Shown one piece after another: positions 1 to 64,000 of a stretch of DNA of 64,000 bases. This stretch comes from Lutibacter sp. GTDB taxonomy: Bacteria > Bacteroidota > Bacteroidia > Flavobacteriales > Flavobacteriaceae. Below the pieces are notes generated by a model, which was not told the origin of the DNA, ran no database searches, and saw only the letters and a program-made list of their open reading frames with translations. The position numbers and the translations under genes are program-made. The stretch is taken from positions 124,001 through 188,000 of the forward strand of contig NZ_JAEINV010000003.1 of the NCBI RefSeq assembly GCF_016342705.1. The letters run 5' to 3'. Positions within the stretch are counted from its first letter, which is position 1. Every line of letters begins with the position of its first letter.

Positions 1-119
1 TCAACATCACCTTGTTTTAAATTTCCTAACGAAAATCTTGGCGGAGGTAAAGTTCCTACTATTAATTTTGTTGCGTTTTTTGGAATAAATGGTTTGTATG
101 GATGTTTATGGAAGATCAT
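1..119 (-). CDS. Uracil-DNA glycosylase-like protein, N-terminal fragment (runs off the window)
   Basis: A reading frame opens with ATG at 119-117 and runs to the left edge without a stop, giving 39 codons. It begins MIFHKHPYKPFIPKN and continues with LIVGTLPPPRFSLGN. The VGTLPPP-R motif resembles the N-terminal strand and active-site loop of a Bacteroidota family usually annotated as uracil-DNA glycosylase-like or mismatch-specific glycosylase, which would remove uracil from DNA. Only the N-terminus is visible, so catalytic residues cannot be checked. It is divergent from the FUSC gene across about 105 bases in which I see no clear site. The family call is recognition from memory of a short peptide. 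Confidence 0.5.
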   Translation of the reverse strand, partial: MIFHKHPYKPFIPKNATKLIVGTLPPPRFSLGNLKQGDV

Positions 120-224
120 TTATAATACAATGGTTATTTACTTGATAAATCTACTAATAAATATTTCAATAGTTGTTAGATAAAAATAATACTGCGTAAA
201 TTTGAACTTTCAAAATATATACAA

Positions 225-2444
225 TTGGAAGTTTTAAAACGGTTTTTTAAAAGTTTAGATTTTTTAAAAGGAATTGTAATGGCAATTGCCATATTAATTC
301 CTGTTTTTTTAAGTAAATACTTTTTACAAGATATTCATTTTGGGTTTAGTATTGCGTTAGGCGTTTTATTTTGTGCGCCTGCAGACGTTCCAGGAAGCAC
401 AAAACACGTTTTTTTCGGTATTTTAATTGCTACATTTTTATCGTTTAGTTTAACATTATTATTTGGTTCAATTGCAACTATTTTTTGGTTGTTGCTGCCA
501 ATTTTAGGAATTTCAGTTTTTGCAGTATCGTATATTGCTGTTTTTGGTTTTAGAGCTTCGTTAATTTCATTTGTAGGTTTACTATCAATTATATTAAGTT
601 TTACCAGAGATTATTCTAAAGAAAGTTTACTGCAACATGCAAGTTTAATAGCTTTGGGTGGTTTGTGGTATTTAATGTTAACATTTTTAAAAACACGATT
701 ATTTCCTAAAATTCAAACCGATCAATTTTTTATTAAAACCATAGAAAAAACGGCTGATTATTTAAGAGTGAGAGGAGATTTGCTGCTTTGTACAACTGAT
801 AGAAACGAATTGTTTCAGAAGCTATTTAAACTACAATTTGAAATTAATGAGCATCATGAAACTTTAAGAGATATTATTTTAACTTCACAAAGTAAAAATA
901 CATTATCTAATAAAGTTAGAAGACAACAACTGTTATTTACGCAATTGGTTGATGTTTTAGAATTGGCTGTTGCAAATCCAGTTGATTATGAAAAATTTGA
1001 TGTAGTTTTTGAAAAGCATAAAGAAAAAATTGAGGATTTTAAAAAATTAATGTATGAAATATCACATCAATTAGATCATATTTCTAGAGTTATTAGAAAA
1101 GAAGAAGAATTAAAACCAAATACTGAAATACCTTCAATTATAAAAAATATTGAACGAAATATTGATTTATATAGAATTTTAGTAACAATGCCAAAAGCTA
1201 GATTTGGTACATTAATGTTATTAAATTTAAAAAACTACCAAGAAAAACAAGTTCAAAATGTTATTTCTTTAGAACGAATTTTAAATAATTATGCAACCAA
1301 TGATAAGATTTTAAGCGTTAAGGAAGCAACACGTTTTTTAACTCCGCAGGATTACGACTTTAAAAAGTTAACAGAGAATTTCACATTTAGTTCTCCTATT
1401 TTTAAGCATTCTTTGCGTTTAGCTATTATTACAATTATTGGTTTTATAATTGGAAAATTATTTTCAATGCAAAATCCATATTGGATTTTATTAACCATAG
1501 CCGTAATAATGCGACCAAGCTTTGGGTTAACAAAAACCAGATCTATTCATAGAGTTATTGGTACATTAATTGGCGCAACAATTGCCGCTGTGGTAATCTT
1601 ATTCACTCAAAACCCTGTAGTTTATGGTATAATTGCAACAATATCATTGCCTTTGGCTTTTTCATTAGTTCAATTAAATTATAGAAATGCAGCCGTATTT
1701 ATTACGTTAAATGTGGTTTTTGTATATGCTTTGTTTGAACCAAATATTTTATCGGTTATTCAATTTAGAATTATTGATACTCTTATTGGCGCAGCATTGG
1801 CATTTTCGGCAACCTATTTTTTATGGCCTTCTTGGCAGTTTCAAAATATTCATGAATATTTTATAAACGCTATAAAATCTAATCAATTGTTTTTGAAAGA
1901 AATAGCGTCATTTTATCATGCAAAAGGCGAGGTTTCAACAACTTATAAAGTGATTAGAAAGAAAGCGTTTTTAGATATTGCAGAAATGAATTCAGCTTTT
2001 CAAAGATTGAGCCAAGATCCAAAATCTAAACAACTAGAACTTTCTACTATTTATGAAATTACTGTTTTTAACAATACTTTTTTATCGTCACTTACTTCAT
2101 TAGGAACCTATTTTAGAAATAATAAAACATCTACTGTACCTATTGAATTTGATGTTTTTGTTGAAAGAATATGCTCTAATATAAAAACAGCAATTAGCAT
2201 TTTAGAAGATACTGAAATTTCTCATAAATTGGCAGAAACATCAATTGAAGATGCTGAAAATTCTTATGAAAAAACATTTAATGAACTTTCTGATAAAAGA
2301 GATTTTGAAATTGCTCAAGGCGAAGAACATTCCGCAAAAACGGGAAGTCAACTGAAAGAAATACTATTAGTTTCAGAACAATTAAAGTGGTTATTTAAGC
2401 TTTCTGAAAATTTAATAGAATCAGTTAAAAAGTATAAAAAATAG
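225..2444 (+). CDS. FUSC family integral membrane protein
   Basis: A 739-residue membrane protein of the FUSC/YccS type, a family linked to export of aromatic acids or other small molecules, though the substrate here cannot be read. Hydrophobic helices cluster twice: about residues 15-155, and again at about 390-530, where the FUSC_2-type core lies (YWILLTIAVIMRPSFG, then RVIGTLIGA). Between and after these are soluble, mostly helical cytoplasmic segments. The frame opens with TTG at 225; the first ATG is codon 19 (279). The amphipathic stretch before that ATG looks like the usual family N-terminus, so I keep TTG, but the start is uncertain. It stands alone, convergent with the amidohydrolase gene. 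Confidence 0.8.
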   Translation: MEVLKRFFKSLDFLKGIVMAIAILIPVFLSKYFLQDIHFGFSIALGVLFCAPADVPGSTKHVFFGILIATFLSFSLTLLFGSIATIFWLLLPILGISVFAVSYIAVFGFRASLISFVGLLSIILSFTRDYSKESLLQHASLIALGGLWYLMLTFLKTRLFPKIQTDQFFIKTIEKTADYLRVRGDLLLCTTDRNELFQKLFKLQFEINEHHETLRDIILTSQSKNTLSNKVRRQQLLFTQLVDVLELAVANPVDYEKFDVVFEKHKEKIEDFKKLMYEISHQLDHISRVIRKEEELKPNTEIPSIIKNIERNIDLYRILVTMPKARFGTLMLLNLKNYQEKQVQNVISLERILNNYATNDKILSVKEATRFLTPQDYDFKKLTENFTFSSPIFKHSLRLAIITIIGFIIGKLFSMQNPYWILLTIAVIMRPSFGLTKTRSIHRVIGTLIGATIAAVVILFTQNPVVYGIIATISLPLAFSLVQLNYRNAAVFITLNVVFVYALFEPNILSVIQFRIIDTLIGAALAFSATYFLWPSWQFQNIHEYFINAIKSNQLFLKEIASFYHAKGEVSTTYKVIRKKAFLDIAEMNSAFQRLSQDPKSKQLELSTIYEITVFNNTFLSSLTSLGTYFRNNKTSTVPIEFDVFVERICSNIKTAISILEDTEISHKLAETSIEDAENSYEKTFNELSDKRDFEIAQGEEHSAKTGSQLKEILLVSEQLKWLFKLSENLIESVKKYKK

Positions 2445-2460
2445 TTTAAAAATCTATTTT
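2436..2460. terminator. Weak AT-rich hairpin between convergent genes
   Basis: AAAATAG (2438-2444) pairs with CTATTTT (2454-2460) around a 9-base loop and spans both convergent stop codons. It has A/T runs on both sides, so it could end transcription in both directions. The stem is short and GC-poor, so this is only a candidate. Confidence 0.3.
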
Positions 2461-4073
2461 ACTTTCACTCCATTAATATAAGTTTCCTCAATTTTAATAG
2501 TCGGAATTTTAGATTCTTCAATTTCCATAATATTTTTATCAATAACTATAAAATCAGCAAATTTACCAATTTCAATACTTCCTTTTTCTTGTTCTTCAAA
2601 ATTAGAGTAGGCAGCCCAAATGGTCATTCCTTTTAAGGTTTCTTCTCTAGTTAAAGCATTCTCTTTTTGAAATCCATTTTCAGGAAAATTATTTAAATCT
2701 TTTCTAGCCACAGCCGCATAAAATGTCAACAACGGACTTACTTTTTCAATAGGGAAATCTGTACCAAGTGCCACTTTTCCATAAGTGTTTAACAGTTCTT
2801 TATAAGCATAAGCGCCTTTTATTCTTTCTGTACCAACTCTGCCTTCAGCCCAATACATATCACTTGTTGCATGAGTGGGTTGTACGGATGGAATTATGTT
2901 ATTAAAAAGGTGAAAATCTGTTTTGTCAACAATTTGGGCGTGTTCAATTCTCCAACGTCTATCTTTTTTGTCATTTAATACTTCTTTATAAGTTTTTAGC
3001 ATTACAAAATTTGCAGAATCTCCAATTGCATGTGTATTCATTTGATAATCGGAACCTGCAATTTTTTTAGCATAACGTTCCAAATCTGCTAATGGCGTAA
3101 CTAATGCTCCAAAATGATTATGTTGATCGCTATATGGTTGTTTCATTGCGGCTCCACGAGATCCCAAAGCACCATCTGCATAAACTTTAAAAGAACGAAC
3201 GTTCAGTAAATCGGTTTTTATAATTCCTCTTTTAGTGAAATAATCAATATTTTTATCACTTACAGAAACCATGGCATATATTCTTATTATTAATTCTCCA
3301 GCTTGTTGTAAACTATCAATTAATTCAATAGTTTCTTTTGATAAACCGGCATCATCAACAGTTGTTAAGCCAAGGTTAATACAAATATTCTCAGCATCTT
3401 TTAATGCTTTAATTTTCTCAGCTTTTGTAGGTTCAGGAATTTTTGCTTCAATTAATTCCATTGGAGCATCAATAAAAATCCCCGTTAGTTTTCCATCTTT
3501 TTGAATGATTTCTCCACCAGAAAATGGTGTTTTTACTGTAACTCCTGCTAAATCTATAGCAGCTTGATTGGCTAATATTGCGTGACCATCAATTCTGGTT
3601 ACGGCAATTGGTGTATTTGGAAATAATTCATCTAGCTTTTCTTTTGAAGGAAATTCCTTTATTTCCCAATCATTCTGATCCCAACCTCTTCCTGTTATAT
3701 AAGTAACATTTTTTTCTTTTTGAAAATCAACAATGCGTTGTACAACTTCGTCAAAACTTTTGGTGCCTTCTAAATTTACTTTTTGTTGTTGTAAACCTAA
3801 TCCGTAAAAATGACAATGTGCATCAATAAATCCAGGAACTATAGTTTTACCTTTTGCATCATTAATATATATTGGAGAGTATTTTAATTGCATTTCCACT
3901 GAAGTTCCAACATCAATTATTTTACCATCTTTTATGGCGAAGGCTTCAGCTTTTTGAAGACTATCATTTGCAGTATAAATATGGGCATTTATTATAATTG
4001 TATCAACTTCAATTTTTTTTGTACAAGAAAAAAACACGAAAGAGAAAATTAAAAAAAAGTATAAATTTTTCAT
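2454..4073 (-). CDS. Amidohydrolase (YtcJ-like, Amidohydro_3) lipoprotein
   Basis: A 539-residue metal-dependent hydrolase of the YtcJ-like branch of the amidohydrolase superfamily. The N-terminus is a lipoprotein signal (SFVFFSC lipobox, Cys at about 17), so it is probably anchored in the envelope. The metal-binding HxH is in GFIDAHCHF (about 85); further family motifs are HAIGDSA (about 350) and TDFPIE (about 440). The C-terminal small beta domain ends KFADFIVIDKNI, as usual. The natural substrate of this family is generally unknown. The start of the M28 peptidase gene lies upstream; its stop is 5 bases before this start, so the two are likely co-transcribed and may share a role in periplasmic amide or peptide breakdown (inference). 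Confidence 0.85.
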   Translation of the reverse strand: MKNLYFFLIFSFVFFSCTKKIEVDTIIINAHIYTANDSLQKAEAFAIKDGKIIDVGTSVEMQLKYSPIYINDAKGKTIVPGFIDAHCHFYGLGLQQQKVNLEGTKSFDEVVQRIVDFQKEKNVTYITGRGWDQNDWEIKEFPSKEKLDELFPNTPIAVTRIDGHAILANQAAIDLAGVTVKTPFSGGEIIQKDGKLTGIFIDAPMELIEAKIPEPTKAEKIKALKDAENICINLGLTTVDDAGLSKETIELIDSLQQAGELIIRIYAMVSVSDKNIDYFTKRGIIKTDLLNVRSFKVYADGALGSRGAAMKQPYSDQHNHFGALVTPLADLERYAKKIAGSDYQMNTHAIGDSANFVMLKTYKEVLNDKKDRRWRIEHAQIVDKTDFHLFNNIIPSVQPTHATSDMYWAEGRVGTERIKGAYAYKELLNTYGKVALGTDFPIEKVSPLLTFYAAVARKDLNNFPENGFQKENALTREETLKGMTIWAAYSNFEEQEKGSIEIGKFADFIVIDKNIMEIEESKIPTIKIEETYINGVKVK

Positions 4074-4078
4074 TGTAT

Positions 4079-5482
4079 TTATTTTAAATATGTGTCTAAT
4101 AAATATACTAAAGAAGCCATGGATGCCGCTCCAAGTTCTAGCTCTCTTTTATTCACTTTATCAAAAGTATCTGTTTCTGCATGATGGTAATCGAAATAAC
4201 GTTGAGAATCTGGTCTGTAACCAAATAATGATATTGTTTCAGATTTTAAAGGGCCAATATCTGCTCCTGAGTGGCCTTCTTCAATTTCACTTAAACCGTA
4301 TGGTGCTAATAATGGTTTCCAGCTTAAAAATAGTTCGGCATTTTCATTTGTTGCTTCAAACGTAAAACCGCGAGGTGTAAATCCTCCAGAATCTGATTCT
4401 AAAGCTGCAATATGATTTTCATTTTTAGCTTTAGCTTCTTCGGCATATTTTTTTCCTCCTCTTAAACCATTTTCTTCATTTATAAATAAAACACATCTAA
4501 TAGTATGTTTTGGCTTAATTCCGTTCAATTTAAATAAACGTAAAACTTCAATAGATTGCACAATTCCTGCCCCATCATCATGAGAGCCATCTCCCAAATC
4601 CCAGGAATCTATATGACCACCAACAGTAATTATTTTATCAGGAAATTCGGTTCCTATTAGTTCACCAATTACGTTATGAGATGGTTCATCAGGTAATGTT
4701 TTACAACTTTGCTTAAAGTAAAATTTTAAAGTTGGATTTTCTTTTAATTTTTCGCTTAATAAATTTGCTGCTTTTGTGCTTATTGCTGCCGTTGGAACTT
4801 TTTCATTTTCAGCAATATCTCCGTAGCTCATAGCTCCAGTATGTGGATAATCATCAATACTACTTGTCATAGATCTAACAATTGCTCCTATAGCACCAAA
4901 TTTACCACAAACCATTGCTCCGGCATACCTTTGGTCTACACAACCTCCATAAGCTTTAAAAGTTTGTATATGTGTATTATCAAAAGGTCTATTGAAAAAT
5001 ACAATTTTGCCTCTCAATTTTTCTCCTAAACTTTCAACTTCCTCTAAATTTTGAACTTCAATAACTTCACCAGTAATTCCAGTTACTGGAGTAGGAATAG
5101 AACCTCCCAAAGCACAAATTGGAACATTATATTTTTCTGTATTTAAAGTAAAGCTAGCTTCTTCTTTTTCCCCTCTATACCAATTTGGAACCATTACATC
5201 TTGCAACCAAACTTTATCAAAACGTAAATCTTGCATTAATCGTTCTCCCCATAAAATAGCAGCTATGGATTCGTGAGAACCAGATAATCTACCTCCAATT
5301 TCATTAGATAAATAATCTAACCATTGGTACGATTGTCCATTTGTTAAAGCTGTGTTGAAAATGTTTTTAATAACAATGGAATCTTTTTTATTAACTTGAT
5401 TTTCAGTAGTTTTTGAATTTTTAACATTAGTGCAAGAACTTAATGTGATAATTAAGATAATACAAGTAAAAATGTGTTTCAT
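4079..5482 (-). CDS. M28 family zinc aminopeptidase/carboxypeptidase Q-like lipoprotein
   Basis: A 467-residue peptidase of family M28. It starts with a lipoprotein signal (LIITLSSC), placing it in the envelope. A PA-type insertion sits at about 120-260. The zinc site is complete: His and Asp in GGHIDSWDLGDGSHDDG (about 290-305), the EE pair in NEENGLRGG (about 335), Asp in ESDSGG (about 363) and His in YHHAETDTF (about 443). The length and order match carboxypeptidase Q-like proteins of Bacteroidota. It is first of a two-gene unit with the amidohydrolase. A 12-bp perfect hairpin ends only three bases before the ATG, which is odd (see findings). Confidence 0.9.
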   Translation of the reverse strand: MKHIFTCIILIITLSSCTNVKNSKTTENQVNKKDSIVIKNIFNTALTNGQSYQWLDYLSNEIGGRLSGSHESIAAILWGERLMQDLRFDKVWLQDVMVPNWYRGEKEEASFTLNTEKYNVPICALGGSIPTPVTGITGEVIEVQNLEEVESLGEKLRGKIVFFNRPFDNTHIQTFKAYGGCVDQRYAGAMVCGKFGAIGAIVRSMTSSIDDYPHTGAMSYGDIAENEKVPTAAISTKAANLLSEKLKENPTLKFYFKQSCKTLPDEPSHNVIGELIGTEFPDKIITVGGHIDSWDLGDGSHDDGAGIVQSIEVLRLFKLNGIKPKHTIRCVLFINEENGLRGGKKYAEEAKAKNENHIAALESDSGGFTPRGFTFEATNENAELFLSWKPLLAPYGLSEIEEGHSGADIGPLKSETISLFGYRPDSQRYFDYHHAETDTFDKVNKRELELGAASMASLVYLLDTYLK

Positions 5483-5485
5483 TAT

Positions 5486-5519
5486 TTGTGTAGTTTTTTA
5501 AAAGTTTAAAACTACACAA
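5486..5519 (-). promoter_or_regulatory. Perfect 12-bp hairpin directly before the M28 peptidase start
   Basis: TTGTGTAGTTTT at 5486-5497 is the exact reverse complement of AAAACTACACAA at 5508-5519, with a 10-base loop. On the minus strand it lies between the barrel gene stop and the peptidase ATG at 5482. It lacks a clear U-tract toward the peptidase, so it may be an operator or a translation-blocking hairpin rather than a terminator. Confidence 0.5.
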
Positions 5520-5551
5520 AAATCTTGAAAAAATAAGATATGTTTAATGTT

Positions 5552-7279
5552 TTACAAATCAAATTTATAAGTAATTCCTGCCAACGCTTGTAGAGATTGC
5601 ACCTGATAATTATTAAATTGGTAGTATTTTTTACCCAAAGCGTTGTTAATTTTTGCAAAAGCTGTTAATCTATCTGTAAAATTGTAGCCACCACTTAAGT
5701 TTAAATCTAAGTACGAATCATTTTTTACAATGGAACCATTTTCAAAAGGCATTGTGTATGGAATTACATAATCTTTTGTTTCGCCACGGTAAAATAATTT
5801 AGCGCCAGCAAACCATTTGTTTTTTTGAAAATCTCCCGAAATAGTTGCAGTTATTGGAGATAAATTCCAAGCCTCCAACTCATTGGTAGTTGTGTAATTT
5901 GCATAATTAACAGTAGTGCTAAAATTAAATTCTTTGGACGCTTCAATGGTTATTTCTCCAAAAAAGTTTAACGTTTTTATTGCGTCATAAATTACATGAA
6001 AAGAATTTCCGGCTTGGTAACTTTCAGTAGTTGTGATAGTTCCATCGGTTTTTGTTTGATTTTGGATAAATAATGGTTTATTTTTTTCATTACTATGGCT
6101 CACATTAAAGTTGAAACCAATATTTGAAGCCAGTTTTCCTTTTGCACCTACAAAAGCATTATATTGTTTGTCCGTTTGAAGAATATTTAAAGTAGGGGAA
6201 ATGTATGGATTTTCATTTGCAAAACTGTTGTAGGTATTCTGAATTAAATCTCCATTTACTCCTGCTAATAAAATAAAAATATCATCTACAATTTTAAAGG
6301 ATGCTGAAACATTTGGGTATGCAAAAAATTTATTTATTTTTCGTTCTAAATCATTAGAATAATAGATTTTAGCACCTAAATTAATTGTTAAGTTTTCACG
6401 TAAAACTTCAAAATTTGGACTAGCTCCTAAATTTACAAAACTATGTTTTAGGTTTGAAATTGAATTATATTCTTGCTGAAATTTACCAGTAACAATATCT
6501 ACCATAAATTCTGAAGTAATTATTTCAGAAGAAATTGGAAATTCAATAGTTGGTTTTGCCAATAAGCGTATTTCATTACTGTCATAATTATCTGAAAAAT
6601 TAATTACTTCCGCAGTTGCGCCTTTAAAAATTCCATCTTCAACATCAACTTTTCCTCCAGCATAAATGGTTTTATAAACTTGTTTTTCATCTAAATTATC
6701 AATGAAAGAAGTATCAAAAACCGTACTTTCTGGAAGACCATAATAATTATACAATTTTCTTTGAACTCCAGCATTTACTTGCCAATTAAATTCTCTATCA
6801 AATTGTTTGTAAAAAAGATCAACTCTAGTATTTGCAAAATTATCATTTAACGGACTATCCTCAACACCGCCTTCTGAAGATTCGTGTTTTACAAAAAAGC
6901 CATAATCATTATAACGTGTATCTCCAGTATGAATAAAAGCTTCAAGAAGTGGACTTTTAAACGTTCCAAAACCGGCTGTTATATAGTTTTGATAAATTTG
7001 TTCTTTTGGAGCTCTGGCAATATTTTGTGCTTTTCCTTTTGTAGGTGTAAAAGTGGAGGCTACAGGAATTGAGAAAATACTATAGTTCACTTTTTCTTTT
7101 GAAAAATTTGTAACGCTTTCCAAACTTGGATTTATTTTTATTTTAAAGGCATCGGAAATTGTTGGTGTATATGGTTTTTCAACAACAATTTCTTCGGTTT
7201 TTAGCGTATCTTTTTTTACTTGAGCAAAAGAAAATCCTGTTATTAAAATTGAAATGAAAGTTATAAAAAGCTTTTGCAT
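5552..7279 (-). CDS. Outer-membrane beta-barrel protein (TonB-receptor-like, no plug seen)
   Basis: A 575-residue protein, usually annotated in this phylum as a TonB-dependent receptor. The chosen ATG at 7279 opens a clean signal peptide (MQKLFITFISILITGFSFAQ). The longer frame starts with TTG at 7333 and would bury the signal, so I reject it. After the signal comes a short TPTISDAF segment, then alternating aromatic/polar strands typical of a barrel, ending in a terminal strand with F-D-L. I see no carboxypeptidase-like domain and no plug with the usual GGV..I motifs, so it may be a plugless partner barrel. It follows the TPR gene on the same strand with about 55 bases between, and the two probably act together. 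Confidence 0.7.
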   Translation of the reverse strand: MQKLFITFISILITGFSFAQVKKDTLKTEEIVVEKPYTPTISDAFKIKINPSLESVTNFSKEKVNYSIFSIPVASTFTPTKGKAQNIARAPKEQIYQNYITAGFGTFKSPLLEAFIHTGDTRYNDYGFFVKHESSEGGVEDSPLNDNFANTRVDLFYKQFDREFNWQVNAGVQRKLYNYYGLPESTVFDTSFIDNLDEKQVYKTIYAGGKVDVEDGIFKGATAEVINFSDNYDSNEIRLLAKPTIEFPISSEIITSEFMVDIVTGKFQQEYNSISNLKHSFVNLGASPNFEVLRENLTINLGAKIYYSNDLERKINKFFAYPNVSASFKIVDDIFILLAGVNGDLIQNTYNSFANENPYISPTLNILQTDKQYNAFVGAKGKLASNIGFNFNVSHSNEKNKPLFIQNQTKTDGTITTTESYQAGNSFHVIYDAIKTLNFFGEITIEASKEFNFSTTVNYANYTTTNELEAWNLSPITATISGDFQKNKWFAGAKLFYRGETKDYVIPYTMPFENGSIVKNDSYLDLNLSGGYNFTDRLTAFAKINNALGKKYYQFNNYQVQSLQALAGITYKFDL

Positions 7280-7334
7280 TGTATGTTTTTTTAATGTTGG
7301 AATTGAATTTTTGTACATTTTATTACTCGTCAAT

Positions 7335-10300
7335 TTAATTTTTTACAGATTCGTTTGTTTTTGCTTGTTCGGTTTTAATTTTAGTAAGTTCGGCATTTGC
7401 TTCTTCAACAATATCTTTAAATTCAGCAAAGTTTTTTTGAACACTTTCTAAAATGTAGGTTGCTTGGTAAGCATCGTTTAATTTGTTGAAATTTTTAGCC
7501 ATTAAAATTAAACCTTTTGCACCCCAATATTTATAAGCGGCGTAATCTGAGGCAATTTTTTGAACAATTTCATTGGATACTCTGTAGCTTCCGTCTTGGT
7601 TTTCAAAATAAGCTTTATAGTATAACGCTTCGGCTTTCAATTCGCCGCCAGCAATTTCTTCAACTTTTTTGTAAGCTGCTCTTGCTTTGGTTTCATTATT
7701 GGTTTTAATGGCTGAACGAGCAATTATTATGTGGGCGTCAGATTTAATTCTGTCTTCAACTTTGGCATCATTTAAAACTAATTCTGCATAACTTTCAGCA
7801 CTTGAATAATTTTCTTTTGCGTAATAACCTTTCATTAAGTTAGATTGAGCAAAGGTTCTATTTTGTGCTTGTTCAGCTTCTTTTTCTAAACGTTCTAAGA
7901 CAGGAATTGCGGCTGTCCAATTATTTTTTTCTAAATAAATAACAGCTAATTTATACAAGGCATTTTCAGTAAATTCATTTTGATTTTGATCAATTACAAA
8001 CGTATAATATTTTATGGCTTCTGAAGCTTCATTATTAGATTGTAAAGATTGCGCCAAGTAAAAATTTGCTTGAATTTTATGTAAACCATTTGGAAAACTT
8101 TGCAAATACTTTTTAAAGTTTAAAATAGATTTTTTATGATCGTTTTGTAAGTATTTTTTTTCCGCAGATTCGTACATGTCATTGTCTAATTCTGCATCAG
8201 AAATATTCACAAAATCTATATCTTTTACCCAAGTTGCATACTCATCAACTCTACCTAAATCTACATAAATTTGACGAGAGTTTTTAATGGCTTGTTTTGC
8301 TTCAGCAGAATTTGGAAACTGTTTTACTACTGTTTTATAAGTTGTTAAAGCTTGTTCGTTTCTGTCTGTATTGTAATACACCAAACCTTTTTTTAACATT
8401 GCTTTTGAAACTAACGGACTTCTTTTAAAACCAGTTATTAGTTTATCAAAATTTTCTAAGGCTAAATTATTTTCATTTTTATTGATGTAAGAATTTCCTA
8501 AAACATAATACGCATCATCTCTATATCCAGATTTAGTATGTGTATTTAAAAATGAATTTAACTCTTTAATTTTGGCGTTTTCATTACCAACTAAGCCATA
8601 ACTTATAGCTTTTTGAAACTGCGCATAATCTGTGTCAACACCTTTCATTTCAATAGCTTTATTGTAAAAAGAAATGGTGTTATTGTAATCTCTGGTTATA
8701 AAATAGCTATCGCCAATTCTTAAATAACTATCATTTTTTTTGATTGGATCTGTAGTGCTTTTCCCAATATATTTTTTGAATTGATCAATTGCATTGTCAA
8801 ATTCTTTTTGTTTAAAATAGGCGTAACCTAAGTTGTAATTTACATCATTAAATTCGGTTGTTTTAGATGCGCTATTGTTTGAAATAAAGTTTTTAAAATC
8901 TTTAATAGCATCATTAAAATTATTTAATCGGTAATTAGTTTCACCTTTCCAATAAGTAGCTTGTGCGGTTGTAGTTACATCTTGAGTGACTGTTAAAGAA
9001 TTTTCGAAATTTTCTTTGGCCGCCGAATAATTTTCTTCATTAAATAACTCAACACCTCTGTAAAATGCCACTTTTTGATACAAACCTTGTTCTTTTGTAG
9101 TTCTTTTACTTTTTAAGAAATCAAGTGCGCCTTTATAATCTTTTGAAGTGATGTAAGCACTTATAATTAAATCGTTAATTTCATTTTTTGAGGTAGAATT
9201 TGGATATAAATCAATGTATTCTTTTAAAACATCAGGTACACTTTTATAAGGATTTCCAATTTCATAACTTAATTTGGCATAGTTTAACCAAGCGTCTTTT
9301 TTTATTTCGGAATCAAATTCCATTTGCGAAGCATTTCTAAATGCATTTAAAGCTTCTTGTTTTTTATCGAGTTTTAAATAACATTCTGCTAAATGATAAT
9401 AGGCATTTTGAGCCACACTGTTTGTTCCATCAATAATTTTATTAAAGTTGTTAATGGCATTTTCAAAATCTTTTTGTTTGTAATAGCTGTAACCTAATAG
9501 GTAAAAATCGGTATTATTAAATTTACCTCTTTTTCCTTTGTAATTATTTAAATGTGGCAATGCTTCATTATATTTTTGAAGATTGAAATAACTTTCACCA
9601 ACAATTTTTGAAATTTCAGAATGTTCAACACCTCTGGCAGTTTTTAATAATGGTAAACCGTTTTCAATAGCTTTGTCAAATTTTCCTAACTTAAAATTCA
9701 TATCTGCCAAATAATACGATACATCAGTTTTAAAAGAAGAATTGTCGGCAACTTCACCTAAATATTTGTCGGCAGTAACATAATCGTCAGTATCATAAGC
9801 AATATAGCCATAATAATATTTTGCTCTAGCGCCATATTCTTGAGAATCTAATAAAGTTAAAAAATAGCTTTGAGCTTCTTTAAAATTTTTGGTAGCAAAT
9901 AAGGAATATCCGTAATTAAAGTTAAATTCTTCTTCCTTTTTTAAGGATAGGTTTATTGTTTTAACTTTTGCATACCATTTTGTAGCATAAGGGTAATTAC
10001 CTGTTTTAAAATAATATTCTGCAATATCTAAAAAAGCACCGTTTCTTTTTGTGCTAGTTGGGTATTTATCTACAAAGTTTTGCATTAATTCATCGGCATT
10101 TTGTTGCCCAAGTCTTATGGCTGAATTTGCAATATAGTATTCGCAATTTGCTTTTTGTTCAGATAAATTATCGTAATTATGTTTTATTTCTTCAAATTTT
10201 TGCTGTGCAGCTGCATAAGATTTGTTTTGATACAATTCAACAGCATGATTGTATTCTCTAAGATTGTTGGTGTATATTTCGGTTTTTTGCGCTGATATTG

Positions 10301-10352
10301 AAAATGTTATTAGAAACATTACAACTACGTGAACAACTTTTTTATTTATCAT
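7335..10352 (-). CDS. Large tetratricopeptide repeat protein, exported
   Basis: A 1005-residue protein with an N-terminal signal peptide (MFLITFSISAQ, cleavage near 22) followed almost wholly by TPR-like helical pairs. Repeats with the pattern A..Y.-.GN-Y...G and F.KAI..F occur from about residue 30 to 980. Such long periplasmic TPR arrays act as protein-binding scaffolds. No catalytic domain is visible. It is the first gene of a unit with the outer-membrane barrel downstream. The intergenic region toward ftsE carries two perfect inverted repeats. I infer an envelope-assembly or transport scaffold; the pathway cannot be named. Confidence 0.8.
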   Translation of the reverse strand: MINKKVVHVVVMFLITFSISAQKTEIYTNNLREYNHAVELYQNKSYAAAQQKFEEIKHNYDNLSEQKANCEYYIANSAIRLGQQNADELMQNFVDKYPTSTKRNGAFLDIAEYYFKTGNYPYATKWYAKVKTINLSLKKEEEFNFNYGYSLFATKNFKEAQSYFLTLLDSQEYGARAKYYYGYIAYDTDDYVTADKYLGEVADNSSFKTDVSYYLADMNFKLGKFDKAIENGLPLLKTARGVEHSEISKIVGESYFNLQKYNEALPHLNNYKGKRGKFNNTDFYLLGYSYYKQKDFENAINNFNKIIDGTNSVAQNAYYHLAECYLKLDKKQEALNAFRNASQMEFDSEIKKDAWLNYAKLSYEIGNPYKSVPDVLKEYIDLYPNSTSKNEINDLIISAYITSKDYKGALDFLKSKRTTKEQGLYQKVAFYRGVELFNEENYSAAKENFENSLTVTQDVTTTAQATYWKGETNYRLNNFNDAIKDFKNFISNNSASKTTEFNDVNYNLGYAYFKQKEFDNAIDQFKKYIGKSTTDPIKKNDSYLRIGDSYFITRDYNNTISFYNKAIEMKGVDTDYAQFQKAISYGLVGNENAKIKELNSFLNTHTKSGYRDDAYYVLGNSYINKNENNLALENFDKLITGFKRSPLVSKAMLKKGLVYYNTDRNEQALTTYKTVVKQFPNSAEAKQAIKNSRQIYVDLGRVDEYATWVKDIDFVNISDAELDNDMYESAEKKYLQNDHKKSILNFKKYLQSFPNGLHKIQANFYLAQSLQSNNEASEAIKYYTFVIDQNQNEFTENALYKLAVIYLEKNNWTAAIPVLERLEKEAEQAQNRTFAQSNLMKGYYAKENYSSAESYAELVLNDAKVEDRIKSDAHIIIARSAIKTNNETKARAAYKKVEEIAGGELKAEALYYKAYFENQDGSYRVSNEIVQKIASDYAAYKYWGAKGLILMAKNFNKLNDAYQATYILESVQKNFAEFKDIVEEANAELTKIKTEQAKTNESVKN

Positions 10353-10432
10353 TTTTAATAAACATTATATGTATTAAACTTATACTCTAATAACGTAATA
10401 TTTTATTGAAATTGCATACCTACGTTATATTT

Positions 10433-10452
10433 TTAATAAAGAACTTTATTAA
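10433..10452. promoter_or_regulatory. 20-bp palindrome between the divergent TPR and ftsE genes
   Basis: TTAATAAAGAACTTTATTAA reads as two 9-bp arms with an AA centre. A second inverted pair, TAACGTA (10391-10397) and TACGTTA (10421-10427), lies closer to the TPR gene. Either could be a regulator site. The rest of 10353-10553 shows nothing else that I can assign. Confidence 0.4.
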
Positions 10453-10553
10453 CATTTTTGGTTTGTTAAGATTAAAAACTTTAAAATTATTAACTGCTAA
10501 ATTGTTGAAACTTTACATTTAAATATTTAGTTTTGTTTAAAATAACAATTCCT

Positions 10554-11243
10554 ATGCCAGAAAATATTTTAATGTTGCAAGATGCTCAAATTTTTCAAAG
10601 AGATAACTTGGTTTTGTCTCATGTTAATTTGAAAATTGATGAAGGTGAGTTTGTATATTTAATTGGAAAAACTGGAAGTGGTAAAAGTAGTTTAATGAAA
10701 ACTTTGTACGGAGATTTACCTTTAGAAAAAGGCACCGGAAGTATAGTTGGATTTAATTTAAATACGCTAAAGGAAAAAGAAATTCCATTTTTACGAAGAA
10801 AATTAGGTATTGTTTTTCAGGATTTTAAATTGTTAAATGATAGAAATGTTTTTGAAAATTTACGATTTGTTTTAAAAGCAACAGGTTGGAAAGATGATGT
10901 TAAAATGAAAACTAAAATTATGGAAGTTTTAGGAAAAGTTGGAATGGAAACTAAAGATTTTAAAATGCCTTTTCAATTATCTGGAGGAGAACAACAGCGT
11001 ATTGGTATTGCCAGAGCGTTATTAAATGATCCAGATTTAATTTTAGCAGATGAACCTACAGGGAATTTAGATCCGGCAACTTCAGTTGGTGTAATGAATG
11101 TTTTAAAAGAAATTCACGATAGCGGAAAAACTATTTTAATGGCAACGCATGATTATGCCATTATTTTAAAGTTTCCGCACAAAACTATTAAGTGTGAAGG
11201 AGGCGAATTGTTTGAAGTGGTGCAGCAAAGAGGTCAACATTAG
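10554..11243 (+). CDS. ftsE: Cell-division ABC transporter ATP-binding protein FtsE
   Basis: A 229-residue ABC ATPase. Walker A is KTGSGKSS (about 44), the signature is LSGGEQQR (about 143) and Walker B is LILADEPTGNLDP (about 163), followed by the switch His in ATHDY. Size and sequence fit FtsE/LolD-type ATPases; in Bacteroidota the single-copy member with this sequence style is FtsE, which with FtsX controls peptidoglycan hydrolases at the septum. The ATG at 10554 is preferred to the upstream TTG at 10533. FtsX is not adjacent, so the partner must be elsewhere. A glycosyltransferase gene follows after 2 bases and may share the transcript. Confidence 0.85.
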   Translation: MPENILMLQDAQIFQRDNLVLSHVNLKIDEGEFVYLIGKTGSGKSSLMKTLYGDLPLEKGTGSIVGFNLNTLKEKEIPFLRRKLGIVFQDFKLLNDRNVFENLRFVLKATGWKDDVKMKTKIMEVLGKVGMETKDFKMPFQLSGGEQQRIGIARALLNDPDLILADEPTGNLDPATSVGVMNVLKEIHDSGKTILMATHDYAIILKFPHKTIKCEGGELFEVVQQRGQH

Positions 11244-11245
11244 CT

Positions 11246-12127
11246 ATGATTTCAATATTAATACCTGTTTATAATTATAATATTGAAAATTTAATTACCA
11301 AATTAAATTTTCAATTGTCAAAAGCAAATATTGAGTATGAAATAATTTGTATTGATGATGCTTCTGAAAAATATTTAAATGAAATTAATTTTATTATTCC
11401 TAATTTTAGATTGATAGAGTTAAAAACTAATGTAGGCAGAAGTAAAATTCGAAATATATTAGTAAAGGAATCTAAATTTGAATGGTTACTTTTTTTAGAT
11501 ACTGACGTACTTCCAGAAAATAAAAATTTTATAATTAATTATATTGATTTTATAAAGAAAAATTCAAATAGAGTTTGTTGTGGTGGAATTGTTTATCAAA
11601 GAAATAAGCCAGAATCAAGTAAATTATTAAGATGGGTTTATGGTAAAAAAAGAGAAGAAATTCAGGTATCCAAGAGGACTCTTAATCCATACGAAAAATT
11701 TTCAGGCGCAAATATTTTAATAAATAAATCTATTTTTGAAAATTGCAGTTTTAATGAAAATATTTCAAAATATGGTTATGAAGATTTACTTTTTGCTGAA
11801 GACTTGAAAAAAAACAAGATAAGTATTAGTCATATATATAATCCTGTTTGCCATTTTGGATTGGATAACAATTTAATATTTTTAGAGAAAACAAAACAAG
11901 CATTAGAAAATTTAAATTTTTTAAGAAATAATGATTTATTAACTGGAAAGTCTATAAAAATTCTAAAAATATTTAACATAATAAAAGCAATTAAATTAAA
12001 TAGGCTTTTAGTTAGAATATTTATTAATTTTCATAAATCATTCGAATATAATTTAAAAAGCAACAAGCCTAATTTGATTGTTTTTGATACCTATAAACTT
12101 TTATATTTTTGTTATTTAAATAAATGA
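11246..12127 (+). CDS. Family 2 glycosyltransferase
   Basis: A 293-residue GT-A fold transferase. The N-terminus ISILIPVYNYN begins the nucleotide-binding fold, IDDAS (about 36) and LDTDVLPE (about 90) supply the acidic and DxD-like motifs, and YEDLLFAEDL (about 187) gives the ED acceptor motif. It would add a sugar from a nucleotide-sugar donor to a surface glycan; donor and acceptor are unknown. It starts 2 bases after ftsE, suggesting co-transcription, and is followed by a 70-base gap with no clear terminator before the convergent family 4 transferase. Confidence 0.85.
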   Translation: MISILIPVYNYNIENLITKLNFQLSKANIEYEIICIDDASEKYLNEINFIIPNFRLIELKTNVGRSKIRNILVKESKFEWLLFLDTDVLPENKNFIINYIDFIKKNSNRVCCGGIVYQRNKPESSKLLRWVYGKKREEIQVSKRTLNPYEKFSGANILINKSIFENCSFNENISKYGYEDLLFAEDLKKNKISISHIYNPVCHFGLDNNLIFLEKTKQALENLNFLRNNDLLTGKSIKILKIFNIIKAIKLNRLLVRIFINFHKSFEYNLKSNKPNLIVFDTYKLLYFCYLNK

Positions 12128-12197
12128 TTAATTATATGATTTGTAATAGGAAATGGAGTAATAAATATATAAAGTGTTTATATTGAGGTTTAGAAAT

Positions 12198-13310
12198 TTA
12201 TTCAATATTTTTAAATATTTCTATTAATTTTTTTGATTCGTTTTCCCAATTTAACTCTTTAGAAACGTCTTTTAAATTTTTGCGCCAAGTATTGTATTGG
12301 GTTTCATTTGAAAAAATATTTTCAACAGCTTTTGCTAATATTATAGGGTTATGAGAGTCTATAACTTTTCCAATATTTGTCCTGGTAATTAAATGAGATA
12401 CATTTTTAGTGTTGGATGCTAAAATAGGAGTGCCAGCCTGAATGTAATCAAATATTTTATTTGGTAAACTGAGGGTGTAATTAAGGTTGGTGTTTTTATC
12501 TAAAGAAAGTCCTAAATCTGCAATTTTAGTATATTCCATTAAACTTTCATAAGGCATTTTATCTTTAAAAAATACAAAATCAGTAAGATTCATATGTATA
12601 ACATTAGATTTTAATGTTTTAATAACATCTCCAGAACCTATAATATATAGAATAAATCCATTTAAATATTTCATCATTTCAACTGCTTCTTCCGCTCCTC
12701 TATCTATATTAATACCGGAACCTTGTAGGATAATCATTTTAGATTTTCCTTTTATGGACTCAGCTAAAGTTTTGTTTATAATTAAATTACTTAAAACTGG
12801 CGCTAAGTTTCTTATTACTTGTACGTTTACATTGTATTTGTTGCAATATATTTTTGCAATTTCTTCATTTACGGTGTAAACATTTTTAAGTTTTGGAAAT
12901 ATAAACTGTTCAATTTTCAACCAAAAATTTTGTTGAAAAGGTCGGTTTATTAATTCTGGAACTTCAGTAAAAAGTTCGTGACTATCATAAACTAATTTTT
13001 TTTTAAAGATACTGCTTATTAAAAAATTGGGAAGCAAAGTGTCTAAATCATTGGCAAGTAAAATGTCTTTTTTTAAAAAGAACAGTTTAAAAAATAGACG
13101 AATATTATATTCAGCATAAAATAAGAACCCTTTTCTAAACAATAATTTAAAGCGAAAAACTTTATATTCTTTTGAAATTGATGAACTATTTTTTAATTTT
13201 CTGCCAATTAGTAAGACATCAAAATTATTTTTGAATAAAGTAGTACAAATTTTATGTACTCTTTGGTCAGTAACTAAATCGTTTGTAACAGAAACAATTA
13301 TGCGTTTCAA
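12198..13310 (-). CDS. Glycosyltransferase, GT4-like (GT-B fold)
   Basis: A 370-residue protein starting MKRIIVSVTNDLVTDQRVHK, the usual opening of Bacteroidota GT4-type enzymes. The N-terminal acceptor domain includes VYDSHELFTEVPE (about 115). The C-terminal donor domain contains a glycine-rich strand IIGSGD (about 220), SLPNKIFDYIQAGTP (about 285) and an acidic residue near the donor site, all typical of GT-B enzymes. Likely substrate is an activated sugar added to a lipid-linked or surface glycan. It is convergent with the GT2 gene and lies downstream of a small membrane-protein gene on the same strand. Confidence 0.8.
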   Translation of the reverse strand: MKRIIVSVTNDLVTDQRVHKICTTLFKNNFDVLLIGRKLKNSSSISKEYKVFRFKLLFRKGFLFYAEYNIRLFFKLFFLKKDILLANDLDTLLPNFLISSIFKKKLVYDSHELFTEVPELINRPFQQNFWLKIEQFIFPKLKNVYTVNEEIAKIYCNKYNVNVQVIRNLAPVLSNLIINKTLAESIKGKSKMIILQGSGINIDRGAEEAVEMMKYLNGFILYIIGSGDVIKTLKSNVIHMNLTDFVFFKDKMPYESLMEYTKIADLGLSLDKNTNLNYTLSLPNKIFDYIQAGTPILASNTKNVSHLITRTNIGKVIDSHNPIILAKAVENIFSNETQYNTWRKNLKDVSKELNWENESKKLIEIFKNIE

Positions 13311-13337
13311 AAGAAAAAATTTCTTGCAAATTAAGGA

Positions 13338-13571
13338 TTATTTCTTAATTCTCTTAAAAGTTAGGTAGTAAATATTAGCAAGTAAAATAAAAGCGTTTGT
13401 TATAATTATTGGCCAAGAAATAGCTAACATAACACCGTAAACTACAAATAGAACTGCTCCAATAGAATTTATAATTCTTAAAGTGTTCAGGTTTTTCATC
13501 ATAAAAGAAATGATTAATGCTAAGGAAGCCAAATAACCAACCCACTCGGTAATTGAAATATTTAAAAACAT
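13338..13571 (-). CDS. Small three-helix membrane protein, YgjV/SemiSWEET-like
   Basis: A 77-residue protein with three hydrophobic helices: about 10-25 (GYLASLALIISFMMKN), 32-50 (INSIGAVLFVVYGVMLA) and 52-70. The order and the helix-1 pattern resemble one repeat of the YgjV inner-membrane family and half-transporter SemiSWEETs. Function is unknown. It has its own promoter-like element (TATATTTG on the minus strand, 13591-13598), which makes it a separate unit from the candidate sRNA upstream. The glycosyltransferase gene begins 27 bases after its stop, so the two may be co-transcribed. Confidence 0.7.
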   Translation of the reverse strand: MFLNISITEWVGYLASLALIISFMMKNLNTLRIINSIGAVLFVVYGVMLAISWPIIITNAFILLANIYYLTFKRIKK

Positions 13572-13590
13572 ATTATTTTTTTAAGGGCGA

Positions 13591-13598
13591 CAAATATA
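13591..13598 (-). promoter_or_regulatory. Bacteroidota-type -7 element for the small membrane protein
   Basis: The minus strand reads TATATTTG, a full match to TAnnTTTG, about 20 bases before the ATG at 13571. A TTG lies upstream at slightly short spacing. Confidence 0.5.
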
Positions 13599-13624
13599 CA
13601 ATAAATTAAAATACAATATGTCCT

Positions 13625-13712
13625 TAAAAAAAGAAACCTCACCCAAAGTATGAGTGAGGAAAATTGCTATGAAAAAGATTGGTAAGCTATGAAACTTACC
13701 GAGGCAAATATA
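13625..13712 (-). ncRNA. Candidate small RNA with promoter and intrinsic terminator
   Basis: In a 240-base gap the minus strand shows a full transcription unit without a gene. The -7 element TATATTTG is at 13712-13705. About five bases later a hairpin GGTAAG/CTTACC (13700-13681) begins, then an A/T-rich linker, then the hairpin CCTCAC/GTGAGG (13659-13637) followed by TTTCTTTTTTT, a good terminator. The predicted RNA is about 75 nt. On the plus strand GCTATGAAA occurs twice, at 13666-13674 and 13686-13694, exactly 20 bases apart. The -33 element is poor. The hairpin could also simply end the epimerase transcript; the promoter in between argues for an independent RNA. Confidence 0.5.
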
Positions 13713-13811
13713 CAAACTATTTTAATTTGTAAAACATTTTTTTTGTTAAATTTTTCTAAATTTCTTATTATATGATATAAATCAGTTTTCCATGAAAAAT
13801 AGAGATGTTTT

Positions 13812-14822
13812 TTACATAAGTTTAGCACCAATGCCATTGGAATTATTGAAAATAATGTTTCCATTTACTACTTTAACTCCTGTTGCAATATCGTTTTTTA
13901 ATAAAAGTGCGCCGTCCATATCAACAAAGTCCAGTAATGGAGTAAGGTGAGCAATTGCAGAAATTCCAATGGAAGATTCCGTCATACAGCCAACCATTGT
14001 TTTTAGATTTAAATGTTTAGCTCTTTTAATCATCTTTAAAGCGGGTGTTAATCCACCACATTTCATAAGTTTTATATTTACACCATGAAAATGAGTATAA
14101 CATTTATCAATATCTGACTCAATTTGGCAGCTTTCATCGGCAATGATTGGTAGTTCAGACCTGTGAAAAACCCTTTCGGCTCCATGCCAATCATCTGTTG
14201 GCAACGGTTGTTCAATAAACTCAACGCCTAATTTTATTAGTGCCATAGAGTTTTTAATAGTTTCTTCTGGAGTCCAACCGCAATTTGCATCAATTCTAAA
14301 AATAGCATTGGTATGTTTTCTAAGTTCTGTAACTATTTCTAAATCGTTTTTTGTACCTAATTTAATTTTATAAACTGGAAATGGCATTTTTTTCATTTTT
14401 AACACCATTTTTTCAACATTATCAATTCCAATTGTATAATTAGTAAGTGGAATATTTTTTAAGTTTAAATTCCAGTACTCATATAATTTAATTCCTAAGC
14501 TTTTTGTATATAAATCGTTGTATGCTTCATCTAAAGCGCATAATAAAAACATATTATTTTTAAAATGTGGAAATAAGTATTCCCAGTATTTTTCAGGAGT
14601 TTTTGAAAAATTATTTTCAATAATTAGTCGTTTTTTATTTAATTCTTCAACAAATTGAGTAGTTGTAGTTTTGTAATATGGGTTTGCAGTGGCTTCACCA
14701 AAACCAGAAAATCCGTTTTCTTGCAATTCAACAATTAATGAAGGAATTTCTGTGCGTGTTCCTCTAGATATTGTAAAAGGATCTTTTAATTCTAAATTAA
14801 AAGTTCGTATAATTAATTTCAT
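13812..14822 (-). CDS. Dipeptide epimerase (L-Ala-D/L-Glu epimerase type), enolase superfamily
   Basis: A 336-residue enolase-superfamily enzyme. The lysine pair is in YKIKLGTK (about 158), the metal ligands are Asp in FRIDANCGW (about 188), Glu in FIEQPLP (about 214) and Asp in IADESC (about 239), and the second catalytic Lys is in VNIKLMKCGG (about 265). These match muconate-lactonizing-subgroup dipeptide epimerases, which convert L-Ala-D-Glu to L-Ala-L-Glu during murein peptide breakdown. The frame overlaps nothing. The tmRNA gene lies just upstream on the same strand. Mpl, another murein-recycling enzyme, is 28 kb away. Confidence 0.88.
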   Translation of the reverse strand: MKLIIRTFNLELKDPFTISRGTRTEIPSLIVELQENGFSGFGEATANPYYKTTTTQFVEELNKKRLIIENNFSKTPEKYWEYLFPHFKNNMFLLCALDEAYNDLYTKSLGIKLYEYWNLNLKNIPLTNYTIGIDNVEKMVLKMKKMPFPVYKIKLGTKNDLEIVTELRKHTNAIFRIDANCGWTPEETIKNSMALIKLGVEFIEQPLPTDDWHGAERVFHRSELPIIADESCQIESDIDKCYTHFHGVNIKLMKCGGLTPALKMIKRAKHLNLKTMVGCMTESSIGISAIAHLTPLLDFVDMDGALLLKNDIATGVKVVNGNIIFNNSNGIGAKLM

Positions 14823-14858
14823 ACAAAAAGGAAAAGTTAAAAAGAATTAAAATAATAG

Positions 14859-15249
14859 TGGAGACGCCGGGAATCGAACCCGGGTCCAAACAAGCAACCA
14901 AGATAGTTTCTACATGTTTAGTTTTCTTTTAATTTTAGTCTTAAAGCTAACCGAAAACAATTTACTTTAAGCTTAGTTTCTTAAATTTCAAAATGCTATC
15001 GAAACTATAGCAAATCTATGTTAACTTTTACGATGCCTCTATGCTGACCGCCGCTAACCAAGGCTTTCAAGAGACATTTAGCTTGCACACCTAGTGTGCC
15101 GAGGCTTATCCTACTGTAATTCGGATTAAGCAGCTAAAGCGTAGTTATCTTCGCCGTTTATAGGTTTGAAATTGAGATTAACGAGTGCGATTTCATTACT
15201 CGACATGCTTCTATGTTAATTGACCTTGCAGTCAAAACCAGTCGTCCCC
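14859..15249 (-). ncRNA. ssrA: Transfer-messenger RNA (tmRNA)
   Basis: The minus strand begins GGGGACGACTGGTTTTGAC (from 15249), the standard tmRNA 5' end, and finishes with the T-loop GGTTCGATTCC and CGTCTCCA (to 14859). The 5' GGGGACG and 3' CGTCTCC form the acceptor stem. CCA is not encoded. The tag reading frame ends NGEDNYALAA with TAA at 15128-15126, a typical degradation tag for rescued nascent proteins. Length is about 391 nt. It is a one-piece, not permuted, tmRNA. A -7 element (TAGATTTG, 15288-15281) lies 32 bases upstream, leaving a short leader for RNase P processing. Confidence 0.96.
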
Positions 15250-15280
15250 AAAATTTCAAAGAACAAAATCTTTAAGGCTG

Positions 15281-15288
15281 CAAATCTA
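15281..15288 (-). promoter_or_regulatory. -7 promoter element of ssrA
   Basis: The minus strand reads TAGATTTG, matching TAnnTTTG, about 32 bases before the mature 5' end. No strong TTTG -33 box is seen at the right distance. Confidence 0.5.
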
Positions 15289-15368
15289 CTAAAAATATGT
15301 TACATAGTTTATTTGTCAGTTCCTTTAATTCATAATATATTAGTAACAATATTTATACCAAACAAATC

Positions 15369-16571
15369 ATGAAAATAGGAATTATAAAAGAGCGTAAAAA
15401 TCCACCAGATAGGCGAGTGGTATTAACACCTAAAGAATGTAAAAGATTGTTGCGAAAATTTTCTGATTTAGTGATTAAAGTTGAATCATCTAATAATCGT
15501 TTTTTTACAGATGATGACTATATAATTGAGGGAATTGATGTGGTTGATGATGTTTCCGATTGTGATGTTTTACTAGGTGTAAAAGAAGTACCTATTGATT
15601 TTTTAATTCCAAATAAAAAGTATTTTTTCTTTTCGCATACTATAAAAAAGCAACAGTACAACAGAAAACTATTGCAAGCCATTTTGTCAAAAAATATTGA
15701 GTTGTATGACCACGAAGTTATTGTTAACGAAAAAAATCAACGTTTAGTTGCTTTTGGAAGATATGCAGGGATTGTTGGTGCTTATAATGGTTTTAGAGCT
15801 TATGGGTTAAAATTTAATTTATATAATTTACCAAAGGCTGAGGAATTACACGATCAATTAATGTTAATTCATGAGCTACAAAAATTAAAGTTGCCAAATA
15901 TTAAAGTTGTTTTAACTGGTAAAGGTAGAGTAGGAAATGGAGCCAAAGAAATGCTGAAAGGAATGGGAATGAAAAAAGTTTCGGTAAATGATTTTTTACA
16001 TAAAACTTTTAATGAACCAGTATATGTTCAAATTGATGTGCTAGATTATAATAAACGAAAAGATGGAGATGTAAAAGATGAGATAGATTTTTTTACAAAC
16101 CCAACAGAATACAAAAGTGATTTTATGCGCTTTGCAAAAGTTGCTGATTTATATATTGCCGGACATTTTTATGGAACTGGAGCTCCGTATATTTTTACTA
16201 GAAATGATGCTAGGTCTAAAGATTTTAACATAAAAGTTGTTGCTGATATTAGTTGTGATGTTGATGGTCCAGTGGCTTCAACAATTCGTTCTTCAACCAT
16301 AGAAAATCCTATTTATGGGTATAATCCTGAGTTAGAAAAGGAAGTTGATTATCGAGATGAAAATGCTATAGCAGTTATGGCTGTTGATAATTTACCTTGT
16401 GAATTACCAAAAGACGCATCAGAAGGATTTGGTGAAAGTTTTGCAAAACACGTAATTCCTGCTTTTTTTAATAATGATGAAGATGGTGTATTAAACAGAG
16501 CCAAAATGACATCAAACGGAAAATTGACCAAACGTTTTAATTATTTGCAAGATTTTATAGATGGTAAATAA
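15369..16571 (+). CDS. NAD(P)-dependent oxidoreductase, saccharopine/alanine dehydrogenase-like
   Basis: A 400-residue protein with the AlaDh/PNT N-terminal pattern MKIGIIKERKNPPDRRVVLTP and a Rossmann fold VVLTGKGRVGNGAKEML (about 182) for NAD(P). The middle section contains the substrate-domain pattern ADISCDVDGPVAST (about 296). This matches lysine-forming saccharopine dehydrogenase-like proteins common in Flavobacteriia; the actual substrate is not certain because alanine dehydrogenase relatives share these motifs. A TTTG (15312) with TATATTAG about 20 bases later could be its promoter. It overlaps the DUF3820 gene by 11 bases, implying translational coupling. Confidence 0.8.
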   Translation: MKIGIIKERKNPPDRRVVLTPKECKRLLRKFSDLVIKVESSNNRFFTDDDYIIEGIDVVDDVSDCDVLLGVKEVPIDFLIPNKKYFFFSHTIKKQQYNRKLLQAILSKNIELYDHEVIVNEKNQRLVAFGRYAGIVGAYNGFRAYGLKFNLYNLPKAEELHDQLMLIHELQKLKLPNIKVVLTGKGRVGNGAKEMLKGMGMKKVSVNDFLHKTFNEPVYVQIDVLDYNKRKDGDVKDEIDFFTNPTEYKSDFMRFAKVADLYIAGHFYGTGAPYIFTRNDARSKDFNIKVVADISCDVDGPVASTIRSSTIENPIYGYNPELEKEVDYRDENAIAVMAVDNLPCELPKDASEGFGESFAKHVIPAFFNNDEDGVLNRAKMTSNGKLTKRFNYLQDFIDGK

Positions 16572-16779
16572 TCAACAACATGAGCTAGAAAAGTTGGCAA
16601 ATACTAAAATGCCTTTCGGAAAATATAAAGGCAAATATTTAATAGATTTACCGGAACATTATATAGTTTGGTACAATAATAAAGGTTTTCCTACGGGAAA
16701 ATTGGGCGACCAGCTTCGTTTGGTGTATGAAATTCAGTTAAACGGATTGGAAGATTTAGTTCGAAAATTAAAATATTAA
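16561..16779 (+). CDS. DUF3820 family protein
   Basis: A 72-residue protein containing MPFGKYKGK, LIDLPEHYIVWY and GFPTGKLG, the core pattern of DUF3820 (QSregVF). The family fold is short and its function is not settled; a nucleic-acid-related role has been suggested because the same motif occurs next to exonuclease domains. Its ATG lies inside the last codons of the oxidoreductase gene, so translation is probably coupled. The gene is followed by a long hairpin that ends the unit. Confidence 0.85.
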   Translation: MVNNQQHELEKLANTKMPFGKYKGKYLIDLPEHYIVWYNNKGFPTGKLGDQLRLVYEIQLNGLEDLVRKLKY

Positions 16780-16795
16780 AACTTAGAAAATTTTT

Positions 16796-16885
16796 AAATA
16801 GCCTGTCTGGGTAGTAATTAGAATCGTCATTCTGAACCTGAATGAAGTTCAGGTTGATGTATTTCACTTTTCAAACAGGCTATTT
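16796..16885. repeat. REP-like nested inverted repeat, also a bidirectional terminator
   Basis: Outer arms AAATAGCCTGT (16796-16806) and ACAGGCTATTT (16875-16885) are exact reverse complements. Within them AACCTGAA (16835-16842) pairs with TTCAGGTT (16848-16855) around a 5-base loop, preceded by CGTCATTCTG. The CGTCATTCTGAAC opening resembles dispersed intergenic repeats of flavobacteria. U/A runs flank both sides, so it probably ends both the DUF3820 and creD transcripts. Confidence 0.6.
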
Positions 16886-16890
16886 TATTT

Positions 16891-18252
16891 TTAATTCCAA
16901 TCAATTTTTATAGAGGCGTACATTATTATAGATAATATTATAAACAATCCTAAACTTCCAACTAGTAGTGCATAATTTTCCAATTGTATAATTACATATA
17001 TAAATGTGTACAATGCTAAAAGTGATAAACCTATAAATATTGGAAATTTGAAATTTTTTAAAATTGATTTTGAGTACAGCGTTATTAAACCAATAACAGA
17101 ACTTCCGGCAATTAAATATGCTTTTAAAAAATTACTATGTTCTGAAATTGATATTAATAAGGTATAAAACATTGTTAGCGCCAAACCAATCATTAAATAT
17201 TGAAACGGATGAATGTTTATTTTGCTAATAGATTGTATTAAAAAGAAAATTAAAAAAGTTAGTGAAATTACTAAAAATCCGTATTTGGCAGAACGTTCAC
17301 TTTTTTGATATTCATCTACCGGAATCATAAAGTTTACACCAAAGGCAAATTCGTTTAAATTTGGTAATGCAGTGTAATATTCTTGCTGAAAAGGTCTGTT
17401 AATATGTAAAACTTTCCATTTGGCATTAAAGCCGTTTTCAGATATTTTATCCGGATTTAAAGGTAAAAAATTGCCTATAAAATTGGCTGTTTTCCAGTTA
17501 GATTTTATGTTTAAATCTGTTTCTTTACCAATTGGAATAATACTTATTTGTTTACTTCCACTAATATTTAATTTTAAGGAAAACGGATTAGTTGTTAGTT
17601 TTTGAAGGGCTTCTTTAGTTAAATGGTTGGTTTCTAAATTATTTAATATAATATTGTCTTTAAGTTTATTATAAACTTCTTCGTATTTTGGAAAAAAAGG
17701 TGATGAATTATTGTCAAAATTTATTTCAACCTGATTATTTATTCCTTTTAAGTTAGATGTTTTTATTAATATAATTGATTTGTCCCAAAGTATATTTTCA
17801 TCATTTATATCAATAGAGGAAAAATTTGGTTTATCAAAATTTCCCGTTATGGCAATTTCACTTTTATAAACGGAAGTTTTATAAATCCCACGTTTTTTTT
17901 CTTCAGGATTTATAGTTGCCTTCATATCTAATTTTTCAGGAAAAAAGTAGGCATAGTTTATAGATTCTATTTTTTCTGTTCGGTTTTCTCTAGAATTTGC
18001 CGCTGTTATAATTTTTTCTGAATACGTTTTATAGGGTATTTTTAAAATTGGCCCATAAAGTAAAACTTCATTTCCCCATTTTTCGTTAATTTCATTTACA
18101 ACAGATTCTTGCCTAATTGCACGTTCATTTATTAAATTTACTATAAATGATAAAGGTATTAATAGTACAATTATTAATATTCCAATCATAAGCATTCTTG
18201 CTGTTAATGATGTTTTTAACCAATTTCCGAATTTGTTTTGTTGTTTTTCCAT
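16891..18252 (-). CDS. creD: Inner-membrane protein CreD
   Basis: A 453-residue membrane protein of the CreD/Cet family. One helix lies at about 18-40, then a large extracytoplasmic beta domain (about 45-310) with LYGPILKIPY and FGVNFMIPVDEYQKSERSAKYG, then five C-terminal helices (about 325-450) with HPFQYLMIGLALTMFYTLL. These match E. coli CreD in length and layout. CreD protects the envelope against stress such as colicin E2 in enterobacteria; the role in Bacteroidota is not established. A winged-helix regulator and another membrane protein precede it on the same strand, and an ACTTTG palindrome lies 18 bases before its ATG. Confidence 0.9.
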   Translation of the reverse strand: MEKQQNKFGNWLKTSLTARMLMIGILIIVLLIPLSFIVNLINERAIRQESVVNEINEKWGNEVLLYGPILKIPYKTYSEKIITAANSRENRTEKIESINYAYFFPEKLDMKATINPEEKKRGIYKTSVYKSEIAITGNFDKPNFSSIDINDENILWDKSIILIKTSNLKGINNQVEINFDNNSSPFFPKYEEVYNKLKDNIILNNLETNHLTKEALQKLTTNPFSLKLNISGSKQISIIPIGKETDLNIKSNWKTANFIGNFLPLNPDKISENGFNAKWKVLHINRPFQQEYYTALPNLNEFAFGVNFMIPVDEYQKSERSAKYGFLVISLTFLIFFLIQSISKINIHPFQYLMIGLALTMFYTLLISISEHSNFLKAYLIAGSSVIGLITLYSKSILKNFKFPIFIGLSLLALYTFIYVIIQLENYALLVGSLGLFIILSIIMYASIKIDWN

Positions 18253-18270
18253 TGTTTAATAATTAAAAGA

Positions 18271-18287
18271 ACTTTGTAAAACAAAGT
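18271..18287 (-). promoter_or_regulatory. Operator-like palindrome before creD
   Basis: ACTTTG (18271-18276) and CAAAGT (18282-18287) form a perfect inverted repeat with a 5-base centre. The same 17-bp pattern, and nearly the same flanks, occur at 19232-19248 before the membrane protein gene. The likely binder is the winged-helix protein encoded between them. Confidence 0.6.
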
Positions 18288-18303
18288 AAGTGAATAAAAA
18301 ATT

Positions 18304-18600
18304 TTAGTTGTTATTTATTAATTTTTCTAAAGCGTTAATATGTTTTTGAAATTCAAGTTTACCTAATTTAGTAACACTATAGGTGGTATTCGGTTTTTTT
18401 CCAATAAATTGCTTTTCAACCTTAATATAATTAACTTTTTCTAAGCCTTTAATATGGCTAGCTAAATTGCCATCAGTAACACCTAAAATTTCTTTTAGTG
18501 TATTAAAATCTACAGTTTCATTTACCATAAGAGCCGACATAATTCCTAGCCGAACTCTATGATCAAAAACTTTATTAATATGTTTAAGTATATCTTTCAA
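18304..18600 (-). CDS. Winged-helix transcriptional regulator (MarR-like, HTH_34)
   Basis: A 98-residue DNA-binding protein. Residues about 13-80 form a winged helix: FDHRVRLGIMSALM, then the recognition region LKEILGVTDGNLASHIKGLE, then a wing with KKPNTTYSVTKLG. This is the HTH_34-type domain frequent beside membrane-protein genes in Bacteroidota. No ligand domain is present, so it is probably a small dimeric repressor. It starts 3 bases after the upstream membrane protein stop and precedes creD, and the two ACTTTG palindromes in this locus are natural operators for it (inference). Confidence 0.85.
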   Translation of the reverse strand: MKDILKHINKVFDHRVRLGIMSALMVNETVDFNTLKEILGVTDGNLASHIKGLEKVNYIKVEKQFIGKKPNTTYSVTKLGKLEFQKHINALEKLINNN

Positions 18601-18603
18601 TGC

Positions 18604-19224
18604 TTATTTTTTATCATATTTATTATATAAAACAATACCATATATAATATGTAGAACTCCAAAACCAAATCCCCAAAAATAAAGTCCATATCCAATAAAC
18701 TGCGTTGAAATTAGTCCAATTAAAATATTCAGCACGCCTAAATACCGGATATCACCCAACGTGTATTTACTTGCATTTACACAAGCTAAACCGTAAAAAA
18801 TGAGTGTTGTTGGAGCAATTAAACCAATTAAACCAAATTGGTACAATATTATTGAAAACGCACCACCCGTAAAAAGCGGAATTGAAAAATTTATTAAAAG
18901 ACGTTTAGAAGTAGCATCCCATAATTTTTCGCCACTTTTTTTTGCTTTTTTTGAAGAAAGAATAAATGCTGAAATTACAGACAATGCTAAAACTAATAAA
19001 GCAATACTTATTAAAATATACTCTAAATACGAAATTGGAATTACCGAAACTGGGCTATCTGCAATTTGGTAATTTGAAATTATATAATTTGCGGCAATTG
19101 CTCCAGCTAAAGCATAAATTCCTGCAAGTATTCCAGAAAGGCCACTTAATGAGATAAATCGAGATGATTTATTCATGATTGATTTAATTTCTAAGATGTC
19201 TTTTAAATAGTCTTTATCTTTCAT
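18604..19224 (-). CDS. Membrane protein of the creD locus
   Basis: A 206-residue protein with a soluble N-terminus (MKDKDYLKDILEIKSIM) and about six hydrophobic helices between about 25 and 195. I place the start at the ATG at 19224; the longer frame opens with TTG at 19245 inside the palindrome. I do not recognise a named family; similar proteins sit beside HTH_34 regulators in Flavobacteriaceae. It is first in a three-gene run (this gene, regulator, creD), and its ATG lies 7 bases after an operator-like repeat that overlaps the predicted -7 element, so it is probably autoregulated. Confidence 0.7.
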   Translation of the reverse strand: MKDKDYLKDILEIKSIMNKSSRFISLSGLSGILAGIYALAGAIAANYIISNYQIADSPVSVIPISYLEYILISIALLVLALSVISAFILSSKKAKKSGEKLWDATSKRLLINFSIPLFTGGAFSIILYQFGLIGLIAPTTLIFYGLACVNASKYTLGDIRYLGVLNILIGLISTQFIGYGLYFWGFGFGVLHIIYGIVLYNKYDKK

Positions 19225-19230
19225 AAAAAG

Positions 19231-19249
19231 TACTTTGAAAAACAAAGTA
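19231..19249 (-). promoter_or_regulatory. Operator-like palindrome overlapping a -7 element
   Basis: TACTTTG (19231-19237) and CAAAGTA (19243-19249) are inverted around five bases. Read on the minus strand, TTACTTTG approximates TAnnTTTG, and a TTTG lies about 20 bases upstream, so the palindrome would cover the promoter core of the regulator operon. Confidence 0.6.
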
Positions 19250-19395
19250 AATAATAATATTTGAATATAGCAAATTAATTTTTCAACTTTTCAACAATAA
19301 AATGTTATTAACTAATCTCATAAAAAGACTATTTGGGTTTAAATATTCAATATTTTTAAGAATTCAAAAATCAAACAAAAAAATATACGAGAAAA

Positions 19396-21945
19396 ATGAC
19401 AGAAGAATTAGTGTTCCCGAAAATTTACACTTATAATGAGGTGTTAGAGAAAGCTTTAGCTTATTTTAATAATGATGAGTTAGCCGCCACTACTTGGATA
19501 AATAAATATGCAATGAAAAACAAAAAAGGTGATTTGCTAGAAGCTTCACCCGTTGAAATGCATACTAGAATGGCAAAGGAATTTGCAAGAATAGAAAAGA
19601 ATTATAAAGAAAGCGAAACCAATTCAGAAGGTTTATCTGAATATGGAAAAAATCGTAAATTTTTGTCGGAAACAGCAATTTTTGAATTATTCGATAAGTT
19701 TAAATATGTAATTCCTCAAGGAAGTGTCATGTCTTCTTTAGGAAATACAAATGTAATAGCTTCATTATCAAATTGTGTAGTTGTACCACCAGTTTTTGAT
19801 TCTTATGGAGGTATTTTTTACACAGATCAACAATTGGCACAATTATTTAAAAGACGTTGTGGAGTAGGAGTAGATTTATCTAATTTAAGACCAAACGGAG
19901 CGCAAGTATCAAATTCAGCTGGAACTACAACGGGAGCAGTTTCATTTATGAATCGTTTTTCAAATACAACACGTGAAGTTGCTCAAAATGGAAGAAGAGG
20001 TGCGTTAATGTTAACTATGGATATTGCACATCCAGACGTGGAAGATTTTATAACCATTAAACAAGATTTATCAAAAGTAACAGGAGCAAATATTTCATTG
20101 CGTTTGTCTGATGAGTTTATGATGGCTGTAGTAAATGATGATGATTTTACATTACGTTGGCCAATTGAAAGCAAAACTCCAACGTATAAAAAAGTAGTAA
20201 AGGCAAAAGATTTGTGGAATACAATTATTAAATGTGCCCATAATACTGCTGAGCCTGGATTAATTTTTTGGGATCGTCAACATTATTATTCAACTTCATC
20301 TATTTATCCAGGATTTAAGAATAGTTCTACAAATCCTTGTTCAGAAATTGCAATGCAAGGAGGAGATAGTTGTCGTTTAATTGCTGTTAATTTATATAGT
20401 TTTGTTGATAATCCATTTTCAGATAAAGCAACATTCGATTTTGATAAGTTTTACAAGGTAGTATATGAAACTCAACGTTTAATGGACGATTTGGTAGATT
20501 TAGAATTAGAGGCAGTTGATAAAATTTTCAACAAAATAATGCACGATAAAGAGCCAAATAATATTAAACAAGTTGAAATTGATACTTGGAAATTGTTATA
20601 CAAAACGGGTAAAAAAGGAAGAAGAACAGGTTTAGGATTTACTGCATTAGCAGATGCTATGGCTGCATTAGGTAAAAAGTTTGATACGGATGAAGCAATT
20701 GCCATGGTTGATGAAATTATGAAAACCAAGTTACGCGGGGAATTTGATAGTAGTATTGATATGGCTATCACTCGTGGGAAATTTGAAATTTTTAGCCCTG
20801 AAATTGAAAACTTCTCTGAATTTATTCAAATGGTTCAAAAAGAGTTCCCTGATTTGTATGAGAGAATGATGAAATATGGAAGAAGAAATATATCAATTAG
20901 TACCGTTGCACCAACAGGAAGTTTAAGTATGTTGGCACAAACCTCTTCAGGAATTGAACCAGTTTTCTTATTGTCGTATAAACGAAGAAGAAAAGTAAAT
21001 CAAGATGATGCAAATGCTAAAATTGCATATGTGGATGATATGGGTGATGCTTTTGAAGAATTTGAAGTGTATCATCCAAAATTAAAACAGTGGATGGAAG
21101 TTACAGGAGAAACTGATATTAAAAAAAGTCCATACGCTGGTGCAACAGCTCCAGAAATTGATTGGTTAAAAAGAATTGAAATGCAGGCATTAGTTCAAAA
21201 ATACACAACGCATTCAATTAGTTCAACAATTAATTTAGCGGCAGATGTTCCTGTAGAAAATGTGGGTGATATTTATATTGAATCTTGGAAAAAAGGACTG
21301 AAAGGAATTACTGTTTATAGAGATGGATCAAGAAGCGGAATTTTAGTAGCGAGCGATGCGAAAAAAGAGAAAAAAAACAACGAATGTTTTGCAGAAACTA
21401 TCTTTCCAAAAAGGCCAAAAAGAATTGAAGCAAAAGTAGTTCGTTTTCAAAATGATTATGATAAATGGGTGGCTGTTGTAGGTTTAATAAATAACAGACC
21501 CTATGAAATTTTTACAGGTAAGTTAGAAGATGCATTTTTATTACCTACTTGGTTAGAGCAAGGTTGGGTAATTAAAAATAAAGATGATAAAGGAGCTACT
21601 CGTTACGATTTTCAATTTGAAGATAAACAAGGTTATAAAGTTACTTTAGAAGGATTATCGCGTACATTTGATAAAGAATATTGGAATTATGCTAAATTAA
21701 TTTCTGGTGTTTTACGTCACGGAATGCCTATACAATATGTAGTAGATTTAGTAAATAATTTAAATATGTACGATGAAAATATAAATACATGGAAAAATGG
21801 TATTGCACGTACACTAAAACAATTTGTAGAAGACGGTACAGTAGCTGCAGATAAAAAATGTCCAGAATGTGGAGATCCTGAAGGGTTAATTTATGAAGAA
21901 GGTTGTTTAAAATGTAAAAATTGCGGACAAACTAAATGTGGATAA
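19396..21945 (+). CDS. nrdJ: Adenosylcobalamin-dependent (class II) ribonucleotide reductase
   Basis: An 849-residue NrdJ-type enzyme that reduces ribonucleotides to deoxyribonucleotides with B12. Visible are the first redox Cys in SNCVVVPP (about 127), GVGVDLSNLRP (about 157), the active-site NPCSE (about 313), PTGSLSMLAQTSSGIEP (about 505) and a C-terminal zinc-ribbon-like tail with CPEC and CKNCG ending in KCG, which carries the re-reducing cysteines. Length and order fit the TIGR02504 family. No cobalamin riboswitch is visible in the 170 bases upstream. The gene stands alone, closed by a strong hairpin shared with the PepSY gene. Confidence 0.95.
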   Translation: MTEELVFPKIYTYNEVLEKALAYFNNDELAATTWINKYAMKNKKGDLLEASPVEMHTRMAKEFARIEKNYKESETNSEGLSEYGKNRKFLSETAIFELFDKFKYVIPQGSVMSSLGNTNVIASLSNCVVVPPVFDSYGGIFYTDQQLAQLFKRRCGVGVDLSNLRPNGAQVSNSAGTTTGAVSFMNRFSNTTREVAQNGRRGALMLTMDIAHPDVEDFITIKQDLSKVTGANISLRLSDEFMMAVVNDDDFTLRWPIESKTPTYKKVVKAKDLWNTIIKCAHNTAEPGLIFWDRQHYYSTSSIYPGFKNSSTNPCSEIAMQGGDSCRLIAVNLYSFVDNPFSDKATFDFDKFYKVVYETQRLMDDLVDLELEAVDKIFNKIMHDKEPNNIKQVEIDTWKLLYKTGKKGRRTGLGFTALADAMAALGKKFDTDEAIAMVDEIMKTKLRGEFDSSIDMAITRGKFEIFSPEIENFSEFIQMVQKEFPDLYERMMKYGRRNISISTVAPTGSLSMLAQTSSGIEPVFLLSYKRRRKVNQDDANAKIAYVDDMGDAFEEFEVYHPKLKQWMEVTGETDIKKSPYAGATAPEIDWLKRIEMQALVQKYTTHSISSTINLAADVPVENVGDIYIESWKKGLKGITVYRDGSRSGILVASDAKKEKKNNECFAETIFPKRPKRIEAKVVRFQNDYDKWVAVVGLINNRPYEIFTGKLEDAFLLPTWLEQGWVIKNKDDKGATRYDFQFEDKQGYKVTLEGLSRTFDKEYWNYAKLISGVLRHGMPIQYVVDLVNNLNMYDENINTWKNGIARTLKQFVEDGTVAADKKCPECGDPEGLIYEEGCLKCKNCGQTKCG

Positions 21946-21970
21946 AAACTATTAATAGGTAAACAATAAA

Positions 21971-22004
21971 AAACACTGGTAAAATTTAATTTTTTACCAG
22001 TGTT
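21971..22004. terminator. Bidirectional intrinsic terminator
   Basis: AAACACTGGTAAAA (21971-21984) pairs with TTTTACCAGTGTTT (21991-22004), with a T-run after it and an A-run before it. It closes nrdJ on the plus strand and overlaps the 3' end of the convergent PepSY gene. Confidence 0.85.
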
Positions 22005-23158
22005 TTTTTATAATCAATTTTATTTTTTCTTTTCCTTCCAATCCATATTAAAAATCCTGTTAGTGGCAAAGAGGCACATATTAAACTAGCTATAAAAGCA
22101 ATAATTTTACCTGGCATTCCTAAAATAGCCCCAACATGAATGTCATAATTTGCATTAATTATTTTTTCTCCAAAATTTTTATTTTTATGATTTCTTTCTT
22201 TTAATAATTTACCAGAATATTGATCAAATTGTAAACTGTGATTTACATAATATAATCCATCATATTGCTGTATGTAAACATTTATAATATCGGTGCTATC
22301 TTTTGCTTGTGTTATTCTAAATCCATTAGCTGTTAAGTATTTAGTTTTTGAAGTTTCTAATGCAAGTTTTAATGCAGTTTCTTTTGGACTTACAGTATAT
22401 GTTGATGTTGCTCTTGAAAAATCTGGTGGAGTAGTTGTGCCAGAACCAACCACGTAAACAATTGCCTGAAACCAAGAAAATGCCCAAACCAATCCTGTTA
22501 AAGCTATAATTATAGCCACTGAGCCAACATAAAAGCCTAAAATATTATGGAAATCATAATTTTTACGTTTCCATTTTGTTGTATTTTTCCATTGAAATGT
22601 TAATCGTTGTTTTCTTGATTTTTTATTTTTTGGCAACCATAAAATAAGTCCCGAAATTAGCATTAGTACAAAAATTATAGTACTATATCCAACAATTGGT
22701 TGACCATATTCCGTTTTTAATAATAAGCTCCAATGCAACATTTTTACAATATTAAAAAAGTCGAGCTCTTCATTATAAATATTTAGTATTTTACCTGTAT
22801 ATGGGTTTACATAAATAGATTTATAATATTCTAAATTTTCAAAATAGGTTATTGCATTTTCATTGCTTTTGTAGGCATAAAAAATGTAACTTTTTGTAGG
22901 ATTGTTATACACATTTACCCAAGATAACTGAAAAGTTGGTCCAAGTTGTTGTTGTGTGCTTTCCCAAAGTATATTTAAATCAAGTGGTTTTTCTTGCGAT
23001 TGAACATACATGTCATTTTTACGGAATGAATAGGTAAACTCATCACTAAAAACATAAATACAACCAGTAATAGCTATAATAAACACAATAAGCCCAGAGG
23101 TGAGTCCGAGCCATAAATGTATTTTTCTAATAAATTTTTTGAAGTTAATTTTTTTCAT
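21986..23158 (-). CDS. PepSY-associated transmembrane protein (iron-regulated type)
   Basis: A 390-residue membrane protein of the PepSY_TM family, often called iron-regulated or siderophore-linked (PiuB-like, possibly a ferric-siderophore reductase). Helices lie at about 14-36 (IHLWLGLTSGLIVFIIAITG), 150-172, 205-230 and 348-372. Extracytoplasmic PepSY-type segments sit between, with YVNPYTGKIL (about 115) and FDQYSGKLL (about 305). His residues in the helices (IHLWLGL, LHWSLL, DFHNILG, DIHVG) could bind haem. It is last of a run after the TonB receptor and DUF4198 genes, which fits iron import. Confidence 0.88.
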   Translation of the reverse strand: MKKINFKKFIRKIHLWLGLTSGLIVFIIAITGCIYVFSDEFTYSFRKNDMYVQSQEKPLDLNILWESTQQQLGPTFQLSWVNVYNNPTKSYIFYAYKSNENAITYFENLEYYKSIYVNPYTGKILNIYNEELDFFNIVKMLHWSLLLKTEYGQPIVGYSTIIFVLMLISGLILWLPKNKKSRKQRLTFQWKNTTKWKRKNYDFHNILGFYVGSVAIIIALTGLVWAFSWFQAIVYVVGSGTTTPPDFSRATSTYTVSPKETALKLALETSKTKYLTANGFRITQAKDSTDIINVYIQQYDGLYYVNHSLQFDQYSGKLLKERNHKNKNFGEKIINANYDIHVGAILGMPGKIIAFIASLICASLPLTGFLIWIGRKRKNKIDYKKTLVKN

Positions 23159-23163
23159 AAAAG

Positions 23164-23886
23164 TTATTTAGATGGAATGGTATAAGTAACACAATGCCAA
23201 ATAAATTGGTAGTTTTCATTATTATACTTGCCCGGAATTTCTTCTTTATAAGCAGTTTCTATTATATATTTAGTATTCCAAGGCAGTTTAAATGATACAT
23301 TACCATTTTCATCGGTTTGTAAAGTTTTAGACCATAAATCGGCTACAAAAATTTTTACTTCATTGTTTTGTAAAGGATTGTTTTTAAACAAAACTTTAAG
23401 TGTAATATTAGTGTTGTTTTCAGAAATATCTTTTATTGTAATTCCATTTTGGTTGTCTGCAGTTGTTTCAGAGTGTTTATTTCCAACAACTATTTTAGCA
23501 ACGGAATGATAGTGCGTTTTAAAAATTCCAAAATTGTATTGAGTATAATCAATTACATCTATAGCGTTATTGTTTAAATAAACAGTATATGTTCCATTAA
23601 GTTCAGGTTTAAAAGTTGCTTTGTAGTAAGTGTTTTCTGCTGTTGTTTTTAATTCAGTTTTGTTACCTAAAGGATCAGAAATCCATAAAGTAAAATTTTG
23701 AACTTTTAAAAAAGCATCACCTTTTACTTCTTCAACAACTCCATATGTATATTCTCCATAATGAACTCTAATTTCTTGCTCTTGATTTATTATTCCTATA
23801 GAATTTGTTTCTATCCATAAATAATGTGCAAAACTTGATGCTGAAACTAATAGAACGGCACTGATTGTTAGTAGTAATTTTTTCAT
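23164..23886 (-). CDS. DUF4198 periplasmic protein
   Basis: A 240-residue exported protein with signal peptide MKKLLLTISAVLLVSASSFA followed by HYLWIETN, the standard opening of DUF4198 proteins after cleavage, where the N-terminal His may bind metal. Two beta domains follow; the second (about 150-240) resembles an Ig-like domain found in NikM-type metal-uptake parts. It lies 5 bases before the PepSY gene and after the siderophore receptor, so a periplasmic role in metal or siderophore uptake is likely (inference). A strong hairpin separates it from the receptor gene, so expression of the two downstream genes may be lower or separate. Confidence 0.82.
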   Translation of the reverse strand: MKKLLLTISAVLLVSASSFAHYLWIETNSIGIINQEQEIRVHYGEYTYGVVEEVKGDAFLKVQNFTLWISDPLGNKTELKTTAENTYYKATFKPELNGTYTVYLNNNAIDVIDYTQYNFGIFKTHYHSVAKIVVGNKHSETTADNQNGITIKDISENNTNITLKVLFKNNPLQNNEVKIFVADLWSKTLQTDENGNVSFKLPWNTKYIIETAYKEEIPGKYNNENYQFIWHCVTYTIPSK

Positions 23887-23907
23887 ATTGTATAATGTTA
23901 AATTTTA

Positions 23908-23941
23908 AAAAGGCTCTTGTAAAATTCTACAAGAGCCTTTT
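23908..23941 (-). terminator. Intrinsic terminator between the receptor and DUF4198 genes
   Basis: AAAAGGCTCTTGTA (23908-23921) pairs perfectly with TACAAGAGCCTTTT (23928-23941), loop of six bases, followed on the minus strand by TTTTTAAAATT. It lies just after the receptor stop at 23968, so it should end or attenuate the receptor transcript before DUF4198. Confidence 0.85.
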
Positions 23942-23967
23942 ATTCAAAAAAACTCAAATATTAAAGG

Positions 23968-26340
23968 TTAAAAGTTGTAAGTTAAATTTGCTGAAATACT
24001 CCTTGTTTTTTGAGGTGTAACAGTAGACCAACCAGTAAAATATTTTTTATTTGTAATATTGTCAAGTTTTAAAATAATTTTAAATGTGTCCTCAGAATAA
24101 GATAAGGAACCATTTAAAATTGTATACTCTGGTAATGTAAATGAACCTGTTGTTTCTCTATTTAAGGTGTTAAATTCACTAGCATAGTTTCCTCCTAATC
24201 CAACCCCAAATCCTTCTAAAGTTCCAGATTGAATGGTGTAACTTGTCCAAAAGTTTATTAATTTTTCTGGTCCAGCTTCTTCAGGTCTCAATCCTAAATA
24301 TCCTGCGTCTTCTGTTTCTTTTAAAACTTCACTTTTATTATGGCTAAATCCAGCAATTAAATTCCACCCATGTATTGGAGTTGCAATTAGACTTAATTCA
24401 ATTCCGTTACTTTCCACTTCACCACCTTGAATTGAATTGTTTATATTCGTTGGATCTGTCATTAATTTATTTGACACATTTATATTATAGTAATTAGCTG
24501 TTACATTTAATTTGTTATCAATTAAATTGGTTTTAATTCCCAATTCCCATTGATTTGCTTTTTCTGGATCAAAAGTTTTTATTCTTGGATTTGAGCCATC
24601 TGCATCAGACACTTGCGTTGGCGAAACATTTGAAAATCCATTCATATAATTTGCAAATACAGATATTTTATCTATTATTGGTTGATAAACTAACCCTAAT
24701 TTTGGTGAAAATGCCGTTTGGTCGTCATCGTCATTATTTTTATCACCTTCAAATTTATCAACTCTAACACTTGCCATTGCAGATAGTTTTGGAGTAATAT
24801 TTAATACGTCTGAAAAGTAAACGCTAAATATTTCTTGTTCGGCATTTGAATTACTAACAGATGTTGCAGCCAAAGCATTATCAACAGCGGCCTGTGAAAG
24901 CGTTGAAGTTGTAGTACTGTTATTTATTGATACAGATCCTATAGCTACCCATCCTAAGCCATTGTTATTTAGGTTACTATTAAAATAATCAAGTCCTACT
25001 ACAAGTCTGTTTCTTAACTTTCCAATTGTAAAATCTCCAATAAAATTTTGCTGTATGTCCGTTGTTCTTGTTTCACTATTAGCTTTAGAAATATATTGAG
25101 CAAAGGTATCACCATCACTTAAATCCCATAGATAAGAATAATACCCATCAGTTTTAGCGGTTCCAGAAGATAGTACTGTTTGAGATGTCCAATTTTCAGA
25201 TAGTTTAATAAAAGCTTGCGCTTGTAAATTAAATGTTGGATTTTTAACTGTTAAGTTATTGCTTGTAAATGAATTATGATAGTTTTTTTCAAAAACATCT
25301 ATGGAGTTATACGTTAAAGGTGCGTATCTGTTTAAAAAAAGCATTGGCGCATTTGCACTTTCTTTGTTGAGAATTTCGGTATTTATTAAAAACGTTAATT
25401 TGTCATTTGCTTTTAATTTTAGCGAAGGAGCTATGTAAAAAGATTTGTTGAAACCAGCATCTTGAAAACTATTTTCTGAATGATAAGCTGTATTAATTCT
25501 TAAAAAAGAGGCATTGTTTTTTCCAATAGGTGTATTTATGTCTGCTGTAATTCTATGGAGTCCATTTGAGCCATTTGTGTTTGATAATTCTCCGCCAAAC
25601 TCTTCGTAAGGTTGTTTGGTAACAACATTAATTAAACCTCCATAAGAAATTAAACTGCTGCCGTATAATGTTCCCGAAGGGCCTTTAATTACTTCAATTC
25701 TTTCAATATTACTTGGATCTAATCCACCATTGTTTAAACCTGGTAAACCATTGGTAATTGAGGGTTGTACTGAAAAACCTCGCAATGAATAATACTCGGC
25801 ACCATCACCTCCTCGTCCGGTAGATTCCCATAAACGTGCTACGCCAGTTGCATTTTTTATAGCATCATTAATATTAGTAACTACTTGTTCTTTTAAAATT
25901 TCATTTGAAATTGAATTATAAACTTGGGGATTTTCTATGTTTTTTAGTGGTAGTTTGGAAACAAAAATCCCTTCACTTTTTATAATTTTATTAATTCCGT
26001 TACTTTCAATAACAATTTCATTTAATTGCTCTTCGCCTTCTATTAGAACAATTGGTTGTAAATTTACGTTGTGGTTATTAGTTATTTTAACGGATATTGT
26101 TTTGCTTGTATAGCCTACATAGGAAGCTTTTAATTCATAAGTTCCTACTAAAAGTCCTTTAATTTCAAATTCTCCTAAATTGTTGGTAATTGTACCTTTA
26201 GTTGTTGATAAAATTTGAATGTTAACACCAGATAAAGGTGTATTTTGAATTGAAACTACATTTCCTTTAAGGCTTTCATTTTGTGCGTTTACTATTACAA
26301 TAGTTAGAAGTATTGTAATAATCGTAAAATATTTTTTCAT
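23968..26340 (-). CDS. TonB-dependent siderophore receptor
   Basis: A 790-residue outer-membrane receptor. After a signal peptide (VNAQ, about 20) comes a carboxypeptidase-regulatory-like beta domain (about 22-105, LKGNVVSIQNTPLSGVNIQI), then the plug (about 130-245) with ATGVARLWESTGRGG, SLRGFSVQPSITNGLPG and IERIEVIKGPSGTLYG, then a barrel closing with ARSISANLTYNF-like strand. The SLRGF and IKGPSG motifs mark the siderophore-receptor branch. It imports a ferric siderophore with TonB energy. The AraC-type gene lies divergent, with a paired direct repeat placed just upstream of the receptor promoter, which suggests activation by that protein. Confidence 0.92.
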   Translation of the reverse strand: MKKYFTIITILLTIVIVNAQNESLKGNVVSIQNTPLSGVNIQILSTTKGTITNNLGEFEIKGLLVGTYELKASYVGYTSKTISVKITNNHNVNLQPIVLIEGEEQLNEIVIESNGINKIIKSEGIFVSKLPLKNIENPQVYNSISNEILKEQVVTNINDAIKNATGVARLWESTGRGGDGAEYYSLRGFSVQPSITNGLPGLNNGGLDPSNIERIEVIKGPSGTLYGSSLISYGGLINVVTKQPYEEFGGELSNTNGSNGLHRITADINTPIGKNNASFLRINTAYHSENSFQDAGFNKSFYIAPSLKLKANDKLTFLINTEILNKESANAPMLFLNRYAPLTYNSIDVFEKNYHNSFTSNNLTVKNPTFNLQAQAFIKLSENWTSQTVLSSGTAKTDGYYSYLWDLSDGDTFAQYISKANSETRTTDIQQNFIGDFTIGKLRNRLVVGLDYFNSNLNNNGLGWVAIGSVSINNSTTTSTLSQAAVDNALAATSVSNSNAEQEIFSVYFSDVLNITPKLSAMASVRVDKFEGDKNNDDDDQTAFSPKLGLVYQPIIDKISVFANYMNGFSNVSPTQVSDADGSNPRIKTFDPEKANQWELGIKTNLIDNKLNVTANYYNINVSNKLMTDPTNINNSIQGGEVESNGIELSLIATPIHGWNLIAGFSHNKSEVLKETEDAGYLGLRPEEAGPEKLINFWTSYTIQSGTLEGFGVGLGGNYASEFNTLNRETTGSFTLPEYTILNGSLSYSEDTFKIILKLDNITNKKYFTGWSTVTPQKTRSISANLTYNF

Positions 26341-26381
26341 GATTTGTTTGTTATTTTAATTTAGTCTAAATAAATTTACCG

Positions 26382-26389
26382 CAAAAATA
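26382..26389 (-). promoter_or_regulatory. -7 element of the siderophore receptor promoter
   Basis: The minus strand reads TATTTTTG, a full TAnnTTTG match about 42 bases before the receptor ATG. The usual TTG box is short-spaced, which is common for activator-dependent promoters. Confidence 0.55.
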
Positions 26390-26408
26390 GAAGAGATATT
26401 TAATCAAT

Positions 26409-26436
26409 AAAGACGCATTTTGAATAAAAAAAGACG
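26409..26436 (-). promoter_or_regulatory. Direct repeat operator (AAAGACG x2, 21-bp period)
   Basis: AAAGACG occurs at 26409-26415 and 26430-26436, so the repeats are 21 bp apart, two helical turns, as for AraC-family half-sites. They lie just upstream of, and partly over, the -33 region of the receptor promoter. Confidence 0.55.
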
Positions 26437-27409
26437 TGATTATAAAAATTGTGAAATACTGCATGTAGATCAATCGGATGACGAAGTTTTTCAAACCTTG
26501 GCCATTGAAATGGAAAGAAAAAATAATTCCTTTTTTCAATTTAAGAAGCAAGTTGTACAACCTAAATATGGTAATGGTTGTATTTCTAGTTTTATTTTTG
26601 ATGAGGTTAGACTTATTATTTGTAGGTTTAAATTAACTAAAGATTTAGTAATTCATTATAACAATGATGATGATTTTATTCAATTAACATATGTAGTAGA
26701 AGGTGAAAAAATAATTTCCTCATCTAATTTTAAAAATGATATTTTATTAGAAAGTCAAGATTCTTATATAGCAAATACTCATAATTTTAAAGGAACCATA
26801 AGAATTTGTGGTGCAAAAACTTATAAAGAAATAAGAATAAAATTACCGAGTACCTTTTTACTTAAGCACGGAATTACAAATCAATTAAATTTTAAAAAAA
26901 TAGTTGAAACAAATAGGGCTCAACCAATTTCAAATGATTTATTTAATATACTATTAAATTTTGAATCATCCCGTTTAAATGGCATTTCTAAAAAAATATT
27001 TATGGAAGCAAAAGTGCTTGAGTTGTTAGCAATTCAAATGGAAAATTATAACATAATGAGTTTTAATAAATATAGAATATGTATGGGAAGTATTAAAAAA
27101 GTATATGCCGTTGAACGTTTAATAAAAGAAAATTTAGCAAAAAATTATTTAGTTAAAAATCTTTCAAATGAAGTTGGTTTAAATGAAAATGTTTTAAAAA
27201 TAGAATTTAAAAGAATTTATGGTGCAACTATGAGTGAATATTCAAAGAAATTAAAAATGGAAAAAGCTGAAGTGCTATTATTAAACACCCAACTCTCTGT
27301 TTATGAAATTTCAGATGCAATTGGATATAAAAATGCCACACATTTTAGTGCAGCATTTAAAAAATATTTTGGAGAAACGCCAATGCAATTCCGAAATAAA
27401 CTAGAATGA
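26420..27409 (+). CDS. AraC family transcriptional regulator (siderophore-uptake type)
   Basis: A 329-residue regulator. The C-terminal third (about 230-329) holds two helix-turn-helix units, with LVKNLSNEVGLNENVLKIEF and YEISDAIGYKNATHFSAAFK, then GETPMQFRNK, as in PchR-type regulators that sense ferric siderophores. The N-terminal part (about 30-200) would be the ligand domain. The frame starts with TTG at 26420; the next ATG is codon 31 (26510). One half of the direct repeat lies inside the first codons, so the true start could be later. It is divergent from the receptor gene and overlaps kdsA by 9 bases at its 3' end. Confidence 0.85.
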   Translation: MNKKRRDYKNCEILHVDQSDDEVFQTLAIEMERKNNSFFQFKKQVVQPKYGNGCISSFIFDEVRLIICRFKLTKDLVIHYNNDDDFIQLTYVVEGEKIISSSNFKNDILLESQDSYIANTHNFKGTIRICGAKTYKEIRIKLPSTFLLKHGITNQLNFKKIVETNRAQPISNDLFNILLNFESSRLNGISKKIFMEAKVLELLAIQMENYNIMSFNKYRICMGSIKKVYAVERLIKENLAKNYLVKNLSNEVGLNENVLKIEFKRIYGATMSEYSKKLKMEKAEVLLLNTQLSVYEISDAIGYKNATHFSAAFKKYFGETPMQFRNKLE

Positions 27410-28219
27410 ATTAATAGTTTTTCTAATAGCTACCAAGCGAGTCATTAAATTTTCTAAATATTTTAAATCTAACATATTAGCCCCATCACTTTTGGCATTT
27501 GCAGGGTCAAAATGTGTTTCAATAAAAATTCCATCAGCGCCTGTTGCAATTCCAGCTCTGGCAATTGTTTCAATCATATCTGGTCTTCCGCCAGTTACAC
27601 CACTTGTTTGGTTTGGCTGTTGTAGAGAATGGGTTACATCTAAAATTACGGGTGCAAATTGTTGCATTTCAGGAATCCCTCTAAAGTCAACAATCATATC
27701 TTGGTAGCCAAACATTGTTCCTCTATCTGTAATCCAAACTTTTTCGTTATTACAATCTTTCACTTTTTGTACGGCGTGTTTCATTGCTCCCGGACTCATA
27801 AATTGTCCTTTTTTTAAATTCACTACTTTTCCAGTATTTGCAGCAGCAACCACTAAATCAGTTTGACGAACTAAAAAAGCAGGTATTTGTAAAACATCAA
27901 CATAGGCAGCAGCCATTGCTGCATCTTCATTTGTATGGATATCTGTAACGGTAGGAATGTCAAAAGTTTCAGATACTTTTCTTAATATTTTTAATGCTTT
28001 TTCATCTCCAATTCCCGAAAAACTATCAATTCTACTTCGGTTTGCTTTTTTAAAACTGCCTTTAAAAACAAATGGGATTTCTAATTTATCAGTTACTTTT
28101 AAAATATGTTCAGCAATTCTTAAAGCCATTTCTTCACCTTCAATAGCGCAAGGACCAGCTAATAGAAAGAAATTATTAGAATCTGTATGTTTTATTTTCG
28201 GAATTAGATTTAAATTCAT
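27401..28219 (-). CDS. kdsA: 3-deoxy-8-phosphooctulonate (KDO-8-phosphate) synthase
   Basis: A 272-residue aldolase-fold enzyme that joins phosphoenolpyruvate and arabinose 5-phosphate for the KDO of lipopolysaccharide. Motifs: FLLAGPCAIEGE (about 19), FKGSFKKANRSR (about 53), VTDIHTNEDAA (about 92), RQTDLVVAAANTGK (about 117), KGQFMSPGAMKHAV (about 136) and DVTHSLQQPN (about 194). The Cys in AGPC is where metal-dependent KdsA enzymes keep a metal-ligand Cys, so this is probably the metal-dependent type. It confirms a Gram-negative envelope. It is convergent with the AraC gene and unrelated to the next gene upstream. Confidence 0.96.
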   Translation of the reverse strand: MNLNLIPKIKHTDSNNFFLLAGPCAIEGEEMALRIAEHILKVTDKLEIPFVFKGSFKKANRSRIDSFSGIGDEKALKILRKVSETFDIPTVTDIHTNEDAAMAAAYVDVLQIPAFLVRQTDLVVAAANTGKVVNLKKGQFMSPGAMKHAVQKVKDCNNEKVWITDRGTMFGYQDMIVDFRGIPEMQQFAPVILDVTHSLQQPNQTSGVTGGRPDMIETIARAGIATGADGIFIETHFDPANAKSDGANMLDLKYLENLMTRLVAIRKTINSF

Positions 28220-28282
28220 TTTAAATAATTTTTATGCAAAGGTACATTATTGAGTTGAAAGTTTAAAAATCTAACATTGAAT

Positions 28283-31200
28283 TCAGTAAATTAAATTAGC
28301 TATTTTAATTCTAACACCTTCACTATGACTGCTAAATTCTGGCGCATACATACTTTGAATTGTAGTAATTCCGTTACTAAAATTACCTGCATTATTTACG
28401 CGTAAATCATATTCAAAAACGTACACCCCTTTTGGTAAATAGTCAAAAAAGAAATTGGTTGCTGCGTCTTTAGTACTTTCATAATACCCTAAATTGTCTT
28501 GGTATTTATAACTAGACAGCACATTTATAGGTTCTAATCCGCTGGCGCGCATATCTTTCATATGCACAAATTCCATTGGTCTATCTACTTTTAATTCTAT
28601 TCTAACCGTAATTAAATCGCCCACTTTTAATACAGAGGTTTCTTTAATTTCTGTTAGTTTTTTACCAGTATCGGAATTGGTTTTTAAGAATAATTTTTTA
28701 CTTAATTTTAAAGGAGTTTCAGCTGAGGTAATTTTATCTAAATCTTCAAAATATTGCCAATATAAACTTCCCCAGGCAATACCTTTATCCTTTTTAGCAA
28801 TGGTAACTGTTCCCATTTCTGGTTTAATTTCATTTGCATTCCACGAAGTTTTATAATACCCTGTACCAGCTTCAATTTTTACATTTTCTAATTTAGAAGG
28901 CTCTATTTTTTTGTTTCCAATAGTTACGTCAACAGTTTCATTTACGGCCAACCAATCACTTCCTTGTAATAATAAAGCGTAAACAGCTTCTGTAGTTTGT
29001 TTGGTAGTTTTCCAACTATTGGTTTGTTTATTTTTTAACAACCAAATTTTTAATTCATCAACAGTTGCAGTATCATTTTCTATTTCAGAAAAAACTTCAA
29101 TTAACAATGCCTGAGTTTCAATAGGTGCTTGGTACCAATACCAACTTGCAGTATTTTCTTTCCAATACATTCCTAATTCTTCACTAATGATGCTGTTTTC
29201 TTTTAACGATTTTAAAATAGCAGCAGTTAAAACTTTGTTTCCATTTCTGTGTTGAATTAAAGTAATTAATCCTTTAGAATATAAGTTAAAATCTTTCCAA
29301 AAGGTAGCCGATTGGTTGGTATAATAATCTATGGCCGTTTGTAGATTTTTATCAATTTTTATAGTTGTATAAAAACTACGCATATATAAATATTGCAATT
29401 GAATATGCCCTAAATGGTTTTTAGCCAAATATGTAGCTTCATCTTTTACACCTTGTTGTTTGGTTTTTGCTTTTTCTCTAATTTTTTTAGCTTCAATAAG
29501 TAATTTGTTATAGTCATCTTCAATATCATCATCTAAAAACTGAACAGCTTTTTTGATTATTTTTTGAATTTTATCTGAATCAGAATTCAAATCAACTTGT
29601 AATTGTTGTAAATGTCCAAAACCAGTTGCAATGTGTTGTGTAATATATCGGTTTGGATAGTTACTTCCTTTAAACCAAGGAAATCCACCGTTGCCAAATT
29701 GCATTTCTTCTAATTTTTTAATAGCTGTTTCTTTTTCGTTATTCAATTTATTTAAATCGAATAATAAGGCAATTCGTTTTTTTTGTTCGGTTTCACTTTG
29801 TGCATCGCGTAGCCAAGGTGTTTCCTGAATAATGATAGATTTTAACTCCTCATTTTTTTCTAAGTTTGAAACTAAAGCATCACTTGTTTGCCATTGATTA
29901 AATACTTCCTGAATACGGGGATTAGATTTTAAAATATGACTAGCCAAGGTATTTGAGTAATATCTAGAGAAAGTTTGCTCTGCACATTCATACGGATATT
30001 CCATTAAATACGGTAAACTTTGCACAGCATACCAAGCCGGATTTGACGTAATTTCTAGCGTTAATTTATGATTGCGGAGTGTAGTGGAGGTATTATTTTT
30101 TAATTTATTTAAACTAAATGTTTTAGTTTGATTGCTTCTAACCCACATTGGTAAAGTTTCTGTCACCAAAATTCTGTTAGATAAAACAGGCAAAGCATTT
30201 TGTTCGCCATCGCTAAAATCTCCTGCTTTTGCCACAATTTTATATTGAATTGCTTGTATTCCGTTAGGGATATTTAATTTCCAACTCAAGTTTGTATTTC
30301 CTTTTTCATCAACAGTGAAATTTTGTGTTGTTGAACTGTTTTCAATTAGATGGTTAATCTCTTTACCAGAAATAGCATCGGTTAAAATTAATTGCGCAAA
30401 TCCGTTTAGTTTTTTATCGGAAAGATTCGCAATTTTACTTGAAAAAATAATTTCATCACCTTCACGTAAAAATCGAGGTGGATTTGGAATCACCATCAAC
30501 TCTTTTTGTGTTACAGTTGTTAATGTTTTTATTGCAGAAGTAGCTTCTTTTGTATGAGCTAATAATTGCAATTTCCAACGGGTTAAAGCTTCAGGAATAG
30601 TAAAGTTAAAACTAATAGATCCATCTTTATCAGTGGTTAAATGCGGATAGAAAAAGGCGGTTTCTTTAAAATCTTTTCTAGTTTGAACTTTTAATAATTC
30701 ATTTTCAATTTTTGAAGAACCATTTTTTGTAGTGATAATAATTACGCCATTTACAGCTTTTGCGCCATATAAAGCTGTTGCAGCGGCATCTTTTAAAACT
30801 TCTACAGTAGTAATTTCATTAGGATTTAAATTTGGGTTTTCTTCGTAAATAACGCCATCAATAATATAGATTGGTTGTGCTTTTGAATCTAACGAAGCAA
30901 CACCTCTAATTTGAACACCAGCAACAACGCCTTCTAAATCCATTGAAACATCTTCTTCCATTTCAACAACTGAACCTGTTACTGATTTTCTTTTAACAGA
31001 ACCATAACCAGTCACTACAACTTCGTCTAAACTTTCTCCACTTTCTGAGAGATATACAGAAATTATGTTGTTTTTATCAATTGTAACTACAGAAGTATTC
31101 ATACCAATAAAACTGAATGTTATTTTATCTCCTTTGGTTGCTTTTATAGTGTAATTTCCATCAAAATCACTTACAACACCGTTGGTTGTTCCTTTTACTA

Positions 31201-34200
31201 TAATTGAAACTCCAGGTAATGGTAAACCATCAGAAGCATAAACGGTTCCATAAATAAAACCTTTTGGTTTTGTAGCATCGTACGAATTTTTAACGGTTAC
31301 TGCTCTAACACTATTTAAATATTGTTGTTTTACCCAAAAATTATTATTGAAACTAAAACCAAACCAATTTAACGCATCATAGCTTTGAGTTGGAAAATAT
31401 GAATACCTGAAAGTTTCATTTTTAACCACAAATTGCAATGTTTTAAAACTGTTATTTGCGTTGCTATTTGAATACGAATAATAGGTTGGGTAACTAATTG
31501 GATTGAAATTCCAATGATGTGTTTTAAACTCATCTAAAGAAGCATCATACATAGATGCTAAAACTTCTGAAGTTATTTTTTCTGATTGAGAGCCAGTAAT
31601 TTTAAAACTCCAAGTTTGTTCACTTCCAGGTTGTAATTTATCTCTAAAAGTAAGTGTTTCAATTTGAAGCTTCTTTTGTGGATAAGGAACCGAAATTAAC
31701 GCTGTACCATTTTGAAAACTATTATAATTAACAAAATGATATTTAATGGCAAAACCACCTAAGTCATTCTCACTTACTGGAATTTTTATAGTTTTAGTTT
31801 CATTATTTAAATGTATATAATGTGAAGCGACGACTGCATAATTTTTTTCTACAAAAAGCATTACAGTCATATCTAGTGATGCTGATCCAACAGAAAGGTT
31901 TACAAATTCATTTGGTTTGTAGTTATCTTTATCCGTTGAAATTATAAACAATTTATTATCTGCAATTACTTTTTCATTTTCTCCAAACAACTCAAAAGTT
32001 TGTTTGTCTTTTACAGCTTGATTAAATTCATCGTTACATTCTAGTATAACTTTGTAATTCCCTGATAGCCATTTTTTTAAGTTCCCTAGCTCCATTTTTT
32101 TAGAAGTTTCAGTATTGAATTCTTTTTCAAAAACTAACGTGCTTAATTCCCAATTTTCAATACCATTCTCTTCACTAGAAAAGGGATCGTGAGGGAATAA
32201 TTTTTCAAATTCATCTCTAGAAAAACCTTCATAATCTGGAGCTTCCCAAGGTCTAATTCTTAGCGGATTTTTAGGTGATTTTAACTTATAAATTTTGATA
32301 GTTCCTTTGGTAGGAATAAACTCATTATTTAAATTATTTGTAGTAATAGTTAGTGAATTCTCTTTGCTGTTTTTATCAATTTTTGAAGGAATTGCAACAG
32401 ATGCTTCCAATGCATGATAACCAACTTTTACAATAGTTTCAGTGCTTCTGGTTTCTCCATTTATATCGGTAACATCGGCATAAACGGTGTAGTTAAATGT
32501 TGGTAAACTTTCTTCTGAAACTTTTAAATCTGGTAGTGCTTTAAAAGTTATTTTGTAACTACCATCGTTATCTGTAGAAGTTTCTCCATTGGTAATCTCT
32601 AATGCTTCAGATTGGTAATTATTTGACATTCTCCAATTATACCAACGTGGAAAATTGGCGGTTCGTTTTACACGATAAATAACTTTGGCGTTGCTTATTT
32701 TGCTTCCTGCAAAAGCAATAGCTTCACCGTTAATTACAACACTATCGTTTAGTTTGTAGGTTTCTTTTATTGGTTTAAATGTGGTTTCAAATTTTGGACG
32801 TTTATATTCTTCAACGGAAATAGATTTGCTTGTATAATTATAATTTACAGTATTGAAATCTGTTCCGTTTTGCTGATTACTTCTATTTAAAACAATAGTA
32901 TATTCACCAGTTAAACCGTTAGTTGGTAAGATAAATTCACCTGAAATGGAACCAAATTCATTTAATTTTAAATCGTGTTTTTTAACGAGTTCACCGTTTG
33001 GATTTTTTAACGAGATTTCAATAAATTCGTTGGTGTGAACTTCCGTTTTTTCATTAAAGGTTTTTAATGAAATTCCTTTAAAATATACAGTTTGCCCTGG
33101 TCTGTAAATACTTCTGTCTGTAAAAATAAATGAATTTATACGTGGCTTTTCATCTTTGTTTTTTGTATCTCTATAGCGGTTTTCGTACATGTAAAAATCT
33201 CCAAAAGTAGCATGGTCTTTGTTAGTTTTTACAGTGGCAATTATATTTCTATAGGTGTTGTTGGGGGTGTAATTAAATTCTCCATTATTATTGGTTACAA
33301 AATTTTTATTTATAGATTTATTGTATCTGCTAGTGTTATAATTTTTTAAATTTACTTGAGCATTTTCAATTGGTTTTCCTGTATTTCTATCTACAACTTG
33401 GTATACGTATTTGGAAGTTTGTCTGTTTTCAATCAATGCTAAATTAGTAGCTTGTATAAATGTATGTGTAAAAATTGGATTTTCATATGTTAGTTTATCT
33501 GCTACAGTTGCCACAATTAAATAGGTTGCTTGGGTTAATTTTGGTAATAAAACTTCAGTGGCATGTTGTTGAAAATCGTTTTCACTTTTTAATTCAGCTT
33601 CCCATTTTATGGTTGGTTTTAAGTTATTTATAAATGTTGTTTTTAAAGAATCTTTATAAATACTGTTGAATTTAGTTTGTTGGGTTTTAGTTATTTCAAA
33701 AGCGGTAAAATATACTTGTTCTAAATTTTTATAGGTAACTAATAATCGTGCATTTGTAGTTATTGGAACATAATTTTCCGTTTGGATGGAAATGTATTTT
33801 GAAAGAATTTCATTTTTTAATAGTTCACATTTTTTTGCACCTGTTGAAGTTGGGTAATTATGAATGGCAGTATTGCAAATTTCTAATGCTTCCTTTAGTT
33901 TAAACTGATTTGTGGTGGCTGTTTTTGGCTGATATAATTTACCTTGATCGTTTAATAATTTAGCCATTTCAAAGTCTATTTCTGATGAAGCTTCGTGATT
34001 TTTGAATTCTTTTTTAAATGTTTGAAGTGCTTTAAGGTATAATTCTTCTTTAGTATTTAAAACAGTATTTGTTTTAACAAAATTTAAACGTTCAAGAGTT
34101 ACATTTATTAAAGCAGTTGGATTGGTGTCTTTTAAATGAAATAACGTTAAGTTTTTATAAATTTTTAACGCTTGTAAATGATTAGAAATACTGTCTTTTG

Positions 34201-34912
34201 ATTGTATTGTTTGGGATGTAAATTCTGAATTGTTCCCTAAAAGATGTTCATTATCTAATTCAAATTTATAGGAAGGTCGAATTATATTTTGTTCTTCATT
34301 TTGGAAAAAATCAATGGCTCTATGTGCTAAAAAGTCGTATAAAGTTGGGCGAAATACTTTAGAATCTTTGGTGGTGTCAATAATTTCATCAAATTTATCT
34401 AATGCAGTTAATTGCGCTTCTAAACTATTTGACAGTGAATTGTTATAATGATTTTGAACTTCACTAAAAATGGTTTTTAAATCCCAAGTCCTAAAATCTG
34501 AGGTATCTATTTTTTCTTCGGTTTCGGTTCTATTGTAGAATTTCCATCTGTTTTGTTGAAAATATTGCCAATATACATCGGCTAAAACACTTTCTAAAAT
34601 GTTTTTTGTTGGAAAAGGACTTTCTGAAATTTCTTGCTTTAAATTTTTAATTATTGAAAGTTGCGCATCTTCTTCAAGGGTTAACGCAAATTTAGATTTG
34701 TATAATAACGATTTAATTATTTGAGAAGCATTATGATCCTTTTTTGCTTTAGTGTAAATGTTTTCAACAACTTTTAATGCCGATTTTGGCAGGTTTTCCA
34801 ATTCAAATTTTTGAACTTCATTCCAAAGTTCTTGGAAATTTTGAGTGTTGTTTTGTGAATTTGCTACGGTTGAAAATAATACGATAATAATTGGAAGAAT
34901 AGCTTTTTTCAT
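28283..34912 (-). CDS. Alpha-2-macroglobulin family protein with embedded SusC-type plug
   Basis: A 2209-residue exported protein (signal peptide ending TVANSQ; no lipobox). Domains in order: helical N-terminal region (about 25-370); macroglobulin domains, with the MG2 motif TDRSIYRPGQTVYFKG at about 600; a carboxypeptidase-regulatory-like insert (about 1215-1285, DGLPLPGVSIIVKGTTNG); a RagA/SusC-type TonB plug (about 1290-1400, DEVVVTGYG, YIIDGVIYEENP, VLKDAAATALYGAKA); the A2M domain; the thioester motif CAEQ (Cys about 1643); and a thioester helical domain with GGFPWFKG. Family role: trapping of attacking proteases in the periplasm. The plug without a barrel is unusual, and the frame is continuous through it. 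No penicillin-binding protein 1C gene is adjacent. Confidence 0.9.
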   Translation of the reverse strand: MKKAILPIIIVLFSTVANSQNNTQNFQELWNEVQKFELENLPKSALKVVENIYTKAKKDHNASQIIKSLLYKSKFALTLEEDAQLSIIKNLKQEISESPFPTKNILESVLADVYWQYFQQNRWKFYNRTETEEKIDTSDFRTWDLKTIFSEVQNHYNNSLSNSLEAQLTALDKFDEIIDTTKDSKVFRPTLYDFLAHRAIDFFQNEEQNIIRPSYKFELDNEHLLGNNSEFTSQTIQSKDSISNHLQALKIYKNLTLFHLKDTNPTALINVTLERLNFVKTNTVLNTKEELYLKALQTFKKEFKNHEASSEIDFEMAKLLNDQGKLYQPKTATTNQFKLKEALEICNTAIHNYPTSTGAKKCELLKNEILSKYISIQTENYVPITTNARLLVTYKNLEQVYFTAFEITKTQQTKFNSIYKDSLKTTFINNLKPTIKWEAELKSENDFQQHATEVLLPKLTQATYLIVATVADKLTYENPIFTHTFIQATNLALIENRQTSKYVYQVVDRNTGKPIENAQVNLKNYNTSRYNKSINKNFVTNNNGEFNYTPNNTYRNIIATVKTNKDHATFGDFYMYENRYRDTKNKDEKPRINSFIFTDRSIYRPGQTVYFKGISLKTFNEKTEVHTNEFIEISLKNPNGELVKKHDLKLNEFGSISGEFILPTNGLTGEYTIVLNRSNQQNGTDFNTVNYNYTSKSISVEEYKRPKFETTFKPIKETYKLNDSVVINGEAIAFAGSKISNAKVIYRVKRTANFPRWYNWRMSNNYQSEALEITNGETSTDNDGSYKITFKALPDLKVSEESLPTFNYTVYADVTDINGETRSTETIVKVGYHALEASVAIPSKIDKNSKENSLTITTNNLNNEFIPTKGTIKIYKLKSPKNPLRIRPWEAPDYEGFSRDEFEKLFPHDPFSSEENGIENWELSTLVFEKEFNTETSKKMELGNLKKWLSGNYKVILECNDEFNQAVKDKQTFELFGENEKVIADNKLFIISTDKDNYKPNEFVNLSVGSASLDMTVMLFVEKNYAVVASHYIHLNNETKTIKIPVSENDLGGFAIKYHFVNYNSFQNGTALISVPYPQKKLQIETLTFRDKLQPGSEQTWSFKITGSQSEKITSEVLASMYDASLDEFKTHHWNFNPISYPTYYSYSNSNANNSFKTLQFVVKNETFRYSYFPTQSYDALNWFGFSFNNNFWVKQQYLNSVRAVTVKNSYDATKPKGFIYGTVYASDGLPLPGVSIIVKGTTNGVVSDFDGNYTIKATKGDKITFSFIGMNTSVVTIDKNNIISVYLSESGESLDEVVVTGYGSVKRKSVTGSVVEMEEDVSMDLEGVVAGVQIRGVASLDSKAQPIYIIDGVIYEENPNLNPNEITTVEVLKDAAATALYGAKAVNGVIIITTKNGSSKIENELLKVQTRKDFKETAFFYPHLTTDKDGSISFNFTIPEALTRWKLQLLAHTKEATSAIKTLTTVTQKELMVIPNPPRFLREGDEIIFSSKIANLSDKKLNGFAQLILTDAISGKEINHLIENSSTTQNFTVDEKGNTNLSWKLNIPNGIQAIQYKIVAKAGDFSDGEQNALPVLSNRILVTETLPMWVRSNQTKTFSLNKLKNNTSTTLRNHKLTLEITSNPAWYAVQSLPYLMEYPYECAEQTFSRYYSNTLASHILKSNPRIQEVFNQWQTSDALVSNLEKNEELKSIIIQETPWLRDAQSETEQKKRIALLFDLNKLNNEKETAIKKLEEMQFGNGGFPWFKGSNYPNRYITQHIATGFGHLQQLQVDLNSDSDKIQKIIKKAVQFLDDDIEDDYNKLLIEAKKIREKAKTKQQGVKDEATYLAKNHLGHIQLQYLYMRSFYTTIKIDKNLQTAIDYYTNQSATFWKDFNLYSKGLITLIQHRNGNKVLTAAILKSLKENSIISEELGMYWKENTASWYWYQAPIETQALLIEVFSEIENDTATVDELKIWLLKNKQTNSWKTTKQTTEAVYALLLQGSDWLAVNETVDVTIGNKKIEPSKLENVKIEAGTGYYKTSWNANEIKPEMGTVTIAKKDKGIAWGSLYWQYFEDLDKITSAETPLKLSKKLFLKTNSDTGKKLTEIKETSVLKVGDLITVRIELKVDRPMEFVHMKDMRASGLEPINVLSSYKYQDNLGYYESTKDAATNFFFDYLPKGVYVFEYDLRVNNAGNFSNGITTIQSMYAPEFSSHSEGVRIKIANLIY

Positions 34913-34983
34913 AATGCGTTATTTATTAAAGTAAAGTTAGCAAAAGTGATGCCTAAAATTGCAATTATAAATAATTGAATAAA

Positions 34984-35007
34984 AAAAACCGCTAATTAGC
35001 GGTTTTT
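34984..35007 (-). terminator. Intrinsic terminator of the T9SS type B operon
   Basis: AAAAACCGCT (34984-34993) and AGCGGTTTTT (34998-35007) form a perfect 10-bp stem with loop AATT. On the minus strand it is followed by a run of T, eight bases after the OmpA-family stop codon at 35015. Confidence 0.9.
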
Positions 35008-35014
35008 AAATTTT

Positions 35015-36913
35015 TTAGTTCAAAATAACAAATTCACATCGTCTGTTAATATCGTATTCTTCACTTTTACACATGCCTGGTTTAATACAATGATTTAAAG
35101 GTTGTGTTTCTCCGTAACCAACAGATTTTACATTTTCATTAGAAATACCTTGACGTACTAAATATTCGCGAACAGATTTTGCACGTTTGTGTGATAAAGT
35201 TAAGTTGTATTCTTCGGTTCCACGGCAATCTGTATGCGCACCAATTTCAATCACCATATCAGGATATTTTTTCATTATTTCAACAATAGTATCCAATTCT
35301 AAAGCGGCATCTTTTCTAATATTCCATTTATCAAAATCAAAATAAATAGGATTAATTTTAATTTGAGTTTTACCATTATCAACTACAATATTTTTTTCTG
35401 CATCTTCATACGATTCAAGGTGTAATAAAATATTTTTATTAATATTTCCTTTCGTATCAGTTAAAAATTCAATAATTGTTGGATTAAATAATTTTAATGC
35501 ACCTTTTAATTTATAAGCCTTATTTGGTTCAATTTCAAAAGAATAAGAAGCGTTTTTATCAACTATTGTTTCATTTAAAATTTTGTTAGTATTGTTATAT
35601 AAGGTTACTAAAGTGCCCGGAAGTAAGGCTAAACTATTTTTATTTTGAACAATTCCAGAAACAAAAATTGATTTTTTATAGGTAAAACTATAAATATCAT
35701 CGTTTCCAATACCATTTAATCTATTAGATGAAATAAACCCATTGTTATTTTCAGCATTTATGATAAAGGCAAAATCATCTAAATTGCTATTTATAGGTTC
35801 ACCCAAATTTTGGGGTTTTGAAAAATTATTTTCTGAAATATTGCTTTTAAAAACATCTAAATTACCAAAGCCAAAATGCCCGTCAGATGCAAAAAATAAT
35901 TCATTTTGGTTACTTATAAAAGGAAATTGTTCTCTTTGTTCAGTATTTATTGATGGACCTAAATTTATGGGTAAACCATAAGAGCCATCCTCATGAATAT
36001 CAACCATAAACAAATCAAAAGAACCTATGGTTCCTGGCATATCGGATGCAAAATATAATTGTTTTTCATTTTTGCTTAAAGCTGGATGTTCTGTAGAATA
36101 ATTTGAGCCATTAAAAGGAAGTTCAACAATATTTGTCCATTCATTATTCAATAATTCTGCTTTGTAAATTTTAAGATGCGTTATTTTATGTTCATCTTTT
36201 CCTTTTTTCCCATCAATAAAATTATTTCTAGTAAAATACATGGTTTTACCATCTTTTGTAAATACTGCATTTGATTCGTGCAATTTGGTATTTATAGTTT
36301 CAGAAAATGGAATTACTTTAGAGGAATTGTTTAAATTATTAATTTCAACCTGAAATAAATCTAAATAAGGTAAATTATTCCAGTCGTAATTTTTGCCTTG
36401 AATTCTATTAGAAGCAAACACAATTTTATCGCCAAAAAAGGACGTTCCAAAATCTGAAAATTCAGAATTGATATCAATTTTATTTACAGTATAAGTTTCT
36501 ATTTTGTTAGTTGCTAAATCTTCAATAAAGGTTTGAGTAGTATTTATAGTTGTTGAATTAGGTTGCTTTTTTTCTGCATATTTGTGAAACCATTTATCGG
36601 CTTCATCAAATTTTTTAATTCCTTTTAAGGCTTGAGAATATCTGAAAAAGTAGGCTGGTTCAACTGAATTTTCATATGAATTCATCAAATTTTGATACCA
36701 AACAGTAGCTTCCGCCATTTTTGAATTAAAATAATAGCAATCTCCTAATTTTGCTAAAACATCTTGCGTTTTGGCAGTTTCATTTAAAAATAATTCGGCA
36801 GCATTTAAATAGGCTCTTTTTTCAAATAAATAATTGGCTTTTTTTAAGTTTTGAGCAACTAAAAGCTGGGAGCAAAATGCTACAATAAAAAGTAAGAGTA
36901 CGTTTTTTTTCAT
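35015..36913 (-). CDS. OmpA family protein with TPR and PD40 propeller repeats
   Basis: A 632-residue envelope protein. I start at the ATG at 36913, which opens a clean signal peptide (MKKNVLLLFIVAFCSQLLVA); longer versions from 36925 or 36955 overlap or abut the PorP gene. Then come TPR-like helices (about 20-135), WD40/PD40 propeller blades (about 160-400; KIVFASNR, LYFASDMPG, LFFASDGHF, GFISSNRLNG), a small beta domain, and an OmpA peptidoglycan-binding domain (about 510-632; IYFDFDKWNI, GAHTDCRG, LSHKRAKSV, NRRCEF). This PorE/SprE-like architecture is standard beside PorP/SprF genes, where it may tether the T9SS-associated complex to the wall. Confidence 0.9.
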   Translation of the reverse strand: MKKNVLLLFIVAFCSQLLVAQNLKKANYLFEKRAYLNAAELFLNETAKTQDVLAKLGDCYYFNSKMAEATVWYQNLMNSYENSVEPAYFFRYSQALKGIKKFDEADKWFHKYAEKKQPNSTTINTTQTFIEDLATNKIETYTVNKIDINSEFSDFGTSFFGDKIVFASNRIQGKNYDWNNLPYLDLFQVEINNLNNSSKVIPFSETINTKLHESNAVFTKDGKTMYFTRNNFIDGKKGKDEHKITHLKIYKAELLNNEWTNIVELPFNGSNYSTEHPALSKNEKQLYFASDMPGTIGSFDLFMVDIHEDGSYGLPINLGPSINTEQREQFPFISNQNELFFASDGHFGFGNLDVFKSNISENNFSKPQNLGEPINSNLDDFAFIINAENNNGFISSNRLNGIGNDDIYSFTYKKSIFVSGIVQNKNSLALLPGTLVTLYNNTNKILNETIVDKNASYSFEIEPNKAYKLKGALKLFNPTIIEFLTDTKGNINKNILLHLESYEDAEKNIVVDNGKTQIKINPIYFDFDKWNIRKDAALELDTIVEIMKKYPDMVIEIGAHTDCRGTEEYNLTLSHKRAKSVREYLVRQGISNENVKSVGYGETQPLNHCIKPGMCKSEEYDINRRCEFVILN

Positions 36914-36929
36914 TTTTATAAGCATTTTA

Positions 36930-37865
36930 TTAAAAGAATCGAGGTGATTTTTCAAAACCTTTATTTAGGTTTGAAATAAATAAATTGTTTAAAAGAATAA
37001 TTTCATGTGATCCAGTACTAAATGGACCTAAATTTGAAATAGTATGATCATAAGCATAACCAATTCTAAATTCTGGAGTTACACTAAAATTAACCATACC
37101 GCTTAATGCATCTTCAATTCTGTAACCCAACCCGAATTCAACTTTATTGTTATATAAAACATTTGCAGTAATATCCAGTGCAATTGGAGAACCTTTTACA
37201 GATTTCATCATAAAGGCAGGTTTAATTTTAAATTGATCATTTAAATCAAAAACATAACCGCCTGTTAAATACACATGTGCATTTTCAGTTCCTTGATATT
37301 TTCCGTTATTTCTATCTAAATGTTTAGAGTTTAATATGTTTGGAATTGAAAATCCAACGTAGTAATTTTCAGTATTATAATAAACACCTGTACCAAAGTT
37401 GAAAAAAGTTTTATTGATATTTGTTTCAAAATCAGGATCTGTAAAAACATCACCAGATTCTAATGAGAATCCATTAAAATTAACATCAAATAACGTAAAT
37501 CCGGTTTTAATTCCAAATGAAATAGTGCCTAATTCTTCTAAATTTAATTTGTAAGCAACATCAAAAAATAAATTATTTTCTTTTACTACATCTCCAATAT
37601 TATCATTTATTATAGAAGCTCCAACTTCAATATTGTTGTTTAAAGGAATATGTGCAAATAAATTAGATGAATAAGGAGCCCCAACAACGCCACTCCATTG
37701 AGATCTGTGTAAACCACCTAAGGTTAAAACTCCAAAATTATCTGTTGTGTAGCCAGGATTAATGACACTCATATTGTACATATACTGAGTATATTGAGCA
37801 TCTTGTTGTGCCCATAACATAAGTGGTGCTAAAAGAACTACAAGTTTTAGTGTTAGATTTTTCAT
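36930..37865 (-). CDS. PorP/SprF family type IX secretion-associated outer-membrane protein
   Basis: A 311-residue barrel protein. Signal peptide LLAPLMLWAQ, then DAQYTQYMYNMSVINPGYT, the classic PorP/SprF opening, and GLHRSQWSGVVGAP (about 50). The rest is antiparallel strands with SFGIKTGFTLFDVNF and GYRIEDALSGMVNF. SprF-like members are needed for secretion or attachment of proteins with type B (CHU_C) C-terminal signals, one dedicated partner per substrate. Here the substrate is the 1556-residue protein encoded 3 bases upstream on the same strand, and the OmpA/PD40 protein follows, so the three form one operon. Confidence 0.93.
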   Translation of the reverse strand: MKNLTLKLVVLLAPLMLWAQQDAQYTQYMYNMSVINPGYTTDNFGVLTLGGLHRSQWSGVVGAPYSSNLFAHIPLNNNIEVGASIINDNIGDVVKENNLFFDVAYKLNLEELGTISFGIKTGFTLFDVNFNGFSLESGDVFTDPDFETNINKTFFNFGTGVYYNTENYYVGFSIPNILNSKHLDRNNGKYQGTENAHVYLTGGYVFDLNDQFKIKPAFMMKSVKGSPIALDITANVLYNNKVEFGLGYRIEDALSGMVNFSVTPEFRIGYAYDHTISNLGPFSTGSHEIILLNNLFISNLNKGFEKSPRFF

Positions 37866-37868
37866 TCT

Positions 37869-40800
37869 TTATCTGCTTAAGTACAATCTTTTTTGAATAG
37901 GTTTTTTATTGTCTTTATTAAAATATATGATGAAATAATAAATGCCTGCAGGTGCTAATTCTCCAGTTCCATTATTTTTTCCATTCCAATCACTATTTGA
38001 ACTAGTTGATGTATACACTAATGAACCCCATCTATTGTAAAACTCCACTTTAAAATTAGGGTATAATGTTCTTAAATTTTTAATAGTGAAAGTATCATTA
38101 ATACCATTTCCTGTTGGAGAAAATCCATCAAAAATTTCAATATCATAGGTTTCACACTTGTTTAAATTTACTGTTACTGCTAATGGATTTGTACTTGTAC
38201 AACCATTTTTTGTTTCAACAGCATAATAAGTTTCACCATCAATTAATGCTTCTGATAAATTTAAAAGAGTACCATTTGGAAAGTTATCATACCAAGTGAC
38301 GCTTCCATTTATTTGAGGTAGTACATTTTCGTTTAAATTTAGTAGCGTTGGGTTACTAATTTTACAAAATTCATTACCATACTCCATTAGTTGTGGTGTA
38401 CTATTTGGCGTTAAAGCAATGTTTACAACCTTTCTAGTTGAACTTTCACAACCATTTGAAGCATTCGTTTGAACTGCCCAATAATCTTCTCCATCAACTA
38501 ATAATTCATTCATTTCTAGCGGTGAAATAGAAGTTTCTGTTGCATACCATATAATTTGATTTCCACTAACTTCTAAATGTGCAATTGTAGGTAAATCAGC
38601 AGCGCAAAATGTTTGATTGGTGTTTACTATTATAGCTTCTTCTACATCGGTTAAAGTAACTGTAATTTTTGTTCTTTCTATACTTTCACAATTTACAACG
38701 GTATTTATTTGTGCAGCCCAGTATTCTTTACCATTAACTAAAATCGTTGTACTATTTAAAGGAATAGTAGCTGTTTCTGAATCAAACCAAATGGCATTTT
38801 CATTTACTTGTAAATTGGCAATAGTTGGTTTATCAGCTTTACAAAACTGTTGATTTATATTTATAGTTGTTGGTTTTTGAAGATTTAAAATATGAGCTTT
38901 CACCATTAATCTATTCTTACTTATACAACCTGTGGTTATATTGGTTTGTGTTGCCCAGTAATCTTCCCCATCAATCAATAAATCTGTTGTGTTTAACGGA
39001 GTTGTTGAAAGTTCGGTATCATACCATTGAATGTTTGTACCATTGGCTATTAAATTTGCTATGGTTGCAGCATTATTAATGCAAAAAGATTGATTTTCTT
39101 GCAAAGTAGTAGGAGCTTGTGTTGAATTAATGGTTACGTTAACTTTAATTCTTTTTGCACTTTCACAACCGTTTGTTGTATTTGTAGCCCAATAAGCGGA
39201 TCCATTTATTAAAAACTCGCTATTAGATAGTGCAATAATTGACGTTTCTGAACTATACCATTTTATAATATTTCCATTGATATTTAAATTTGATATAGTT
39301 GGATTGTCAATTTCACAAAATGATTGATTTACACTTGCCGTTGTAGGGGGGGTTACAACATTAATAATGACAGTTATAACAGTTGTTACGCTATTTTCAC
39401 AACCAGTTGAAGTATCAATATTAGTGGACCAATAATCTTCTCCATTTATTAAAATATCATTTGGATTTAAAGCAACTGTTGAATTTTCTGAAGCATACCA
39501 AACTGTATTTTTAGGACTTAAACTCGCAATTGTAGGTTTTTCAATTTCACAATAAGTTTCAATTTTTTCTAGTTTTATTGGAGGAATTTTAGCATTTATT
39601 GAAACAGTTATTGGCAATCTTGAAACACTTTCACATCCTGTAATATTATCTGATTGTGTTGCCCAATAAGTTTTTCCATTTTCTAATATATCCGAACTAT
39701 TTAATGGAATTGTTGAACTTTCTGAAACATACCACTTTATGTTTTCTCCAGTAGCTTGTAAATTAAATATGGTAGCGTTTTCATCAATACAAAAAGCTTG
39801 GTTTGATTTTTCTGTTGTTGGAGCTTGTAAATTTAAGATAGAAATAGTCACTTGATAAAGTGTAATTCCTTCACAATTTGAAGTTGTATTTGAAATTTTC
39901 GCCCAATAAGTTTGTCCGTTTATTAAAAGCTCATCACTAGCTATTGGAGTTTCAAAACTATTGTTGGAATACCATTGTAGATTGTTTTCTACAGCATTTA
40001 AATTAAAAACTGTGGCATTTTCATCTATACAAAATTGCAGATTTTTAATAATTGTATTTACAGGTAGTGTTTCAGTTAGAGTTACATTTACAACTATTCT
40101 AGAAGTACTTTCACAGTTTGTTAAGGCATCTTTTTGGGCCGCCCAATAAGCATACCCATCTATTAATAATTCCGAAGGGCTTAAAGGAATATTAGATATT
40201 TCTGAAGCATACCAAACAATATTAGAATCATTAACAAATAAATTTGAAACAGTAGGATTGTCTAATTTGCAAAAAATTTGATTCGTTTCTGTTAAAGTTG
40301 GTGGAGGAACTGAAATGATAGTAACATTTACAACAACTCTGCTAGCACTTTCACAACCATTTTGTTCTTTTTGAGCTGCCCAATAAGTTAAACCGTCAAT
40401 TAATAATTCACTTGGGTCTAAAGGAGTTGTAGAAGTTTCAGAACTATACCATTGAAGGTTATTTCCATTGGCTGATAAATTTAGAACAGTTGGATTATCA
40501 ACTTCACAAAAAGTTTGATTTGTTTCTGTTATAGTTGGTGGAGGAACTGAAATAATACTAACATTCACTGCTATCCTAGTGGCACTTTCACAATTTGTTA
40601 GAGCGTCCTTTTGAGTTGCCCAATAAGTTGCCCCGTCAATTAATAATTCAGAGGAGTTTAATGGAGCAGTAGCAGTTTCAGAAGCATACCATTCAATTGT
40701 ATTTCCATTTGCAGCAAGATTTGCAACGGTTGGTTTATCTACTTCACAAAAAGTTTGATTTGTTATTGAAATTTCTGGAGGTGGAACGTTTTTAATTGTT

Positions 40801-42539
40801 ACAGTTACAATGACTCTAGAGATACTTTCACAACCACTTGGTGAATTTTTATTTGAAGCCCAATAAGAAAGGCCATCAATTAATAACACTGTTGAGTCAA
40901 GTGGCGTAGTAGCAGTTTCAGAATCATACCATTCAATATCAGTTCCATTTGCAGTAAGGTTAGCAACACTTGGCGCATCAATTTCACAAAAAGTTTGATT
41001 GGTTTCAGAAACAGTTGGCGGTTGTACAGAAATAATTGTAACATTTACAGCAACTCTATTTGCACTTTCACATGTATTGTTTGTATTTGTTTGAGAAGCC
41101 CAATATGTTGAACCGTTAATTAACAATTCAGTAGGATCTATGGCAGCGGTATCAGTTTCAGAAGCATACCATTTAATACCGGTTCCATTTGCAGAAAGGT
41201 TTGCAATGGTTGGTGTATCAATTTCGCAAAAAGTTTGATTGGTTTCAGAAACAGTTGGCGGTTGTACAGAAATAATTGTAACAGTTACCATAACTCTAGT
41301 CACACTTTCGCAATTGGTTTGAGGATCTTTTTGTGCGGCCCAATAATCCTCACCGTCCATTAACAATTCAGTGGAGTCTAAAGGAGATGTAGAAGTTTCA
41401 GAACTATACCATTGTATGTTATTTCCACTTACAGATAAATTTGATATGGTGGGTTTATCAATTTCACAAAAGGTTTGAATTGTTTGATTGGTAGTTGGAG
41501 GAAGTGTTTTTTGTATGGTAACTGTAATATTTGCAGCGGCATCCGGGCAAATATTTAAAGTGCTTGAAACGGTATATGTGTAAACACCTTCAATATTAAT
41601 TCCAGGCTCAAAAGCACCTAAATATCCACCACTTAAATTACTCGGCCCAGACCAACTTCCAGAAATATCAGGGGATCCGCCTAATAAATTAAATAAATCA
41701 GTTTTTACAGCGTCTTTTTCACACACATTAAAATTATTACTTGTTCCAGCATTTGGAGTTGTATCAATAAATACAGTTGTACTTACTCTTTCAGTACTTT
41801 CACAAGGAAACGAATTTTGTGATGCCCAATATTGTTTATTGTTTTCTAAAGGAACGTTAGGGTCTAGTGGAATTTCTGAGTTTTCACTATCGTACCAGCT
41901 AATATTTATCCCTGTTGCACTTAAATTACCTACCGTTGGGGTTGGTGGTGAGCAAAAAGATTGTATTGGAGCAACAATAGGTGGTTGAGGATCTACAACT
42001 GTCACAGTTGTTGGTAAACGGTTAGAAGTACAGCCATTTTCAGTTTGTTGCACCCAATATGTTTGTCCATTTGTTAAAGGTAAATTACTAGGAAGTAAAT
42101 TCCCTCCAAATTGAGCACTATACCATTGAATATTACTACCAGTGGCAGATAATGTTGCAATTGTTGGATTATCACTTTTACATTTTCCAACAAATATATC
42201 TACACCAGAAGGATAGTTTCCATAAATAGCAACTGTAATAGCTAAACGAGGAGTACTACAACTTCCTCCCGAAATATCATCAGCATAATAGGTTTTTCCA
42301 TTTAAAAGTAATGATGTTGGGTTTAGTTGATTACCACCAGTTGCACTGTCAAACCAAGCAATAGAGGTTGCTTGCACAACTAAATCTGAAATTTTTTTAT
42401 TATCATTTTTACAAAATGATTGAGACGTAGCACCTGTGGGTGTCTGATTTGTACATTGTGAAAAAGATTCTTGAGTAACAGCAAAAAAAAGTACCAGATA
42501 AACTATTGATAGTAGTACTGAAAATTTCCCCTTTTTCAT
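37869..42539 (-). CDS. Giant repetitive surface protein with T9SS type B sorting domain (CHU_C)
   Basis: A 1556-residue secreted protein. A signal peptide (about 1-28, AVTQESFSQC) is followed by 17 Ig-like CHU_C-associated repeats of about 75-80 residues, each with FC..d.PTi.nL, WY.SE, L.LL.dG..YWA.Q and CES. One different domain (about 275-345, SGSWSGPSNLSGG) interrupts after repeat 3. The C-terminus (about 1465-1556) is the gliding-motility-associated type B signal: DGFSPTGNGINDTF, VEFYNRWGSLVY, GKNNGTGELAPAG and a final LYLSR. It would be exported through T9SS and displayed or released, perhaps as an adhesin. One conserved Cys pair per repeat suggests disulfides. Confidence 0.93.
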   Translation of the reverse strand: MKKGKFSVLLSIVYLVLFFAVTQESFSQCTNQTPTGATSQSFCKNDNKKISDLVVQATSIAWFDSATGGNQLNPTSLLLNGKTYYADDISGGSCSTPRLAITVAIYGNYPSGVDIFVGKCKSDNPTIATLSATGSNIQWYSAQFGGNLLPSNLPLTNGQTYWVQQTENGCTSNRLPTTVTVVDPQPPIVAPIQSFCSPPTPTVGNLSATGINISWYDSENSEIPLDPNVPLENNKQYWASQNSFPCESTERVSTTVFIDTTPNAGTSNNFNVCEKDAVKTDLFNLLGGSPDISGSWSGPSNLSGGYLGAFEPGINIEGVYTYTVSSTLNICPDAAANITVTIQKTLPPTTNQTIQTFCEIDKPTISNLSVSGNNIQWYSSETSTSPLDSTELLMDGEDYWAAQKDPQTNCESVTRVMVTVTIISVQPPTVSETNQTFCEIDTPTIANLSANGTGIKWYASETDTAAIDPTELLINGSTYWASQTNTNNTCESANRVAVNVTIISVQPPTVSETNQTFCEIDAPSVANLTANGTDIEWYDSETATTPLDSTVLLIDGLSYWASNKNSPSGCESISRVIVTVTIKNVPPPEISITNQTFCEVDKPTVANLAANGNTIEWYASETATAPLNSSELLIDGATYWATQKDALTNCESATRIAVNVSIISVPPPTITETNQTFCEVDNPTVLNLSANGNNLQWYSSETSTTPLDPSELLIDGLTYWAAQKEQNGCESASRVVVNVTIISVPPPTLTETNQIFCKLDNPTVSNLFVNDSNIVWYASEISNIPLSPSELLIDGYAYWAAQKDALTNCESTSRIVVNVTLTETLPVNTIIKNLQFCIDENATVFNLNAVENNLQWYSNNSFETPIASDELLINGQTYWAKISNTTSNCEGITLYQVTISILNLQAPTTEKSNQAFCIDENATIFNLQATGENIKWYVSESSTIPLNSSDILENGKTYWATQSDNITGCESVSRLPITVSINAKIPPIKLEKIETYCEIEKPTIASLSPKNTVWYASENSTVALNPNDILINGEDYWSTNIDTSTGCENSVTTVITVIINVVTPPTTASVNQSFCEIDNPTISNLNINGNIIKWYSSETSIIALSNSEFLINGSAYWATNTTNGCESAKRIKVNVTINSTQAPTTLQENQSFCINNAATIANLIANGTNIQWYDTELSTTPLNTTDLLIDGEDYWATQTNITTGCISKNRLMVKAHILNLQKPTTININQQFCKADKPTIANLQVNENAIWFDSETATIPLNSTTILVNGKEYWAAQINTVVNCESIERTKITVTLTDVEEAIIVNTNQTFCAADLPTIAHLEVSGNQIIWYATETSISPLEMNELLVDGEDYWAVQTNASNGCESSTRKVVNIALTPNSTPQLMEYGNEFCKISNPTLLNLNENVLPQINGSVTWYDNFPNGTLLNLSEALIDGETYYAVETKNGCTSTNPLAVTVNLNKCETYDIEIFDGFSPTGNGINDTFTIKNLRTLYPNFKVEFYNRWGSLVYTSTSSNSDWNGKNNGTGELAPAGIYYFIIYFNKDNKKPIQKRLYLSR
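38180..42420 (-). repeat. Tandem coding repeats (about 17 units of 225-245 bp)
   Basis: The Ig-like units are also visible in DNA. The 60-base blocks at 40981-41040 and 41221-41280, exactly 240 bp apart, differ at one base. Units between 40200 and 41460 are most alike, while those at the ends have diverged, suggesting recent expansion in the middle. Confidence 0.85.
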
Positions 42540-42702
42540 AGAATATATTTTTTAAGTTGTCGCTTTCAAGGCTAAATTTATTTACTTTTGAAAATGATTA
42601 TAAATATATGGAAAAAAACCATTTATTTGTCAAAGCTAACGTTATATGTGTAATCAATTACATTTTGTAGTTATTTTACAAAGAAATTAGTTTAAGTGAT
42701 GC

Positions 42703-42710
42703 TATATTTG
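42703..42710 (+). promoter_or_regulatory. -7 element of mpl
   Basis: TATATTTG matches TAnnTTTG 40 bases before the mpl ATG at 42751. No strong TTTG box lies at the usual distance. The rest of 42540-42750 shows no gene. Confidence 0.5.
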
Positions 42711-42750
42711 TTAGAATATTTACTTTTGATTTTATAAATTTTTACTTCAA

Positions 42751-44112
42751 ATGAATTTACATTTTATAGCAATAGGAGGAAGTGCAATGCATAATTTGGC
42801 ATTAGCGTTATATGAAAAAGGGTACACTATTACTGGTAGTGATGATACTATATTTGAACCCTCTAAATCTAGACTAGAAAAAAAAGGGTTATTACCTGCA
42901 GAATTTGGTTGGTTTTCAGACAAGATAACTTCAAATATTGATGCCGTTGTGTTAGGAATGCATGCAAAAGCGGATAATCCAGAGTTGTTGAAAGCTAAAG
43001 AGTTAGGGTTAAAAATTTATTCCTATCCAGAATTTTTATATGAGCAATCTAAAAATAAAACACGGGTTGTAATTGGTGGTTCTCACGGAAAAACTACAAT
43101 TACCTCCATGATTTTACATGTGATGCATTATCATTCTATTGATGTAGATTATATGGTTGGTGCCCAATTAGATGGATTTGACACAATGGTGCGTTTAACC
43201 GAAAAAAATGAATTTATAGTTTTAGAAGGAGATGAATACTTATCGAGTCCAATAGATTTGCGTCCTAAATTTCATTTGTACAAACCTAATATAGCTTTGT
43301 TAAGTGGCATAGCCTGGGATCATATTAATGTGTTTCCAACTTTTAAAAATTATGTGGAACAATTTTCAATATTTACCAATTCATTAACTAATGGTGGAAT
43401 TATGGTGTATAATGAAGAAGATATAGAAGTGAAGAATGTCGTTGAAAAGTCTGAAAGCCCAATTAAAAAATACCCATATAAAACACCCGAATATAAAATT
43501 GTAAATGGCACAACGTATATTGAAACTTCTGAAGGAGAAATGCCGTTAGAATTTTTCGGAAAACATAATTTACAAAATATGGCGGGTGCTAAATGGATTT
43601 GCCAACATATGGGCGTTAATGAAGATGAATTTTATGAGGCAATTGCAAGTTTTAAAGGAGCGAGTAAACGATTAGAGAAAATTGCTGAAAATCAATCAAC
43701 TGTTGTTTTTAAAGATTTTGCGCATTCACCAAGTAAGGTAGAAGCTACAACAAAAGCGGTTAAAAATCAATATAAAGATAGAAAAGTGTTGGCTTGTTTA
43801 GAGTTACATACCTATAGTAGTTTAAATGCTAATTTTTTGAAGGAATATGTTGGAGCGTTAGATTCAGCAGATGTTGCAGTGGTTTTTTATTCTCCACACG
43901 CATTGGAAATTAAAAAGCTAGAAGTAATTACAGAAAAACAAATTAAAGATGCTTTTCAGCGAAAAGATTTAATTGTATACACAAACCCTGCTGAATTTCA
44001 GGAGTTTATATTTAATCAAAATTTTGAAAACACAGCTTTATTGTTAATGAGTTCAGGAAATTATGGTGGTTTAGATTTAAATAAGTTTAAAGAAATACTA
44101 GAAACTGTATAG
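42751..44112 (+). CDS. mpl: UDP-N-acetylmuramate:L-alanyl-gamma-D-glutamyl-meso-diaminopimelate ligase
   Basis: A 453-residue Mur ligase. The N-terminal Rossmann domain has HFIAIGGSAMHNLA (about 4), the ATP site is VVIGGSHGKTTITSM (about 107), then VLEGDEYLSS (about 158), SGIAWDHINVFPT (about 190) and FAHSPSKVEATTKA (about 325). The opening and length match Mpl rather than MurC, so it attaches recovered tripeptide to UDP-MurNAc, saving murein peptides. It stands alone between the divergent CHU_C gene and a convergent DUF3592 gene. The dipeptide epimerase at 13.8 kb acts in the competing breakdown of the same peptides. Confidence 0.92.
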   Translation: MNLHFIAIGGSAMHNLALALYEKGYTITGSDDTIFEPSKSRLEKKGLLPAEFGWFSDKITSNIDAVVLGMHAKADNPELLKAKELGLKIYSYPEFLYEQSKNKTRVVIGGSHGKTTITSMILHVMHYHSIDVDYMVGAQLDGFDTMVRLTEKNEFIVLEGDEYLSSPIDLRPKFHLYKPNIALLSGIAWDHINVFPTFKNYVEQFSIFTNSLTNGGIMVYNEEDIEVKNVVEKSESPIKKYPYKTPEYKIVNGTTYIETSEGEMPLEFFGKHNLQNMAGAKWICQHMGVNEDEFYEAIASFKGASKRLEKIAENQSTVVFKDFAHSPSKVEATTKAVKNQYKDRKVLACLELHTYSSLNANFLKEYVGALDSADVAVVFYSPHALEIKKLEVITEKQIKDAFQRKDLIVYTNPAEFQEFIFNQNFENTALLLMSSGNYGGLDLNKFKEILETV

Positions 44113-44132
44113 TCTATTTTAAGAAGTAATTG

Positions 44133-44549
44133 TTATTCCATTTTTTTTGTAATATACATTAATCCAATCCCTATTACAAAGGAAATGGCGATGTTCCAAA
44201 TTGTTTTTTCACCATTAAAACTTGAATTTAATTGAGGAATTGCTGGTAGAAACTTAACTGTTATAAAACTATTTCCATTGTTTTTTAAAAACACAGGACT
44301 TCCTATTTGTTGTCCAGTTCCAGTATAAACTTTGCCTTTGTATTCAAATTCATAGCCAAATAAATACGTATATTGGTTTCTAATGGTTTCATTTCGTTCA
44401 CCATATTCTTGTCTATAACTTGTTATTTTGGCTTTTGTTTCTGTTCCAAATAAGGTTAAACTCCCTAAAAAAAGTCCGTAAATAGTAAATAAAAAACCTA
44501 TTGAAAAAATCAACCATTTACCAAAATTATTTTGTTTAATACAGTTCAT
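44133..44549 (-). CDS. DUF3592 family membrane protein
   Basis: A 138-residue protein with a hydrophobic helix at about 12-33 and another at about 118-134. Between them is a beta-rich segment with YEFEYKGKVYTGTG and NSFITVKFLP, the usual core of DUF3592. The family has no settled function. It is convergent with mpl and divergent from the large membrane-anchored gene, and its core resembles the middle of the last zinc-ribbon protein of that cluster (about residues 83-145), a link that may be chance. Confidence 0.7.
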   Translation of the reverse strand: MNCIKQNNFGKWLIFSIGFLFTIYGLFLGSLTLFGTETKAKITSYRQEYGERNETIRNQYTYLFGYEFEYKGKVYTGTGQQIGSPVFLKNNGNSFITVKFLPAIPQLNSSFNGEKTIWNIAISFVIGIGLMYITKKME

Positions 44550-44691
44550 AGTTAATGTGTAACTGATTGTATTCCAAATTTATATAATTTCTTTGGAAAT
44601 TTAGGAAACTAATTGTAAATTTATTGAGCTACTAAACAAAAATCAAAACAGGTCTGAATTAACACAATTATTAATTGATGTTTTAAATTAG

Positions 44692-47600
44692 ATGGTTATG
44701 AAAAGTTTTTGTTCTTATTTATTGTTTTTTTTCTTTTCATTAATAATATATTCTCAATCAGATCAAGGTTTTTATCAAGATGAATGGACATATTTACCCT
44801 CGGACACAGAAATTAACAATGCACTAAACGCCACGTATGGTTTAACTCAAGGATGTGTGGCTGGTACAGCAAAAATTGACACTGATCTTGAATTATCTAA
44901 AATTCTTAAATATCATAATAAGAAATTAGCTGGACAATATGAACCTTCAAGAATATCATTTGTAAAAATATATGTATATTATCCATATATAGTTGGAAAT
45001 AAAATACAAAGATATCATTTGGTTCAGGATCATGAAACAGGAAAGTTTGCTTTTAGATATAGTTTTTGTGCAGATTGCCCAACTACTCTTTTGGAAACTT
45101 ATGATGAAGAATATAATTTTATTAAAAATTCAGATGATTTCGCTTTTGGTTTTGCTCCTCCAATGGGTTCATCATCATCAACTTCAACTAATTCGGGAAC
45201 CGATATAGATGGCATTGTTTCAACTGAAGGAGAAGAAAGTGAAATTCCTTGGGAACTTGTTATTGGAGGTTCAATTGCTGCGGCTGTAGCTGCAATAATT
45301 AGAAAAATATTAAAAAAAACAGCTACTTCTAAAACAACAAAACCCAATAAAAATAAAAAGGAGAAAAAAGAGGACGAAGAGGATGCCAATTACATTTTAC
45401 AACTGAATAAAAACAGCTTTCAATTAAAGTTAAACGAACCAGAAAATTTAGATATTCAAATTTGGAAAGTTACATCAAAAGGTGAAAAAAGATGTTCTGC
45501 GATCATACAAATTCAAAACTTTGAAAAAGCACTAAAAATAACTCCAACAACGGGTGTAAATAGTTTACAAGCACAATTACTACTTGAAAAGCAACCCAAA
45601 GAAACGAGTTTTACTATTTTGGTAAACGCTAATGCTGAAGGTCATGAATTTCAAAAAGAGGTTAGTATTCAGCCTTTTGGTGAACTACAAATTGTAATAG
45701 AAACGCTACCGGATAACAAAAGAACTTTACGGCCAGATACATATCAAACCATTGCTTGTTATGCGCAAGTTGTAGATGAAAACGGTAAATGTATAGCCGA
45801 TTTAACAGAAAAAATTCAGTTTGTACCAAAAAGTGATTGGTTAGATTTATCAACAAGTATCATTGAAAATAGTAAAAAAGGCCTCAATATAGGATGTACA
45901 AATCCAAATCCAAATGCTTCAATTCCAAACCCTCCAAAATCTGTAATTGTTAAAATTATAATGGATGATGTTGCAGAAGGAGTAGAACCTTTGCAGACAG
46001 AATTAGAAATTGCATTAATAGATTGTAAACTAGAAGTAGAAATTACGGAATGCTCGTTTCCTGTAATTGATGATTTAAGTGAAGTGACCTTTGATGCTTA
46101 TATAGAAAATCCTGATGGAGAGAAAGATTGGAATTTTAATGGAGAATACCGCAAAGGAATTGACCTAGATGAACCACTTACAGAAATTAGTATTAGTAGA
46201 AAATCTGAAACAGAAGTTAGTATTACACTTACTGGTCCTATTTTAAAACCTGGTGATGATGAAACGTTTTTGAATAAAACGTTGGTTATTTTTGCCGCAC
46301 AAGGTGAAGAAAAACCATTGGAAAGACACATAAGCGTTACCGTTTCGCAAGTTGGATTATTTGTAAAACATGGAGTGGAAGGTAAAAATGAATTGATGTT
46401 TACAGCTGATAAGCCTTTTGAATCTAATTTAGATTTTGCCCTTTATAAATTTGATAAAAATACCAATCAAATCATAGTAGATAAAGATGGTTTAGACAAT
46501 AAATTGACATTTGAATTGCAAAACGAGGATCAGGAAAGTATCAATTTTGTAAGTGTTTTGCAACCAACTTTTAAATATGACACATTGGTTTCTAACATAC
46601 CATATGGCCGTTATATATTTAAAACACAAGAAGATATTCCTGGTTTTGGTGATATTAGAACATTGAATTATTTAGTAAAGGCACCATTTGGAATGGATGA
46701 CAATCCGGAAGTTTTTGAACAAGTATTAAAAGTAAGAGTCCGAACTTTTGGTATTGGAAAAGAATTCCCCGAATGGGTTGAAGCTTATGAACAATGTAAA
46801 ACCATCATCAATAAATATGTTCCTGCTGGCGAATCACGAAATAAACTAAATGATATATTAGAAAAACGGAAATATACTTTAGGTGCTGAAGGCTTAACCA
46901 AATTAAGAAATAATATTTGGGAAATTGCCCAAAATTTAATATTAGCTGAAGGAGCAGAAGGTTATAAAAATATGGAGGTTTGGGCAAATCGAATAACCGT
47001 AACACTTGAGTGGACAGAATGGGCTGGAGATTTGGCTTTTAATGCATTAATGGCATATTATTTAAAAGGAGCTGGAGCAACAGTAACTGGATTGTCTAAA
47101 GGAATTATAATTGAAGCTTTGAATTTTTACATTTATGAAAATGATAAAGGTTGGGATGCTTTTGCAGATAGACAATATGAAAAAATAATTCCATTATTAA
47201 TGAATGTTGCCAAAGGAAGGATTATAAGCATCGAAAACATTGAACTGGTTGTCAAAAAGAATAAAGTTTTAGCCTGGACTATTTTCATCAGTTGTGAATT
47301 TTTATACAATTTGTATCAAACAAAGTCTGTTGTGGAAGCAGCTAAATTAACAGCAGCTCAAATGCGAGATGAATTAATTATGCGTAAAATAACCGCTCAA
47401 TTACAAAAAAACGCATTAAAATATAATGTGAAATTCACATCACCTGATGAAGTTTTAGATGATTTGGTGAAAAGTGTGAAAACCGTAAATGGCGAAGAAA
47501 TTATAGATCCAAAAAAATTATTGGAATTTATGCGAGATCCTGCAGCAGTGAGAACCATAAAAAAACACGGAACGGAATGGATGAAACAGGTTTTTGAAAA

Positions 47601-48405
47601 ATCACGTGATAAAATTTATCAAAAACACGATGCTGATCTTAAAAAATATATTTCTGAAACCTACAAAATTGACCCAAATGATATAAAAATAGATGATTTC
47701 AGAACACCTGGAACAGGAGGAAAAACCAATCTTAATACCGATAGAGATTATAGGGTATTACGAAAAGTGAAAACTGAAAGTGGCGATGTTTGGATAGAAG
47801 TTCAAAGTCCAAATTGGAAACAAAAATCGTATGAAATTTTTGGAGAAACCACAGGTAAACCTTTTGGAGTGGATGCACTAGAATGGGCTGAAAGGCATCA
47901 ACAACGAGGAACAGATAGATTTGATGCTGAAGCCTGTAAAGATTATGCCGATAACACATACAATCCAAGCACAGGTGAAGTCAATAGAAATAAACCTAAT
48001 ATTTTACAAGTAAAAGAAGGCAAAGGCCGTTTGATTGACTCCGAAGAATTGGGTAATATGTATAAAAATAAAGTGAATAATGCACTAGATCCAGGAATGG
48101 AACCCGAAGCTTATGCGCAAGCACAAAAAGGAGTGAAAACGTTAAAAGAGGTTCGAGATGGTTATGGAGTTCAAGGTCTGGATGTTCCTGAAATTCCAGA
48201 TAGGTTAAAAAAAGCAATGGATATTGTTGAAAAAGCTCACATAGATGCTAGCGCTACACCGGAACATTTAAAAATGCTCAACGAACAGCTTAAAGATTTA
48301 AAATATGAAAATGTAGGGGATGTAGCTAAAGATATGGCTGAGAGTTTTAAAGATTTGAAAAAACACGACTCAAATGATCCTAGACAGGTAATTTTTGGTT
48401 GGTAA
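44692..48405 (+). CDS. Large membrane-anchored protein of unknown function, first gene of the zinc-ribbon cluster
   Basis: A 1237-residue protein I do not recognise. A signal peptide (about 1-23, SLIIYSQ) leads an extracytoplasmic N-domain (about 24-170, with paired Cys in SFCADCPT). A single helix (about 190-205, WELVIGGSIAAAVAAII) is followed by a K/E-rich stretch (206-235). Then come several beta domains (about 236-680) with repeated LEI.L.DC-type strands, a helical hydrophobic zone (about 780-900), and a C-terminal domain (about 985-1237) with GTGGKTNLNTDRDYRVLRK and WIEVQSPNWKQK. Charge around the helix suggests the large C-part faces the cytoplasm. The C-terminus looks like a separate module, possibly enzymatic or toxin-like, but no catalytic set is certain. 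Confidence 0.7.
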   Translation: MVMKSFCSYLLFFFFSLIIYSQSDQGFYQDEWTYLPSDTEINNALNATYGLTQGCVAGTAKIDTDLELSKILKYHNKKLAGQYEPSRISFVKIYVYYPYIVGNKIQRYHLVQDHETGKFAFRYSFCADCPTTLLETYDEEYNFIKNSDDFAFGFAPPMGSSSSTSTNSGTDIDGIVSTEGEESEIPWELVIGGSIAAAVAAIIRKILKKTATSKTTKPNKNKKEKKEDEEDANYILQLNKNSFQLKLNEPENLDIQIWKVTSKGEKRCSAIIQIQNFEKALKITPTTGVNSLQAQLLLEKQPKETSFTILVNANAEGHEFQKEVSIQPFGELQIVIETLPDNKRTLRPDTYQTIACYAQVVDENGKCIADLTEKIQFVPKSDWLDLSTSIIENSKKGLNIGCTNPNPNASIPNPPKSVIVKIIMDDVAEGVEPLQTELEIALIDCKLEVEITECSFPVIDDLSEVTFDAYIENPDGEKDWNFNGEYRKGIDLDEPLTEISISRKSETEVSITLTGPILKPGDDETFLNKTLVIFAAQGEEKPLERHISVTVSQVGLFVKHGVEGKNELMFTADKPFESNLDFALYKFDKNTNQIIVDKDGLDNKLTFELQNEDQESINFVSVLQPTFKYDTLVSNIPYGRYIFKTQEDIPGFGDIRTLNYLVKAPFGMDDNPEVFEQVLKVRVRTFGIGKEFPEWVEAYEQCKTIINKYVPAGESRNKLNDILEKRKYTLGAEGLTKLRNNIWEIAQNLILAEGAEGYKNMEVWANRITVTLEWTEWAGDLAFNALMAYYLKGAGATVTGLSKGIIIEALNFYIYENDKGWDAFADRQYEKIIPLLMNVAKGRIISIENIELVVKKNKVLAWTIFISCEFLYNLYQTKSVVEAAKLTAAQMRDELIMRKITAQLQKNALKYNVKFTSPDEVLDDLVKSVKTVNGEEIIDPKKLLEFMRDPAAVRTIKKHGTEWMKQVFEKSRDKIYQKHDADLKKYISETYKIDPNDIKIDDFRTPGTGGKTNLNTDRDYRVLRKVKTESGDVWIEVQSPNWKQKSYEIFGETTGKPFGVDALEWAERHQQRGTDRFDAEACKDYADNTYNPSTGEVNRNKPNILQVKEGKGRLIDSEELGNMYKNKVNNALDPGMEPEAYAQAQKGVKTLKEVRDGYGVQGLDVPEIPDRLKKAMDIVEKAHIDASATPEHLKMLNEQLKDLKYENVGDVAKDMAESFKDLKKHDSNDPRQVIFGW

Positions 48406-48447
48406 TACTAATAAGAATGTTGTATAATTTATAAATCTTAATTAAAG

Positions 48448-49062
48448 ATGTCCTATTGCTCAAATTGTGGAATAAATAATCCTTTGGAAGCTAAATTTTG
48501 CCCTTCTTGCGGTACTAAAATAGGTATTGAAGCTTCAAAAAAACACCTTTCGTCCTACAAAGAAAAGATGTACAAAAATACAATTATAGGCCTAAAAAAT
48601 GAAGGTAAAAAAATTGTAGAAAACAAAGCCAAAGAAGTATTTAATTCCGCACTGTCAAAAAGTAAAAATATTTCAGAAGAAAGCCAAAGTATTTCTGAAG
48701 TTTTTAAGGCAACAAAAACTTTTAATAATGAAGTAGAAGAGCCAAATTCATCAACAAAAAAAATAAATAAATGGACTTGGATATATATAATCATCACTGT
48801 TTTATTATTGTATTTTGGAAATCAATCTGAAGAAGTTATAGGAGTTTTAATTTTTTCTATATTAATTCTAGGTATTGTTTTTTTTAGAAGAAAAAAAGAA
48901 AAACCATATAATTGGTTGGTTAAAATTATTATAGGTGTTCAACTCATTTTTTTAGTTGCATTGGTTGCAGATAGATTAGAAAATTTTTCAGCTATTACAA
49001 TTTTATTTATAGGATTATTAATTACTAATATAATGTTATTATTAAAAGGAAATAATTCATAA
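48448..49062 (+). CDS. Zinc-ribbon protein with four membrane helices
   Basis: A 204-residue protein. The N-terminus is a zinc ribbon with Cys 4, 7, 18 and 21 (YCSNCG and FCPSCG). A charged linker follows (about 25-105), then four helices at about 109-126, 130-147, 156-173 and 180-200. The N-terminal ribbon should be cytoplasmic. No enzymatic motif is visible. It lies 42 bases after the large membrane-anchored gene and 5 bases before the metallopeptidase gene, so co-transcription is likely. Such ribbons usually bind protein or nucleic acid; which one here is unknown. Confidence 0.75.
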   Translation: MSYCSNCGINNPLEAKFCPSCGTKIGIEASKKHLSSYKEKMYKNTIIGLKNEGKKIVENKAKEVFNSALSKSKNISEESQSISEVFKATKTFNNEVEEPNSSTKKINKWTWIYIIITVLLLYFGNQSEEVIGVLIFSILILGIVFFRRKKEKPYNWLVKIIIGVQLIFLVALVADRLENFSAITILFIGLLITNIMLLLKGNNS

Positions 49063-49067
49063 AAGTT

Positions 49068-52000
49068 ATGTCAGTATATTGTCAAAATTGCGGAGTTAAA
49101 ATTATTGAAGGAGCTAGTTTTTGTGGAACATGTGGCATAAAAGTAACTTCAATTAAAACAGATAATAATGTTTGTTTTAACTGTGGATGTTTTGTGAAAA
49201 AGGATGATAAATATTGTCCAGAATGTGGAGAAATCCTAAGTAATTTAAATAAACAAACAGAATTCAAAATAAAGGAAATAAATGAACCAACAGAGAATAT
49301 TTATAAGCAAGTTGTTGAAAGTACCGTAAATAAACCAATATATACTAAAAAAAATAACAAGCCAGGTTGTTTTAAAAAACTATTTAAAACATTTTTATGG
49401 ATTGTTGGTTTTTTGTTTGTTGGTTTAATAGTTCTTTATTTTATTGGAGATGCAGAAGAAAACCCAATTGTAGATAAAACAAGAAATAAAGTTGGGTTAG
49501 AACAAACTATTTCAGATGAAGAAATGAAATTACCTTTAATGAAAGTACGTAATGCTAATCTTGTTATTACTGAAACTATTAGGTATACTATTTCCCCGAG
49601 TAGTAAATTTCAACAAATCAATTACGGTAATAAAATAAAAGTTAGTATTCCTGCAAGTTTTAATAGTTTTGAGCAATCACTTGCAATTAGTAAAGCTGCT
49701 GTTAATAAAGCTATAATGGTTGAAGATCGTAAACCATTATTTTTAGTTGATCTTACACTAGATAATGGTAAGCAACCAAATAAACCGGTTCAATTATCAT
49801 ATAAATTTGATGCAAATGAATTAAATCCAAATTTAACTATTGAAGAGCAATTAGACGCTTTTCGCTGGGATGAAGAAGGTGGTGGATGGGTGAGTTTACC
49901 TATACATATTGATTATGAAAATAATATTGTTTCTGCATATGTAGATCACTTTTCTCCTATAGGTTTTTTTTCCACTGTAATTGATACAGTAATAAAAGCT
50001 AATGATAAAATAAATGAAAAAATTGATGAACTTGATGAGCGTATATGGAACAATATGTATATTACTCCAGAAGGAAATTTTAGAATTTACTATTCAAAAA
50101 GTACTATAGATAATAGTCTTCATTTTAATAATAAAACTTGGAAACATAATTTTACAAGATCAAACTATTCCTATAATAAAGCGTATCCAAATTACATTCA
50201 AGATATGGGTTATTTCTTGGAGACTAGTTTAAAAAGGTATGTTGAAGCTGGCTTTTCAAATCCAGCATCTGATAAGGAAATGTTTAATAGTACTTATAAA
50301 AAACCTATTACGGTTAAATTAGACTCTTATTATTCTAAAGTTTCTAGTTTTGAAAATCCTCTTTCTAATAACTCGCAAGGTTTACCAAGTTACGAAAAGA
50401 TTTACGAAAGAATACATATTCCATCGTTTGAGACTTCAGATTACAAAAGAGCACAAATTGTGCTTGCTCATGAGCTATTTCATAGAATGCAAGCGCAGTA
50501 TTACGGTGTTTTAGGAATGGCTAGGCCAGCTAATAATTGGTTTATTGAAGCAACAGCTGAATACGCAGCTTATGAAATTGCTTGGCCAAGTCAAAAAGAT
50601 AAAATGTCGAATTTTACAGGAAGTGATTATCTTAAATATTCAATAAATTCCTCAGGCAGTAAAAAAGGACTTGGAGGTAAAGGTTGGACAGACCAAGGAT
50701 ATGAATACAAAACATCCATTTGGATTAAATATTTAGTAGCATCGGGTGTTAAACTTAAAGATCTAATTGAATATGATGCTGCAGATTATTATAAACCACT
50801 TTACAGTCAGCAAAAATTCTTATGGAATACTTTAAAGAATAATATGGGGGATATATATCGCAAATTTTCTATTGATATGTTTTTTTCAAAGAAAAGCCCA
50901 TTAAGTAAATTTGATTTTAGTCTTGACCTTGCAACCAATTTTTACAACTGGGATATTGAAAAAATCAAAGAAAAATCTCAAGAGTTTACTATGGGAAATA
51001 AGTTTAGTGCACAAATGGGTGTAGTAAAAGTTAATATTAAAAACCAACAATCTAAATTAGTGCTCATAACTTTAGAAGAAAAAGAAGTAATAGGACAAAC
51101 TGTTGATATAGTTATTATAAATGAAGCTACAAAAAAAACAACTACTATTGGAACGCTATTTAAAAAAGAAGATAAAAAACTTATTTCAGTAAATAATGGT
51201 GATCTTATTAGTTTAGTTCTATGCAATAGCGATTATGGAGGCGGTACAACCAAAGTAACAGTTAAAGATGTAAGCCCTCAGTTAATAATTACACCTTCAG
51301 AATTGCTTGATGCTGTTAGCAATAAAGCCTATAGTTTTGAAATATCAGCAAAAGATATTATTGATGTTATTGAAAAAGTAGATATTGAGTGGGATTTTAG
51401 CGATAACACTGAAAAAAGTACAGGTTTTCAAAATAGTATTATACCAAGTTCAGGTGAAGTAAAAATTAAAGTTGCACATACCTATGAAGAAAGCGATAAA
51501 GAACAAACCTATCCTTTAAAAGTAATTTTAAGAGAAAGCAGTACAAAAAAAGTTTTAGCAATGGCTGAAGCAAATATACTGTTAAAGTTACCTAAACCTA
51601 CCGTTTTTATTACAACACGGCATCTTATTGGTCCTCCAGGAGCAACATTTGATGTAACTGCTAAAGCATCACCAACAGACACTTACAACTTCAAATGGTA
51701 TATTCAAGGTATGAGTAATTCATATACGTATCAAGGAGAAGAATCTACTTTTACACCGGTTGCTAAAAAATTAGGTAAGTATAATGTAAACGTTAAACTT
51801 TATAATTTAAAAAATGAATTTTTAAGTGAAGATAATGTGACTATTTATGTGGAAGAAGATGAAAAAACAAAAGAATTGACAGATATTGACGGTGGTAAAG
51901 TAAAGAAAGTTATATATCGCTGTGATACAAATTATTATGGTTGCAATGTAAGTCCTTCTGGCGAGGTAATGTTTGAAAACTCTGTAAAAGAAATGGAAAA

Positions 52001-52154
52001 GGTAATTAATGATTTTATAAAACAAGGCCGCACTGAAGATGCTGAAAAAGCAAGTAAAAACTTAGCAAAAATGAAAGCTGATTTCCAATTAGAAAAAGAT
52101 ACAACATCTTGTAATTGTCAAAGAAAACGAACCCCGACAATAATTTATGAATAG
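49068..52154 (+). CDS. Double zinc-ribbon, membrane-anchored HExxH metallopeptidase
   Basis: A 1028-residue protein. Two zinc ribbons open it (Cys 5, 8, 19, 22; then VCFNCG and YCPECG, about 35-53). A K-rich stretch precedes one helix (about 107-127, FLWIVGFLFVGLIVLYFIG), so the rest should lie outside the inner membrane. A beta domain (about 150-310) leads to a peptidase-like domain: HELFH at His468-His472, followed by WFIEATAEY, where Glu494 would be the third zinc ligand, a gluzincin-like layout. PKD/Ig-like domains follow (about 745-940), then a Cys-bearing tail (TTSCNCQRK). No known family comes to mind for the whole protein. Confidence 0.75.
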   Translation: MSVYCQNCGVKIIEGASFCGTCGIKVTSIKTDNNVCFNCGCFVKKDDKYCPECGEILSNLNKQTEFKIKEINEPTENIYKQVVESTVNKPIYTKKNNKPGCFKKLFKTFLWIVGFLFVGLIVLYFIGDAEENPIVDKTRNKVGLEQTISDEEMKLPLMKVRNANLVITETIRYTISPSSKFQQINYGNKIKVSIPASFNSFEQSLAISKAAVNKAIMVEDRKPLFLVDLTLDNGKQPNKPVQLSYKFDANELNPNLTIEEQLDAFRWDEEGGGWVSLPIHIDYENNIVSAYVDHFSPIGFFSTVIDTVIKANDKINEKIDELDERIWNNMYITPEGNFRIYYSKSTIDNSLHFNNKTWKHNFTRSNYSYNKAYPNYIQDMGYFLETSLKRYVEAGFSNPASDKEMFNSTYKKPITVKLDSYYSKVSSFENPLSNNSQGLPSYEKIYERIHIPSFETSDYKRAQIVLAHELFHRMQAQYYGVLGMARPANNWFIEATAEYAAYEIAWPSQKDKMSNFTGSDYLKYSINSSGSKKGLGGKGWTDQGYEYKTSIWIKYLVASGVKLKDLIEYDAADYYKPLYSQQKFLWNTLKNNMGDIYRKFSIDMFFSKKSPLSKFDFSLDLATNFYNWDIEKIKEKSQEFTMGNKFSAQMGVVKVNIKNQQSKLVLITLEEKEVIGQTVDIVIINEATKKTTTIGTLFKKEDKKLISVNNGDLISLVLCNSDYGGGTTKVTVKDVSPQLIITPSELLDAVSNKAYSFEISAKDIIDVIEKVDIEWDFSDNTEKSTGFQNSIIPSSGEVKIKVAHTYEESDKEQTYPLKVILRESSTKKVLAMAEANILLKLPKPTVFITTRHLIGPPGATFDVTAKASPTDTYNFKWYIQGMSNSYTYQGEESTFTPVAKKLGKYNVNVKLYNLKNEFLSEDNVTIYVEEDEKTKELTDIDGGKVKKVIYRCDTNYYGCNVSPSGEVMFENSVKEMEKVINDFIKQGRTEDAEKASKNLAKMKADFQLEKDTTSCNCQRKRTPTIIYE

Positions 52155-52257
52155 GTGCGCTTATCCAAAATTTTGTATTTGCATAAGAAAAAGTTACACA
52201 GAAGAAGAAATGGATAAATATAGAAAAACCATCCGCAAAACAATTAGAAATATTTAA
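52147..52257 (+). CDS. Possible 36-residue Cys-containing small protein
   Basis: ATG at 52147 overlaps the metallopeptidase stop by 8 bases and the frame ends with TAA at 52257, three bases before the next ATG. The product begins MNRCAYPKFCICIRKSY and ends in a basic helix-like stretch, with Cys at 4, 10 and 12. It fills almost exactly the only larger gap in an otherwise packed operon, which favours a real gene, but the length is too short to be sure. Confidence 0.4.
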   Translation: MNRCAYPKFCICIRKSYTEEEMDKYRKTIRKTIRNI

Positions 52258-52260
52258 ATT

Positions 52261-52806
52261 ATGAAATACTGTTCAAATTGCAATACTGAGTTAAAGGAAG
52301 AAACAAAATTTTGTACAAAATGTGGAATTTCATTAATTGATAATCACACAAATAATAATGATATTAACCTAGTTGAAGAAAGTTTAAACCAACCAAATAA
52401 AGGCAAAAGATTTTCTATTGCACTCTTAGTAATGGTAGTTTTAGCAATATTGTTTTTTATTGGAAAATTTTTTATGGAAGATATTGTGCCTTCAGAACAA
52501 CCATTTTCTATTGAGGAACAATTGTCAAAAATTGAAGGTGAATGGCACGATCCTACTGGTGTTATTTTAGGGAATAATGATGCGATTATTGAATTCAATA
52601 AAAAAGGAGATGTAGTGATTGGAAAAGATGAAAATAATTTGTTTTCCGCTAAAATAACCCCTTTTGGCGCTAATAATTATCAGGCAATAGTGACGTTGAG
52701 AGGTGTAGAAGGAGATTTTGAATTGCATTTTTATGAAGAAGAAAACAAATTGGTGTTTTTTAGCACTTTAACAAAAAGTAGTTGGTATTTAAAAAAGAAT
52801 AATTAA
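52261..52806 (+). CDS. Zinc-ribbon, single-helix protein with lipocalin-like C-domain
   Basis: A 181-residue protein. Zinc ribbon with Cys 4, 7, 18 and 21 (YCSNCN, FCTKCG), a linker, one helix (about 51-70, IALLVMVVLAILFFIG) and a beta-rich C-domain (about 85-181) starting IEGEWHDPTG with alternating strands such as IIEFNKKGDVVIG. The G-x-W near the domain start and the strand pattern resemble lipocalin-like domains, which bind small hydrophobic ligands; this is a weak likeness. By charge the ribbon is inside and the beta domain outside. It is packed between the peptidase region and another zinc-ribbon gene. Confidence 0.7.
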   Translation: MKYCSNCNTELKEETKFCTKCGISLIDNHTNNNDINLVEESLNQPNKGKRFSIALLVMVVLAILFFIGKFFMEDIVPSEQPFSIEEQLSKIEGEWHDPTGVILGNNDAIIEFNKKGDVVIGKDENNLFSAKITPFGANNYQAIVTLRGVEGDFELHFYEEENKLVFFSTLTKSSWYLKKNN

Positions 52807-52817
52807 AACTAAATGAT

Positions 52818-53711
52818 ATGAAATTTTGTACTAATTGTGGCGAAGAATTAAATGAAGGAGCTAAGTTTTGCACAAATTGTGGTGTTAAAATTATGGATGG
52901 AAATTTTAAAGATGAAACCTCAGAGGAAAAGAAGCAAAAACCTACCTCAGAGCTTCCAAACGATTTGACTTCAAATGCATTAAAACAAATAAATAATGTC
53001 ATTTCACTTAAAAATAATCAAACAAGTATTGTAAAAAAATCAATGTACTCAGCGTTATTTTTTGGGTTAGTCATATTAATTGCCATCATGAATTTTGATA
53101 CAATGCCAATTCATCCTGCAATTGCTTTTCTATCATTTTTCTTTTTATTATCGTCTTTGGTAATTGGTTTTATATTTAGAAGTCGTGAAACAAAATTACA
53201 ATCGTTAATATCAGGTGAAAATTTAATAGCCGCTTGGACCTTAACAGATAGTGAAAAGCGTAATTACGTAGATTTCTTGTATAATAATGAAAAAGCTAAA
53301 AATAAGGGTTTGCTTATTGTTATTTCGGTTTTGGCAATTGTAATTTTTGGAATATTTATTTTGGTAATAGAAGAAGGTAAGTTATTTATGTTTTTAACCC
53401 TAATAGGATTACTAGCTTTTGTTTCCTTTTTTGCTTTTGGAATGCCCTACTATTATAAAAATCAAAATTTAAAAAACGATGGTAAAATTTTAATAGGAAA
53501 GAATTTTGCCTATATCAATGGGTTTTTTCATAATTGGGATTTTCCCCTTTCAGGAATTAAAAAAGCTAAGATTATAAAAGAGCCGTTTTATGGTTTATAT
53601 ATAAAGTATTATTACACAGATAGAACATTTACAAATACAGAAGAATTGAATATCCCTGCTTCAGAATGGGTTGATTTATCGCCATTGCTAGCAGTATTAA
53701 ATAAAGAGTAA
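52818..53711 (+). CDS. Zinc-ribbon protein with two helix pairs and a C-terminal beta domain
   Basis: A 297-residue protein. Zinc ribbon with Cys 4, 7, 18 and 21 (FCTNCG twice). Helix pairs lie at about 75-120 and 163-215. The C-terminal part (about 220-297) is beta-rich (ILIGKNFAYINGFFHNWDF, then YGLYIKYYYTD) and resembles a PH-like or DUF-type cytoplasmic domain. An even number of helices puts both ends in the cytoplasm. It is spaced 11 bases from the previous gene and 17 from the next. Confidence 0.7.
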   Translation: MKFCTNCGEELNEGAKFCTNCGVKIMDGNFKDETSEEKKQKPTSELPNDLTSNALKQINNVISLKNNQTSIVKKSMYSALFFGLVILIAIMNFDTMPIHPAIAFLSFFFLLSSLVIGFIFRSRETKLQSLISGENLIAAWTLTDSEKRNYVDFLYNNEKAKNKGLLIVISVLAIVIFGIFILVIEEGKLFMFLTLIGLLAFVSFFAFGMPYYYKNQNLKNDGKILIGKNFAYINGFFHNWDFPLSGIKKAKIIKEPFYGLYIKYYYTDRTFTNTEELNIPASEWVDLSPLLAVLNKE

Positions 53712-53728
53712 CTTAAACAAAATATAAG

Positions 53729-54259
53729 ATGGCTTATTCACTAAAAATTCACGATCCTAGATTTGACAAGTATTTAAAAAATACGAAAGATTATAGATAC
53801 CAGTTTGGTTTTGCTTTGGCAATTATAGCCATTGTAGGTTTTTATTTATATGGAGAAATGAGTGATGAAATGGACAATCCAGAAGCACTTCATATAGGAT
53901 TAGGAATTGGTGGAATGTTTTTTTTAATTGGAGTTTATGCTGCGCTTTCCGTTAAAAAAACACCAACTTGGGATGGAGAAGTAGTAGAAAAAGAAATTAT
54001 TGAAAAAGAAAAAAGCACAGATTTTGTTGTGTATATAGAAGATCAAGAACATCAAAAACATGAAATTAGATCAGAGAATGATGCAACTTTGTATAATTAT
54101 TATAAAATAGGGGAGAAGGTTCGTTATCATGGAAAATTAAGATCTTATGAGAAATTTGATAAATCAAAAGATGACATTATTTTTTGCAATGCTTGTGCTT
54201 TTATGCACGAGATTGATGAACACATTTGTAGAAATTGCGGATGCCCATTGTTAAAATAA
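53729..54259 (+). CDS. Two-helix membrane protein with C-terminal zinc ribbon
   Basis: A 176-residue protein. Helices at about 23-42 and 54-73, then a beta domain (about 83-145) with WDGEVVEKEI and VYIEDQEHQKHEIRSEND, and YKIGEKVRYHGK, reminiscent of DUF3592-like domains. A zinc ribbon closes the protein (CNAC and CRNCGC, about 152-173). It is the only member of the set whose ribbon is at the C-terminus; with two helices the ribbon would again be cytoplasmic. It is the last gene of the run, convergent with trkH. Confidence 0.75.
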   Translation: MAYSLKIHDPRFDKYLKNTKDYRYQFGFALAIIAIVGFYLYGEMSDEMDNPEALHIGLGIGGMFFLIGVYAALSVKKTPTWDGEVVEKEIIEKEKSTDFVVYIEDQEHQKHEIRSENDATLYNYYKIGEKVRYHGKLRSYEKFDKSKDDIIFCNACAFMHEIDEHICRNCGCPLLK

Positions 54260-54278
54260 AATACTAAAAAAAGATTAT

Positions 54279-55778
54279 TTAATTTTTCCTCCAGAAGAAT
54301 GGCGTTAATAAAATTAAAACCGTAAATAATTCAAGTCTTCCTATTAGCATTAAAAATGAACAAAACCATTTAGCAGGTATAGTTAAATGTGCAAAATTAT
54401 CAACCGGACTAACAGAACCTACTGCAGGACCAATATTTCCTAAAGATGATGCGGCAGCTCCCATAGCTGATAAAAAATCTAATCCAAAAAAAGTTAATAA
54501 TAAACTGCTTACAATAAAAATAAGCATATACAATACAAAAAATGATAATATGTTGTAAATGATAGTTTTAGGAACGCTTCCGCCATCATACCTTACCGGA
54601 ATTATGGCGTTTGGATGCAATAATTTTTTAAATTCATAAAAACTACTTTTTATCATAATAATATGCCTAACAACTTTAATTCCACCACTAGTAGATCCAG
54701 CAGAGCCACCAATAAAAAAGAGTGAAAATATAATAGCTGTTACCATAGAATTCCACATAGTAAAATCTGCAGACACAAATCCTGTGGTGGTTAAAACGGA
54801 AACTACAGAAAAAGCGGCATGCCTAAATGCATTTTCGGTTTCTCCCCAAGTGTAAGCGTGTTGCAAACTAGTTTGTAAATCGGAATCTTGATAATTTACA
54901 ATTAAATAAGTAATTAAAAGAGTAACCCCAATTGTTCCAAAAAAGTAATACCTAAACTCTTCACTCTTAAAAACTTTTCTAATTTTTCCTTTTAAAGCAA
55001 AATAAGTAAGCACAAAATTTGCACCAGCAATAAACATAAAAATAATGATGATGTATTGAATGATAGGAAAAGAATCATAATGTGCAATACTTGCATTTTT
55101 TGTTGAAAAACCACCCGTGCTCATAGTTGCCATAGCGTGATTAATAGCATCAAACCAAGTCATTCCTGCAATTTTTAAAAGAAAAAATTCTGTAAATGTT
55201 AATATAAAATAAATTAACCAAAGTCTTTTAGCGGTTTCGGTAATTCTTGGATGCATTTTATCAGCTGATGGTCCTGGTGCTTCTGCCATAAATAATTGCA
55301 TACCACCAATTCCTAATAATGGTAAAATGGCAACTGTTAAAACAATAATTCCCATACCACCAATCCAATGTGTTGCACTTCGCCAAAATAAAATACCTTT
55401 TGGCATAGATTCTATATCTGTTAAAATAGAAGAACCTGTAGTTGAATACCCGGAAAGTGTTTCAAAAAAAGCATTGGTATATACGGGGATAGAGTTAGTG
55501 AATACATAAGGTAACGTTCCTGTAATGGTTAGCATTAACCATCCTAAAGTAACAATTAAATACCCTTCTTTTTTTCCAAGATTTTTTTTTGCATTTCTAT
55601 TAAAAAACCATAGAATAAAACCAATTACTATGGTGGTAAGTCCAGCTTGTAAAATTCCCCATTTTTCAGATTCACCGTAATACATGCTAAAAGGAACTGC
55701 AAACAGCATAAACATTCCATTTAACATAGAAGTTAATCCTAAAAAACTGATGATGATTTTAATATTAAGTCCTTTCAT
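54279..55778 (-). CDS. trkH: Trk/Ktr potassium uptake protein TrkH
   Basis: A 499-residue potassium channel-type transporter with ten or more helices and four pore loops: SGYSTTGSSI (about 100), STGGFSTKN (about 222), TTTGFVSAD (about 335) and SLGNIGPAVG (about 450). These supply the four selectivity-filter glycines. TrkH passes K+ under control of the cytoplasmic TrkA ring. trkA ends 3 bases before this start on the same strand, giving a complete two-gene uptake system. Confidence 0.95.
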   Translation of the reverse strand: MKGLNIKIIISFLGLTSMLNGMFMLFAVPFSMYYGESEKWGILQAGLTTIVIGFILWFFNRNAKKNLGKKEGYLIVTLGWLMLTITGTLPYVFTNSIPVYTNAFFETLSGYSTTGSSILTDIESMPKGILFWRSATHWIGGMGIIVLTVAILPLLGIGGMQLFMAEAPGPSADKMHPRITETAKRLWLIYFILTFTEFFLLKIAGMTWFDAINHAMATMSTGGFSTKNASIAHYDSFPIIQYIIIIFMFIAGANFVLTYFALKGKIRKVFKSEEFRYYFFGTIGVTLLITYLIVNYQDSDLQTSLQHAYTWGETENAFRHAAFSVVSVLTTTGFVSADFTMWNSMVTAIIFSLFFIGGSAGSTSGGIKVVRHIIMIKSSFYEFKKLLHPNAIIPVRYDGGSVPKTIIYNILSFFVLYMLIFIVSSLLLTFFGLDFLSAMGAAASSLGNIGPAVGSVSPVDNFAHLTIPAKWFCSFLMLIGRLELFTVLILLTPFFWRKN

Positions 55779-55781
55779 AAA

Positions 55782-57128
55782 TTAGTTAAACAGTTTCTCT
55801 ACTTTATGAATAGCTTCAGGCAAGCAAAATACAACAGCTTTGTCACCTGCTAAAATTTGAAAATTACCAAAAGTCATATGTGCTACTCCATTTCTAATGA
55901 CACCCCCAAAAACAGCTTTTTTGGAAATGTTTATATCTTTTACCAGTTTTTTTGTAACAAATGAATTTTCTTTTACTCTAAATTCTAAAACTTCAGCATC
56001 TACATTATGTAAATTGGCTAATTTTAAAACATCTCCTTTTCTCACGTGTTTAAATATAGCACTAGCAGCTAATAGTTTTTTATTTATAAGTGTATCTATA
56101 CCAATGGTTTGAGAAATATTAATGTAATCCATGTTTTCAACCAAGGCAATTGTTTTTTTAACACCCTTAGATTTTGCAACTAAGCACGACATAATGTTAG
56201 TTTCTGAATTTCCTGTTACAGCTACAAAAGCATCCATCTCAGAAATATTTTCTTCTTCTAAAAGTTCAACATTTCGTCCATCACCTTTTATAATTAAAGC
56301 ACTAGGAATTTTTTCGGCTATTTCTTTTGCGCGTTCTTTATTAATTTCAATTAATTTAATATTGAATTTATTATCACATAAACTTCGTGCAGCTTTTACC
56401 CCAATTTTACCACCACCTAAAATCATCACATCTTTAACTCCAAATTGGGTTTTCCCCATTAATTTGTAAAGTTTTTTAATACTTTCTTTTGGAGCAGAAA
56501 AATAAATTTGATCATCGGCTCTATACACTGTATTTCCTCTTGGAATGATAGTTTCGTCAGATTTTTCTGGTTTTATGGCAATTGTTATAAAATCTATATC
56601 CGAAAATTTTTCTCTCGCTTCTTGAACGGTTAAGTTTATAAGCGGCGAGTTATAGTCTAATGTACTTCCTAAAATATTTAAGGTGCCATTTTCAAATTGA
56701 ATGGTATCGTTAAACGCAGATTGATTTAATAACATTTTAATTTCATCAGCAGCTAATTCACCAGGAGAAATCATATTATCTATCCCTAATTCAACAAAAT
56801 CAATTTCAGAATTTTGGGTAAACTCGTGGTTAGAAATTCTAGCAATTGTTTTTTTAGCCCCCAATTTTTTTGCTAAAACAGCAATGGTAAAGTTGGTATT
56901 TTGAGATTCAGTAACCGCTAAAAAAATATCAGCTTTATCAATATTTATTTCTTTTAAAAGTTTTATGGAAGTAGCATCACCACGCTTGGTAATTACATCA
57001 ATATGGTTACTTGCGTACTCTAATTTTTCAGCATCTGTATCAACAAGGTAAATATCTTGCGATTCAAAAGAAAGAAGTTTTGCTAAATGAAATCCCACAT
57101 CTCCTGCACCAGCAATTATAATTTTCAT
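55782..57128 (-). CDS. trkA: Trk potassium uptake regulator TrkA
   Basis: A 448-residue cytoplasmic regulator with two RCK (KTN-TrkA_C) halves. The first nucleotide-binding fold is MKIIIAGAGDVGFHLAKLL at the N-terminus and the second is VMILGGGKIGVKAARSL (about 230). The ATG at 57128 is chosen because the longer frame from 57212 adds 28 residues before the Rossmann strand. It gates TrkH in response to NAD(H) or ATP/ADP. The region toward divergent radC carries overlapping promoters. Confidence 0.95.
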   Translation of the reverse strand: MKIIIAGAGDVGFHLAKLLSFESQDIYLVDTDAEKLEYASNHIDVITKRGDATSIKLLKEINIDKADIFLAVTESQNTNFTIAVLAKKLGAKKTIARISNHEFTQNSEIDFVELGIDNMISPGELAADEIKMLLNQSAFNDTIQFENGTLNILGSTLDYNSPLINLTVQEAREKFSDIDFITIAIKPEKSDETIIPRGNTVYRADDQIYFSAPKESIKKLYKLMGKTQFGVKDVMILGGGKIGVKAARSLCDNKFNIKLIEINKERAKEIAEKIPSALIIKGDGRNVELLEEENISEMDAFVAVTGNSETNIMSCLVAKSKGVKKTIALVENMDYINISQTIGIDTLINKKLLAASAIFKHVRKGDVLKLANLHNVDAEVLEFRVKENSFVTKKLVKDINISKKAVFGGVIRNGVAHMTFGNFQILAGDKAVVFCLPEAIHKVEKLFN

Positions 57129-57138
57129 ATATTGATTA

Positions 57139-57168
57139 TTTGTTACAAAGATATTACTCTTATCTTTG
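57139..57168 (+). promoter_or_regulatory. radC promoter (TTTG, 18 bp, TATCTTTG)
   Basis: TTTG at 57139-57142 and TATCTTTG at 57161-57168 match the Bacteroidota -33 and -7 elements with an 18-base spacer, about 17 bases before the radC ATG. Confidence 0.65.
57146..57153 (-). promoter_or_regulatory. trkA -7 element, inside the radC promoter
   Basis: The minus strand reads TATCTTTG, identical to the radC -7 element, forming an 8-bp inverted repeat with it around seven bases. It lies 18 bases before the trkA ATG. The two promoters overlap face to face, so one may limit the other. Confidence 0.55.
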
Positions 57169-57184
57169 ATAAAAAAATTTGCGT

Positions 57185-57883
57185 ATGAGATATGAAAATA
57201 ATTCAATATCAATTAAATACTGGGCGGAAGATGATAGGCCGCGTGAAAAATTGATTTTAAAAGGTAAAACAGCTTTGTCTGATGCTGAGTTAGTTGCAAT
57301 TTTAATAGGTTCAGGAAGTAAAAATGAAAGTGCGGTTAATTTGGCGAAAAGAATTTTAGCTTCTATTGATAATAATTTAAATAGTTTAGGAAAATTAACA
57401 GTTGAAGATTTACAAAAATTTAAAGGAATTGGTGAAGCAAAAGCCATTTCAATAATAACGGCATTGGAGTTAGGAAGGAGACGAAGACTAGAAGCAGCTT
57501 TGGAACTGCCAAAAATAAGTAGTAGTAAAGCTGTTTTTGATATTATGCAACCTATTATTGGTGAATTAAAGCACGAAGAATTTTGGGTCATTTATTTAAA
57601 TAATTCTAACAAGGTGTTGTATAAAGAACAATTAAGTAAAGGAGGTTTAACGGGTACATTAGTAGATGTTAGATTGGTGTTTAAAAAAGCACTGGATTTA
57701 TACGCTACAGCCATAATTTTGTGTCATAATCATCCGTCAGGAAAATTACAACCAAGCAATGCTGATAAATCAATTACACAAAAGTTGAAGCAAGCAGGAG
57801 AAACATTAGATATAAAAGTTTTAGACCATTTAATTGTTACTGAAAATGCTTATTTTAGCTTTGCTGATGAAAATATTCTTTAG
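57185..57883 (+). CDS. radC: RadC family JAB-domain protein
   Basis: A 232-residue RadC/MPN-domain protein. The ATG at 57185 is preferred to the TTG at 57179. An N-terminal helix-hairpin-helix (about 60-80, FKGIGEAKAISIITALELG) precedes the JAMM motif HNHPSGKLQPSNAD (about 180-193), with the zinc ligands intact. Despite the historic name, RadC is not clearly a repair enzyme; JAMM domains are metallopeptidase-like. It starts a plus-strand run, divergent from trkA. Confidence 0.92.
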   Translation: MRYENNSISIKYWAEDDRPREKLILKGKTALSDAELVAILIGSGSKNESAVNLAKRILASIDNNLNSLGKLTVEDLQKFKGIGEAKAISIITALELGRRRRLEAALELPKISSSKAVFDIMQPIIGELKHEEFWVIYLNNSNKVLYKEQLSKGGLTGTLVDVRLVFKKALDLYATAIILCHNHPSGKLQPSNADKSITQKLKQAGETLDIKVLDHLIVTENAYFSFADENIL

Positions 57884-57952
57884 CGAATAAAATACTTTTA
57901 CAAATTATGAGTTTTGATTTAATTTAAGACAAATAACCAACTATTTAAAAAG

Positions 57953-59245
57953 ATGCTCCTAGTTTATACACACAAAATTACACCAAGACTCAATTATATT
58001 TTTAAACATATTTTTGTTAGAATATTACAAATTCCAGTAAGTTTTACCACCAAAGTTGAAGAGTTTGTGGTTCATAGCGGGCCAAAAATAACGTATTCAA
58101 AATCACCCTTAGGTTCGGAGTTTTTTATAAGAAGTCATGATATTTTATTTGAACAAGGAATTAATGATATAGATATTAAGGTGTTAACATGGGATACTAT
58201 TCCTTGTTTTTTTCCTGCAGGTGAATTTTCATCAATTCCTTATGATATTTTTGCAGCAAGTTTTTATTTAATTAGCAGATATGAAGAATATTTACCTCAC
58301 GTGAGAGATATTCATGAACGATTTCCATCAAATGAAAGTTTAGCTTTTGAAAATGGATTTTTAGAAAAACCAGTAGTAGATATTTGGGCATTTAAATTTT
58401 TAGAGCTGTTAAAAGAAAAGTTTCCAAATTATACGTATAAAGAGAGGTCATTTAATATGATATCAACGATAGATGTTGATATTGCGTTTTCATACAAAAA
58501 CAAAGGAGTTATAAGAACTTTTGGAGGGTTTTTTAAAGACTTTGTTCAATTTAGATTTGTAAATATTTGGTATAGATTATTAACAATTCTTAATTTTAGA
58601 CAAGACCCATATGATACCTTCTCCGAAATTTTAAAAATTAAAAAAGAATTAAACTTAACCACACTTTTTTTCTTTTTAGTGGGCGATTATACCACGTTTG
58701 ATAAAAATATTTCCTCTTCAAATAATAAATATAGGTCATTGGTAAAATCTGTTGCAGACTATGCTAAAATTGGATTGCATCCATCATATTATTCTCATAC
58801 AGATGCCGCTCTTTTAAAGAAAGAAAAGCTGCGTTTAGAAAATATAATTAATACACCAATAACTTTTTCTAGACAGCATTATTTACGGTTAAGCATTCCA
58901 GAAACTTATCAAAATTTAATTGATTTAGATATTGAAGAAGATTACACCATGGGTTATGCAAGAGTTGTTGGATTTAGAGCCAGTACTTGTACGCCTTTTT
59001 ATTTTTATGATCTTGATTTTGAAATTCAAACACCTTTAAAATTGTACCCATTTGCATTTATGGACGGAACTTTAAAAGATTATATGAAATTAACCAATGA
59101 AGAAAGTTTAGCCAAAATATTACAATTAAAAGATGAAGTTCAAAAGGTAAATGGTACGTTTATTAGCTTGTTTCATAACAATACATTGAGTGAAAATGAG
59201 GAGTGGAAAGGATGGAGTACCATTTATAAACAAATGTTGAGTTAA
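57953..59245 (+). CDS. Polysaccharide deacetylase-like protein (DUF7033 plus NodB-like)
   Basis: A 430-residue protein. The N-terminal third (about 1-125) matches the DUF7033 pattern (KVLTWDTIPCFF, ASFYLISRYEEYLP). The rest is a NodB-like barrel: ISTIDVDIAFSY (about 165, with the metal-binding Asp pair), GLHPSYYSHTD (about 276, HxxxxH-like) and SRQHYLRLS (about 302). It probably trims acetyl groups from a surface glycan; donor unknown. It precedes a FemAB/GNAT-like gene by 4 bases and lies near an acyltransferase and a flippase, so it belongs to a surface-polysaccharide group. Confidence 0.8.
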   Translation: MLLVYTHKITPRLNYIFKHIFVRILQIPVSFTTKVEEFVVHSGPKITYSKSPLGSEFFIRSHDILFEQGINDIDIKVLTWDTIPCFFPAGEFSSIPYDIFAASFYLISRYEEYLPHVRDIHERFPSNESLAFENGFLEKPVVDIWAFKFLELLKEKFPNYTYKERSFNMISTIDVDIAFSYKNKGVIRTFGGFFKDFVQFRFVNIWYRLLTILNFRQDPYDTFSEILKIKKELNLTTLFFFLVGDYTTFDKNISSSNNKYRSLVKSVADYAKIGLHPSYYSHTDAALLKKEKLRLENIINTPITFSRQHYLRLSIPETYQNLIDLDIEEDYTMGYARVVGFRASTCTPFYFYDLDFEIQTPLKLYPFAFMDGTLKDYMKLTNEESLAKILQLKDEVQKVNGTFISLFHNNTLSENEEWKGWSTIYKQMLS

Positions 59246-59249
59246 CCGC

Positions 59250-60128
59250 ATGATTCAATATTTAAAGAACAATGAAATTGATTTTAAGAAGTATGATGCT
59301 TGTATTGAATCAGCAATAAATTCTCGAATTTATGCGTATAGTTGGTATTTAAATTGCGTAGCCGATAATTGGGATGCATTGGTGTTGAATGATTATGAAG
59401 CTGTGATGCCATTACCGTGGCGACAAAAATATTTTATAAAGTATATTTATCCACCAGCTTGGACTCAGCAATTAGGTGTTTTTTCAAGTGCTGAGGTACA
59501 TGAAACACTTATGGAGGAGTTTGTAAATTCTATTCCTAAAAAATTTAAAAAAATTACCATTCAGTTTAATTCTCAAAACAATGTGAGTTTAATAAAAACT
59601 GAAAAGAGAATCAATTATGTATTGGATTTGAATAAGCCTTATGAAACACTTCTTAAAAGTTTTAGGAAGGATAGAAAATACCGTCTAAATCAAATTAATA
59701 ATAAAAAATTTATTATTAAAAACACTACCATTGATGAGCTTATTTTGCTCGGAAAAATCGATTATTCATATTTAAAAATTGAAAATAAAAGTTATCAGAA
59801 CTTAAAAAGTCTTTCAGAAATAGTTTTAATTAATGATTCGGGTTTTTTATTAGGTGTTTATGATGCTAATAATCATTTTTTAGGAGGTTCAATGTTTTTA
59901 AAGGATAATACGAGGGTAACCTATTTGTATTCCGTTGCTACTGAAATGGGCAAGAAAAATCACGTAATTAGTTTAGTTTTAGCCAATGTAATTAAAGAGT
60001 TTTCATTAAGCAATTTTGTATTAGATTTTGAAGGTTCTATGATAAAGGGGATTTCAAGTTTTTATAAAAGTTTTGGGGGGAAAACGGAAGAGTATTCTAG
60101 TTTTCAAAAATCAATTCAATTATTTTAG
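59250..60128 (+). CDS. GNAT/FemAB-like acyltransferase
   Basis: A 292-residue protein of the FemAB-type GNAT group. The N-terminal part has YSWYLNCVADNWDALV (about 31) and VMPLPWRQKYFIKYIYPPAW; the C-terminal part holds FRKDRKYRLNQI (about 140) and the acetyl-CoA-fold core GVYDANNHFLGGSMFL (about 205). It would transfer an acyl or aminoacyl group in envelope glycan synthesis. It is coupled to the deacetylase-like gene and overlaps the convergent hexapeptide acyltransferase by 9 bases. Confidence 0.75.
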   Translation: MIQYLKNNEIDFKKYDACIESAINSRIYAYSWYLNCVADNWDALVLNDYEAVMPLPWRQKYFIKYIYPPAWTQQLGVFSSAEVHETLMEEFVNSIPKKFKKITIQFNSQNNVSLIKTEKRINYVLDLNKPYETLLKSFRKDRKYRLNQINNKKFIIKNTTIDELILLGKIDYSYLKIENKSYQNLKSLSEIVLINDSGFLLGVYDANNHFLGGSMFLKDNTRVTYLYSVATEMGKKNHVISLVLANVIKEFSLSNFVLDFEGSMIKGISSFYKSFGGKTEEYSSFQKSIQLF

Positions 60129-60737
60129 AAATTCTGAGTAAATTTTAGGGATTTTTTTATTAAATATAATTTTAGAAAAATCTTCTATATACTCCTCCTT
60201 TTTTTTGATTACTTGACAAGGATTACCAAAAGCAATTGAGTTTGAGGGAATATCCTTTACAACGACACTTCCTGCTCCAATTACCACGTTATTACCAATT
60301 TCTACGCTTGGCAAAACAATACTATTTGCACCAATCCAAACATTATCACCAATAATAATAGGACTGCATTTAACATGTTTTCTAAAATTAGAAGTATCAT
60401 GGTTTGATGAAATTATTTTTACACCAGGACCTAATTCAATGTTGTTTCCAAAAAAAATTCCGTTTGTAGCTTGAATATAATTGTTTAAATTATCCCCAGG
60501 ATCGCATAAAATGCCTTTTTTTATATTTTGATGATCTATTACCTTTGAAGTGAAATGTACTGGCCATTTTACTTTGGGATTTAATCTAAATAGCTTTTGT
60601 GGAATTAAATAATGAAAAAATAGGACACGATATTTTATGTAATCATATTTTGGTCTGTAATATTCTGGATAGGCTAAATTAATAATCCATCCAAAAATAA
60701 GGAAATCAATTTTTTTAAATTTAGTCGTTTTATTCAT
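60120..60737 (-). CDS. Hexapeptide-repeat O-acetyltransferase
   Basis: A 205-residue left-handed beta-helix acyltransferase. Hexapeptide turns run from about 75 to 175 (FFGNNIELGPGVKI, IIIGDNVWIGANSIVLPS, VEIGNNVVIGAGSVV, then IAFGNPCQVI), with a catalytic His in SSNHDT (about 112). It is similar to maltose/serine O-acetyltransferase-type enzymes used on surface polysaccharides. The flippase gene ends 1 base before its start, so the two are one unit. Confidence 0.88.
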   Translation of the reverse strand: MNKTTKFKKIDFLIFGWIINLAYPEYYRPKYDYIKYRVLFFHYLIPQKLFRLNPKVKWPVHFTSKVIDHQNIKKGILCDPGDNLNNYIQATNGIFFGNNIELGPGVKIISSNHDTSNFRKHVKCSPIIIGDNVWIGANSIVLPSVEIGNNVVIGAGSVVVKDIPSNSIAFGNPCQVIKKKEEYIEDFSKIIFNKKIPKIYSEFLK

Positions 60738-60738
60738 G

Positions 60739-61995
60739 TTATGACTTTAATTCTTTTAATCTCTTCATGAAATAAATTAGCAATGCAATATATCCAAGAC
60801 CACCAAATATAGATAGAAAAATAATTGTATTTATTAAGCTATTACTTAAATAGCCAAATAAAATAGCTGCTAAATTTACAAATAATAAGTAACTGTTAAA
60901 TATTAAGCTCACATGATTCTTATTGAGTACAATTATAATATTACTGATTGGATTAAACGATGACCTTGCTAATATTAAAAATGATAATATTAAAGTGTAT
61001 AGCCTTAAGTCATCCCAATTTTTATCAAATAAAAGTTCTAAAAAGTAAATTCCAATAGTATTTATTAAAATTATAAATATAATCATTATCACTATGTTTG
61101 TTAATACTATTTTTTTTGTTAAAGCAAATAAGTTTTCTTTTGAGGTGTAAAACATTTCAGAAGATTTTTGATAATATACTTGTGAAATTGATGATGAAAT
61201 TAAAAAAAGGGGTGTGCCTAATAACTTTAAACTTAAGAAGTAAACACCTGAATCATTTAAATTAAAATAGGTAACTATTAAAATTGGCATTAAGTTAATA
61301 GCGAGGCTATTAATAAGAGTTGAAGGGAAATTATATTTTAAAATTGATTTACTTGTTTTGATGCTATTTTTTAATTGTTCAATATCAATTTTATTAAAGT
61401 ACTTTTTGTTTTTCTTTAAATAATAAATATTTATAATAAATATTGAAAGAATGTTACCAACCACCAGCCCTGATAAATTAAATCTAACAAATAATGCAAG
61501 CTGAAAACAAATGTTAAAAATAACAATAAGTACTTTGGCATTTGAAATTGGTATAAACTTTTTTCTAAATGTAAAAAAAGACTCATGAATTTTATTAAAA
61601 GAGAATATAATTGAGGCTAAAATAGAAAGAGATATAACACTCAAGTTTAATGATGTTAAATCAAAAAACTGAACTAAAAAAATATAAATAATAAATGAAA
61701 TAAATGCCATTATTAAACTAATAATAAAAAGAGAGTTCATTAAGTTTTTACTTTCATTTTTGTTTTTTATAGTAATTATTAGATTATCTAACTGAAGTGT
61801 GTTTATTATAGTCAAGACACTTGAAATACTAATAAATAGACCAAAAAATCCATAAGCTTCAGAGCCATAAATTTTTGCTAAATAGATAGATCCAATAACG
61901 CCAATTATTTGGGCAATTATAGTTCCTCTAAACATTGAAAGAATATCCTTTTGAAAAGATGTTATTTTTATATTTTTGAAATGATTTAACACCAA
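60739..61995 (-). CDS. Wzx-like polysaccharide flippase (MATE/MOP superfamily)
   Basis: A 418-residue membrane protein with about 12 helices throughout. Opening FRGTIIAQIIGVIGSIYLAKIYG is the usual first helix pair of Wzx/RfbX flippases, with YGSEAYGFFGLFISISSV next. It would move lipid-linked glycan units across the inner membrane. It heads a two-gene unit with the acetyltransferase, divergent from yjjG. Donor specificity cannot be read. Confidence 0.88.
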   Translation of the reverse strand: MVLNHFKNIKITSFQKDILSMFRGTIIAQIIGVIGSIYLAKIYGSEAYGFFGLFISISSVLTIINTLQLDNLIITIKNKNESKNLMNSLFIISLIMAFISFIIYIFLVQFFDLTSLNLSVISLSILASIIFSFNKIHESFFTFRKKFIPISNAKVLIVIFNICFQLALFVRFNLSGLVVGNILSIFIINIYYLKKNKKYFNKIDIEQLKNSIKTSKSILKYNFPSTLINSLAINLMPILIVTYFNLNDSGVYFLSLKLLGTPLFLISSSISQVYYQKSSEMFYTSKENLFALTKKIVLTNIVIMIIFIILINTIGIYFLELLFDKNWDDLRLYTLILSFLILARSSFNPISNIIIVLNKNHVSLIFNSYLLFVNLAAILFGYLSNSLINTIIFLSIFGGLGYIALLIYFMKRLKELKS

Positions 61996-62067
61996 AATAT
62001 TTTTTTCAAATATACTTTAAATTAAAATCATATATTCAAAATCAATTAATATTGATATTTTTACCCT

Positions 62068-62751
62068 ATGAACAACATCAAACACATATTTTTCGATTTA
62101 GATCACACACTTTGGGATTTTGAAACCAATTCAGATATTGCATTTGAAGCCATTTTTAAAAAATATGGCGTAAATGCCAGTTTAGAAAAGTTTTTAAATT
62201 ATTACCGTAGTATTAATGAAAACTATTGGAAACTATACAGAGAAGAACGTATTAGTAAAGAAGAGTTGCGTATTGGTAGGTTAAGAGATGCATTTGCCAA
62301 AATTAAGTATCAAGTAGATATGGAATTAATTGATAATTTATCAGTTGATTATATTGAATACCTCCCAAAAAACAATCAACTTTTTGATGGTACGTTTGAA
62401 ATTTTAGAACATTTAAAGCCTAATTATAAATTGCATATTATTACCAACGGTTTTAATGAAGTGCAATTTAAAAAAATTGAAAATTCGGGTTTAACAAAAT
62501 ATTTCGATAAAACAATAACTTCTGAAGAAGCAGGTGTAAAAAAACCAAACCCTGTTATTTTTGAATATGCTTTAAAACAAACCAATGCGATTTCATCAGA
62601 ATCTATTATGATTGGTGATAATTGGGAAGCCGATATCATGGGTGCAAAAAATGTTGGTTTTGATGTAATTTATTGTAATTTTAATTCAAAACCAGTGAGT
62701 GAAAATATAAAATCAGTTTCAAAATTAATAGAAATAAAACAATACTTATAA
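62068..62751 (+). CDS. yjjG: YjjG-type noncanonical pyrimidine nucleotidase (HAD hydrolase)
   Basis: A 227-residue HAD phosphatase. Motif I is FFDLDHTLWDF (about 9, nucleophile Asp), motif II ITNGFNEVQ (about 132), Lys in GVKKPNPVIFEYA (about 158) and motif IV MIGDNWEADIMGAKN (about 184). The opening and length fit YjjG, which dephosphorylates non-standard pyrimidine nucleotides and guards the nucleotide pool. The next gene starts 2 bases after its stop, so they are likely co-transcribed. Confidence 0.92.
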   Translation: MNNIKHIFFDLDHTLWDFETNSDIAFEAIFKKYGVNASLEKFLNYYRSINENYWKLYREERISKEELRIGRLRDAFAKIKYQVDMELIDNLSVDYIEYLPKNNQLFDGTFEILEHLKPNYKLHIITNGFNEVQFKKIENSGLTKYFDKTITSEEAGVKKPNPVIFEYALKQTNAISSESIMIGDNWEADIMGAKNVGFDVIYCNFNSKPVSENIKSVSKLIEIKQYL

Positions 62752-62753
62752 AA

Positions 62754-63671
62754 ATGAAAAAATCTTTCTTAATTGTAACTTTTATAATGGCTATTTCAGC
62801 TGTGAGTTACGCACAAAAAAACAATCTTAATAGTTATAAATATATACTAGTACCTGCACAATATGAATTTCAAAAAAGTGAAGATGCATACCAAGTAAAT
62901 TCATTAACCAAATTTTTATTTAACCGAGCTGGTTTTACTGTATTTATGACCAATGAAACCATACCAGCTGAATTGGCAAATAATTCGTGTATGGCTTTAA
63001 AAGCAATGGTAGTAAACAATTCCGGAATGTTACGTACCAAAATGCAATTAAAGTTAGTAGATTGTTACAATAATGTAGTGTATTTAACAGAAGAAGGAAA
63101 TTCTAAAGAAAAAGAATATCAAAAAGCATATCATGAGGCAATTAGAGAGGCATTTGAAGAAATTGAAGCATTAAATTATGAATATAATAAGCCACAAATA
63201 GAAACAAAACAAGAGGTGAAGGTGGTTGAAACAGCACTTCCAAAACCAATTGTAAAAGAAGTTGTTGAGGCTGTAGATGATATTCAAAAAGTGGTGGTTG
63301 TTGAAGAAAAGATAGAAACAACACAGGCAATAAAAGTGGTAGCACCTATTATTGAAAAAAAGAAAACAATAACAAAACCAATTCAAGAAGAAATTAAAGA
63401 AATTGAAATTAAACCAGTAGTAGCAATTGAAGGAACATACGAAGTTGAAAAGTGGGGGAGCTGTAAAATTTTAAAAACAGATGAAGGCTATGCATTTACC
63501 GCAGGCGATGAAAACTTTGAATTTGCAGTAGTATATCCAACTTCAAAACCAACTATTTTTATTATTAAATATGCGGCGTACAAACAACCTCAAATGTTAG
63601 AATTAAGCGCAGATGGTAGTTTAAAAGTAGATAGTGCTACAGGAATAAAAACATATAAAAGAGTGCGTTAG
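62754..63671 (+). CDS. Exported protein of unknown function
   Basis: A 305-residue protein with signal peptide MKKSFLIVTFIMAISAVSYA. The first domain (about 22-140) is mixed alpha/beta (YKYILVPAQYEFQKSEDAYQ, LFNRAGFTVFMT). A K/V/E-rich low-complexity linker follows (about 145-220) and a beta-rich C-domain (about 225-305) starts EGTYEVEKWGSCKILKT. I do not recognise it; similar two-domain envelope proteins are common in Flavobacteriaceae. It is coupled to yjjG and its stop overlaps that of rarA by 4 bases. Confidence 0.75.
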   Translation: MKKSFLIVTFIMAISAVSYAQKNNLNSYKYILVPAQYEFQKSEDAYQVNSLTKFLFNRAGFTVFMTNETIPAELANNSCMALKAMVVNNSGMLRTKMQLKLVDCYNNVVYLTEEGNSKEKEYQKAYHEAIREAFEEIEALNYEYNKPQIETKQEVKVVETALPKPIVKEVVEAVDDIQKVVVVEEKIETTQAIKVVAPIIEKKKTITKPIQEEIKEIEIKPVVAIEGTYEVEKWGSCKILKTDEGYAFTAGDENFEFAVVYPTSKPTIFIIKYAAYKQPQMLELSADGSLKVDSATGIKTYKRVR

Positions 63672-64000
63672 TAATTATATTTACTTTTCCACAATTTTTT
63701 TAAAAACTCACGAATACTATATTCTCTGGCATTATTTCCAGGCTCATATAGTTTCGTGTTTTTTATATCATCAGGTAAAAACTCTTGTTCCGCAAAGTTG
63801 TTTTCAAAACTATGTGCATATTTATAATTTTTACCATAATCCAATTCTTTCATTAATTTGGTAGGTGCATTTCTTAAATGTAACGGAACCGATAAATCAC
63901 CAGTTTCACGCACCAAAGCCTGTGCTTTTCCAATAGCTTCATAACTAGCATTACTTTTTGCTGAAGTAGCCAAATACACTGCGCATTGACTCAAAATTAT
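63668..64000 (-). CDS. rarA: Replication-associated recombination protein A, C-terminal part (partial)
   Basis: The frame is open at the right edge, so only the last 110 codons are in the window. The pattern CAVYLATSAKSNASY, VPLHLRNAPTKLMKELDYG, YKYAHS and FLPDDIKNTKLYEPG is the C-terminal tetramerisation domain of RarA/MgsA, the AAA+ clamp-loader-like ATPase acting at stalled replication forks. The apparent start at 63994 is a Leu codon; the real start lies beyond the window. Confidence 0.93.
   Translation of the reverse strand: MILSQCAVYLATSAKSNASYEAIGKAQALVRETGDLSVPLHLRNAPTKLMKELDYGKNYKYAHSFENNFAEQEFLPDDIKNTKLYEPGNNAREYSIREFLKKLWKSKYNY

Follow-up and report, generated by a model that had tools for sequence, protein, structure and literature searches.

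We interpret the operon described here as a mobile, diversifying module that joins a membrane receptor to an effector and that most likely serves conflict, be it defence or competition, a reading that we hold with about even confidence. It lies in the window, which is the whole 64,000-nucleotide stretch of Lutibacter DNA analysed. The operon belongs to a rare accessory island that is present in some strains of the genus and missing in others, and its first gene, ORF1, is exchanged at both ends. No description of this gene set was found in the titles, abstract openings and some passages that made up the literature covered, subscription papers and preprints being outside its scope.

An earlier note on this DNA had reported six same-strand genes with gaps of about 5 to 110 bases, and all six were found on the plus strand at 44692..54259 (Table 1), the gaps from ORF1 to ORF6 being 42, 5, 106, 11 and 17 bases. 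There were no terminator-like sites between ORF1 and ORF6, and the Bacteroidota promoter box was found neither upstream of ORF1 nor in the gap before ORF4. The divergent gene for a 138-aa protein was counted as an island member because its relatives also adjoin ORF1 in loci L030, L031, L032, L037 and L058, the last of them from another genus; the protein had no profile match in Pfam or NCBIfam.

Table 1. Features of the island (positions in the window)
Feature	Position	Strand	Remark
138-aa two-helix protein, divergent from ORF1	44133..44549	-	Island member; relatives adjoin ORF1
ORF1, 1237 aa: signal peptide and ectodomain, single TM helix, large cytoplasmic part with an exchangeable domain at the C-terminus	44692..48405	+	
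ORF1 ectodomain, residues 24-183	44761..45240	+	Exchanged between lineages
ORF1 residues 185-228: TM helix, then a Lys-rich linker on the cytoplasmic side	45244..45375	+	Predicted from charge
ORF1 conserved cytoplasmic trunk: beta-rich 229-690 (inferred), helical 691-912 (inferred)	45376..47427	+	
ORF1 C-terminal domain (tip), type A, residues 913-1237	47428..48402	+	Many invariant polar residues
Type A stretch similar to release factor 1 around its GGQ loop	47662..47739	+	Without GGQ
ORF2, 204 aa: N-terminal zinc ribbon, about 4 TM helices	48448..49062	+	
ORF3, 1028 aa: two ribbons, TM, outer HELFH metallopeptidase-like domain, further C-terminal region	49068..52154	+	
HELFH motif of ORF3, residues 468-472	50469..50483	+	Kept in L058
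ORF4, 181 aa: ribbon, TM, outer domain	52261..52806	+	
ORF5, 297 aa: ribbon, TM hairpins, conserved C-domain	52818..53711	+	
ORF6, 176 aa: two TM helices, C-terminal ribbon	53729..54259	+	

The Cys4 ribbon pattern, claimed earlier for each of the five genes after the first, was indeed present in ORF2-ORF6, and in one other ORF (19396-21945) of the 39 examined in the window, an overlapping 40th having been excluded. ORF2-ORF5 passed the Pfam Zn_Ribbon_1 cut-off, and the C-terminal ribbon of ORF6 stayed under it, yet its cysteines are conserved. The charge pattern places the ribbons on the cytoplasmic side of the membrane and the C-domains of both ORF3 and ORF4 on its outer side, which agrees with the orientation first proposed, and predicts that ORF2-ORF6 share a cytoplasmic metal-binding ribbon tag. 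As to the peptidase ascribed to ORF3, which carries two ribbons and one helix, the HELFH motif and a match to the putative metalloprotease family NF045524 speak for it, but the match (34.6 bits) is below the cut-off of 140. The domains described as lipocalin-like, PH-like and DUF3592-like had no profile match in Pfam or NCBIfam. In PADLOC at E up to 1, the one match was to the ribbon part of ORF2 (E 0.023), ORF1 and ORF3-ORF6 having none.

ORF1 had been called an anchor protein, a label that proved incomplete. The transmembrane helix stands; net charge, however, is -6 before it and +6 after it, so that by this measure about 1,030 of the 1,237 residues are cytoplasmic and the protein is not an outer anchor, and both its ectodomain and its C-terminal domain are exchanged. 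Since the helix, at about residue 189, is followed by a strongly basic stretch, the tip is predicted to stay inside. Pfam, NCBIfam, PADLOC and PHROGs revealed no secretion or trafficking domain in ORF1 and no credible named system, and the earlier note could likewise match the set to none; nothing in the trunk or tips was over a curated cut-off in the libraries searched, PHROGs and PADLOC having no curated cut-off of that kind.

ORF1 was found in 9 of 38 genomes of the genus, the window's own included. In some of them the island sits between mpl and trkH. Among 30 genus loci around trkH, 15 had mpl adjoining trkH and no ribbon genes, the aligned ends of these empty sites being within 24 bases in 12 and 116-199 bases apart in 3; six contained ORF5/ORF6, eight showed neither mpl nor the genes, and one (G033) kept a 14-residue relic of ORF6. 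Much of the gene order is found again elsewhere in the genomes of G012, G017 and G771, and the order ORF1-partner-ORF2 recurs in G681, on a contig too short to place it. Of 299 family genomes, the ORF5 profile matched four, and the ORF1 trunk profile matched these same four; G771 and G681 had been found via ORF5, then seen to carry ORF1, and both formed rows of the later trunk profile. The conserved order and these shared matches, together with the lack of a named counterpart, bear out the idea of one membrane-linked module with a common ribbon.

Independent occurrence in relatives, which would speak against such a module, was found in part: relatives of ORF5 (G033) and ORF2 (G031) stand beside other ribbon genes where ORF1 was not found. 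Moreover, ORF3 is missing from the eight other Lutibacter operons read, its full-length homolog being found only in G771 (L058), and ORF4 is missing from G012, G017, G023 and G771. These absences, and the ORF5 and ORF2 relatives without ORF1, count against our preferred explanation. The order is kept in relatives; for the Bacillota, the plasmid collection searched gave only a relative of the first 296 residues of ORF3, in one record. Beyond its own genome, the trunk gave one 65-position match (G335, E 5.7e-4) in 295 class genomes, with no ribbon ORF within the 18 kb read around it, and one 74-position match (G495, E 7.9e-4) in 296 phylum genomes. A phage or plasmid origin was rejected, as ORF1 had no match in phage or plasmid collections; trunk and tip A were also absent among the candidates in viral contigs, and no kinship to ORF1 was seen in the signal-peptide proteins of the second module.

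On the sequence evidence, the outer part and the inner tip of ORF1 are both exchanged between strains. The ectodomain tree contradicts the trunk tree, the former joining the window with G771 and G035 with G011, whereas the latter joins G035 with G771 and the window with G001/G003/G017/G023. Four AU tests of this conflict gave p = 1.4e-73, 0.023, 1.7e-4 and 9.0e-5, in an analysis of nine sequences (eight in the AU tests) where the groups tested were picked after a first tree. ORF1 was apparently replaced from another lineage: against G035, the window's mpl, trkH, trkA and radC are 92-98% identical and ORF1 only 59%, the corresponding values against G001 being 80-89% and 77%. Identities of ORF2, 4, 5 and 6 go from 69-91% against G035 down to 50-78% against G001. 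Against G001, G003 and G023, dN was 0.06-0.07 in the window's tip and 0.47-0.51 in its ectodomain, and this order was reversed against G771 (0.41 and 0.31, respectively), as expected if the window and G771 have the ectodomain type in common. Over the six relatives compared, the tip was much slower than the ectodomain against three, somewhat slower against two and faster against one; dN/dS was below 0.51 wherever computable, with synonymous sites near saturation. A tip that is slow relative to the ectodomain, as against G001, G003 and G023, is unlike a typical arms-race toxin and counts against the explanation that we favour.

Eleven ORF1 genes were read, eight with a type A tip and three with a type B tip, the two types having no detectable kinship. 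The same ribbon-tailed gene family directly follows ORF1 in all three type B loci. Seven of the eight type A loci have no extra gene there, so that the tip found in the window has no evident antidote; the exception, G011, has an unrelated 361-aa gene. Relatives of tip B were found in four Streptomyces plasmid records (best E 4e-23), in one case as part of a protein of 10,491 aa. Against PF03497 (Anthrax_toxA, cut-off 25), two of the three B tips scored 15.8 and 16.0 bits and one Streptomyces copy 11.4 bits. The type B partner had no match in 247 class genomes, in a search run without a positive control, and none in plasmids. Tip A was limited to its own genome among 247 phylum genomes and had no counterpart in plasmid collections, where one search gave merely a weak Rhizobium match (E 0.5).

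Tip A may contain a short motif resembling release factor 1, which we treat as a lead only. A release factor recurred among its PDB matches (E 0.0026 and 0.0067), and a profile comparison gave p 4e-5 over 25 columns, for a stretch picked after a search; it did better than every one of 150 column shuffles and than each of 10 other alignments. In Pfam, RF-1 (PF00472) matched the window's tip at a non-significant E of 0.13, and neither Pfam nor NCBIfam gave a release-factor match for the G035, G011 and G771 tips. We hold this reading back because the stretch is short, lacks GGQ and was picked after a search, and because profile matches concern the window's tip only.

If our preferred reading of a receptor-effector module is right, ORF1 would sense something outside the inner membrane through its exchangeable ectodomain, and the signal would pass through one helix and the conserved trunk to the exchangeable C-terminal domain, the putative effector, which would act inside the producing cell. 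ORF2-ORF6 would be membrane partners, their cytoplasmic ribbons holding the complex together, and the outer metallopeptidase-like domain of ORF3 may process the signal. In type B loci the next gene, also ribbon-bearing, is probably a regulator or an antidote of the tip. It is conceivable, but in our judgement distinctly unlikely, that this is a categorically new kind of bacterial receptor-effector immune system in which a single-pass receptor swaps its outer recognition and inner effector domains independently within a ribbon-tagged complex with an outer protease, one effector perhaps descending from a release-factor domain without the catalytic triplet. If a bacterial receptor does exchange both its sensing and its acting domain, it would offer a clear model for modular innate immunity or for kin recognition; with a conserved trunk, pairs of tip and partner and empty sites inside a single genus, the system lends itself to direct testing.

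ORF1 could instead be an exported polymorphic toxin whose tip is delivered to neighbours and whose next gene confers immunity, which we think unlikely. As in the polymorphic toxin systems set out in the parts consulted of Zhang et al. 2012 (PMC3482391), alternative C-terminal domains stand behind a related stem and the type B tip goes with an adjacent partner gene; the gene that follows changes with the tip (3/3 type B loci, and G011), and the very long Streptomyces proteins and the sub-cut-off PF03497 likeness point the same way. The tip is, however, predicted by the helix and basic stretch to be cytoplasmic, no secretion module was found, 7 of 8 type A loci lack an immunity candidate, and against the six relatives compared the tip is much slower than the ectodomain in three cases, somewhat slower in two and faster in one. 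Another parallel in layout is System 4 (EACC1-caspase) of Kaur et al. 2020, as presented in the parts consulted of PMC7159879: it is membrane-linked, prevalent in actinobacteria, proposed to sense at the membrane, and pairs a small EACC1 partner with a caspase-like (or cyclase) constant domain that bears many alternative C-terminal domains read as effectors. The operon here shares the membrane link, the proposed sensing at the membrane and a constant part with alternative C-terminal domains; it differs in its long trunk, exchanged ectodomain and set of ribbon-tagged membrane proteins, and no window protein matched a caspase-like or cyclase domain in Pfam or NCBIfam. The Skillet-2 Lipocone pair (PMC12419801, consulted in part) likewise sets a gene for a single-helix cytoplasmic zinc-ribbon protein beside a membrane-protein gene, but its gene set is different and no Lipocone or VanZ family appeared among the window protein matches in Pfam and NCBIfam.

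We also doubt that the operon is an envelope module outside conflict, acting for instance in repair, antibiotic tolerance or signalling. TcaA has an N-terminal ribbon, one helix and an outer domain, and ORF4 shares this layout; the NCBIfam TcaA model NF053815, however, matches only its first 70 residues, scoring 24.4 bits where the cut-off is 550. The outer domain of ORF3 would suit such a role, the HExxH regions of ORF3 and its homolog in L058 matching the MXAN_6640 family of putative metalloproteases (NF045524), although with 34.6 and 30.2 bits against 140 and with ribbons and a helix in addition, and so would the strong conservation of ORF6 (dN/dS 0.05-0.10). The restriction of ORF1 to 9 of 38 genomes, the relic of loss and the apparent replacement of ORF1 from another lineage argue against it, and exchange at both ORF1 ends is unexpected for housekeeping. 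Very unlikely, in our view, is a loose island, in which recombination at a permissive site assembled membrane genes that are unrelated and have no joint function: the genes have different histories, ORF2 and ORF5 have relatives that accompany other ribbon genes in the absence of ORF1, and the G012 copy of ORF1 is split by a stop codon, but the recurring order in G012, G017, G771 and (unplaced) G681, the ORF1 and ORF5 matches to the same family genomes and the dN/dS values oppose it. As minor observations, the L035 copy of the ORF1 trunk had a sub-threshold CarbopepD_reg_2 match and the L058 homolog of ORF3 a weak PKD_4 match.

The six plus-strand ORFs that the earlier note had described were present as stated, and ORF2 to ORF6 accounted for five of the six ORFs with a Cys4 zinc ribbon pattern among the 39 examined in the window. 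Judging from flanking charge, the ribbons are predicted to lie on the cytoplasmic side and the C-terminal domains of ORF3 and ORF4 outside. For ORF1 (1237 aa), the same signal places a domain of some 160 residues outside; a helix and a Lys-rich stretch come next, and residues from roughly 208 to 1237, with trunk and C-terminal tip, are accordingly predicted to be inside. ORF3 carries an HELFH motif within a region weakly resembling a putative metalloprotease family, a likeness repeated in its homolog from G771, a genome of another genus. An 881-aa ribbon-helix protein of Acetoanaerobium noterae matched the first 296 residues of ORF3 and differed at its C-terminus; the domain common to both, which follows the helix, may be ZU5-like.

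The order ORF1-ORF2-(ORF4)-ORF5-ORF6, preceded by the divergent 138-aa gene, was found again at five loci (L030, L031, L032, L037 and, in G771, L058). Three further loci (L033, L034 and L035) had an additional gene 3' of ORF1; L034 was without ORF4 and ORF6, and just a relic of ORF6 was left in L035. L036 presented ORF1-ORF2-ORF5, with ORF6-like and 138-aa-like genes on a different contig of the same genome. ORF3 was absent from all eight other Lutibacter operons read and had a homolog (42% identity) as the last gene of the operon in G771, and is therefore an optional member. More ribbon genes adjoined ORF2 or ORF5 relatives in G681, G033 and G031, among them genes for ribbon-AIM24 (recognised by Pfam in the G033 copy), double-ribbon-helix and large signal-peptide proteins; ORF1 was not found in the G033 and G031 genomes. 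A second ribbon-gene module, which combines with ORF2/ORF5 relatives, encoded double ribbon-helix proteins, ribbon-AIM24 and large signal-peptide proteins, one of the latter resembling the LIC20035 adhesin model at a score below cut-off.

Coordinates of the operon and of other features (L, loci read in other records or elsewhere in the same genome)
Feature	Sequence	Positions	Strand
Operon ORF1-ORF6	window	44692..54259	+
138-aa two-helix gene	window	44133..44549	-
1556-aa secreted protein	window	37869-42539	-
tmRNA gene	window	14856-15249	-
Second ribbon-gene module	L038	5337-12646	
Second ribbon-gene module	L039		
Second ribbon-gene module	L059	1-5252	
417-aa ribbon protein	L040 (own genome, C4)	9140-10393	
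Broken ORF1 copy of G012	L034	7044-10618	
ORF6 relic of G033	L075	800-841	
881-aa ribbon-helix protein	L098 (A. noterae)	12007-14652	

ORF1 was found in nine of the 80 relatives searched (own genome counted), all nine belonging to the genus, which had 38 genomes in the set; a tenth genome with operon genes, G014, had ORF6 and part of ORF5 where a contig ended. Outside the genus it occurred in G771 and G681, which represent two further genera of this family; both were first found via ORF5 and both turned out to carry ORF1. Among 299 family genomes, the profiles of ORF5 and of the ORF1 trunk matched identically (own genome, G017, G681 and G771), the trunk matches in G771 and G681 not being independent because rows from both were already in that profile, and these searches gave no further genome with ORF1 but not ORF5 or the reverse. 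Broader searches of 295 class and 296 phylum genomes each returned the own genome plus one weak short match.

With trkH, which flanks the operon site, as marker (matched in 33 of the 38 genus genomes), 30 loci were examined. In 15 the other flanking gene, mpl, met trkH tail to tail and no ribbon genes were present, the aligned ends lying at most 24 bases apart in 12 of these and 116, 181 and 199 bases apart in the other three. Ribbon genes stood beside trkH in six loci, and eight had neither mpl nor ribbon genes within the stretch examined. The one remaining, that of G033, kept between mpl and trkH a perfect 14-residue relic of the ORF6 end and no operon, which suggests past loss. One of the 15 empty sites belonged to G017, which had its operon at another place; so did the single-contig genome G012, whose ORF1 was broken by a stop codon, with ORF2 and ORF5 relatives downstream.

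The trees of the ORF1 ectodomain and trunk disagreed. The former grouped the window with G771 and G035 with G011, and the latter G035 with G771 and the window with G001, G003, G017 and G023. In AU tests on eight rows (G022 left out; groups picked after an initial FastTree run), the ectodomain rejected G035+G771 (p-AU 1.4e-73) and the window with the G001 group (0.023), and the trunk rejected window+G771 (1.7e-4) and G035+G011 (9.0e-5). Compared with the window, dN for ectodomain and tip was 0.47-0.51 and 0.06-0.07 in G001, G003 and G023, 0.69 and 0.36 in G035, 0.82 and 0.55 in G011, and 0.31 and 0.41 in G771, which has the same ectodomain type. In G035, the nearest genome by trkH, mpl, trkH, trkA and radC were 92-98% identical to those of the window and ORF1 59%; in G001 the values were 80-89% and 77%. 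These results are most simply explained if the trunk and tip of the window ORF1 came from a different lineage than the neighbouring genes.

Eleven ORF1 genes had a readable C-terminus, of which eight ended in the window's tip (type A) and three (G012, G022 and G681) in another (type B), with no detectable kinship between the two by profile-profile comparison. Identity to the window was 45% for G011 (type A) and 43% for G022 (type B) in the first part of the trunk, and 53% and 38% in its helical part. At all three type-B loci the next gene encoded a protein of 305-310 aa with its ribbon at the C-terminus, the three proteins forming one family, and the diverged type A of G011 was followed by an unrelated, likewise ribbon-tailed 361-aa protein; the other seven type-A loci had no partner-type gene after ORF1. 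No family was found for type A. Its recurrent likeness to release factor 1, better than 150 of 150 column shuffles, covers 25 columns with GGQ missing and appeared in Pfam and NCBIfam for the window's tip only. Since the likeness of type B to PF03497 was below cut-off, we assign it no activity. Four plasmid records from Streptomyces contained relatives covering more than 80% of type B, one of these relatives lying within a 10,491-aa protein. Type-B relatives lay within very long ORFs at L097 (a Streptomyces chartreusis plasmid) and L099, one of them annotated 'lonely Cys domain-containing protein', a name used by no paper found in the literature searched.

Because outer and inner domains were exchanged on a conserved trunk, with presence/absence variation, relics and a type-B partner gene, the set fits the expected picture of a conflict system in which recognition takes place outside and the effector works inside, a function that we infer from this fit; the common cytoplasmic ribbons suggest a docking tag. 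That ORF1 is an exported toxin is less likely given the predicted topology: polymorphic toxins have been described (Zhang et al. 2012, PMC3482391), and the exported tip that characterises them is, by prediction, not a feature here. A housekeeping role in the envelope is also less likely, since presence is patchy and ORF1 has apparently been replaced. As for a conflict system of known type, the caspase-like constant domain of System 4 of Kaur et al. 2020 (PMC7159879) was not found in the window proteins, and no paper in the literature searched was recognisable as a description of this gene set.

Elsewhere in the same genome, a protein of 417 aa whose C-terminal part has several Cys4 ribbons is encoded next to several uncharacterised same-strand ORFs; it may be of the SPFH/virion-core type. 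The 1556-aa, apparently secreted protein of the window showed, by eye, many repeats of about 80-90 residues and a gliding/secretion-type C-terminus. The tmRNA gene (RF00023, 160.7 bits) was the sole Rfam match of the window at gathering score.
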